Of a DNA stretch of 33,540 nt, positions 1 to 33,540 are shown piece after piece. Below the pieces are notes generated by a model, which worked only from the letters and a program-made list of their open reading frames with translations, was not told the DNA's origin and ran no database searches. Numbering within the stretch: the stretch's first letter is position 1; the number at the start of each line of letters is the position of its first letter. Origin of the DNA: a virus; the IMG/VR virus record IMGVR_UViG_3300020420_000039, positions 1-33,540 of that record. One strand, 5' to 3'. A program made the translations under genes and the position numbers.

Positions 1-1
1 A

Positions 2-274
2 GTGGGTTGGCTAATGGGTGACGGTGAGTTCCGTCCATTGATGAGTGATGCACTCAAAGAGTTACAGGACGCGGGTCACATTGATCAAGCAACTGTTGAA
101 CGTACTAACAAAGCCAGAGCAGTGTACACTGAGAGAACACTAGCAGAGTATAGACAGGCTCAACTACAACGTACACCAGAGCAGATAGCAGAGCAACGTG
201 CAGAGGCTAGAGCCGCACATGGGCCTGGAGTTAAACTTGTGAACGTGTTTACTGGCGAGTCATACACGACCTAA
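2..274 (+). CDS. C-terminal part of an unknown protein (5' end outside window)
   Basis: The reading frame is open from the first bases of the window and ends in TAA at 272-274, so the gene starts upstream; the GTG at base 2 is probably internal. The 90 visible residues are hydrophilic, with an Ala/Glu/Arg/Gln-rich helical stretch in the middle (around residues 45-72) and a Gly/Val-rich end. No family is recognised. A strong intrinsic terminator lies about 30 bp after the stop, so this is the last gene of a plus-strand transcription unit. Being next to late genes and a PAAR protein, a virion or late function is possible, but this is inference from position only. Confidence 0.7.
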   Translation: MGWLMGDGEFRPLMSDALKELQDAGHIDQATVERTNKARAVYTERTLAEYRQAQLQRTPEQIAEQRAEARAAHGPGVKLVNVFTGESYTT

Positions 275-279
275 CTCAT

Positions 280-287
280 AATAAATA
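280..287 (+). promoter_or_regulatory. Late-promoter-like octamer AATAAATA
   Basis: AATAAATA matches the T4 late consensus TATAAATA at 7 of 8 bases. The same variant precedes two plausible late genes in this window (2452-2459 plus and 2295-2302 minus). It is odd because the next element downstream is a terminator hairpin 17 bp away and not a gene. It may be chance in AT-rich DNA. Confidence 0.3.
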
Positions 288-303
288 GCAGTAGAGGGCA
301 CGG

Positions 304-334
304 TCCCCGGCAGAGATGTCGGGGATTTTTTTTT
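304..334 (+). terminator. Rho-independent terminator
   Basis: An 8-bp stem (TCCCCGGC pairing with GTCGGGGA, one G-U pair) with a 6-base loop AGAGAT is followed directly by nine T residues at 326-334. It stands after the gene ending at 274 and is the only clear intrinsic terminator I found in the window. Confidence 0.9.
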
Positions 335-516
335 GAAAAATATTTCTGATGGGGCGAGGGGTTAGTAATACAAAAACAAATCCTAATTTTGACAGCGGCT
401 AGGGGTGCCAAATCACCACCTCGAAAGCATAAGTACTTCTTTTATAAAATCCGTAGCACAGTTTTTTTGGATCTAGAACCAATTTCACTGCATAAGTACT
501 AGTACGGGAGAACAGT
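335..516. other. Short non-coding stretch with repeated AAGTACT motif
   Basis: No convincing gene is seen between the terminator and the gene at 517. The 11-mer GCATAAGTACT occurs at 427-437 and 490-500, and a related GTAAGTACTT occurs at 544-553 inside the next gene. AAGTACTT is a perfect 8-bp palindrome. No sigma70 or late promoter of good quality was found ahead of the 517 gene. Confidence 0.4.
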
Positions 517-822
517 GTGTATAAAAAGCATCTGCTTAATAGTGTAAGTACTTCAGCAAAAAATACGCACACAGGATTTATGGAAGCAAATACCCATTTC
601 GAACTACGCATACACTATAAGCCTAACACCAGCACTGTGGTAAAGGATTCAGTTACCCATGCATATAGCATACGACTATGGGTTGATCACAAGATAGAAA
701 CATGGCAACCCAATGACTCTACACTAGTGTTTTACACGGAACGTGATGCTAACATGAGCAGTTTAATAGTAGGATCTGATGACATGATAGTTTCATGTGA
801 ATTGATCAAAATCAAGCCTTAA
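517..822 (+). CDS. Hypothetical protein, 101 aa
   Basis: A GTG start at 517 is preceded by GGGAG at 506-510 with 6-bp spacing, which supports this start; an internal ATG at 580 (residue 22) is the alternative. The product is polar and beta-rich in pattern, with no signal peptide, no membrane segment and no cysteine motif. I do not recognise a family. It stands alone between the terminator at 334 and the late promoter at 955. An overlapping minus-strand frame at 399-611 is judged to be a shadow. Confidence 0.6.
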   Translation: MYKKHLLNSVSTSAKNTHTGFMEANTHFELRIHYKPNTSTVVKDSVTHAYSIRLWVDHKIETWQPNDSTLVFYTERDANMSSLIVGSDDMIVSCELIKIKP

Positions 823-954
823 TACACCTTATTACCCGGGTTCAATCTAAATACACTTGTATAACAATGCTTTACCGCCTAATCAAGTTAGATATAGTGT
901 TAAAGACAAAACAATAAACACAACCAGTAGGAGTCGAAAGCAGTTGTATAGTGT

Positions 955-962
955 TATAAATA
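955..962 (+). promoter_or_regulatory. T4-type late promoter (exact TATAAATA)
   Basis: TATAAATA is an exact match to the T4 late consensus read by the gp55 sigma factor with gp33 and gp45. It lies 22 bp before the ATG at 985, leaving room for a purine-rich ribosome binding site (AAGAAAGGGA), the normal arrangement for a leadered mRNA. Confidence 0.8.
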
Positions 963-984
963 TCTCTAGTAAGAAAGGGACTTT

Positions 985-1182
985 ATGGCAGTAAAACATT
1001 CTAAGGGAGTTAAGTCCGCTAATTGGAAACGATTCCGCGGTGACTCTGAAATCAAACCCTGTCGTTATGTGGGTCGCAACGGCAAACAGATGTTAGCAGG
1101 TAGCATCGATGGCGACGTAGTACTAGACGATCAAGGTGCACCTATACCATTTCATAATATCGATTGCGAATGGAGAACCTAA
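985..1182 (+). CDS. Small conserved-type hypothetical protein, 65 aa
   Basis: The ATG at 985 follows an exact late promoter (955-962) and the purine-rich AAGAAAGGGA, so both start and expression class are well supported. The product is basic at the N-terminus and has a compact Gly/Asp-rich second half that looks like a small beta-fold (GSIDGDVVLDDQGAPIPF). No catalytic motif is seen. I have an unverified impression that similar small proteins occur in marine T4-like phages. Its end overlaps the methyltransferase start at 1170 by 13 bp, so the two are probably co-translated late genes. Confidence 0.75.
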   Translation: MAVKHSKGVKSANWKRFRGDSEIKPCRYVGRNGKQMLAGSIDGDVVLDDQGAPIPFHNIDCEWRT

Positions 1183-1673
1183 AACTAGAATTTGGCGCGG
1201 GTGGTGCCAGCGAAAGACCTGGCTATAAGACCGTGGACATACGACCTGAGCCTGGCGTGGACTATGTGTGTCCTGCTTGGCAGATCAACTCATACATAGA
1301 AGACAACACCGTACACGAAATATATTCAAGACATTTCTTTGAGCACCTAACGTTTCAACAAGGGCGTGTGGTCCTAGACCAGTGGTATAACATACTCGTA
1401 CCTGGCGGGCTCATGGAGATGATGTTGCCCAACATGGATCTACACATAGCACAGTTCCAAGCAGACTCAAGCCATGAACATGGATTGGCGGGCATATATG
1501 GTTGGCAACGTGGTGTGTTTGATGATACCTGGGACTGTCACAAATCAGGCTACAACTTCAAGAGCCTTGAACGCATATTGGGTCAACATGGATTTGAACT
1601 GATACGCAGTCTAAAGAAACCACTGCACAAACATCTACACGTGACGGCACGTAAGCCTCGGCAGAGTTTATAA
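1170..1673 (+). CDS. SAM-dependent methyltransferase, class I (small, phage type)
   Basis: The N-terminus reads LKLEFGAGGASERPGYKTVDI, which resembles motif I of class I methyltransferases (E/D-x-G-x-G) followed by an acidic residue for the adenosyl ribose. A later FFEHL and LVPGGLMEMMLPN match the 'EHl..vL.PGG' post-motifs of the Methyltransf_11 type. At 167 aa it is a minimal domain. The ATG at 1170 is preferred over an upstream in-frame TTG at 1164. It overlaps the 65-aa late gene and shares its promoter. The substrate is unknown; proteins of this shape often sit beside sugar or virion-modification genes. The 3' end overlaps the convergent 45-aa gene by 6 bp. Confidence 0.75.
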   Translation: MENLKLEFGAGGASERPGYKTVDIRPEPGVDYVCPAWQINSYIEDNTVHEIYSRHFFEHLTFQQGRVVLDQWYNILVPGGLMEMMLPNMDLHIAQFQADSSHEHGLAGIYGWQRGVFDDTWDCHKSGYNFKSLERILGQHGFELIRSLKKPLHKHLHVTARKPRQSL

Positions 1674-1805
1674 GAAAAGAACCAACAGCATACCCATTAC
1701 CAATCCTTTGAAAAAAGCAATCCACATAGTTGAATATGCATCTAGACTGTACTTCTTCATATAGTGTTGGGTCTGTCGTTTATGCCATTTTAAAAAGCCA
1801 CGCAT
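1668..1805 (-). CDS. Small membrane protein, 45 aa
   Basis: This short gene has a very strong ribosome binding site (AGGAGG, complement of 1811-1816) placed 5 bp before ATG. The product has a basic N-terminus (MRGFLKWHKRQTQHY) and a hydrophobic C-terminal segment (roughly residues 27-45) that could cross the membrane once, ending directly at the tail. It lies just downstream of the PAAR gene, with its ribosome binding site overlapping the PAAR stop region, so the two are probably co-transcribed. No family is recognised. Small basic-plus-hydrophobic late proteins can act in lysis or virion assembly, but nothing here proves that. Confidence 0.7.
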   Translation of the reverse strand: MRGFLKWHKRQTQHYMKKYSLDAYSTMWIAFFKGLVMGMLLVLFL

Positions 1806-1806
1806 A

Positions 1807-2097
1807 CTAGCCTCCTGCGAATACGTTTGAAGATCCTGCGGCTACACTGGTACAACCTGCGATTGCATCTCCAACCCTACCCGTTCCTACGTTGTTGGTT
1901 TTCACTGTGGTTGATCCTACCGCAATAGGAGCCGAGTGTGATGGACATGGTACACCTGGAAGTAAATGTCCTGTGTTTACATCACCCTGTCTTGATACGG
2001 GTATGTTGTTGGCAAACACATTTGGAGAGCCTACCGCACGGGTCATTCCTGAACAATGGGCAACGTCGGCGTCACCAATCCTAGTTACTGCTGGCAT
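1807..2097 (-). CDS. PAAR-motif tail spike tip protein
   Basis: The 96-aa protein has the layout of PAAR proteins: an N-terminal MPAVTRIGDADVAH, repeated Gly/Ser/Asn turns, paired His/Cys residues that can hold the metal at the cone tip (H14, C15, H43, C51, H54), and VGSTTVKTNNVGTGRVGD repeats typical of the cone strands. PAAR proteins sharpen the gp5-like spike of contractile tails and can carry effectors; this one is a bare tip without extension. The length is normal for the family. It begins inside the 3' end of the 69-aa gene (overlap 2081-2097), so the two form a small late operon with the 45-aa gene downstream. Confidence 0.85.
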   Translation of the reverse strand: MPAVTRIGDADVAHCSGMTRAVGSPNVFANNIPVSRQGDVNTGHLLPGVPCPSHSAPIAVGSTTVKTNNVGTGRVGDAIAGCTSVAAGSSNVFAGG

Positions 2098-2290
2098 ATG
2101 ATCTCTCCCTCTTTACGAGTTCCTGTAACCTTGTGTTCCACTGTTCAATTTCCTTGTGCTGTTCAGCAGTGTGTGGTTCTGGTGGAACTTCAGGCACAAA
2201 CTTTATTATGTGATCAAACTCTGCTGGTATGTCTTCCCAACGGTTGTACGTGTGCAGTTTGCCACTGTCTTTAATTGTAAACTCGTGCAT
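2081..2290 (-). CDS. Hypothetical late protein, 69 aa
   Basis: The frame can be read from 2335, but the ATG at 2290 (MHEFTIKDSGK) is chosen because a late octamer AATAAATA (2295-2302, minus) would otherwise lie inside the gene. The product is acidic and proline-containing, with a predicted helical Glu/Gln-rich C-terminal half (EQHKEIEQWNTRLQELVKRE). It overlaps the PAAR gene by 17 bp and is probably its operon partner. The tail gene context suggests a virion or assembly role, by position only. Only 4 bp separate the octamer from the ATG, so the transcript may be leaderless. Confidence 0.7.
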   Translation of the reverse strand: MHEFTIKDSGKLHTYNRWEDIPAEFDHIIKFVPEVPPEPHTAEQHKEIEQWNTRLQELVKRERSYASSN

Positions 2291-2294
2291 AGTG

Positions 2295-2302
2295 TATTTA
2301 TT
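2295..2302 (-). promoter_or_regulatory. Late promoter octamer AATAAATA for the PAAR operon
   Basis: AATAAATA on the minus strand ends 4 bp before the ATG at 2290. It matches the T4 late consensus at 7 of 8 positions. No Shine-Dalgarno sequence fits between it and the start codon. Confidence 0.65.
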
Positions 2303-2426
2303 TTGATTTGCGTTGCTTTGCAAACATACGTTCAAAATAAATTGTAAGAGGATTGTTTGGCTGATAAGTGTCTGGACGCCTTGTGCGTTTGTTACGCATA
2401 CCTGTCTTGCGTTTCTTTTTAACCAT
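2298..2426 (-). CDS. Very basic micro-protein, 42 aa
   Basis: The frame runs ATG (2426) to TAA (2298) and encodes a strongly cationic peptide, beginning MVKKKRKTGMRNKRTRRP and ending KQRKSK. This composition suggests nucleic-acid binding or a virion-internal DNA-associated peptide. Its stop codon overlaps the late promoter of the next gene, a packing seen repeatedly in this window. No good ribosome binding site is visible, and no family is recognised. A paired small basic gene lies divergently at 2484. Low-complexity basic frames can be accidental, so confidence is moderate. Confidence 0.55.
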   Translation of the reverse strand: MVKKKRKTGMRNKRTRRPDTYQPNNPLTIYFERMFAKQRKSK

Positions 2427-2451
2427 CTTGTTACTTATGCGTATAGATAAG

Positions 2452-2459
2452 AATAAATA
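2452..2459 (+). promoter_or_regulatory. Late promoter octamer AATAAATA
   Basis: AATAAATAC lies 24 bp before the ATG at 2484, followed by TAGGAGACCA as ribosome binding site. This is a normal leadered late promoter, in contrast to the promoter-abutting-ATG type seen elsewhere in the window. Confidence 0.65.
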
Positions 2460-2483
2460 CTATTAAGGAATAGGAGACCAAGG

Positions 2484-2633
2484 ATGGCCGCTAAGACCAG
2501 TAAATTTTTTACCCCACATGAAGGTGTTAGAAAGAAAACCTCTATCGGTAATAACGATAGCATGGTCAAGCGAAGTTCCATGAACAAGTCCAAAAAAAGA
2601 AGTTACAAGAAATACCGCGGACAAGGTCGTTAA
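2484..2633 (+). CDS. Small basic late protein, 49 aa
   Basis: A late octamer (2452-2459) and an AGGAG ribosome binding site precede the ATG at 2484. The product begins MAAKTSKFFTPHEGVRKKTS and ends in a dense Lys/Arg/Tyr cluster (KKRSYKKYRGQGR), so it is probably a nucleic-acid-binding or virion peptide. The stop at 2631-2633 is 6 bp before the next gene, which suggests one transcript for 2484-3085. No family is recognised. Confidence 0.75.
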   Translation: MAAKTSKFFTPHEGVRKKTSIGNNDSMVKRSSMNKSKKRSYKKYRGQGR

Positions 2634-2639
2634 ACTGCA

Positions 2640-2951
2640 ATGTTAAAAATTATAGCAATCGTGCTTATGCTAGGCACCGGGCCGAATGGCGAAAAAGACA
2701 CATACATCTTTACTGATCCTGTACACAGTTCAGTTGAAGATTGTATCAGTTGGGTAAGAACAAACGTGCCCAACATATATGGATTGATGTACAAGGTGTA
2801 CGGAGACCGCAAGGTTGAAAACGTTTACTGTATGCAGACTGATAAAATGGAAGAGTTCTTTGGTTATACCTTTGAAGAGTTCAAAGAGAAAAGCGGAGAT
2901 GATCTAGGCCTAGAACCCATACCGCCCAAGAAACCGAGTCTGTCAATATGA
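2640..2951 (+). CDS. Hypothetical protein with N-terminal hydrophobic segment, 103 aa
   Basis: The N-terminus MLKIIAIVLMLGTGPNGEKD is hydrophobic for about 12 residues and then polar, resembling a short signal peptide or anchor. The rest is soluble, with two cysteines (DCISW and VYCMQ) that could form a disulfide if exported, and an acidic proline-rich tail. It follows the 49-aa gene by 6 bp and overlaps the next gene by ATGA (2948-2951), so it is translationally coupled to a one-helix membrane protein. Pairing an exported protein with a small membrane protein recalls lysis modules, but this is weak inference. Confidence 0.75.
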   Translation: MLKIIAIVLMLGTGPNGEKDTYIFTDPVHSSVEDCISWVRTNVPNIYGLMYKVYGDRKVENVYCMQTDKMEEFFGYTFEEFKEKSGDDLGLEPIPPKKPSLSI

Positions 2952-3085
2952 ATGAATTCCTCAACAGTTGGAAATTTGCGGCCTGCATAGGAGCCATGTT
3001 ATTGATACTGGCTTTGGTGGGTGGACCCAAGGAAGAGAAAAGGCCTGCGGTGGAAGACACTGCTATTCAAAAAAACGTAAACTAA
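2948..3085 (+). CDS. Small single-helix membrane protein, 45 aa
   Basis: The ATG overlaps the previous stop as ATGA, typical of translational coupling. Residues about 9-25 (KFAACIGAMLLILALVGG) form one transmembrane segment, followed by a short charged tail. It is the third gene of the late unit starting at 2452. The TAA is embedded in CTAA, shared with the TAG of the convergent gene. The function is unknown; a holin-like or spanin-like role is possible but unsupported by any motif. Confidence 0.7.
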   Translation: MNEFLNSWKFAACIGAMLLILALVGGPKEEKRPAVEDTAIQKNVN

Positions 3086-3315
3086 CGTTTACTAAATTCA
3101 AAACAATCTTTGCGTGTGTTATACCTAAAGTCTAGGTTCTGCCAATGATCGATTCTACCGATGTTGGTTTCCCAATGCTTCTTGTATGACTTATCCCAAC
3201 GAGTGTTTGAAATGGATACTTCGTATTGTAATCCGTCCTTGAGTGCTTTTTCCATTTGTGTAACAAGTTCGACGTCGCCTGCTACTGCGAGTTTTTTAGT
3301 TTCTTGCTTCGGCAT
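3082..3315 (-). CDS. Hypothetical late protein, 77 aa
   Basis: The ATG at 3315 follows a GATAAATA late octamer by 10 bp. The product has a Lys/Glu-rich helical N-terminal half and an aromatic, basic C-terminal half (RWDKSYKKHWETNIGRIDHW). No known family is recognised. It is single-gene sized, convergent with the 45-aa gene (4-bp overlap, CTAA shared by both stop codons), and downstream of the separately promoted 2OG oxygenase. Confidence 0.7.
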   Translation of the reverse strand: MPKQETKKLAVAGDVELVTQMEKALKDGLQYEVSISNTRWDKSYKKHWETNIGRIDHWQNLDFRYNTRKDCFEFSKR

Positions 3316-3325
3316 ACTAAAAGTA

Positions 3326-3333
3326 TATTTATC
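3326..3333 (-). promoter_or_regulatory. Late promoter octamer GATAAATA
   Basis: GATAAATA on the minus strand lies 10 bp before the ATG at 3315. It overlaps the last base positions next to the 2OG oxygenase stop, so the promoter is squeezed between two genes. Confidence 0.65.
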
Positions 3334-3915
3334 CTAGTGTGTAAACTCCAACCAAGTAGTGATACAATACTTGTCTCCGGTCAGTGGAGGATTGCCTCTA
3401 TGTGTATGAGTGTAGCCAGCCGGACAAAACATTATGTTTCCCTCTACGGCAGGAACACGTCGGCTTTGATATAGGAATTCAGTCTCCCCACCTTCCGCAA
3501 CAGTGTTTAGGTAAGCCATTGCTAGTATGCAACGTTGACCCGTGTCTCGACTTGCGTGTTCACAATGCCATATGTGATAACCTTCTGATGGTTTGGTGTG
3601 TTGTATTTTGATTGAGTGTGATATCTGCAAAGGGTTAGTGTTTTCAAAGATTCCAAATTCACTTGTATATTCCTTTACACATCTTTGCACTGCTTCATAG
3701 TAAGGAGTCAACAGTTTGTTCATTGATAGTGCAAACGTTCCTGATTCTCCTTCGTCATACAGCATAGCACCATCCTTGTTCATTTTAGGAGCACTTTCAT
3801 TTGCTGTCTGTCTAGATAGTATGCGTGTACCTTCCTGTTGATGATAATAGTCTATTACCGTTTTACAGTAGTCTGGGTCTAGTTGATTGGGAAACACTTT
3901 GATAAAATCTTGCAT
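3334..3915 (-). CDS. 2OG-Fe(II) oxygenase (prolyl-hydroxylase-like)
   Basis: This 193-aa protein has the double-stranded beta-helix signature of 2-oxoglutarate/Fe(II) oxygenases: WHCEH around residues 116-120 (a proximal H-x-E instead of the usual H-x-D), AYLNTVAEGGETEF in the middle, and a distal FCPAGYTHTHRGNP with His at 170 or 172 followed by a basic residue (K182) that could bind 2-oxoglutarate. This is the P4Hc-like layout common in marine myoviruses. The substrate is unknown; protein, nucleobase or sugar hydroxylation are all possible. The ATG lies 5 bp after a late-like octamer (3921-3928), suggesting late, leaderless expression. Confidence 0.85.
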   Translation of the reverse strand: MQDFIKVFPNQLDPDYCKTVIDYYHQQEGTRILSRQTANESAPKMNKDGAMLYDEGESGTFALSMNKLLTPYYEAVQRCVKEYTSEFGIFENTNPLQISHSIKIQHTKPSEGYHIWHCEHASRDTGQRCILAMAYLNTVAEGGETEFLYQSRRVPAVEGNIMFCPAGYTHTHRGNPPLTGDKYCITTWLEFTH

Positions 3916-3920
3916 ACAGT

Positions 3921-3928
3921 TATTTAAG
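3921..3928 (-). promoter_or_regulatory. Late-like octamer CTTAAATA
   Basis: CTTAAATA on the minus strand ends 5 bp before the ATG at 3915. It differs from the T4 consensus TATAAATA at two positions. Its distance to the start matches other short-spaced promoters in the window. Confidence 0.5.
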
Positions 3929-4271
3929 TAGCACCTAAAACCTCTACGTAATATGTGAACAGACGATAGTCTAGTTCAAGCATAAATGCATCGTAAACAC
4001 GAATGTACACACTAGATAGGTGTTTGTACTGTCAGTCGTATAAAGAGGTCATTTAAGAGCCATTTAGGCAAAAAAGCATACACTACAGACTATTTAAATG
4101 CATGGTATTTTGTGTGTACAACTAACATAGACAAACACAAAGAGACCCATTTCGGCGGCACCGTTTTTTGCTTCCGCAAACTACTTCGTAGTAATTTTAT
4201 TTTTACCGCTACCGCTGTTCGCAGAAATTACCGCTTCCGCTTCGCTTGTAAATTGCGTTTACCGGCCTCCG

Positions 4272-4279
4272 GGTAAATA
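4272..4279 (+). promoter_or_regulatory. Late-like octamer GGTAAATA overlapping a hairpin
   Basis: GGTAAATAC lies 5 bp before the ATG at 4285, so any transcript would have almost no leader. The octamer is also the right arm of a stem-loop starting at 4258, which could affect promoter opening or be a terminator remnant. The match is only 6 of 8. Confidence 0.45.
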
Positions 4280-4284
4280 CATAT

Positions 4285-4905
4285 ATGACACCAGAAGAAT
4301 ACAAATCAGAACTAACAAAGATATGCGGACACAGAAAGATGGACGTAGGTGCCAAGTACATTAGACATTGGGATCAGTTTTGGCTAGAAAAGAATTACTG
4401 CATAGACTTAATGAAAGAACGCAATATGCTTCAAGGAGTAAACAGCATACTTGAAGTAGGTGCAGGTATAGGAATGTTAGGTTATCTACTTAAACAAGAA
4501 ATACCTCAACTGGATTTTGAACACACGGATACAGATGAATATCTTAACGAGCCAATATACAAAGGTGCTTGTGATTTGTTAAATTCAAAAAGATATAGTT
4601 TGTATATTAACGATAGTCAACCTATGAACTTACCACGTAAGTATGATATGTTGGTTGCTACTAGAACAGTCTTTGATAGAGAATGTATGCCACCAGGAGT
4701 TGTTTTTAATTATAGATACTGGTTAGATGATTGTTTCAAATACGTTGATAAAGTATTTGTAAAAACAAATTATCAAGCAAGTGGTAAAGGGTTTCAAGAT
4801 TACATAAGACCGTTTTTATTTTTTCCACATGGACTAGGCAAACCAAGAAGAGGTTGGTATATAATAGTAACTAAAGAACAGTGGAACAATCGTGTCGAAA
4901 GATAG
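4285..4905 (+). CDS. Putative SAM-dependent methyltransferase, 206 aa
   Basis: Residues about 55-69 read ILEVGAGIGMLGYLL, a textbook class I methyltransferase motif I (E-V-G-A-G-x-G), followed by HTDTDEY as a likely ribose-binding acidic strand. MLVATRTVFD fits the motif IV strand region. There is no DNA-methylase DPPY/NPPY motif, so a small-molecule, sugar or protein substrate is likelier than DNA. It overlaps the GSCFA protein gene by 14 bp, suggesting the two act on the same product, for instance a methylated and acylated or deacylated surface sugar. That link is inference. Confidence 0.75.
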   Translation: MTPEEYKSELTKICGHRKMDVGAKYIRHWDQFWLEKNYCIDLMKERNMLQGVNSILEVGAGIGMLGYLLKQEIPQLDFEHTDTDEYLNEPIYKGACDLLNSKRYSLYINDSQPMNLPRKYDMLVATRTVFDRECMPPGVVFNYRYWLDDCFKYVDKVFVKTNYQASGKGFQDYIRPFLFFPHGLGKPRRGWYIIVTKEQWNNRVER

Positions 4906-5851
4906 AAAATTTAATCTAAGTGCAAATCATAAAGCAACTGGTAAGATGACTGCCGGTAGTTTACATCCTAAGAGCGGTTGGCACAAACCAGACAGCGGTA
5001 TGACTTACTTCCCACGCAACAAGGAAGACTTTGTTCCTATAGATGAACTAGCAAAGAAATATATATTTGATCATTACTATCCTGAGTTGCCTATGTTTGG
5101 GTCAGATGATAAAGTTGTAACCATGGGCAGTTGTTTTGCAGATAGACTACGTACTTGGTTACGTAAGAATGGTAAGAACGCAGATTACATCACAGTACCA
5201 GAAGGACTTAATAATTCATTTGCAGTAAGACAATGGATAGAATGGATATGCACAGGAGATAGAAGTACTGATGCTTATTGGTATGACAATGATAAAAGTG
5301 CTGGTGCGTTTAAATGGGAACCAGAACAAGAGCAAAAAGAATTATTAGATTACTTTAAAACAACAAAAGGTTTTGTAGTAACTTACGGACTTGCAGAAGT
5401 TTGGAGAGATAAAAAGACCAAAGGTGTATTTTGGAGAGGCGTACCCAACAAAGTGTTTAGTCCAGAAATGCACGAATCAGTTACAAGTACAGTAGAAGAA
5501 AATGTTAACAATATGAAACGTATTGCAGATCTTATTCATAAGACTTGTGGAGAAGATAAGCATATAATTTATACACTATCCCCTGTACCTTTAGCGGCTA
5601 CATTTCAAAACAGACCAACTATGGTAAGTGATTGTGTGAGCAAAAGCATATTACGTGTTGCCCTAGATGAATACTTTAGAAAACATAATCCTAAGAATGT
5701 TTATTATTGGCCTAGTTTTGAAATGGTACGCTGGGTAGGTCCTCATATAGAAGTACCTACATTATTCGAAGACAATACAACACGTCACGTAAACAATTCT
5801 ATTGTATCAATTATTATTGATAATTTTGTAAAGGCTTTCTTTAAAAACTAA
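4892..5851 (+). CDS. GSCFA/SGNH-type hydrolase-like protein, 319 aa
   Basis: The motif VVTMGSCFADRLRTWL (Ser80 if the GTG at 4892 is used) is the hallmark after which the GSCFA family (PF08885, related to SGNH/GDSL esterases) is named. Further family-like features are a central FVVTYGLAEVWRD block and a YTLSPVPLAATF stretch. A C-terminal Asp-x-x-His dyad is not clear to me. Starts: the GTG at 4892 lies inside the preceding gene; the ATG at 4943 (residue 18) is the alternative. No signal peptide is seen, so it acts in the cytoplasm. It is probably an acyl-ester hydrolase or transferase on sugars, from family knowledge. The stop overlaps the convergent polymerase gene at CTAA. Confidence 0.75.
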   Translation: MSKDRKFNLSANHKATGKMTAGSLHPKSGWHKPDSGMTYFPRNKEDFVPIDELAKKYIFDHYYPELPMFGSDDKVVTMGSCFADRLRTWLRKNGKNADYITVPEGLNNSFAVRQWIEWICTGDRSTDAYWYDNDKSAGAFKWEPEQEQKELLDYFKTTKGFVVTYGLAEVWRDKKTKGVFWRGVPNKVFSPEMHESVTSTVEENVNNMKRIADLIHKTCGEDKHIIYTLSPVPLAATFQNRPTMVSDCVSKSILRVALDEYFRKHNPKNVYYWPSFEMVRWVGPHIEVPTLFEDNTTRHVNNSIVSIIIDNFVKAFFKN

Positions 5852-7482
5852 CGCCACTGATTCAGTGTGTATAACTTTGCGTCATAGCAATCAATGTAGT
5901 CTGAGTTATTACTGTGTCTTACTCTACCAGTTCCATGTATGATGTCTCCATCTCTATAAGCAAAAGGTTTGTGTATAACAACATCAATGTAATCTCCAAA
6001 GTTAGTTCCTAGTGTTACAAACGTAACGTATCTACCTTTGTTGCCTTTGTAAACTCTACCATTAGCGACTAGTCCTGCAAACTCAACTCTGTCTAACCAT
6101 TGTTGTCTAACTCCTAGTGCAGGAACAAACCCATTCTTCCACCAACCGTTCATAGTAGGGATTCCGTGTCTGTGTGCTTCTGTTTGATATACCCAACGCC
6201 TGTATGAACCTTCACAGTGTTTTAAACAAGCCGCCCAGAACTCTTTAGGATTGTGTGCCTTTTGATATGCTAATGCCCATATGAGTCTACCTAAGTTTAC
6301 TGCGTGTGCTCTACATAATCCAAAGCCACCAAGTTGTTCAAGAGCCATCATGGCTTCTTTCTTTTTAGGGTGATTACCAAGACGTTCTACAAACTCCATA
6401 ATCTTTTCATCATTCTTTTTTGCAAATGCACGACGATACATATCTGCTTCGTACATATCAATATCAATTAAACTTGCAATGATCTCAATAGCATCATCTT
6501 CAAACACTACTGAATCTTGTACTGCTTCTTTTGACCAGTCATGAAACATAGCGGCCTTTTGTCTACCACTCAATGCTACCGGACGTATCAATGCAGTTGC
6601 AAACACACAGTCATGAACACTTTTAGGTTGTATCGCTCTAAACAATCTTCGCATGGCTGGCGACTCACCCTGTGTTACTCCTAGTACATCTCCACGAGAT
6701 AATAACGCACTTGTCTTTTCATCTTCTTCAGGATAGTTTTCTAATTTGGTAACTCCATTAATTTCCATTAGTTGGGACAATCCTCTGTTAGCAAGTATGT
6801 CAACTTTTAAATGTTCCAAGTCTTCAATTTCATATTTGTCCAAAAGTATTTGGTTGTCTTGAGATATAAGACTTTTTGGTAACTGTCTATCAAACATAAT
6901 GATACCACCACAGTGTTTTGAAATGGCACGTTTCTTTCCGAGCAGTTTCTTTTCTATTCTTTTTGCTTCTTTAATGTCTATATCATAATCTTCATATTTA
7001 AAGTTACGTGGTAGGTTACCTTTTACTCCTAATCGTTTTGCCGCTTCTTTCTTTGCACTCTTTTCTCTATACATTACATAGTTTGATAGTCGTGCAGTTT
7101 TGCCTGGCCATTTTTTAAATATACGTTGCATAACTTGTCCTTGTTGATGATGTTCAAAATCAATATCAACATCTGGTAAGTCATCACGCATTGGATTCAT
7201 AAAACGTGCTACTGGTATATTCCATTTGATTGGATCTACATCTGTGATACCTAATAGATAACAGATTAAACTGCTACCTGCAGAGCCACGTGTCATGTGT
7301 TGTAAGTCTTGCGTAAGATCTATTATGTCACAAATTTTATGAAAGTATTCTGTAAAACGTAAGTTTAAGATAAGTTCAAACTCTTCTACGAGTCTGTCTT
7401 TGTATTTTGAATTATTAACTTCTGGTATGGGTCGTTTGAATCGAGATATAAGACTCTCTATGTTTTCTAAATCAGTTGCCAT
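5848..7482 (-). CDS. C-family (DnaE/ImuC-like) DNA polymerase core without PHP domain, 544 aa
   Basis: Motifs of bacterial Pol III alpha appear in order: TRGSAGSSLICYLLGITDVD (from residue 64; usual GRGSA), PDVDIDF at 103-109 (the two palm Asp), HCGGIIMF near 190, LKVDIL with Asp228 (third catalytic Asp), ALIRPVALSG, a fingers block with YEADMYRRAFAKKN, GGFGLCRAHAVN, and an OB-like C-terminal part (GLVANGRVYKGNKGRYVTF). The N-terminal PHP domain (~270 aa) and the tau-binding tail are absent, so it is about half the usual size. The layout resembles DnaE2/ImuC translesion enzymes. AGGAGG precedes the ATG. It lies downstream of the gp41 helicase. All catalytic Asp are present, so activity is plausible; its role beside or instead of a family-B gp43 is unknown. 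Confidence 0.85.
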   Translation of the reverse strand: MATDLENIESLISRFKRPIPEVNNSKYKDRLVEEFELILNLRFTEYFHKICDIIDLTQDLQHMTRGSAGSSLICYLLGITDVDPIKWNIPVARFMNPMRDDLPDVDIDFEHHQQGQVMQRIFKKWPGKTARLSNYVMYREKSAKKEAAKRLGVKGNLPRNFKYEDYDIDIKEAKRIEKKLLGKKRAISKHCGGIIMFDRQLPKSLISQDNQILLDKYEIEDLEHLKVDILANRGLSQLMEINGVTKLENYPEEDEKTSALLSRGDVLGVTQGESPAMRRLFRAIQPKSVHDCVFATALIRPVALSGRQKAAMFHDWSKEAVQDSVVFEDDAIEIIASLIDIDMYEADMYRRAFAKKNDEKIMEFVERLGNHPKKKEAMMALEQLGGFGLCRAHAVNLGRLIWALAYQKAHNPKEFWAACLKHCEGSYRRWVYQTEAHRHGIPTMNGWWKNGFVPALGVRQQWLDRVEFAGLVANGRVYKGNKGRYVTFVTLGTNFGDYIDVVIHKPFAYRDGDIIHGTGRVRHSNNSDYIDCYDAKLYTLNQWR

Positions 7483-7556
7483 ATTGCCTCCTAATGCCTT
7501 TTATAAGATTATTTAGTGAGACAAAAAATGTAGTTTGTTGTTTTTGGTAAACCTAA

Positions 7557-7733
7557 TTACCACCAACCTAAGGTTCTACCGTTGCCTGTTATGATCATCA
7601 AGCAGGTTGCTACGTGTAATAAAATCCAAACAGTTCTAATAGCATTATGTATATCGTCGTCTTTCTTATCGTTGTCGTAGGCATGACTACCCATTGCCTT
7701 ACACCAATATATCCATATCTGTCTGATTGCCAA
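7557..7733 (-). CDS. Small one-helix membrane protein, 58 aa
   Basis: The frame from TTG (7733) to TAA (7557) encodes an aromatic N-terminus (RQIWIYWCKAMG), an acidic middle (DNDKKDDD) and a hydrophobic segment (TVWILLHVATCLMIITGNG) ending in GWW. AGGAG lies immediately before the TTG with only 1 bp spacing, so the start is uncertain; the ATG at codon 14 (45 aa) is an alternative. It follows the gp41 helicase stop by 12 bp and belongs to that operon. The tryptophan-rich ends suggest an inner-membrane protein. No family name is recognised. Confidence 0.65.
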   Translation of the reverse strand: MAIRQIWIYWCKAMGSHAYDNDKKDDDIHNAIRTVWILLHVATCLMIITGNGRTLGWW

Positions 7734-7745
7734 TCTCCTATTGGA

Positions 7746-9176
7746 CTATTCTGAACCTAAGTTTCCTAAAAACTCTCTTAACTTTGTACTGTCTGTTTCT
7801 GCTCTAATCTTACCAACAGTTTTTCCTTCTGTAGGATCTGCTGGACTTTCGTCTTGTTTTATTTCACCTGGAGTTGATGTGCGTTTAATTTGATCAAATA
7901 CTGTTGACTTACGTTTTGAAAATTCTTGATACTCTTCATCATCTGCCAAGTCTCTAATACGTAAACTGTCTATGTCAAATTCTAAATCTATCTTACTACC
8001 TACACCAGAACTACTTCTAGTTTTCATAAGTTGTACTTGATACCTACCACGTTCTTTCATTGCTCTACTTGTAAAGATACCTATTACATTATCAGCAGTT
8101 TGTATTTTACTCAACCCACCTGCAATATGCGAATGATCAAATTCTATTTCTTCTACACTTGCTCTGTTCAACTGCGATGCAGTAACAAATACTGTTTGTG
8201 TTTCCATTGCCAAGTTTCTAAGTTCTTCAGATACAAATTTATCTTTAACAAATAAATCACTTGGACTTACTTTTCTACTCATAGGCATCATCAAGTCTAA
8301 GTAGTCAATTAATAATACATCAATCTTCTTGCCTGTTTTAATTTCATATTCTTTTACAAAACTTCTAATGTCGTTTGTGTTTTTACCACTTGGCATATAT
8401 TTTATTTGGAATGCACCAGACTTCTTACCAATCAGTTTAACTTTCATTTCAACTGTGTCTAAGTCTTTAAATATTTCTTTAGTTGGAATATCAGTAGTCA
8501 TACTATCAACTCTCATAGCAACCAACGATTCACTTAATTCAAATGTTAGATATACAACATTCATTCCTGCCAATGCCCAGTTCACTCCCAAGTTTGCTAA
8601 GAACAAACTCTTACCAGCACCTGAACCACCCGCAAATATATTCAACTCACCTCTGTTGAATCCTCCAAATAGTTTTCTATCTAAACTTGCCCAACCTGTA
8701 CTTACTTGACCGTTGCTGTCTTTTAGTCCCATAAGTCTACCTTTAGGATCTCTAAAGTAATCGATACCTAAGTCTTTCTGTAATCCTACCTGTACTGCAT
8801 TTTTAATTTTATCTTCAACAGGACCATAGTTACCTTCTTCAAGTAATGTAGCACTTTCTAATATAGCACGTTCAAGACCTTTGTGTCTTGTAAACGTTTC
8901 AAACTCTTGTAGTAACCAATCATAATGTTCTTCACGCAAACCTTCTGGCATTTTTAATTGCGTATTACAACTTGCATTAATCATATCTAATGTAGGCAAT
9001 GTATTATGTTCAGTAACATATTTGTTTAAGAACTCTGCGGCGTCTTGTAATTTTCTATCAAACAAAGTATGATCAAAGATAGTTTGACAACGCACAAAAC
9101 TTTGTGCATCACTCAACATCATTTCCAGATATACTTTCTGGACATCATAACCATATTCTTTATTTTGTTTTGCCAC
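7746..9176 (-). CDS. 41: Replicative DNA helicase, DnaB-like (T4 gp41 type)
   Basis: The 476-aa protein has a helical N-terminal domain (about 1-140) and a RecA-like motor: Walker A GGSGAGKS at 183-190, Walker B VLLIDYLDLM around 285-295, a TASQLNR segment (motif H3-like), and a late RSSSGVGSKIDLEFD region, all typical of DnaB/gp41 hexameric helicases. It unwinds the fork 5'-3' with the gp61 primase encoded at 10637. The start is GTG at 9176, inside the preceding 50-aa gene (overlap 9160-9176), so translation is probably coupled. It belongs to the operon driven by the sigma70-like promoter at 9318-9346. The C-terminal ~60 residues are charged and disordered-looking. Confidence 0.93.
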   Translation of the reverse strand: MAKQNKEYGYDVQKVYLEMMLSDAQSFVRCQTIFDHTLFDRKLQDAAEFLNKYVTEHNTLPTLDMINASCNTQLKMPEGLREEHYDWLLQEFETFTRHKGLERAILESATLLEEGNYGPVEDKIKNAVQVGLQKDLGIDYFRDPKGRLMGLKDSNGQVSTGWASLDRKLFGGFNRGELNIFAGGSGAGKSLFLANLGVNWALAGMNVVYLTFELSESLVAMRVDSMTTDIPTKEIFKDLDTVEMKVKLIGKKSGAFQIKYMPSGKNTNDIRSFVKEYEIKTGKKIDVLLIDYLDLMMPMSRKVSPSDLFVKDKFVSEELRNLAMETQTVFVTASQLNRASVEEIEFDHSHIAGGLSKIQTADNVIGIFTSRAMKERGRYQVQLMKTRSSSGVGSKIDLEFDIDSLRIRDLADDEEYQEFSKRKSTVFDQIKRTSTPGEIKQDESPADPTEGKTVGKIRAETDSTKLREFLGNLGSE

Positions 9177-9312
9177 TATAAAGTTCCTTTGCTAGAATAT
9201 CTAATAGTTCTATAAATTTGTAAACTTCTTTTCGTTTTTCTGTTTCAGTCTTTTTACTGTGTACAGTCTTAAGAAGTTTTGGATATTCTTTATTTAGAGT
9301 TTCATTTATCAT
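9160..9312 (-). CDS. Small charged protein, 50 aa, first gene of the helicase operon
   Basis: The ATG (9312) overlaps the carbamoyltransferase stop as ATGA and lies 5 bp after a perfect-spacing sigma70-like promoter (9318-9346). The frame ends inside the helicase gene. The product is highly charged and helical (KTVHSKKTETEKRKEVYKFI), without cysteines or a membrane segment. Its double coupling (upstream ATGA, downstream overlap) and the promoter position support a real gene. It may be a helicase-associated factor or mainly a translated leader for gp41; neither can be proved from sequence. Confidence 0.7.
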   Translation of the reverse strand: MINETLNKEYPKLLKTVHSKKTETEKRKEVYKFIELLDILAKELYSGKTK

Positions 9313-10289
9313 ACTTTATTATACCATACTTTAGGATCAAAGTCAATGTGTGTTCTTTCCATTCCAAGTACTGCTCCAATACAAGATCCTGGATCACCTG
9401 GGTTAGGTGGTATCCAAATACTATCCCAGTTTGGTTTTAATTGTTTTACCATAAGTTTGTTTAAAGCACAACCGCCTGTTAATACAAGATTTTTAGAAGG
9501 CAGTTTAAAACTTGCACTAGTACTTATTCGCATCATCATACGTTCAAATGCCTCCTGAGTGCTGGCTCCAATATCAATTAATTCTTGTTCACTTTGTAAT
9601 TCAGGCTTCCACCAATTACAACCTCTATGTAAATTTTCCTTGAAACGTACTTGCCAAAAACCATTTTTTAACATTTTTTGACTTGTGAAATCTTTTTCAA
9701 TAGCATCAAGGTAAGCATATCTATCTCCTTTGATTGCATATTCGCTTAACAAATATTCTTGTGCATTTGCTTTAAGTCCACAACGTTGTGTCATAGCACT
9801 GTAAAACAATCCTATGCTATGCGGATAACTTTGCCTGTAAACTTTTTTAAGTTCATTACCTTTGCCATTCCATATAGTAAAGGTTTCAAATTCTCCAATG
9901 CTGTCTATACAAATTATAGTTGCGTCTGTGAAGCCACTGGTGTAATAACCATATGCGGCATGACTTTCATGATGGTCAACATACTCAATAGGACAAGTTA
10001 TGTTCCATTGTTGTAAATATTTTTTAATGTTGTTTTCTTTTGCTAACCAACCTTGACCTGCCGCAAATTGTCTCATTGTTTTTAGGAAAGGGCGTTCATA
10101 CCAAATTACTTTATCGGGTCTTGGTAATTGTTTTGTAATTGTCATGTATTGAAGCATTTCCCAATTAAGATGGGGATCATTGTCTACGCCACTAAAGTCT
10201 TTAGATAAACCTGCCCAAGCAAGTTTACTATCTATAAAGACCGCTACACTGGCGTCATGGCTGTTGCCGACTATTCCCCAGATTACCAT
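9309..10289 (-). CDS. Carbamoyltransferase (NodU/TobZ family), Kae1-like domain only
   Basis: The N-terminus has GNSHDASVAVFID, residues 100-120 carry HHESHAAYGYYTSGF (metal-binding H-x3-H of the Kae1/NodU fold), the middle has an IDSIGEFETFTIW strand set, and the end has LTGGCALN and PNPGDPGSCIGAVLG (ATP-binding loop). These are the hallmarks of O-carbamoyltransferases that use carbamoyl phosphate and ATP. At 326 aa it lacks the C-terminal YrdC-like part (~200 aa) that makes the carbamoyl-adenylate in TobZ-type proteins, so it is either incomplete or needs a partner. Targets could be sugars or nucleosides. It is the last long gene of the primase operon. Confidence 0.85.
   Translation of the reverse strand: MVIWGIVGNSHDASVAVFIDSKLAWAGLSKDFSGVDNDPHLNWEMLQYMTITKQLPRPDKVIWYERPFLKTMRQFAAGQGWLAKENNIKKYLQQWNITCPIEYVDHHESHAAYGYYTSGFTDATIICIDSIGEFETFTIWNGKGNELKKVYRQSYPHSIGLFYSAMTQRCGLKANAQEYLLSEYAIKGDRYAYLDAIEKDFTSQKMLKNGFWQVRFKENLHRGCNWWKPELQSEQELIDIGASTQEAFERMMMRISTSASFKLPSKNLVLTGGCALNKLMVKQLKPNWDSIWIPPNPGDPGSCIGAVLGMERTHIDFDPKVWYNKV
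9318..9346 (-). promoter_or_regulatory. Early sigma70-like promoter P5 (TTGACT-17-TATAAT)
   Basis: On the minus strand TTGACT (9341-9346) and TATAAT (9318-9323) are separated by exactly 17 bp, and the -10 ends 5 bp before the ATG at 9312. The element lies inside the last codons of the carbamoyltransferase gene. The expected transcription start falls at the A of the ATG or one base away. Confidence 0.85.
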
Positions 10290-10526
10290 TTATATCCCCT
10301 TCATACGTTTCCAGCCTGTGTGTAAGATATAAAACCAAACACCGTTTATTGAAGGCTCTACTAGTGCTACTAAACCAGCCTCCCATAAACTTGCACCTGT
10401 GAGTAATGATACCACAGACATTGCAATAATCACGTGTCCGAACGTATAGATTAAGGCAAGTGCCAGACTAGATCCACTTAAGATTTTCTTGAATGCATTA
10501 TGCATTCCTTGAGTGAACTCTGTCAT
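10290..10526 (-). CDS. DUF2061-like small membrane protein, 78 aa
   Basis: Two hydrophobic segments (about residues 18-41 and 48-68) flank a short loop, and the sequence YTFGHVIIAMSVVSLLTGAS, ALVEPSINGVWFYILHTGW is reminiscent of DUF2061 two-helix membrane proteins. AGGAAGG 7 bp upstream supports the ATG at 10526. The stop is directly next to the carbamoyltransferase start, so they form one operon from the promoter at 11651. The function of the family is unknown; assignment is by pattern recall. Confidence 0.7.
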   Translation of the reverse strand: MTEFTQGMHNAFKKILSGSSLALALIYTFGHVIIAMSVVSLLTGASLWEAGLVALVEPSINGVWFYILHTGWKRMKGI

Positions 10527-10538
10527 TTTATTTCCTTC

Positions 10539-10649
10539 CTATTTGTAGATAAAAGGATCTCTTTTCTTAAGTTCCTTTATCCTTTTCTTCAAACGTCTTT
10601 TTTCTAAAAAGTCGTTCCAAGCCTTTCTAAGTTTGCTTAACCAAACCAT
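10539..10649 (-). CDS. Very basic micro-protein, 36 aa
   Basis: This frame starts inside the 3' end of the primase gene (13-bp overlap), with AGGAG 7 bp before the ATG, and ends 13 bp before the DUF2061-like gene. The peptide is helical and cationic (FLEKRRLKKRIKELKKRDP). A well-placed ribosome binding site and tight gene spacing support it. It may bind nucleic acid or the primase-helicase complex, but this is inference from charge and position. Confidence 0.65.
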   Translation of the reverse strand: MVWLSKLRKAWNDFLEKRRLKKRIKELKKRDPFIYK

Positions 10650-11644
10650 TTCTTTGCTCCTAATTGTATCTTTAAAGGATTGTGTTCTGCACTTGTGATA
10701 ATACTATGTAAAGTATAGATTTTACCATAAGCCTGAACCGCTTCATTTACATCCTTTACAGATTCATCCCAGTCAGGCATTGCTACTGACCATCCCAAGT
10801 CTATTGCTTGTTGGATTAGTTTTTCGCCTGCTTCATCTCTGTCAGGCATAACTACTACCTCTGTATTTAAATTATTAATCAACATTGCTTGTTGATCTTT
10901 GATTTCGCTACCAAGTAGTGCAACGCCTTCAACTGCGATTGCATCAAAGGGACCTTCAACCACGACTGTGTATATACGATTAGTATTAACCTGAGCATCA
11001 AGGTTGAATACATAGCCTGGTTGTTGGTCACTTAGATACTTAGGATTACCGTCCGTAATCTTACGAGCAGTATATCCTACTACTTTGCCTTTATGATAGA
11101 ATGGTATTATTATTCTATCCTTATAGCCAACTTCAGGTGTCCAATGAAAATCATAATCATCTAAAAACAATTTTCTTGATTTAAGATATTCAAATACCTT
11201 AAACAAGTTATTGTCTACACCTGTAGACTCAAGAGCCTGCCAGTCATCCCAGCGGTCGAGTCTTCTTGCGCCATTAGGCAAATCTTTTACTTCGAAGGTT
11301 GGTAATTGTACAATAGGTTTGTGAACTGTAATACCTTCATTGCTTTTCATTATTTGTAAAGCAAGTTTTGTAATTACATCATCTGGTGTACCTAACCATT
11401 GTAGAAACTTTTTAAATTTGTAACTTAAATTACGTCCGGGTGCCCAACTACATTTATAACCACAGTTGAAACAATGATAACTTATTCCTCCATCTGAGTT
11501 TGATATTAGTCCACCTCTTAATCTTTTATCTGCTGAGTCACCATTGTGTATGCAACATGGTGCATTGAAACTTGTCCAACCACTTGGAGTGTGTTTACGT
11601 TTCGAAGGCAAGTGTGCCGTGACTGTTTCTTGTAAGATGCTCAT
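10637..11644 (-). CDS. 61: DNA primase (T4 gp61 / DnaG type)
   Basis: The N-terminal zinc-binding site is CCIH (30-33) with CFNC (58-61), as in CHC2-type primases. The Toprim domain shows VVVEGPFDAIAV (E230, metal-binding Glu) and VVMPDRDEAG (D268-x-D270), with the RNA-polymerase-like basic patch GRVVGYTARK before it. At 335 aa it matches gp61 (342 aa in T4). It synthesises RNA primers with the gp41 helicase. The ATG at 11644 is 6 bp after a TTGACT-17-TATAAT promoter, so it heads the operon primase, 36-aa, DUF2061-like, carbamoyltransferase. Confidence 0.92.
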   Translation of the reverse strand: MSILQETVTAHLPSKRKHTPSGWTSFNAPCCIHNGDSADKRLRGGLISNSDGGISYHCFNCGYKCSWAPGRNLSYKFKKFLQWLGTPDDVITKLALQIMKSNEGITVHKPIVQLPTFEVKDLPNGARRLDRWDDWQALESTGVDNNLFKVFEYLKSRKLFLDDYDFHWTPEVGYKDRIIIPFYHKGKVVGYTARKITDGNPKYLSDQQPGYVFNLDAQVNTNRIYTVVVEGPFDAIAVEGVALLGSEIKDQQAMLINNLNTEVVVMPDRDEAGEKLIQQAIDLGWSVAMPDWDESVKDVNEAVQAYGKIYTLHSIITSAEHNPLKIQLGAKKWFG

Positions 11645-11650
11645 AATATT

Positions 11651-11679
11651 ATTATAGTATATTATGCGAGAAAAGTCAA
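11651..11679 (-). promoter_or_regulatory. Early sigma70-like promoter P4 (TTGACT-17-TATAAT)
   Basis: TTGACT (11674-11679) and TATAAT (11651-11656) on the minus strand are 17 bp apart. The -35 touches the stop codon (11680-11682) of the upstream structural gene and the -10 ends 6 bp before the primase ATG. The predicted transcription start is the A of the ATG. Confidence 0.9.
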
Positions 11680-12459
11680 CTAGTTTCGGACTAATACTTT
11701 ATCAATTGTTCCAGATGTTTTTGTATATAGAAAACGTAAATGGTTAAACACACCATTAAAGTTTATTGGTTTTGGTTCTGATTCTGATCCAGTAAATGTT
11801 ACACTATCAACATCAAACCAATTTGTTGCACCAGTTACTTGATTGTCCAAAGTACCTTGTACTGTAAAATTGCCAACAAAACTGGAACTATATACTGCCG
11901 CAGTGTGTAGAGCAACATTACCATTAAGTGCCGGCTCGGCATTAATAGTTTCACTTGTATAGTTGTCTGTGCTTGTTTCTGTAAATGTTTGAACTGTGTA
12001 ACTATCTTTAGGTCCAGGAAATGCTTCACTGTGTAGTTCTATTGTTCCGCTCATGCCATACTGGCTATCGCTGTAAGTTAATACATTTGATCCATCAGTC
12101 TTTACAAGGTACACGTTGTAAGACAACATCTGGTCTTTCAAGTTCATTAGTTCGTTCTCTGTTATGCTAACTGTGAACTGTCCTTTATACAATGGTGTAG
12201 ATGTTTCTTTAATCGTACCTGTTTTAGTTAACACCTGTGTCTTGTTTTCATCAAACATAGTAAACTTAGGTGTGTAAGTATTAAGGATACTTACTGGTTT
12301 CTGATCGCCGTTCTTTATTTCAAATAGGATAGTATTATCAATACCCCTATGGATTTTAATATTTCTTGTGTACACTTGTCTAAACTCCGTATTGTCTCCT
12401 GCCAAATTTGACACGAGCACCATTTTGTTGTTGTATAAATACCTAGGTATAAGTTGCAT
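11680..12459 (-). CDS. Probable virion structural protein, 259 aa
   Basis: The protein is Thr/Ser/Asn/Val-rich and beta-sheet-like throughout, with an N-terminal domain of receptor-binding or baseplate upper-protein character (IKIHRGIDNTILFEIKNGDQKPV, similar to BppU-type N-terminal folds) and a C-terminal beta-sandwich with GNFTVQGTLDNQVTGATNWF and HLRFLYTKTSGTIDKV. No enzyme motif is seen. A late octamer GATAAATA lies 8 bp before the ATG at 12459, fitting virion expression. It stands alone as a late gene between early replication operons. The identification is from composition, promoter class and fold-like patterns and not from a confirmed family. Confidence 0.65.
   Translation of the reverse strand: MQLIPRYLYNNKMVLVSNLAGDNTEFRQVYTRNIKIHRGIDNTILFEIKNGDQKPVSILNTYTPKFTMFDENKTQVLTKTGTIKETSTPLYKGQFTVSITENELMNLKDQMLSYNVYLVKTDGSNVLTYSDSQYGMSGTIELHSEAFPGPKDSYTVQTFTETSTDNYTSETINAEPALNGNVALHTAAVYSSSFVGNFTVQGTLDNQVTGATNWFDVDSVTFTGSESEPKPINFNGVFNHLRFLYTKTSGTIDKVLVRN
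12434..12441 (+). promoter_or_regulatory. T4-type late promoter (exact TATAAATA) inside the opposing gene
   Basis: TATAAATAC on the plus strand sits within the first codons of the minus-strand structural gene and points at the 123-aa gene, 41 bp upstream of its ATG. Together with 12468-12475 it forms an overlapping divergent late pair. Confidence 0.7.
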
Positions 12460-12467
12460 AACAATTA

Positions 12468-12475
12468 TATTTATC
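12468..12475 (-). promoter_or_regulatory. Late promoter octamer GATAAATA
   Basis: GATAAATA on the minus strand ends 8 bp before the ATG at 12459 and matches the T4 late consensus at 7 of 8 bases. It lies in the 23-bp gap between divergent genes. Confidence 0.7.
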
Positions 12476-12482
12476 GAGAATT

Positions 12483-12854
12483 ATGTTAAGAAAAGATATC
12501 GAAGAAAAATTTCCGTTTATTAGTGTGGTAACTTACGGGCAAAAAGAGTTCGTAGGCATCATAAACAACCAGGATAACTTTGTTACAAGTATGTATGTGT
12601 ACACAGATTTAATGGATGATGCGGATAAAACAGCCTTTATGGAACTAGGAGAAGCATGGTGGTGGGAGTCAAATAGAATGATTCCTATTAGTATTTTTAT
12701 GCGTAAGGATATGGAACGTTTTAGGCATATACTTACAACTATGAATAGCAAAGATGTAAAAGTTACACTAGGCCCAACTGTTAATCTTAACAATCTTAGT
12801 GTAAAAAGGGTAAAAAGAAAATCAGTTCAACTTATACGTAAGCCTAAGTCTTAG
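12483..12854 (+). CDS. Conserved-type hypothetical late protein, 123 aa
   Basis: The product starts MLRKDIEEKFPFISVVTYGQ, has a tryptophan-rich centre (GEAWWWESNRMIP) and a basic C-terminus (KRVKRKSVQLIRKPK). No catalytic motif is recognised; I have an unverified impression of homologues in marine T4-like phages. It is divergent from the structural gene and probably read from the exact late octamer at 12434-12441 or from upstream. CGAGAA before the ATG is a weak ribosome binding site. The 3' end overlaps the mini DnaE-like gene by 11 bp. Confidence 0.75.
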   Translation: MLRKDIEEKFPFISVVTYGQKEFVGIINNQDNFVTSMYVYTDLMDDADKTAFMELGEAWWWESNRMIPISIFMRKDMERFRHILTTMNSKDVKVTLGPTVNLNNLSVKRVKRKSVQLIRKPKS

Positions 12855-13419
12855 TTTTTAAACTTTCCAACTGTTCACAAATTAAATTCATATGCACAAC
12901 TATTGCATGAGCATAAGCAACCGCGTGTGCCTTCTTAAAGTAATATGATCCATCACTTGGTTTTATCCACACGTCTTTCATTATGTCTGGCCATGACTTC
13001 GTCGTAAGATGCCTCTTTGCTGGTCTTATCATTGCCAGTACTGCCGCTAGTTGGCTTATTGATGTTGGCTTCAGTTTCTTTAGTAGAGAACTGTGTTCTC
13101 CTACGTGAAACAAGTTGTTGCTGAACTCTGCTTCTCCAAGTAGATCCCATAATGGCTCCTTTGTCATAAGTTTGATTAGATGCTCTTCATCTTTTACTTG
13201 TTTGTAAATGAATACATTAAGTAAATCTATTTTAAAATATTTTCTATCTTCTGCTGTCTCATAATCCAATGTTGAAAGATTGTCTATTGGATTGTGTGGA
13301 ATCTCTGTGAAGTAAACTCCAGTATTATGCTTCTTACCATTCTCAAGTTTTGCAACTCTATGATTAAGTTTATCTAGTATTACTTCTCTGTCTGCAAAGT
13401 CTATATCTATATCAGGCAT
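12844..13419 (-). CDS. DnaE-like mini-protein, 191 aa (C-family polymerase palm remnant or adaptor)
   Basis: The protein begins directly with MPDIDIDFADRE (catalytic palm box of C-family polymerases, residues 2-8), then HNTGVYFTEIP (equivalent of the H-A-G-V segment), YFKIDLLNV (third Asp, D65), LKPTSISQLAAVLAMIRPAK (usual 'LaP.s..DLaa..AliRPg') and FKKAHAVAYA (usual 'KsHAvaYA', 161-170). Every signature block of Pol III alpha after the palm Asp is kept but the linking parts are cut away, and PHP, fingers bulk and OB are missing. It is too small for a normal polymerase. It sits third in an early operon with a zinc-ribbon protein. I recall similar short proteins in marine cyanophages, unverified. 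Confidence 0.75.
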   Translation of the reverse strand: MPDIDIDFADREVILDKLNHRVAKLENGKKHNTGVYFTEIPHNPIDNLSTLDYETAEDRKYFKIDLLNVFIYKQVKDEEHLIKLMTKEPLWDLLGEAEFSNNLFHVGEHSSLLKKLKPTSISQLAAVLAMIRPAKRHLTTKSWPDIMKDVWIKPSDGSYYFKKAHAVAYAHAIVVHMNLICEQLESLKTKT

Positions 13420-13564
13420 CGTCTTTGGCCTTTATGTGTTTGTAATCTATGTAGCCTTCACACCATTCATAAAATGCACGATCAGTATCAGGCCAACATT
13501 CTGCAAATGTAGGATCTTTTCTATGTTCGTTATATTCTGCTCTCACTTCTTTCTCAGTCATCAT
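13412..13564 (-). CDS. Hypothetical small protein, 50 aa
   Basis: The ATG-ATG start at 13564 lies within the end of the zinc-ribbon gene, and the TGA at 13412-13414 overlaps the mini-DnaE start (GATGCCTGA), so three genes are chained. The peptide is acidic and aromatic (PTFAECWPDTDRAFYEWCEG) with two cysteines. No family is recognised. The tight chain with overlaps on both sides supports expression; a role with the mini-DnaE protein is inferred from coupling. Confidence 0.7.
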   Translation of the reverse strand: MMTEKEVRAEYNEHRKDPTFAECWPDTDRAFYEWCEGYIDYKHIKAKDDA

Positions 13565-13712
13565 TATTTTCTCGCCAACCTACATCTTGTATATCATCTG
13601 TTTTACAATTTGGACAAAGCCAGTCTCCGCCTTCATCCTCTATATTCATAATCAACTCTTGTGCAACGCCTTTCCATTTGCATCTAAAACAAAACCAATT
13701 ATAAAGTTCCAT
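13554..13712 (-). CDS. Zinc-ribbon protein, 52 aa
   Basis: Two CxxC pairs (CFRC at residues 8-11 and CPNC at 33-36) separated by about 21 residues form a zinc ribbon, with WKGVAQELI and GDWLCPNCKTDDI around them. Such ribbons occur in transcription or DNA-replication accessory factors. The gene is first after the promoter at 13718-13746 (-10 ends 5 bp before the ATG), with the 50-aa protein and mini-DnaE downstream. The function is not known; regulatory or nucleic-acid binding is inferred. Confidence 0.8.
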   Translation of the reverse strand: MELYNWFCFRCKWKGVAQELIMNIEDEGGDWLCPNCKTDDIQDVGWRENNDD

Positions 13713-13717
13713 ATATT

Positions 13718-13746
13718 ATTATACAATAATTCAACTGTAAAGTCAA
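13718..13746 (-). promoter_or_regulatory. Early sigma70-like promoter P3 (TTGACT-17-TATAAT)
   Basis: TTGACT (13741-13746) and TATAAT (13718-13723) on the minus strand are exactly 17 bp apart. The -35 abuts the stop of the C2H2 protein gene (13747-13749) and the -10 ends 5 bp before the zinc-ribbon ATG. Confidence 0.9.
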
Positions 13747-14424
13747 TCAGATGCCTGCCTTTTGGCTAATCTCTTTTACTAGTTCTACGTCTGCTATACT
13801 TCTTTTAAAACGTAATGCCCAATGTTGTGGATTCATTACGTGGAATATAATTTGTAACTGCTCATCATTAAATTTGGATAGCATTTCTTTTCCTGTTTTA
13901 CTATTCAAAATTAACCACGGACTTACTTTTCCATCTTTGATATCTTGTGTTGCTCTATTCAAACTTACGTAATTGAAATAGTCTTCCCAACGTGCTTCTT
14001 TGTCATCACCCCATTCCATCATAGTTTTGATTGAACGTTCTACTGCTGTTTCTACACTTTCTTTAAGTATAAGTTCTAGTGCATACTTTTCATATAATTC
14101 TTCTCTTGCCCAATGATCAAGTTTAACTCCACTTGTAACTACATAGTCAATATACTTTTCTGGATATAGTGGTCGGACGTTGTTTACAAAAGATCCAAAC
14201 TTTACAAATGCATTGTAATATGGACTATCACAAAACTGTTGATAAGTTTTTTGTCCTTCAAACTTTTGGCATAGTTGATAGAATCTAATAAAAGCATAGT
14301 GTCCTAGTTTAACGTGTTTTTCATTTTCTTGTAATGCTCTGCGTTTCTTTTCACACATATGAACTGCAAGAGTTTTTTCTCTTGTAAATGATGTCCCACA
14401 GTATGGGCACGTAAATTTTTCCAT
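13747..14424 (-). CDS. C2H2 zinc-finger protein, 225 aa
   Basis: Residues 3-24 (FTCPYCGTSFTREKTLAVHM followed by CEKKRR) start with CPYC and continue as a C2H2-like finger ending in H-x-C. The remainder is helical and charged with no enzyme signature (VKFGSFVNNVRPLYPEKYIDY, IFHVMNPQHWALRF). It probably binds nucleic acid through the finger, with the larger domain giving the specific function. I have the impression that proteins of this kind recur in marine T4-like phages, unverified. It shares one base (14424) with the SGNH gene stop, so it is co-expressed from the promoter at 16259. Confidence 0.75.
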   Translation of the reverse strand: MEKFTCPYCGTSFTREKTLAVHMCEKKRRALQENEKHVKLGHYAFIRFYQLCQKFEGQKTYQQFCDSPYYNAFVKFGSFVNNVRPLYPEKYIDYVVTSGVKLDHWAREELYEKYALELILKESVETAVERSIKTMMEWGDDKEARWEDYFNYVSLNRATQDIKDGKVSPWLILNSKTGKEMLSKFNDEQLQIIFHVMNPQHWALRFKRSIADVELVKEISQKAGI

Positions 14425-15257
14425 TATAGTCCTCTTACGTAATATGTATTAGGACCATAGCCAGCATCTTGTATAGCCTGGCCGATGTTATTGTAATCAT
14501 CACAACCCCTTACAGCCTCTTCCATTTTAACTGCAAAGTCATGATCGATTTGTATGCCACCTAACTTGGGTTGAACTTTATCACGTAAGAATTGATAATG
14601 CATTACCGGAGTAGGATGTTGATCTAAAACTTTCTCATCATCTAATTGTCCTGGTATTGTGTGCTTGAACTTTAATCTTGTGTCATATTTTTCTACAACA
14701 TAATTAAACAGATCGCCTTCTACAAAGATATTATCTCTAAATAAATTTTCATATATGTCTAATAAATTTTTATCTCCACGCAACGTTTGAACTTGCTCAC
14801 GCATATCTTGTCCTAGTATAAACAGTACTTTAGCAGGACAACCTTTTACAAGTGCTTTTGCAAGAGTAATGTAATTAAATGTATGCATCATAAAACTATA
14901 TTCGTTCCATACTTTATCTATTACATGAAACTTTAGTTGATCCGAATGTGTGTTTGTAAATACATTTCCGCCTGGATACCAACTCTCAGTCATGTCTTGA
15001 TCCCATTTATGAAAATCAAATCTATGATGATCAGTCCATTGTACAATGATTACATCATTGGCTTGGAAATGTGTTTTAGTAAAACACTCAGTAAGTCTTT
15101 CTAGTATTTGTCTATTACCTGCGCCTCTGTTTGCCCAGTTTCTAAATCCGTTTTCAAATGACTGTCCTAGTATGTCTGCCCATGTAGGCCAGTGATACCT
15201 TGTAAGCGAACAACCAAATGTATATAATGTTCCTTGTTGTTGTTTTATATTAGGCAT
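14424..15257 (-). CDS. SGNH/GDSL hydrolase-like protein, 277 aa
   Basis: TFGCSLTRYHWPTWADIL gives a block I with nucleophile Ser17 (G-C-S instead of GDS), NWANRGAGNRQILERL resembles block II/III (GxxN), VIVQWTDHHRFDFH follows, and DQHPTPVMHYQFL near residue 212 supplies the C-terminal Asp-x-His dyad. This is the SGNH esterase layout seen in sugar O-acetyl esterases and acyltransferases. No signal peptide is present. It sits between a probable gp62 and the C2H2 protein in an early operon, an unexpected place for a sugar enzyme. The substrate is unknown. Confidence 0.75.
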   Translation of the reverse strand: MPNIKQQQGTLYTFGCSLTRYHWPTWADILGQSFENGFRNWANRGAGNRQILERLTECFTKTHFQANDVIIVQWTDHHRFDFHKWDQDMTESWYPGGNVFTNTHSDQLKFHVIDKVWNEYSFMMHTFNYITLAKALVKGCPAKVLFILGQDMREQVQTLRGDKNLLDIYENLFRDNIFVEGDLFNYVVEKYDTRLKFKHTIPGQLDDEKVLDQHPTPVMHYQFLRDKVQPKLGGIQIDHDFAVKMEEAVRGCDDYNNIGQAIQDAGYGPNTYYVRGL

Positions 15258-15681
15258 ATTGTTCTAACAACTCCTTAAACTCTTTCTTTGTCATTAGACT
15301 TAACATTAATTGTAATTCGTCTTCTTTCATGTTAGGATAAATTTTTTCAAGTTCTTTTTGATCTTTGTTACTTGTCTTTTTATGTTTGTATCCGATCCAT
15401 TCATGATATTGTATTTTGCCTGTGTTACCACTCATGCACAATAGTTGCCATAAAAGTTTTTTATGTTTTTGTAATACAAAGAATCCTTTGTTGTAATATT
15501 CATTTGTTTTGAATACTGCAAGTTCGGCTTTTTCTCTTGTGCTTTTTACACTAGACACATATCTGTTTAACAAATAAAAACTTACTTGTTTTCTTTCTTC
15601 ATCAGACAGTTCGTCCCAAACGTCCTTTGCGTTTAGATCGATTGCGGCTAGTATGTCTTTAAGCGGTAGTTTCTTCTGCAT
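15250..15681 (-). CDS. Possible clamp-loader small subunit (gp62-like), 143 aa
   Basis: The protein has LPLKDILAAIDLNAKDVWDELSD, a FYLLNRYVSSVKSTREKAEL block, HKKLLWQLLCMSGNTGKIQYHEW, and an acidic helical end. This pattern matches my memory of proteins annotated as gp62 in marine T4-like phages, but T4 gp62 itself is longer (187 aa) and no gp44 gene is in the window, so the assignment is tentative. It would act with gp44 to load the gp45 sliding clamp. It overlaps the 2OG oxygenase gene (15659-15681) and the SGNH gene (15250-15257), so it is translationally coupled. Confidence 0.5.
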   Translation of the reverse strand: MQKKLPLKDILAAIDLNAKDVWDELSDEERKQVSFYLLNRYVSSVKSTREKAELAVFKTNEYYNKGFFVLQKHKKLLWQLLCMSGNTGKIQYHEWIGYKHKKTSNKDQKELEKIYPNMKEDELQLMLSLMTKKEFKELLEQYA

Positions 15682-16252
15682 TTAATTTTGTCTCTATACT
15701 GTATGTCATTCCTATACTAACACGTAATGGCACAGAAGTCACGTCCATAGTATGCCAATAATGTGCTGGAAATAAAACTCCATTACCTTTTTTATATTTT
15801 GTTCTTTTTAATTCTGTCTTGCCTTCGTCTGAAAAGAATACTGTATCTCCGTCTGCATCATTTACGTAATATACAAATGTCCAAAGTCCTGGCTGTCCAT
15901 TACGTACATCATTGTGCGGTCCATAATATACTCCTTGCACTGTACCATTAAGTCTTGTTCTTGTAACTTGATTTACCTGTGCATCAGGAATATACTTTGG
16001 TATAATATCCATAGTCAATCCAGTGTGTAACATATTGCTTAATTCTTTATGGTCATCTAATATATTACTTGATGTACAATACATAACGTTTGTAAACAAG
16101 GCAGGTGTCTTATAGTTGCCGTCTTGTTCATCTTCTTCTGGTACATTTACAAATTTCCAATCTACATCTTTAGTTTGGTTTTCAATATATGTTACTAACC
16201 AATTTGGAAACGGGTTTTCGATTTCGAATATTTTATTTGGATCTCTAAGCAT
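15659..16252 (-). CDS. 2OG-Fe(II) oxygenase, 197 aa
   Basis: The facial triad is visible: YGPHNDV with H113-x-D115 and FPAHYWHTM with H167, followed by R177 (PLRVSIGMTY) for the 2-oxoglutarate carboxylate. The centre FVYYVNDADGDTVFF is the usual strand pair. It is a complete small dioxygenase; the substrate is unknown. It is the first gene after the best early promoter in the window (TTGACA-17-TATAAT, -10 ends 6 bp before ATG), ahead of the gp62-like, SGNH and C2H2 genes. A strongly early dioxygenase suggests action on host or phage nucleic acid or protein soon after infection, which is inference. Confidence 0.88.
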   Translation of the reverse strand: MLRDPNKIFEIENPFPNWLVTYIENQTKDVDWKFVNVPEEDEQDGNYKTPALFTNVMYCTSSNILDDHKELSNMLHTGLTMDIIPKYIPDAQVNQVTRTRLNGTVQGVYYGPHNDVRNGQPGLWTFVYYVNDADGDTVFFSDEGKTELKRTKYKKGNGVLFPAHYWHTMDVTSVPLRVSIGMTYSIETKLNAEETTA

Positions 16253-16258
16253 TTTATT

Positions 16259-16287
16259 ATTATACTACACCTTTACTCACTTGTCAA
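16259..16287 (-). promoter_or_regulatory. Early sigma70-like promoter P2 (perfect TTGACA-17-TATAAT)
   Basis: TTGACA (16282-16287) and TATAAT (16259-16264) on the minus strand, with 17-bp spacing, are a full consensus. The -35 overlaps the stop codon of the 74-aa gene (16284-16286). The -10 ends 6 bp before the ATG at 16252, predicting a start of transcription at the A of ATG. Confidence 0.93.
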
Positions 16288-16508
16288 TCATCTTTCAATA
16301 AATTGTAAGTCATTTTTAATTTACTGAATAATTTTTGAATTGTTTTATTTCCTTCATTTGCTTCTACCATACAATCATGGAATTCATGATCTTCTAAATG
16401 CCATTCTGGTTTTTGTTCACGTTCTATACAAATCCTTGTACCAGTTTCGGTATCACGTTCATAGACTGTAAGTCCTCCATCTGGCGATTCGTAAATTTTA
16501 TCAGTCAA
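16284..16508 (-). CDS. Hypothetical acidic protein, 74 aa
   Basis: The product is acidic, with a beta-hairpin-like start (DGGLTVYERDTETGTRICIE) and a helical end (EANEGNKTIQKLFSKLKMTYN). No family is recognised. Its start overlaps the cupin stop by 8 bp and its stop codon is part of the P2 -35 box, so it is the last gene of the UvsW operon. Confidence 0.7.
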   Translation of the reverse strand: MTDKIYESPDGGLTVYERDTETGTRICIEREQKPEWHLEDHEFHDCMVEANEGNKTIQKLFSKLKMTYNLLKDD

Positions 16509-16851
16509 CTTGCTTTCCTACTGTGCGTCTTACTATATCGTTATGATTAAATTCTGCCCAGTATAATTCGAATGCCACGCCATCTTCTAAGCCTTCAAAC
16601 TGATGTACCTTACCAGGTTTTACCTGTGTAAAGTCTCCTGCATTTAAAATTGTTTCATCGACCAAACCTTCTTGATCATCTTGCCAGACCCTAACAATCA
16701 TCTTGCCAGACTCAACAAAGAAACCATTCCATTTAAATTTATGTTCGTGTTCTGAACATTTATATCCTTTTTTAAATTCTATACGATGAAACTCTAATAC
16801 ACCGTTAGCATGGATCAGTTCTGTTTGACCCCATATTTTTCCAGCCTTCAT
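16501..16851 (-). CDS. Cupin-domain protein, 116 aa
   Basis: Single conserved beta-barrel: SEHEHKFKWNGFFVESGKM (cupin motif 1, H-x-H...E) and GDFTQVKPGKVHQF (motif 2, with G, P and the metal His). It therefore probably binds a divalent metal. Small cupins include sugar isomerases/epimerases and dioxygenases; the actual reaction is not readable. The start overlaps the 243-aa gene stop as ATGA (16848-16851), suggesting linked functions. Confidence 0.8.
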   Translation of the reverse strand: MKAGKIWGQTELIHANGVLEFHRIEFKKGYKCSEHEHKFKWNGFFVESGKMIVRVWQDDQEGLVDETILNAGDFTQVKPGKVHQFEGLEDGVAFELYWAEFNHNDIVRRTVGKQVD

Positions 16852-17579
16852 TTGTTTCTCCTTTTCATTCTGTTAACAAACTTTTGATATGATCCTAAAC
16901 CAATCATTAAACTATTCAACTTTGCAAGTTCTTGTGTCGTAACAAGTTCAGTTTTTAATTTAATTTTTTTATCTGATAATGGAATCAATTGTAACCACGG
17001 ATCTCCAACTTCGACTTTTATTTCACTATTAAACGGAACCATTAAGTTTACAATAGTTGCGTGTTGGTATTTAAATTCTGTTATTGCAGGACAGGTCCAA
17101 TATTTTAATGGGTCTGTTTGATGCCATGAAGGACTTGTCCATATAAACTCTACTCCACTCTTTTCTCTAATCTGCCAAGGACTCATTACCTTACCATGAA
17201 ACATATTAGGCTTATGGTGTGCATAGTCTTGTGGATCATGTGGTATTAATGGCACGTTTTCTGGATATGTCTGCACTTCGCAAACATCTACTTGATCAAA
17301 TGTTTTTAAGTTAAGTTGTAACCAAGCAGGAAATATTATTCCTGTTGTAAGCATTTGGTTAACGTGTGGACAACGTTTTAGTGTTGCATTATCTAATCCT
17401 CTGTATGTAGGGGTGTCCATCTTACGAGTAGACGGCATAGACTTCCACCAATCAGGCATAGAGTCTCTAGCAAGTTCAGGACCATATGCTTCATAGATTA
17501 CTCTTTGATCAGTAAAGCACTCTACTTCAATAGTAGGTGTAGGCACAAATATATCAAATATTTTTTTCAATGTGTTCAT
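16848..17579 (-). CDS. Hypothetical protein with DUF6065-like pattern, 243 aa
   Basis: Conserved-looking blocks are MPDWWKSMPSTRKMD near residue 42, RGLDNATLKRCPHVNQMLTTG, EFIWTSPSWHQTDPLKYW, CPAITEFKYQHATIVNLMVP and VGDPWLQLIPLSDKKI. The order 'CP..., G.i.paW..., SP..., N..vPF, ...G.P..QliP' resembles DUF6065-type proteins from memory. No catalytic residues are assignable. It overlaps the start of the cupin gene and begins inside the 2OG oxygenase gene (17554-17579), so three possibly related oxidative enzymes are translated together. Confidence 0.65.
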   Translation of the reverse strand: MNTLKKIFDIFVPTPTIEVECFTDQRVIYEAYGPELARDSMPDWWKSMPSTRKMDTPTYRGLDNATLKRCPHVNQMLTTGIIFPAWLQLNLKTFDQVDVCEVQTYPENVPLIPHDPQDYAHHKPNMFHGKVMSPWQIREKSGVEFIWTSPSWHQTDPLKYWTCPAITEFKYQHATIVNLMVPFNSEIKVEVGDPWLQLIPLSDKKIKLKTELVTTQELAKLNSLMIGLGSYQKFVNRMKRRNK

Positions 17580-18195
17580 TACTTAATTGTTCTGGGCGTT
17601 GTAATTCTGCATGAATATTTAAACCCATTACTATTCTTTCTTGGTTAGATTGATTAGGTTGACTTCTATGACTTAACCAACCAGGGAAAAATATAATGTC
17701 CCCTTGCTTTGCTTCTACTTCAGTATAGTATTCGTGTAGTGTTGTAGCACCATGCGGATGTCTTGGATAACTTCCCCATAGGTGTTTGTGTATGTTTGTA
17801 AATTCTAGGTTGCCACCTTTTTCAGGTTGCTGTAAATAAAAGGACATAACCATATGTGCGTCACCGTGGTCGTGTGTGTCAGTCCATTGGTTAGCAGTAT
17901 GCTTGTTTACCCAACTCTTTGTTATACCAAACCAGTTGTAATGTAATTCCCAAGCATCAAGTACCTGTTTGACATAAGGTTCTATGTCATTACAAAATGT
18001 AATCATCTCAGGCCACAGATGAGGTGCGTCTGTATGTCCTGTACTTGTTATGCCGCCTTCACGTTCTACTTCGCCGTGGTCTGTGATCTTACTTAAAAAA
18101 TTTGAAGCACGTTCTTGTAACTTGCTTACATCTTTATCGTAATTAGTCTTCCAAATAAGATTTGGACTTAGACTTATTCGTTCCAAGTCTGTCAT
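17554..18195 (-). CDS. 2OG-Fe(II) oxygenase (2OG-FeII_Oxy_5-like), 213 aa
   Basis: HDHGDAHMVMSFYLQQPEKG has the proximal H110-x-D112, and GDIIFFPGWLSHRSQPN has the distal H176; R187 is the likely co-substrate arginine. This order and spacing fit the 2OG-FeII_Oxy_5 group common in marine phages. It is intact, unlike the related protein at 27208-27804, which aligns with it over the strand core. The substrate is unknown. It overlaps the small membrane-protein gene (18143-18195) and the 243-aa gene. Confidence 0.88.
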   Translation of the reverse strand: MTDLERISLSPNLIWKTNYDKDVSKLQERASNFLSKITDHGEVEREGGITSTGHTDAPHLWPEMITFCNDIEPYVKQVLDAWELHYNWFGITKSWVNKHTANQWTDTHDHGDAHMVMSFYLQQPEKGGNLEFTNIHKHLWGSYPRHPHGATTLHEYYTEVEAKQGDIIFFPGWLSHRSQPNQSNQERIVMGLNIHAELQRPEQLSNEHIEKNI

Positions 18196-18292
18196 TGTCT
18201 GTTACCTCTATTGCTTTGATTATTAAAAAAAGTACTACCACACTTGTTATGATACCACATACTAATAATCCAATTCCTGCGCCTACTGTCAT
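18143..18292 (-). CDS. Small single-helix membrane protein, 49 aa
   Basis: The ATG (18292) overlaps the methyltransferase stop as ATGA, with GGAAG upstream. Residues about 3-28 (GAGIGLLVCGIITSVVVLFL) form one hydrophobic segment, followed by a polar Lys/Ser-rich tail encoded in a frame that overlaps the 2OG oxygenase start by 53 bp. The ATGA junction and ribosome binding site support it. No family is recognised. Confidence 0.65.
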   Translation of the reverse strand: MTVGAGIGLLVCGIITSVVVLFLIIKAIEVTDNDRLGTNKSKSKSYLED

Positions 18293-18822
18293 GCTTCCTT
18301 TTCTAAAACAACAATATATTTTTTCTTTTTACGGAATAAAGTATATATTGGTTTTGCTTTGATGTTTTCCTTAATTTTGATATCCCACCACTCAGGTTGT
18401 TCTAGTATAAGATGTGCGTTTCTTCCATCTGGTAAAAACTTACGTGCTGGAATAGTGTCTATCATTAAATATGCTTTCTTTGTAAAAAGCAAACTAATAT
18501 GTTTCATTACATCATCGATCTTATCTGGTTCGATGTGTTCTAGTACATCTGTACATAATAAAAATTCGTATGTCTTTTCTGAATCAGGAACAGTTTCAAA
18601 GTCTGGCATCCCTGGATCATATCCTCTAACCTCTGCGTCTGGATATCTTTCTTTCAATCCGTTTACTACATTACCTTTACCACACCCATAGTCTATGAAA
18701 CTTTTATGTCCATCTGTAAACTGTTCTAAGCCTTTAAGCCAAGCAGTGTTACCAAAGCCTCTAGGTCTTTGATGATGTAGTCTATTAAGTAAATGTTTAT
18801 AGTAAGGAGAGATTAGGTCCAT
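18289..18822 (-). CDS. SAM-dependent methyltransferase, 177 aa
   Basis: FIDYGCGKGNVVNGL is motif I (D-Y-G-C-G-x-G), VRGYDPGMPDF is the ribose-binding acidic strand, and LLCTDVLEHIEPDKIDD matches the Methyltransf_23/11 'D.lEHi' motif. It is a compact class I enzyme, likely acting on a small molecule or sugar; there is no nucleic-acid-specific N/DPPY motif. It begins at the last base of the 168-aa gene and belongs to the UvsW operon. Confidence 0.82.
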   Translation of the reverse strand: MDLISPYYKHLLNRLHHQRPRGFGNTAWLKGLEQFTDGHKSFIDYGCGKGNVVNGLKERYPDAEVRGYDPGMPDFETVPDSEKTYEFLLCTDVLEHIEPDKIDDVMKHISLLFTKKAYLMIDTIPARKFLPDGRNAHLILEQPEWWDIKIKENIKAKPIYTLFRKKKKYIVVLEKEA

Positions 18823-19328
18823 TAAAATAACTTTCCGTAGTCAATACATTCTATTTGTCTACTTACATCTTTAATAAAAAATGCACACTTGGGGTTATGT
18901 TTATCTTGTACCGGCACTGCTAACAACTGTCCGTTCTTCATTTTAGGGAAGTACCATTTTACATCATTGTAATAATTTATTACCTTACAAGGCATAAAGT
19001 CTGGCTTTCCACTTGTCAAAGGATTGAATACAAATGCTTCAAATCCTCTGTCAGCAATACTTGTTAATGGAAGTATTTCTACGTCCATTCCTGTTTCGCT
19101 GTCTCCTACTGCTAGATTCCAATCTAATGGCATCTGTACTTCTTGGCCGCCTATGTCTAATACTATTGCTGGTGAACTAAAACTTTCTAAGAATATTAGA
19201 GGCATAAAAAAGAAGTCTGGTTCGTTCGGATCACTATTATCCAAAACACTAAAGCGGACATCTTCTTCTAGTTCTTCAGGCAAATTATTAAGACTAAAGC
19301 AAGTATTATCTAATGTTAATATTTTCAT
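18822..19328 (-). CDS. Conserved-type hypothetical protein, 168 aa
   Basis: The protein has an N-terminal acidic part and a beta-rich core (IVLDIGGQEVQMPLDWNLA, ITSI-like ADRGFEAFVFNPLTSG, NDVKWYFPKMKNGQLLAVP, KCAFFIKDVSR). No enzyme motif is recognised. From memory, proteins with the 'MPLDW...FVFNP...VKWYFPK...LLAVP' pattern are widespread next to uvsW in marine T4-like phages, unverified. Overlap with the 73-aa gene is 4 bp (ATGA), giving a coupled run 422-aa, UvsW, 73-aa, 168-aa, methyltransferase. Confidence 0.75.
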   Translation of the reverse strand: MKILTLDNTCFSLNNLPEELEEDVRFSVLDNSDPNEPDFFFMPLIFLESFSSPAIVLDIGGQEVQMPLDWNLAVGDSETGMDVEILPLTSIADRGFEAFVFNPLTSGKPDFMPCKVINYYNDVKWYFPKMKNGQLLAVPVQDKHNPKCAFFIKDVSRQIECIDYGKLF

Positions 19329-19546
19329 TTCTTCTTTTTTCTTTCCATAATTTGTTTAGGGGTTAAACTACCCGGGTCAAGTTTTTGTAAACGACAAGTG
19401 AATAATTTCTTCTTGCCTTTTGACGTTACAAGCACAGGTTGTCCATGCTCATCAAACTCGATGCTTTTTATTTTTGTTGATACATTACGAAAACGTCCTA
19501 CTTGTATCTCATCACCTACATTTATTTCAACAGTTAGTTTTTTCAT
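19325..19546 (-). CDS. Small basic protein downstream of UvsW, 73 aa
   Basis: A compact beta-barrel-like core (VEINVGDEIQVGRFRNVSTK, IKSIEFDEHGQPVLVTSKGK, RLQKLDPGS) is followed by a Lys-rich tail. The start overlaps the UvsW stop by ATGA. T4 also has a small gene (uvsW.1, 76 aa) right after uvsW, and position and size agree, but I cannot show homology. An SH3-like or OB-like nucleic-acid-binding role is possible from composition. Confidence 0.75.
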   Translation of the reverse strand: MKKLTVEINVGDEIQVGRFRNVSTKIKSIEFDEHGQPVLVTSKGKKKLFTCRLQKLDPGSLTPKQIMERKKKK

Positions 19547-21003
19547 TCCCAGTCTACCTTTTCTATTGTAAACGGATATTGTGCTTCTTTATAAAACTTT
19601 TTACGTTGTGTTAAATGTCGTTTTGCATACTTGCAAGTACTTGTAATATCCCATATTTGTACAAAGTCTTTATCTTCTGCCTTTCTAATGCCTCTACCAA
19701 TTGATTGTATCACTCTTACAAATGATTTGCCTGGTTCAATTAAAACTAAATTAAAGATACGTGGAATGTTAATACCAACAGCCGCTACTCCGTATGTTGC
19801 AATAATAACTTTATCCTTTGCTTCTTTAACTTCGTCATATTGTTCTTTTCTATCTTTTACCTTTACGTCACCCTTAATAAAAACTGAGTCTGGGATAAGT
19901 TCTTGTAATAAATTGCCTGCACTAATTCTATCTACTAAAATTAGAGTATTTCCTGCCTGTTTAATCTTGATACAAAGTTTAGCCAAATATTCAATTCGTT
20001 CTTTGTTTGTAACAAGATATTTTAGTTCTTCCTGATAACCTTTATATTCTTTTAAGTCTACCAGTTGTACAACGTTAACATGACAACTAGATAATACACC
20101 TTTGTCTTGTAATTCTTTTGCACTAATTTGATTAATTACAGGACCTATACTTGCTAGAATACTTTGGAATTCAAATTGTTCCTTTGGTATAGTTCCTGTT
20201 AGTCCCCAACGTATTGGAGCATTTTTTAAATTCTGTGTTAACAACTTTTTAAGTACTTCTGCTTTTGCTTGGTGTACTTCATCAATGATAATAGTTTCAA
20301 CGCCATCTAAAAATTCTGCTAGAGTCATTGCTTCTTCATAGTTACCATTCTTACCTTTTTTGTCTAGTATGTTTAAACTTTGCCAAGTACAAATAGTATG
20401 TGTTTTACCTATATCTTTTCTGTCACCAAAGTAAACTCCAACATCTAATCCGCAGTTAACATAGTCTTCTTCTGTTTGTGTTACCAGGCTTTTGTTAGGA
20501 ACAATAACTAACGTACGACCAATCTTTTCACATAAGTGAGATAGTGTTGCAGTTATGATTGTTTTACCTGCACCAGTGGCAACTTCTTGTAAGCATTGTG
20601 GCGACTCTATAAATTTATTAATTGTTTCTACTTGATAATCTCTAAGTACAATTGGTTCACCTTCTGCAGGATGTCCTTTAGGCCAAGTCTTACCTTGCCA
20701 ATAATCTTTTGTTATTTTTGTAAAAGACAAATCATGTTTCTGTCTATTATCTTCTATGTCTTCTACTTCATATCCGTTATCCATTAAAGTTTTTAATACA
20801 ACATCTAAATGATTAACATATCCATTACCACCTAGTCCAAAGAATCCAACTGTGCCGTCCCAACGTCCTAGTTTATATTGAGGCATATATCTTGCATATG
20901 GTACTTGCCACTTTAGTTTGTTAGCAAGTTTCCTTCTCATGTCAACAGGCAATCCTTCGACTTTAAAATTAACTTCGTCTTTGATTATAATCTTACATCT
21001 CAT
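19543..21003 (-). CDS. uvsW: Recombination/fork-remodelling DNA-RNA helicase UvsW
   Basis: The 486-aa protein has an N-terminal double-stranded DNA-binding region (1-110, YKLGRWDGTVGFFG), and SF2 motifs: Walker A ATGAGKT at 142-148, DEVH box at 241-244, motif III GLTGTIP at 268-273, and motif VI QSIGRGIRKAEDKD near 435-448. T4 UvsW (503 aa) resolves stalled forks and R-loops and turns off origin-dependent initiation. The start is close to the 422-aa gene's end (4-bp overlap), and four more genes follow with ATGA-type overlaps. Expression comes from the sigma70-like promoter at 22278, so it is early here, in contrast to late expression of uvsW in T4. Confidence 0.95.
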   Translation of the reverse strand: MRCKIIIKDEVNFKVEGLPVDMRRKLANKLKWQVPYARYMPQYKLGRWDGTVGFFGLGGNGYVNHLDVVLKTLMDNGYEVEDIEDNRQKHDLSFTKITKDYWQGKTWPKGHPAEGEPIVLRDYQVETINKFIESPQCLQEVATGAGKTIITATLSHLCEKIGRTLVIVPNKSLVTQTEEDYVNCGLDVGVYFGDRKDIGKTHTICTWQSLNILDKKGKNGNYEEAMTLAEFLDGVETIIIDEVHQAKAEVLKKLLTQNLKNAPIRWGLTGTIPKEQFEFQSILASIGPVINQISAKELQDKGVLSSCHVNVVQLVDLKEYKGYQEELKYLVTNKERIEYLAKLCIKIKQAGNTLILVDRISAGNLLQELIPDSVFIKGDVKVKDRKEQYDEVKEAKDKVIIATYGVAAVGINIPRIFNLVLIEPGKSFVRVIQSIGRGIRKAEDKDFVQIWDITSTCKYAKRHLTQRKKFYKEAQYPFTIEKVDWE

Positions 21004-22268
21004 ATTGATTCAATCCCTGTTGCTGACTTACCGTACTTTGCAATAATGCTTGGTTGACTATTATAGAAAATACTTAGATCCATGTCTTCTACTGCTAGGC
21101 TTACTTTTGTACTGTTGTATCTTTGACTATTTGCAATACCTAAACTTGCAATAGGCGACCATCCTGCTTTTTGTAAAGTGTTTGGATATTTGGTTTCAAG
21201 AACATAAACTATTTGTGTTTCTGGCGTTACATTATTATTTAACCCCTGGTCCTTCACATATTGGTTAAATTCGCCATTGGATTGGTTATCTAATCTAAAC
21301 ACACAACTAGTTTTGTTTGTGTCTATTACATTTTTAAATAAGTCATTCCATAATTTTAATTGATCTATTGCATCCAAAACTTTAGTAATTACAACCATAA
21401 GCGGAAATCTATCCAACTGTACTAATGCATCAACTACATTATTACTTGACCACTTATTACTATCTACTTCAACAAACTTCCCTTTTCTATTTGCAAGTGC
21501 TGACGCAAGTGGCGACAAATGTTTAGTCAAACTTTCTTTATTATCAAAATGATGTAAGCCATAACGGAAACGTCTATCAAACAATATATGTACATTCTCT
21601 TGTGTTACATCTCCAAACTCTTCCTGTAAAAATTTCATAGTACGATCTGGTAAGTTTCTTACTTCAGTATTATACACACCTGGGATATAATTATGTCTTG
21701 TCTTTTCATATTCCAAACATTCTTTATACACTTGTTGTATCTCTTCACTGATTTCCCAATTGGCAGTAATTGTATTTGCTACTTCAACTACTCTAGTAAT
21801 ATTACGTTCGGTAGGTTCAAAGAAGTGCGTATGCTCGTGATATGAATAAGAATCAGGTGCAAGTCGTTTAAGTCTGTCTATTGCATCTATCATCTTTCTA
21901 TTAAAAGGAAATCTTATTGCAAGTCTTTTTTCATCTGTACTATTTTGCACATAATCTTTTTGCCTAACAATCTTAATCCAAAAACTTTTATCAACTTGTC
22001 TAAAAGGTTCTCTATGTTCGTGTACTGCTTCTGTAATATCTATACCATTCTTATGAAATTCAGTTACATAATAATCTTGTAAAATTTTATTGCACATATA
22101 GAATTGCTTTTCGGTAAGTGCTTTTCCTTTGTACACTTGCTTGGCAACACTTCGTATTACTTTTACATTATCTTCATGTAAATCGTAAGGAAGGTCATCC
22201 ATACGAGCATGATACCCGACTAGGTGTTCAAGGCAATCTTCGATTGTATTAACAGGCATTCTCTTCAT
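21000..22268 (-). CDS. Unknown protein heading the UvsW operon, 422 aa
   Basis: No family is recognised. The N-terminal third is helical and charged (LTEKQFYMCNKILQDYYVTEF), the middle has a YSYHEHTHFFEPTERNITR block, and the C-terminal half has alternating hydrophobic strands (FPLMVVITKVLDAID, TQIVYVLETKYPNTL) like a Rossmann or helicase-C fold, but no Walker A/B is seen. It has a strong early promoter 9 bp upstream and a 4-bp overlap with uvsW, so it is likely a UvsW partner or an antagonist domain of the same system. That link is inference. Confidence 0.75.
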   Translation of the reverse strand: MKRMPVNTIEDCLEHLVGYHARMDDLPYDLHEDNVKVIRSVAKQVYKGKALTEKQFYMCNKILQDYYVTEFHKNGIDITEAVHEHREPFRQVDKSFWIKIVRQKDYVQNSTDEKRLAIRFPFNRKMIDAIDRLKRLAPDSYSYHEHTHFFEPTERNITRVVEVANTITANWEISEEIQQVYKECLEYEKTRHNYIPGVYNTEVRNLPDRTMKFLQEEFGDVTQENVHILFDRRFRYGLHHFDNKESLTKHLSPLASALANRKGKFVEVDSNKWSSNNVVDALVQLDRFPLMVVITKVLDAIDQLKLWNDLFKNVIDTNKTSCVFRLDNQSNGEFNQYVKDQGLNNNVTPETQIVYVLETKYPNTLQKAGWSPIASLGIANSQRYNSTKVSLAVEDMDLSIFYNSQPSIIAKYGKSATGIESI

Positions 22269-22277
22269 GATTTAAGT

Positions 22278-22306
22278 ATTATACTACGAACTTGCTAGAA
22301 AGTCAA
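22278..22306 (-). promoter_or_regulatory. Early sigma70-like promoter P1 (TTGACT-17-TATAAT)
   Basis: TTGACT (22301-22306) and TATAAT (22278-22283) on the minus strand are exactly 17 bp apart; the -10 ends 9 bp before the ATG at 22268. It overlaps the last codons of the 279-aa gene upstream. It drives the 422-aa/UvsW operon down to about 16284. Confidence 0.9.
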
Positions 22307-23134
22307 GTGTTTTAAAGGCAAACCTTCAGATATCTCATCAATAGTCCATTCGGTGTAAGCCAAATCGTTAAACCATTGTGTTCTATCAGGACGTATTGGT
22401 AATGTAATTGTATCTAAGTTTTGATTAGCAACAGGCCAAGCAAGGCTATGCGGTCCTGTAAAAACTGGTACACCTTCAATCATTGCCTGCGTTGCAGGAT
22501 TGCTAGACCAATTTATAACTGCAAATGCGTTATCTGTTTTGAAATCAAAATCATCATAAGAGTCTTTTATTTTTATAGGTTGTTCACGTATTACGTTTTC
22601 AAACTCGTGTTCGATTCCTCCCACAGGACATCTTGGGTGTGGTCTCCAAATTATTCTTCTGCTACTAATTCTACGTATTTGGCTTATAATATCGTCCAAC
22701 CATTTAGCCATAGGAGGCATATCTCTCCACTGATGACTCTTGTCATGTTGGCCACAAATAATAATATCTTCACCAAATACATTCCAAGGTTCTAATGATA
22801 TACCTAGTTTAGCACATCTATGAAAGTTGTTTCCTTTTGGACCAAAGTCTGCTTCTCCATTAATACCATTTAGTCCTACCTTCCATGTTGTACCTCTAAT
22901 AAGTCCACCAACTTCTAGTACTAAAACATCTTTACCTTGGCTTCTTGCATTTTTAAAAATCTGTTCATTAGGTGCCATGCGACCATTCCATAACACACTC
23001 CATATGACAGGAATATCGCAATCGTCTGTGTTAAATGCAACTTGATGTCCTAAGGCTGTAATACCTTTTTCAAGAGCAGTAAAGATAGGCTTACTGTTCA
23101 AAGCGCCATATTGTGTCCATAGTCCAAATTTCAT
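22295..23134 (-). CDS. GT-B/KpsC-like capsule-sugar transferase-like protein, 279 aa
   Basis: The core has RRIIWRPHPRCPVGG, typical of capsule-polysaccharide (KpsC/KpsS-like) and CDP-glycerol-type GT-B folds ('hhhR.HPr'), and a following INWSSNPATQAMIEGVPVFTGP sequence, the 'h...ss....A...G.PV' nucleotide-sugar site. The C-terminal motif LAYTEWTIDEISEG reappears in the proteins at 23984 and 24931. It probably adds a sugar to phage or host surface glycan. Expression is late, from an exact TATAAATA at 23154-23161. Confidence 0.75.
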   Translation of the reverse strand: MKFGLWTQYGALNSKPIFTALEKGITALGHQVAFNTDDCDIPVIWSVLWNGRMAPNEQIFKNARSQGKDVLVLEVGGLIRGTTWKVGLNGINGEADFGPKGNNFHRCAKLGISLEPWNVFGEDIIICGQHDKSHQWRDMPPMAKWLDDIISQIRRISSRRIIWRPHPRCPVGGIEHEFENVIREQPIKIKDSYDDFDFKTDNAFAVINWSSNPATQAMIEGVPVFTGPHSLAWPVANQNLDTITLPIRPDRTQWFNDLAYTEWTIDEISEGLPLKHLTF

Positions 23135-23147
23135 AGTTAAATACCTG

Positions 23148-23161
23148 TGTAAATATTTATA
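23148..23161. promoter_or_regulatory. Divergent overlapping late promoters
   Basis: Minus: exact TATAAATA at 23154-23161, 19 bp before the ATG at 23134. Plus: TGTAAATA at 23148-23155, with AAGG before the ATG at 23173 (17 bp leader). The core TAAATATTTA is a palindrome, so one 14-bp element can fire both ways. Confidence 0.7.
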
Positions 23162-23172
23162 AGGATGATGTA

Positions 23173-23991
23173 ATGGATAATATACTAGTGGTAACTACAT
23201 TCCATAAACCGGGTTTGGATAGTTACGGTCAACGTATGTTAGATACTTTTGCAACAAATGTTGATAAAAGAATTAAACTAGTATGCTATGCAGAAGATTG
23301 TGATCCAGTAAATCCTGATCCTGAACAAATCAAAATAGTAAATCAAACACACCTAACTAAACTTTTAGCCTTTAAAGAAACATGGAAAGACGAACCCAAA
23401 GCAAATGGCAAATGTCCTTGGCCTGAAAGACGTCCGAGAGATTGGCATAAAGAATTTAAATGGGACGCAGTAAGATTTGCAAACAAAGTTTATGCAGTGT
23501 TTGATGCATTTCATAATAGCGAAAAAGATTTAGTTGTATGGATGGATGCTGACACAGTTTGTCATGCACCAATCACGTATGAAAAGTTTGAGTCTTTCTT
23601 TAAAGAACGTACTTGGTTATCGTATCTTGGAAGAGCACATAAATGGCCTGAGTGCGGATTCTATGGAATTAGAAAAAGTGTAAGTGGTGGGAAAGAGTTT
23701 ATTCAAGAATTTCAACGTGTGTATGACGATGCTGAAAACGGAATATTTAAAATGGAAGAATGGCATGACAGTTTTGTTTTCAACGAAGTACTTAAAGGTA
23801 TGCGTGGACAATATCCAGACATTAACGACCTAAGCGGACATCTAGTAAAAGGTGAGGGGCATCCTTTAATCAATACAGAACTTGGTGCATACTTTGATCA
23901 TCTTAAAGGTGATAGAAAAGATTTAGGTATCAGTAAACGAAAAGATCTATTTAAATTACGCGACGAAGAATATTGGAAAGATATTAAATAG
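23173..23991 (+). CDS. GT-A-type glycosyltransferase-like protein, 272 aa
   Basis: VVWMDADTVCHAPITYEKF has a D125-x-D127 metal/nucleotide-sugar site preceded by a hydrophobic strand, the GT-A signature. The N-terminus ILVVTTFHKPGLDSYGQRML and the FKWDAVRFANKVYAVFDAF segment (substrate and nucleotide contacts) also fit. The C-terminus with WHDSFVFNEVL is typical of the acceptor loop in this class. It probably transfers a sugar onto a glycan or protein. It starts from a divergent late promoter and converges with the 23984 gene (8-bp overlap). Confidence 0.72.
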   Translation: MDNILVVTTFHKPGLDSYGQRMLDTFATNVDKRIKLVCYAEDCDPVNPDPEQIKIVNQTHLTKLLAFKETWKDEPKANGKCPWPERRPRDWHKEFKWDAVRFANKVYAVFDAFHNSEKDLVVWMDADTVCHAPITYEKFESFFKERTWLSYLGRAHKWPECGFYGIRKSVSGGKEFIQEFQRVYDDAENGIFKMEEWHDSFVFNEVLKGMRGQYPDINDLSGHLVKGEGHPLINTELGAYFDHLKGDRKDLGISKRKDLFKLRDEEYWKDIK

Positions 23992-24937
23992 GAGCAGGAA
24001 TATTATTTTTGTCTGCCCATTTACGCATATGGTTCCATATCTCACCTTGTTTAGATTCCTCTAAGGTCCAGTGACACATTGCAAGTTTTTGCAACCACGG
24101 TTCTCTATCAAATTCTTTTGGCTCTAATAATTGATTAAAATTATGATGTGAAACATCTAATGCTTGACTTCTTCCTGCGTCTGTAAGAAACACAGGTACA
24201 CCTTCTATTGCCGCAATTATTCCAGGACTACTATTGTGTCCAACCATTGCACAGGCATTTTGTAAATCTTGAAAAATTGTCCTGTTTGTACTTGCATAAA
24301 CTTTTTGTGAAGTCATATGTCTAATGCGTTGTGGATAAGTTGGTGCTAGTTTGTCTCCAGGATGAAATCTAACAACAATAGGATTTGCACTTATCAAACG
24401 TATTTCCTTAATTGTTTTTTCTAACCAAACAAATACATCTTGTCCTTGCATACTCCAACCACCATGACGCTGACAACAGATCAAAATATGTCCATCGTGT
24501 TTTGTCTTCCAAGGTTTAACTTCTATGCTTAACATTTCTTTTATTTTTTCCCAACGTGTAGGGTCTACAATACTTGTACAATATTCACCTGTGTTAGCAA
24601 ATATACCATCGTAACCATAACGTAGATATCCTTTGCTGTTATTATTATCATATGCTAAGAATAAATTACTGTCTACAATAATACAACGTTTACCTCTTTT
24701 AATTTGATTTTCATATACATTGCGTCTTAATTTAATATGTGGTGTAGGTTTACTGTTTGCATGAACAAAGCCTTGTATTAATGCAACGTCTGTGTCCAAA
24801 GGCATATATGTATCTACAAGTAAACCTTTATCTCCTGATCGGTTAACACCTTCAATAAAGTTTTTAATTATTGCTGGCTTCTCTGGCTTACTGTTTCCCG
24901 GAGGAATACATTTCAAATAACTTGATACTGTTAGCAT
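23984..24937 (-). CDS. GT-B/KpsC-like protein, 317 aa
   Basis: The frame extends to 25024, but the ATG at 24937 is preferred: it overlaps the upstream stop as ATGCTAA, whereas the longer form would overlap by 94 bp. Motifs: IVVRFHPGDKLAP (R-x-HPg), ACAMVGHNSSPGIIAAIEGVPVFL (nucleotide-sugar site, N-S-S...A-x-E-G-x-PV), and the shared C-terminal LAMCHWTLEESKQGE. The N-terminal ~90 residues form a Rossmann-like half (ALIQGFVHANSK, RCIIVDSNLF). It is likely a capsule-type sugar transferase. It is a paralogue of its two neighbours, as judged by shared motif order. Confidence 0.75.
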   Translation of the reverse strand: MLTVSSYLKCIPPGNSKPEKPAIIKNFIEGVNRSGDKGLLVDTYMPLDTDVALIQGFVHANSKPTPHIKLRRNVYENQIKRGKRCIIVDSNLFLAYDNNNSKGYLRYGYDGIFANTGEYCTSIVDPTRWEKIKEMLSIEVKPWKTKHDGHILICCQRHGGWSMQGQDVFVWLEKTIKEIRLISANPIVVRFHPGDKLAPTYPQRIRHMTSQKVYASTNRTIFQDLQNACAMVGHNSSPGIIAAIEGVPVFLTDAGRSQALDVSHHNFNQLLEPKEFDREPWLQKLAMCHWTLEESKQGEIWNHMRKWADKNNIPAPI

Positions 24938-25734
24938 AATCCATAGTCCCTTATAATCTTCATAGCCTTCCCTGACTGCAATTCTAAAGGTGTGTACTGG
25001 CAATATGCTAACCAATTTTGCCATGCTACTACTTCTTGTGGATCTGTGTAAAGGGGTCGTTCTATTCTAGATAAATCATTTAACACCAAAGTACCCGCGG
25101 CACAGGCTCCTGGTGCTGTTGCAAAGGCAGGTACTCCCCACCCAACTGCTTCGGTTGCCGCTATTGAATTGTATGTTACGACTGCGTATATGTCATCTTC
25201 ATTTAATTGTGTAAGTAAACTTCCGTCTCTAATTCTTTCACGTCTTAGACCTTTGTCTCTTATAATAATTTCTCTATCAGTATGTTTTTTTAATTCTGCG
25301 ATTGTTTCTTTTACCCAATCGTCTCTAGTAATACCATAAAACTTACAAGGCTTTTCACTTGGAGTAACAAGCAAAATGTTTTTACCAGGTCTTCGCCATT
25401 GATTAAATCTTATTTGCGAAGCACCAGTAAGCAAGTCAAATCTATCACTTGGTAAATCTAATCTTGGCTTTGTGTGTTGTACATTGTTAGGAACAACCCT
25501 ATGCCACCATTTCTTTTTGTTTAAGTTTCCTAGATATCCTGTGTCAATGTAAAAGAAAGGTCTTCCTTCATTCCAAAATCGATGTATCTCTTTTCTACGT
25601 GTCATTGAACGTAGTATAACAGGAACGTGTGCAGGGTATCTTTCGATACGTATGGACTTTGCTGGAACTACATCTGCTTCTGTAGATTCAACTAGTAATT
25701 TTACTATCTGATCAAATTCATCAATCGCTAACAT
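24931..25734 (-). CDS. GT-B/KpsC-like protein, 267 aa
   Basis: Residues around 113-122 read NILLVTPSEKP, followed by a DREIIIRDKG strand where the paralogues have R-x-HP (His missing here), then YAVVTYNSIAATEAVGWGVPAFA (sugar-nucleotide site) and the shared C-terminal LAYCQYTPLELQSGK. Its order is the same as in 22295 and 23984, so the three look like paralogues, of which this has the least typical HP motif. It overlaps the GT8-like gene start by 14 bp. Confidence 0.72.
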   Translation of the reverse strand: MLAIDEFDQIVKLLVESTEADVVPAKSIRIERYPAHVPVILRSMTRRKEIHRFWNEGRPFFYIDTGYLGNLNKKKWWHRVVPNNVQHTKPRLDLPSDRFDLLTGASQIRFNQWRRPGKNILLVTPSEKPCKFYGITRDDWVKETIAELKKHTDREIIIRDKGLRRERIRDGSLLTQLNEDDIYAVVTYNSIAATEAVGWGVPAFATAPGACAAGTLVLNDLSRIERPLYTDPQEVVAWQNWLAYCQYTPLELQSGKAMKIIRDYGLC

Positions 25735-26410
25735 TCATCATATCCGCTAGTTCTAATTTCCATTCTTTGTGATAATCACAATCTCGATAATTTTCAAACC
25801 ATGGACCGCCTTCGGTATAGTGTAGTAGTTTAGGCTTGCCATCTTGAGGTTCTTTGTACCAATCGGTTAACCAGTTCCATTCATGTGATAGTTGTCCTAC
25901 CTCACTGTCTTGTAACCAACTAAACCTATGTAAATATTTTCCTGTAATATTTGTATCATTTACAACACTGCTACTAATCTTTTTATTGCTAGGATGTCCG
26001 CAGTTAAAAAGCATTACACTAGACCAATTTTTTCTAGGATATAATACTTGCTTCTGCCCGTCCATCTTCATTCCTTCTCTAGGAGTATAATCATGATGAA
26101 CACACATTACAGCATACTTGTCATCTGCTTGGTCAAATAGTTCTTGTATATCTGTTAATAGAATCATATCACAATCCATAAACAATGCCCAACCTTTATA
26201 GTCACAAAGTTCTGGTATTAGGAATCTAGTAAATGTAAATTCAGTTGATGACAAAGGATCAATAGGTCTAGTGTACCAACCTGAATCTCTTAATTCTTTT
26301 TGTATCAAAGGTCGCACCAATACCTCTTGGTTTCTTCTTGCAATACTATGTTTGCAAACTTGATAGGCAATGTCTTCTCTAGGATCGTAACCTACAAACA
26401 CTTTGTTCAT
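25721..26410 (-). CDS. GT8-like glycosyltransferase, 229 aa
   Basis: VFVGYDPREDIAYQVCKHSI at the start, GWALFMDCDMILLTDI with the D79-x-D81 metal motif, NWSSVMLFNCGHPSNK, and LLHYTEGGPWFENYRDCDYH at the end are the family-8 layout (strand, DxD, then H...G.p acceptor site). It uses a nucleotide sugar with Mn2+. A TATAAT at 26417-26422 lies 6 bp before its ATG but with no -35 box. It sits in the same minus-strand run as the fusion protein upstream (ATGA overlap at 26407-26410). Confidence 0.83.
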   Translation of the reverse strand: MNKVFVGYDPREDIAYQVCKHSIARRNQEVLVRPLIQKELRDSGWYTRPIDPLSSTEFTFTRFLIPELCDYKGWALFMDCDMILLTDIQELFDQADDKYAVMCVHHDYTPREGMKMDGQKQVLYPRKNWSSVMLFNCGHPSNKKISSSVVNDTNITGKYLHRFSWLQDSEVGQLSHEWNWLTDWYKEPQDGKPKLLHYTEGGPWFENYRDCDYHKEWKLELADMMNVSD

Positions 26411-27168
26411 TTTCTAATTATATCACTTTCTATACATTTAGGACCATATTGTACTTCTAAAATATGACACGGTTCTTTTGTATGATTTATGCCTTGATGC
26501 CATTCATTTACTTCAATAGTGGTGCTTTGGTTTTGGATTAATTTTTGTGTGGTATCCAAATCACTACTGACGTCTAGAGTCCCTATTGTCACTTCGCCTT
26601 TAAGCACGTACCAATGTTCTGCTCTATGCTCATGTCTTTGCATAGATAAAAATTTATCAGGTTCTATAACAAGTTCCTTAACTTTGTATCCAGGCTTGTC
26701 ATCTAATACACGATACCAACCCCAAGGACGTTTAGTCTTAGGAAATTTATATTCTTCTAGGATCCAACTACTTGAATTAATTTTATCTTCACCACCCACA
26801 CCAAATGCAAATTCAATTTTATCGCCATAGGTTGCCATCTCAGGAATGTTGTCTTTAGTTCTGTCTCCACCATTAGCAAAAATTATATCTTTACCAAAGC
26901 CTGAAGTTGCCATTAGTTTATAGATTGCTCCACAGGCAGTATTATCACTATCGTCCCATACTAGCACATCATCTACCATAGATAGGTTACTGATTATTTC
27001 CACACGTTCTTGTATTGGCATAAATGGTTGACCTTTTTTACGTGTAAGCCATTCGTCTGAATTTAGACCAACAACCAATTTATCACCCAATTTTTTTGCG
27101 GATTTGAAGTATGCAATATGCCCACTATGTAGAGGATCAAAGCCTCCTGTCACTAAAACGACTTTCAT
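26407..27168 (-). CDS. Nucleotidyltransferase-cupin fusion (RfaE/HldE-C-like + mannose-6-P isomerase type-II-like)
   Basis: Using the ATG at 27168 (not the 27216 one, which would swallow the promoter), residues 1-140 form a cytidylyltransferase-like domain with GGFDPLHSGH (HxGH at 14-17), an SDEWLTRKKGQPFMPIQER block and ANGGDR (98-103). Residues about 148-253 form a cupin of the type-II mannose-6-phosphate isomerase kind: RPWGWYRVLDDKPGY, metal-binding H179-x-H181...EHWYVLKGEV and NEWHQGINHT. The two normally belong to different pathways (ADP-heptose or sugar-1-P activation; GDP-mannose synthesis), so this single-chain combination probably activates an unusual sugar. It is late-promoted and coupled to GT8. 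Confidence 0.82.
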   Translation of the reverse strand: MKVVLVTGGFDPLHSGHIAYFKSAKKLGDKLVVGLNSDEWLTRKKGQPFMPIQERVEIISNLSMVDDVLVWDDSDNTACGAIYKLMATSGFGKDIIFANGGDRTKDNIPEMATYGDKIEFAFGVGGEDKINSSSWILEEYKFPKTKRPWGWYRVLDDKPGYKVKELVIEPDKFLSMQRHEHRAEHWYVLKGEVTIGTLDVSSDLDTTQKLIQNQSTTIEVNEWHQGINHTKEPCHILEVQYGPKCIESDIIRK

Positions 27169-27173
27169 AACAG

Positions 27174-27181
27174 TATTTACA
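27174..27181 (-). promoter_or_regulatory. Late-like octamer TGTAAATA
   Basis: TGTAAATA on the minus strand ends 5 bp before the ATG at 27168 and is followed by CTGTT with no Shine-Dalgarno sequence. It matches 7 of 8 bases of the T4 late consensus. Confidence 0.55.
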
Positions 27182-27207
27182 CAACTGAAAATTTGATAAT
27201 TATTAAT

Positions 27208-27804
27208 ATGAAACAAGTGAATTTATTCAGCCATGACTTGTATGTTGTGGAATTTTCAAAGCACAACGAAGTTAAAGAACTATTGGGCAGGGTAGTTACA
27301 GACTATCAAAAGATATCTGCAAACAATAATATTCAACACGTTAATACTTGGGAAAGCATAAACAACATACACACAAACAACGCCTTAAACCATGTTCTTA
27401 AGAGCGAAGAAGTTTCTAACTTTGTTAAAGAAACAGTAAAGAGTCATGATATAAAACAAGGGCAAACTGTTGGGATCACAAGAAGTTGGTTTTATAGTGT
27501 TTACCCTGGCGGCTGTATAACAAAGAAACGTAACACAAATAGTTTCTATACAGGAATGTATTTTTTAAATGCACCTAGTAAAGCAGGAAGTTTAGTAATT
27601 GAAAATCCTGCTTCTGAATTTTATTTTAGTAAGATACACGTTGAAAACAAGAATCAATATAATAGTTGGGAACAATTTTGTCCTATGCCAGAAGGACAAA
27701 TATTCTTTGTTCCAGGTTACCTTAATCACAGAACAACAATTAACAATGAAGAAAAAGATCCTTTAAATGTCATTTGTTTTGATTTAGAAATAATCCAAAA
27801 ATGA
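27208..27804 (+). CDS. 2OG-Fe(II) oxygenase-fold protein with lost iron ligands, 198 aa
   Basis: The overall order, GMYFLNAPSKAGSLVIENP (core strands) and EGQIFFVPGYLNHRTTIN (distal H174), follows the 2OG-FeII_Oxy_5 protein at 17554. Where that one has H110-x-D112, this one has R-N-T-N-S (residues 108-112) just before the FYTGMYFL strand, so the proximal His and Asp are gone. It should not bind iron in the usual way and may be a pseudoenzyme or binder. The ATG at 27208 is preferred to the upstream TTG at 27193. It is coupled by ATGA (27801-27804) to the 139-aa gene. Confidence 0.75.
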   Translation: MKQVNLFSHDLYVVEFSKHNEVKELLGRVVTDYQKISANNNIQHVNTWESINNIHTNNALNHVLKSEEVSNFVKETVKSHDIKQGQTVGITRSWFYSVYPGGCITKKRNTNSFYTGMYFLNAPSKAGSLVIENPASEFYFSKIHVENKNQYNSWEQFCPMPEGQIFFVPGYLNHRTTINNEEKDPLNVICFDLEIIQK

Positions 27805-28220
27805 AGCACATAGACGAACTGTTTAAAAGCAGTAATCAAAATAAATTTAGTTATGTATTGATGTTACCAATGCAAGATAAGGTGTTAGAAACCGAACTTG
27901 CAAATTGGTTAAAGGATCGTGTAAACCTGGTTAAAACGCCTGTATATAAGCAGGAAGAACTAGAGTATATGTTTGAGTGCTCAGACTATGTTCTGTGCAG
28001 TGTAGGGCCCTTAAAATGCGTCGCAGACACCACTAAACCGGTGTTTTTAAACCTACATAAGGATAATTACAGTATAAAGAACAAAAACAACATATTTGTA
28101 TTTGATCCTTTTAGGAATGAGCAAAAGAAGGAAATGGATTACCAAAAAGTAATTCAGATCGCAATAGACTGTTTAAAGAAAGACTTAGATAAACACTGGA
28201 TACCATATTATGAAGTGTAG
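27801..28220 (+). CDS. Hypothetical protein, 139 aa
   Basis: It has an N-terminal helical half and a middle strand set, DYVLCSVGPLKCVADTTKPVFLNL, that faintly recalls the C-terminal half of GT-B sugar transferases ('D.h...sg......gkPv'), then a lysine-rich helix. No enzyme motif is complete. It is coupled to the inactivated oxygenase (ATGA) and overlaps the radical-SAM start by 11 bp, so it could be a partner or substrate protein of either. No family is recognised. Confidence 0.6.
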   Translation: MKHIDELFKSSNQNKFSYVLMLPMQDKVLETELANWLKDRVNLVKTPVYKQEELEYMFECSDYVLCSVGPLKCVADTTKPVFLNLHKDNYSIKNKNNIFVFDPFRNEQKKEMDYQKVIQIAIDCLKKDLDKHWIPYYEV

Positions 28221-29151
28221 TGCTTTTTGGAACCATACCAACATTAGAAGCGGAAATAGAATCTATCCTTGTTGTAGATTTAAAACTTCTATTGGTCAAT
28301 TTGATGGCGACATAGGCAATGTTCTAAACATTCCTGAATATCAAAAGATACGTGAAGCAAATGCAAAAGGCGAATTTATTAAAGGTTGTGAAAAGTGTTG
28401 GTACGAAGAAAAAATAGGACACAAAAGTTTAAGACAAGAATTTAACGAAAAATACAATTACGATAAAGTTGAACTTAAATTTTTAGAAATAGGTTTTGAC
28501 AACCTATGTAACTTAACCTGTGATGGTTGTAATTCAGAATTCAGTACTAGTTGGATAGTTAAAGAAAAAGAAATTTACGGTAGTGCTAAAAACAAGTTAA
28601 TGGAGATTGACGAAGTAACTAATGTCCCAGAGTCTATAAACAAAATTTTATTTTTAGGAGGTGAGCCTTTAATCACAGACAGACATTTAAAGTTACTTCG
28701 TCAAATTAAAAACAAAGACATAGAAATAATTTATAATACAAACGGAACCTTTATACCTAAGAAAGAAGAATTAGCAGAATTTAAATTGTACAAACAGGTT
28801 ACATTTATATTAAGTGTAGACGGAGTTCAAGACCTTGCAGAAAAAGTAAGAGGTGGAACCAAATGGTCTAAGGTATTAGAATTTGTTGAGTGGGTCAAAG
28901 AAAACAAATTTACTTTAGAATTTAATACAGTTGTACATACAAATAACTGGCACGGATTAGAAGACATATATAACTTCTGTAATAGATATGATGCTAAATG
29001 GTATGTGAATTGTTTGACATATCCTTTTAACTTATCCATTAATCAATTGAGTTATATGAAGAAACGTAAGTTAAAAAGTATGTTAAAGTATGTTGATATT
29101 CCGAATAAAGATTTTATTCTTGCTCACCTTGATACAAAACCCATTGCTTAA
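28210..29151 (+). CDS. Radical SAM protein with N-terminal Cys cluster, 313 aa
   Basis: The radical-SAM CxxxCxxC site is C100-x3-C104-x2-C107 (FDNLCNLTCDGCNSEF), followed by LFLGGEPLITD (GGEP) and a TIM-barrel-like order (IIYNTNGTF, FILSVDG). Before it, C3, C21, C22, C60 and C63 (IYPCCRF, GCEKCWYEE) form an N-terminal SPASM/twitch-like cluster. Such phage twitch-type radical-SAM proteins have unknown substrates; peptide, sugar or tRNA modification are possible. It overlaps the 139-aa gene by 11 bp and ends by overlapping the convergent GT-like gene by 38 bp. Confidence 0.88.
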   Translation: MKCSAFWNHTNIRSGNRIYPCCRFKTSIGQFDGDIGNVLNIPEYQKIREANAKGEFIKGCEKCWYEEKIGHKSLRQEFNEKYNYDKVELKFLEIGFDNLCNLTCDGCNSEFSTSWIVKEKEIYGSAKNKLMEIDEVTNVPESINKILFLGGEPLITDRHLKLLRQIKNKDIEIIYNTNGTFIPKKEELAEFKLYKQVTFILSVDGVQDLAEKVRGGTKWSKVLEFVEWVKENKFTLEFNTVVHTNNWHGLEDIYNFCNRYDAKWYVNCLTYPFNLSINQLSYMKKRKLKSMLKYVDIPNKDFILAHLDTKPIA

Positions 29152-30319
29152 TTCTTTGTAGTAATACAATAGGTTGCTTTTGCTTATGCAACTGTAGGTA
29201 GTGTTGTCTATTGTGTTCTAGTATTTCTTGAATACCGTTATACATTTCTTCTATCTTATGTATGTTTTTATTTGTTAATATTTTAACTTGTTGTAATGCA
29301 CTTAACAAACGTTGCGTATCATCTTCTATTTCATCATAACTTTCATCAACAAATTCACTGAATGTCATAAAGCCTAATTCACGTACAAGTTCCAAACTGT
29401 TCGGCAGTCCTATAATGATAAAAGGATGTTTATATAAAAAACATTTAAAGACTTTTTCTGTAATTGCTTTACGCATTGAACTTTGATAAAAGTCACCTTC
29501 AGTTATTATACTGTAATAACTTTCGCTAAAATAATCTTCAACACTAGGTAAGTTCCTAGCCATGCTACTGTAAGTTTGTTCGTTCAAATCAAGTTCTAAT
29601 GGGAGTGTATTGTTAAGCCTCTCTACTTGTTCTAGAGAGAAGTTAGCAGTTTGTAAGTTCTGATCTCGATATTTTTTATTACTTTCATTTTCAAATGTAC
29701 CATTTAAAACATCATTGTATTGTCCTAAAGGACAACTTACAAAACCATGTTTAAGTAAATCATATTGTGCAAGATAGTCAACAGTTTGTAGTCTATGTAG
29801 TCTTTCTTGTCTATTTAAACAAAGATATTTTTTCTTACGTAAGTTACTATTACCATTCCATGTATCTGGTTGTGTTTTAAGGTCAATACCATCAAACCTA
29901 TCTAAACTTAATTGCACATTAAAGTAAACATAGTTATTATAATATTTTCTTTCTCCGAATACACGTTTTATCATTATGGGTAATCTTTTATTGTTACTTA
30001 GAATTACCCAATCACTAATATTGTATTTCTCTACTGCATCTTTTAAAATTTTAAGAAACTCAATATCAGTTAATCCCTCATAACTATCATCTATTACAAG
30101 GAAGGTTGGCTTGTTATATGTTTTAAAGTAATTAGTAAATGTTTTAAACACATAATCATTATCACCTAAATATTCAAAAAACACAACAACTTTATCAACA
30201 CTATCTTCAAGTATTTTGTTATTGTAACTTTCAAAATGAATTGTATCTTTAAAGTTCTCAATAAAAGTTCCTAAACTTCTACTGTTTTGATTCATGGTTA
30301 CTAAAGGTACTGTTATCAT
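29114..30319 (-). CDS. Glycosyltransferase-like protein, 401 aa
   Basis: The C-terminal half reads SYYSIITEGDFYQ, ITEKVFKCFLYKHPFIIIGLPNSL, ELGFMTFSEFVDESYDEI. The 'tEK.fk....khPfI..G...sl..lrelGF.tF...iDESYD' order is shared with phage and giant-virus glycosyltransferase-like proteins and is reminiscent of GT10 fucosyltransferase C-termini. The N-terminal ~180 residues include VFFEYLGDNDYVF and KKYLCLNRQERLHR. The C-terminus is helical and Gln-rich. The start overlaps the radical-SAM gene by ATGA (30316-30319), making it the last gene of the amidinotransferase operon. Confidence 0.7.
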   Translation of the reverse strand: MITVPLVTMNQNSRSLGTFIENFKDTIHFESYNNKILEDSVDKVVVFFEYLGDNDYVFKTFTNYFKTYNKPTFLVIDDSYEGLTDIEFLKILKDAVEKYNISDWVILSNNKRLPIMIKRVFGERKYYNNYVYFNVQLSLDRFDGIDLKTQPDTWNGNSNLRKKKYLCLNRQERLHRLQTVDYLAQYDLLKHGFVSCPLGQYNDVLNGTFENESNKKYRDQNLQTANFSLEQVERLNNTLPLELDLNEQTYSSMARNLPSVEDYFSESYYSIITEGDFYQSSMRKAITEKVFKCFLYKHPFIIIGLPNSLELVRELGFMTFSEFVDESYDEIEDDTQRLLSALQQVKILTNKNIHKIEEMYNGIQEILEHNRQHYLQLHKQKQPIVLLQRIKQWVLYQGEQE

Positions 30320-31176
30320 ATTTTTACATTCTTTACTACTGCTTCTTCTTGTGGTTTAAGCACAGGGTTAGCAGGACACATAGCACAAATACTATGTGGT
30401 TCATATATGTTCTTTACAAACTTTTCTAATTCTTTTTCGTCAACGTCTGGATCTAGTCCTTCGTATTTTAAGTAAGGTTGCCAATCTTTATCTTCTAACA
30501 TAAAGTTTTTTGTAAGGTGTGTTCTCACCATACTTATTGGAGGACACTTGTATAATTTATTCTTGTATATTATTGGGTAAATGTTTACCCCGCAATTTTT
30601 ATAACTTGATGTTGGGTCATTATCGTTCCAAGGTTTAAGTACACCATCTACTTCTTTTCTATAATCATACCAGCCTCCTTGTGTTGGATCAGTAACTTCT
30701 AATACAACTGTGTCGCAGGTATGTGTGTTAGGTGATGTTTCAAACCATTTGCCTTTACTGTAAAATGCTTGATGTAAGTTACGTTCTACTATATCCCTAT
30801 ACTTAGGATTTTTATTGTGCAAACTACAACTTACTTTTGCATTTCCTATCTTTTTTAATACGTTAAAAATCTTAGGACGTTTAGGTAACAAGAAAGCATT
30901 AGTATAAACTTCTATAACTGCATGGTCGAATATGCGTCTTGCTTCTGTAAGTATATCATATATTCGTGGATGTAATAAAGGCTCGCCGCCAATGATTGTT
31001 ACATGGTCAGGGTCTAATCTTTTAAACCATTGTTCCATATTAGAAACAATGTCCTCAAACTTTTCAACAAAGGCGTGTCCGTGATCAATGAATCTATCAC
31101 AACCCGGACAGGCAAGATCACAACTTGTAGTGATCATGTATTCTAAATTTCTGATGTGTAGTCCGCGTTTAGTCAA
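30316..31176 (-). CDS. Radical SAM protein, 286 aa
   Basis: C19-x3-C23-x2-C26 (TTSCDLACPGCDRF) is the [4Fe-4S]/SAM site, followed by VTIIGGEPLLHPRI (GGEP, 63-66) and VYTNAFLLPK. At the C-terminus, C-x-x-C residues (NIYEPHSICAMCPAN plus the upstream KNCGVNIYPII and LYKCPPIS) can hold an auxiliary cluster, a SPASM-like arrangement. Enzymes of this type modify peptides, sugars or carbocycles. It is encoded directly after the amidinotransferase (8-bp overlap) and before the GT-like protein. Confidence 0.88.
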   Translation of the reverse strand: MTKRGLHIRNLEYMITTSCDLACPGCDRFIDHGHAFVEKFEDIVSNMEQWFKRLDPDHVTIIGGEPLLHPRIYDILTEARRIFDHAVIEVYTNAFLLPKRPKIFNVLKKIGNAKVSCSLHNKNPKYRDIVERNLHQAFYSKGKWFETSPNTHTCDTVVLEVTDPTQGGWYDYRKEVDGVLKPWNDNDPTSSYKNCGVNIYPIIYKNKLYKCPPISMVRTHLTKNFMLEDKDWQPYLKYEGLDPDVDEKELEKFVKNIYEPHSICAMCPANPVLKPQEEAVVKNVKI

Positions 31177-32230
31177 AGTAACTTTCCAATGTGCCTTTAC
31201 GTTTAGTATCTAAAGTAACACAATGGAAACCACCACTCAATGTACGTGCTTGACGCATGGGTAGTGCTATTGATTCTATGCCCCATTTATCTAATTCTTT
31301 ACGTAAATCTTCTTGATTCTCATCACAGATAACAAGTTTTTCATTTACACTCATAAAGTTTAGACCAATGTACTTACTGCAAGGCGAAACGTTATTCGGC
31401 AAGTTAGTCCCAATATCGTGTACTTTATTACCTGGGAAAAATATTTTGTCCCAGTCTTTAAAGATAGGTGGATACCAATCAGGATTAATTCTATCACCGT
31501 TAAACAAAACAAGTCCTGGACGTAATGGTATCACAGTACTATCAAAATGTGAGTAACTATAAAATTTTTCAGCAAGATGAATCTTGTACCCTCTTGGTTC
31601 TAATATTGTTTTCAACCATTGTCCCCCTAACAATGATCCACTGTTGCTTACTTGATAAATTAAATCTTTACCTAGTCTTACAACATTAGGTGCATCAAAA
31701 ACAATTTCTTTATTTGTCAATGTAGGAATACTTAGATCCTCCAATTGATAACTTTCATCTAAAAGTCTTGGTCGTGGAGCACTTATCCATTGTGATCCTC
31801 CGGCCATTGCTTCGTATAAAAATTCTCTATATGCAAGTGTTTCATATTGTCTTGCTCTCATGGCTCCTGGACAATCAATAATAAGATTATCCAATGGCAG
31901 TAATAAATCTCTTGGACAATAAGTGTACCAGCCTGTTGTTTTCCAATCAGGAGATGAAAACTCTTTGGAATGATCAATAGCCTCTGGACGTCTTACTTTG
32001 ACTCCAAGGTTACCTAGCAGTTTTGCTAATCCGTCAAGGTCTTCATTTGCTTCATCGATTACCCAATCAGGACTAGGACCTTCTAAGTCTTTAATGTGTT
32101 CATATTCGCAATCCGCAAATCCAAAACTGTGTGTTGATTTATCAACTGTTGGAATACGGGCATGATCGGCAATTCCAACAAAACATTCCTCTAATTGATC
32201 CCAATCATTATGACTACTTACTATTGTCAT
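31169..32230 (-). CDS. Amidinotransferase (glycine/inosamine amidinotransferase family, StrB-like)
   Basis: Catalytic triad residues are in family order: D179 (EIVFDAPNVVRLGKD), H228 (YSHFDSTVIPLRPG) and the nucleophile C337 (LSGGFHCVTLD). At 353 aa it is the size of bacterial inosamine-phosphate amidinotransferases (StrB, ~347 aa) and shorter than animal AGAT (423 aa). The enzyme moves the amidino group of arginine to an amine, giving a guanidino compound and ornithine. The acceptor is not readable. It overlaps the aminotransferase-fold gene (17 bp), which could supply the amine. No promoter is seen close by, so it is read from upstream, beyond the window end. Confidence 0.9.
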   Translation of the reverse strand: MTIVSSHNDWDQLEECFVGIADHARIPTVDKSTHSFGFADCEYEHIKDLEGPSPDWVIDEANEDLDGLAKLLGNLGVKVRRPEAIDHSKEFSSPDWKTTGWYTYCPRDLLLPLDNLIIDCPGAMRARQYETLAYREFLYEAMAGGSQWISAPRPRLLDESYQLEDLSIPTLTNKEIVFDAPNVVRLGKDLIYQVSNSGSLLGGQWLKTILEPRGYKIHLAEKFYSYSHFDSTVIPLRPGLVLFNGDRINPDWYPPIFKDWDKIFFPGNKVHDIGTNLPNNVSPCSKYIGLNFMSVNEKLVICDENQEDLRKELDKWGIESIALPMRQARTLSGGFHCVTLDTKRKGTLESYFD

Positions 32231-33080
32231 TTATTTTTTCTCCTATTAGTTCACTAATACATACCCTATTCACTTTGCCACCTCTGTTAAATTCTTTATA
32301 CTCTTCACCTCCTAAACCAAACATTATGCAGTCTGTAGGCTCCAAGTTTTTCTCTTTGCATACTTGATAATACTGTTCTTCGTATGTGTGCCAATTATGA
32401 TCAACACCATATTCTTTTATAAGAGTATTAGCAATACTTAACGATACTCTATTAACCATATCAACAGAATTGAACACATCAATACCGTCATCTGCATTGC
32501 CTCTTTGACACCTTATTCCTACACGTAAAAACTCTGCACCGTAAAATGCTTTGCTAATACTAAACGTAATTGTATCAATACAACGGAACGATAGATCTAA
32601 ATTTATGTTTTGTGTACAAGGAAAATAAGCAAAATCTAATAGTACAGGTATATCTAAGTTATTACACAAATGTAATAATTGCTCTGTAAGTTCGTGTTGC
32701 TTACCTAGATCGCTAAATGGTACACTTAAAATAAGTGCATCACCTCGCATAAGATCTGCGTTAAGTTCTTTAAATTGTGCACCATGTTTCAAACAAGCCT
32801 TGTGATACATAAATTCACCAGCAAAGAATCTAAAACGTTTTTCTTTATATTTCCAATAAAAGTGATCGAAACTTTGTATTGTTCCATTTACAATTTGTAT
32901 GTTTTTATATTTCCAAAGATTCTTTAGATTGTTTTTTGTACTAGACTGTATCCATTTAAAAAAATTATTCTTAAATTCGTTTGGTAATTTTTCGTTGTAT
33001 AAGTCCTGTGCAGGAATCATACTTTCAATACGTTGTCTAATACTAAAATCTACAACAGGTTTAGCCCCTCTTAAATTCAT
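32214..33080 (-). CDS. PLP aminotransferase fold-type-I-like protein, 288 aa
   Basis: The central part has the fold-type-I PLP pattern: PVLLDFAYF (D149 and Y152, pyridine contacts), ITFSISKAFYGAEFLRVGIR with K177 as likely Schiff-base lysine and R186 as phosphate/substrate contact, and an earlier VNGTIQSFDHFYW. It is about 100 residues shorter than normal class I aminotransferases, lacking much of the C-terminal small domain, so it may be a reduced enzyme. It overlaps the dioxygenase gene by 20 bp and the amidinotransferase by 17 bp. It may make the amine that the amidinotransferase converts to guanidine, but this is inference. Confidence 0.75.
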   Translation of the reverse strand: MNLRGAKPVVDFSIRQRIESMIPAQDLYNEKLPNEFKNNFFKWIQSSTKNNLKNLWKYKNIQIVNGTIQSFDHFYWKYKEKRFRFFAGEFMYHKACLKHGAQFKELNADLMRGDALILSVPFSDLGKQHELTEQLLHLCNNLDIPVLLDFAYFPCTQNINLDLSFRCIDTITFSISKAFYGAEFLRVGIRCQRGNADDGIDVFNSVDMVNRVSLSIANTLIKEYGVDHNWHTYEEQYYQVCKEKNLEPTDCIMFGLGGEEYKEFNRGGKVNRVCISELIGEKINDNSK

Positions 33081-33540
33081 CTCTAACTCCGGTTACCTGC
33101 ATTGTGTACTTTGGTTTCATTCCATTATTTGCACTAAGATGTGGTTCATCTTTTTCTATTATTATAGCATCACCACGTTTCCATTGCAAGATGGGATTGT
33201 TGTTTATTTCAAAGTAATGACCCGATTCCCAATCTTCCAAAAATATGTTTACACGAATACAGTCTTCAGGAGCAACATCAAACTTTTTGGATATCATATA
33301 AAATGTATCTACATGGCTAGGTAATGTTTGTCCAGGCATCTGATGCATTACTGCTATTGTGTAACGATCAAATAAACTTTTAGCAAACGTCTTAAACTTA
33401 CCGTTTGGAAATGCTTGTTTGTATTTTGTATTATTAGCAGTATATCCTGCTAGATGATATTTTTTATTTTGTGATTCAAATGCAGTTGCTCGACCTTCGT
33501 CAGTAACATTATCTTTCTCTGACCAAACGAGAGTTTTATA
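33061..33540 (-). CDS. 2OG-Fe(II) dioxygenase (AspH-like), 5' end outside window
   Basis: The frame stays open from the last window base (33540) through the ATG at 33348, so the true start lies beyond the window and the ATG is internal. Motifs: LPSHVDTFYMI (H-x-D), IRVNIFLEDWESGHYFEIN (aspartyl/asparaginyl hydroxylase-like strand pair) and EKDEPHLSANNGMKPKYTMQ (distal His and K/R). The stop overlaps the aminotransferase-like start by 20 bp, so it is the first visible gene of the operon. Confidence 0.8.
   Translation of the reverse strand, partial: YKTLVWSEKDNVTDEGRATAFESQNKKYHLAGYTANNTKYKQAFPNGKFKTFAKSLFDRYTIAVMHQMPGQTLPSHVDTFYMISKKFDVAPEDCIRVNIFLEDWESGHYFEINNNPILQWKRGDAIIIEKDEPHLSANNGMKPKYTMQVTGVRDEFKRG

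Follow-up and report, generated by a model that had tools for sequence, protein, structure and literature searches.

Large marine phages related to RaK2 often carry a shortened bacterial-type replicative polymerase next to the replication helicase

What is a bacterial-type (C-family) DNA polymerase doing directly downstream of the gp41-like helicase of a phage? The question is raised by a 544-aa protein encoded in the window, which here means the whole stretch of viral DNA analysed, a 33.5-kb fragment. A first-pass annotation had described this protein as a C-family polymerase without PHP domain or tail in a T4-like phage, and had offered it as replicase, translesion polymerase or co-opted factor. 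The gene and its terminal domain are placed as follows.

5848..7482, minus strand: 544-aa single-chain C-family DNA polymerase core (Pfam, PHROG, NCBIfam, AF2 model, Foldseek)
5863..6120, minus strand: C-terminal OB fold, about residues 455-540 (secondary structure, Foldseek matches to SSB proteins)

An AGGAGG ribosome-binding site precedes the ATG, and T4 late-promoter-like and CTAAATA motifs were not above chance. A GSCFA-family gene (4892-5851, plus strand) converges with the polymerase gene, and the two stop codons overlap by 4 nt (5848-5851).

We found that the profiles assign the protein to the C family. Pfam matched PF07733 (Pol III α catalytic domain, 4.6e-42, residues 15-231) and PF17657 (fingers, 5.2e-16, residues 245-370) and nothing else, HHH included; both domains occur in 42/42 relatives, and PHP, HHH and OB gave Pfam hits in none of these 42. 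PHROG 405 'DNA polymerase' matched at 4.6e-73. The top NCBIfam model was error-prone DnaE2 (NF004225/PRK05672, 1.3e-52), followed by general DnaE models, in keeping with the DnaE2/ImuC layout noted at first pass. Sequence matches in the PDB were to Pol III α of Taq, M. tuberculosis and E. coli.

Alignment to E. coli DnaE defines what has been lost. Residue 22 aligns to DnaE 281, and PHP lies before about 270; hence, the protein has no PHP domain, as had been claimed. Residue 444 aligns to DnaE 812 and the next aligned stretch starts at 888-998; hence, the (HhH)2/β-binding part is missing, and the segment matching DnaE about 813-960 is absent together with the CTD (τ-binding). Residues 455-540 align to the DnaE OB region, so the description 'tail-less' holds for the (HhH)2/β-binding part and the CTD but not for the OB fold, which stays. 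The resulting layout, with approximate edges, is palm (1-112), thumb (113-190), palm (191-240), fingers (241-440) and OB fold (455-540). A regular-expression scan of the family returned no conserved clamp-binding motif.

The predicted structure agrees with this assignment. With the AlphaFold (AF2) model (pLDDT 81.8, 42 sequences), all 19 Foldseek hits below E 0.001 were Pol III α/PolC, the best being 7pu7 (E 3.2e-23, TM 0.66 by query). The hits that ranked next were OB folds of SSB proteins, which match the C-terminus. The outcome that the first-pass annotation had named first as a refutation, a lack of structural match to DnaE, thus did not occur. In a viral structure library, no hit of comparable length reached a high target TM-score over the whole protein.

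The active-site blocks named in the first-pass annotation are present, with RPVALSG at residues 300-306 and the others as follows.

7282..7296, minus strand: M-T-R-G-S box, residues 63-67 (canonical G-x-G-R-G-S); R65/G66/S67 invariant in 42
7156..7176, minus strand: PDVDIDF, residues 103-109, with catalytic D104 and D106; both Asp invariant in 42 relatives
6799..6807, minus strand: KVD, residues 226-228, with the third catalytic Asp, D228; K226 and D228 invariant

In E. coli DnaE numbering, D104, D106, D228 and K226 are D401, D403, D555 and K553; R65/G66/S67 are R362/G363/S364, R350/R351 are R709/R710, R391 is K758 and H393 is H760, the last of which is the steric-gate His of E. coli. A steric-gate residue is described, with no number given, in the abstract of PMC8485763. 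Among 42 homologues with 39-93% identity to the window protein, the three catalytic Asp and the counterpart of H760 do not vary. Hence, the marks of the C family, i.e. the DxD...D triad, the GRGS box and the fingers His, are all found by Pfam, residue mapping and structure match, and the catalytic Asp would cluster, as judged from the alignment rather than from model coordinates. The departures are Arg for the canonical K758, GVTQ for the fingers motif GVFQ and, as reported at first pass, Thr for the first Gly of the G-R-G-S box (residue 64, E. coli G361). Almost all 544-aa proteins of the main clade have this Thr; its proposed meaning, a change in nucleotide selection, found no support, since the huge-phage record LR756508 has Leu at the same position and other phage/plasmid enzymes have Ala.

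The genes around the polymerase identify the phage group.

7746..9176, minus strand: gp41/DnaB-like replicative helicase (PF03796 1.5e-20, phrog_19 1.5e-63)
10637..11644, minus strand: gp61-like DNA primase (phrog_47 2e-36, Toprim)
12483..12854, plus strand: opposed small gene, 120 aa, phrog_11637 (syntenic with RaK2/PA5oct)
12844..13419, minus strand: C-terminal half of a split minimal Pol III, 191 aa, starting MPDIDIDF (phrog_11778 8.3e-61)

The helicase stands 263 nt upstream of the polymerase gene on the same strand, confirming the reported adjacency. The order C-half, opposed small gene, structural-type gene, gp61, gp41 is the same in the window, Klebsiella phage RaK2 and Pseudomonas phage PA5oct. 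The replication module of the window is thus that of the RaK2/PA5oct/Atu_ph07 jumbo-phage group, and the phage is not an ordinary T4-like one: the syntenic relatives are jumbo phages of the RaK2/PA5oct type. Gene order in permuted related contigs suggests a genome size near 350 kb. A search of the 33.5-kb fragment for gp43 (family-B polymerase) found none. The window also holds four separate 2OG-Fe(II) oxygenase-like genes within 33 kb (3334-3915, 15659-16252, 17554-18195 and 27193-27804), and 22295-33080 is dense with sugar-, cupin-, radical-SAM- and amidinotransferase-like genes, for many of which Pfam gives no hit.

The second C-family gene, 12844-13419, had been overlooked at first pass. 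In group 2.2 jumbo phages, a split minimal Pol III, encoded as two proteins by distant genes, is reported to accompany a family-B polymerase (PMC7824862, Iyer et al. 2021). The N-half (phrog_11127) ends just past the GRGS region, and the C-half (phrog_11778) begins at PDIDIDF. The 191-aa C-half of the window is 54.6% identical to the PA5oct protein, its relatives keep its catalytic motifs, DIDIDF and KxD, and its predicted model resembles Pol III α weakly. Hence, the window encodes both the 544-aa single chain and one of the split halves. Both forms belong to the same phage group and are C-family cores devoid of PHP and further Pol III domains. The split form, which stands beside a family-B polymerase, consists of two distant genes (about 175 + 190 aa) cut between the GRGS box and PDIDIDF, whereas the 544-aa form is one chain whose thumb and fingers are more complete and which includes an OB fold; it occurs together with the C-half.

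We surveyed IMG/VR contigs and four phage genomes for these genes. RaK2, Atu_ph07, PA5oct and four marine contigs (G022, G024, G048 and G069, 236-275 kb) have N-half, C-half and family B but not the 544-aa gene; the window lineage has the 544-aa gene and the C-half, the latter being conserved in genomes with and without the former. LR756508 (484 kb), an unannotated record of an uncultured huge phage, has a 574-aa homologue (LR756508.1, about 47.4-49.1 kb; L161 19977-21701) and a family-B polymerase but neither split half; the PF00136 matches of that polymerase are spread over two separate open frames (1022 and 625 aa). The 574-aa protein shares clade and architecture with the 544-aa protein at 37-38% identity, but it has no helicase linkage in the region inspected.

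On the surveyed marine contigs with the 544-aa gene, family B and the N-half were both absent, and these contigs end before the expected region, >120 kb off. This absence is uninformative, since relatives lacking the 544-aa gene keep these genes about 120-150 kb from the C-half. On a tree of the C-half, genomes with and without the 544-aa gene are intermingled, with at least 3 forced changes and 8 by parsimony, and a contig with the 544-aa gene is the sister of G022, in which that gene is missing and N-half and family B are present (SH-aLRT only). Hence, the 544-aa gene behaves as an optional gene. Most likely, family B and the N-half are encoded in the genome of the window too.

In most marine homologues the 544-aa gene lies on the helicase strand and downstream of the helicase, in many contigs by 12-310 nt; some contigs carry it inverted. 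Large marine RaK2-related phages often carry this shortened bacterial-type replicative polymerase beside the replication helicase. In most marine members it is about 4-9 kb from the C-half gene on the same contig. We found hundreds of homologues and a dN/dS of 0.05-0.10 (relatives with measurable dS), i.e. purifying selection; hence, the reading frame is not due to chance. The 544-aa single chain is a separate, strongly conserved clade that is patchily present.

In a tree with other C-family polymerases, this clade, LR756508 included, is monophyletic (100/100) on a long stem, and it stands weakly near DnaE2 (88/81). A tree held to a clade of the 544-aa proteins with DnaE2 only fits worse (p-AU 0.029), and a union with the split clade was not rejected (p-AU 0.43), though the split rows, in which N- and C-half were joined, are very divergent and long-branch effects are possible. 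Recent acquisition from a host was ruled out by the 25-29% identity to cellular enzymes and the long stem. With E. coli DnaE the protein shares catalytic residues, palm-thumb-fingers order and C-terminal OB fold at 25% identity, but it is without PHP, (HhH)2/β-binding and CTD. The DnaE-like enzymes of Streptomyces phage Sujidade and Vibrio phage VA-RY-3 are phage C-family polymerases too, but they have about 930-1158 aa, with about 240-310 residues ahead of the core, and fall outside the clade.

The likeness to DnaE2/ImuC is the closest by profile and raises the possibility of a dedicated translesion polymerase that forms a mutasome with a Y-family partner. DnaE2 has about 1050 aa, contains PHP and (HhH)2, and acts with ImuA'/ImuB. 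It shares with the 544-aa protein the top profile score, the core layout and the missing CTD (PMC3919608), and the weak tree grouping points the same way. However, identity to one Burkholderia DnaE2 is about 29%, no ImuB was found, and the Y-family domain PF00817 was absent from all 22 records, LR756508 and three cultured jumbo-phage genomes included, which argues against a classical ImuB-dependent mutasome. The neighbours of the window gene are the helicase and GSCFA, not imuA or imuB, and the clade with DnaE2 only is the poorer tree. Hence, we regard this reading as unlikely. It is likewise improbable that the 544-aa chain joins the 191-aa C-half in a hetero-oligomer, supplying or replacing the N-half in those genomes that carry the 544-aa gene. 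The two genes do lie close together on shared contigs and the N-half was seen on no contig with the 544-aa gene, but those contigs stop short of its expected place, the C-half is kept regardless of the 544-aa gene, and both halves are missing from LR756508, which has the 574-aa form.

That the protein replaced gp43 as main replicase, a role raised at first pass, would suit its full active site, its place beside the helicase and the lack of family B on the surveyed marine contigs that carry it. Yet it is without clamp-binding and proofreading parts, its gene is optional, and family B is present in G022 and G024, near relatives on the C-half tree where genomes with and without the gene intermingle, and stands alongside the homologue in LR756508; we consider replacement decidedly improbable. 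Least credible, and very improbable indeed, is a catalytically inactive structural or regulatory relic: several accessory domains are lost, K758 is Arg and GVFQ reads GVTQ, but the three catalytic Asp and the H760 equivalent are invariant in 42 sequences under strong purifying selection.

It is reasonably probable that the 544-aa protein is a catalytically competent, single-chain minimal C-family polymerase with an accessory role at the replication fork in marine jumbo phages of the RaK2-like kind. It is most likely accessory rather than a gp43 replacement because genomes with and without it intermingle and those without it hold family B and both halves; the co-occurrence of homologue and family B in LR756508 also counts for this role, and the inversion relative to the helicase in some contigs counts against it. 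Such an enzyme would make DNA distributively, with no proofreading or clamp binding of its own, and may be brought to the fork by the helicase-primase. Its most likely task would be to extend primers or pass obstacles, like DnaE3 or DnaE2, or to do both, before handing over to a family-B replicase probably encoded elsewhere in the same genome. The chances are about even that the phage of the window runs three polymerase active sites: a family-B replicase, a split minimal Pol III and the helicase-tied, PHP-less and HhH-less 544-aa core. If true, these would be a phage replisome dividing labour among polymerases.

Among bacterial C-family polymerases, a PHP-Pol3-(HhH)2 core is reported to be universally conserved (PMC3919608); the 544-aa family departs from it, with no PHP or HHH in 42/42. 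PF07733 domains are reported for about half of a marine jumbo-phage cluster, in passages that give no architecture (PMC9123017). The split minimal Pol III is published. In our literature search, mostly outside subscription papers, no account turned up of a conserved single chain from which PHP and (HhH)2 are both missing, so that this form is apparently undescribed. The clade is a conserved natural form cut down to core and OB fold; it offers a small model for what PHP and the clamp-binding parts do, and it opens to test the question why jumbo phages that have a family-B replicase retain further C-family polymerases.

Further observations concern single contigs of the survey. One end of the 183-kb contig G080 (L437, 1-16000) has bacterial-looking genes (adenylate cyclase-like, FecR-like) and may be chimeric, and the contig was not relied on as evidence. 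An N-half contig (G096), reached through a 5-aminolevulinate synthase (ALAS)-like gene at the end of contig G011, was not tied to any genome with the 544-aa gene. The ALAS-like gene itself (G011, L438 3612-4901) has relatives on at least 80 viral contigs.
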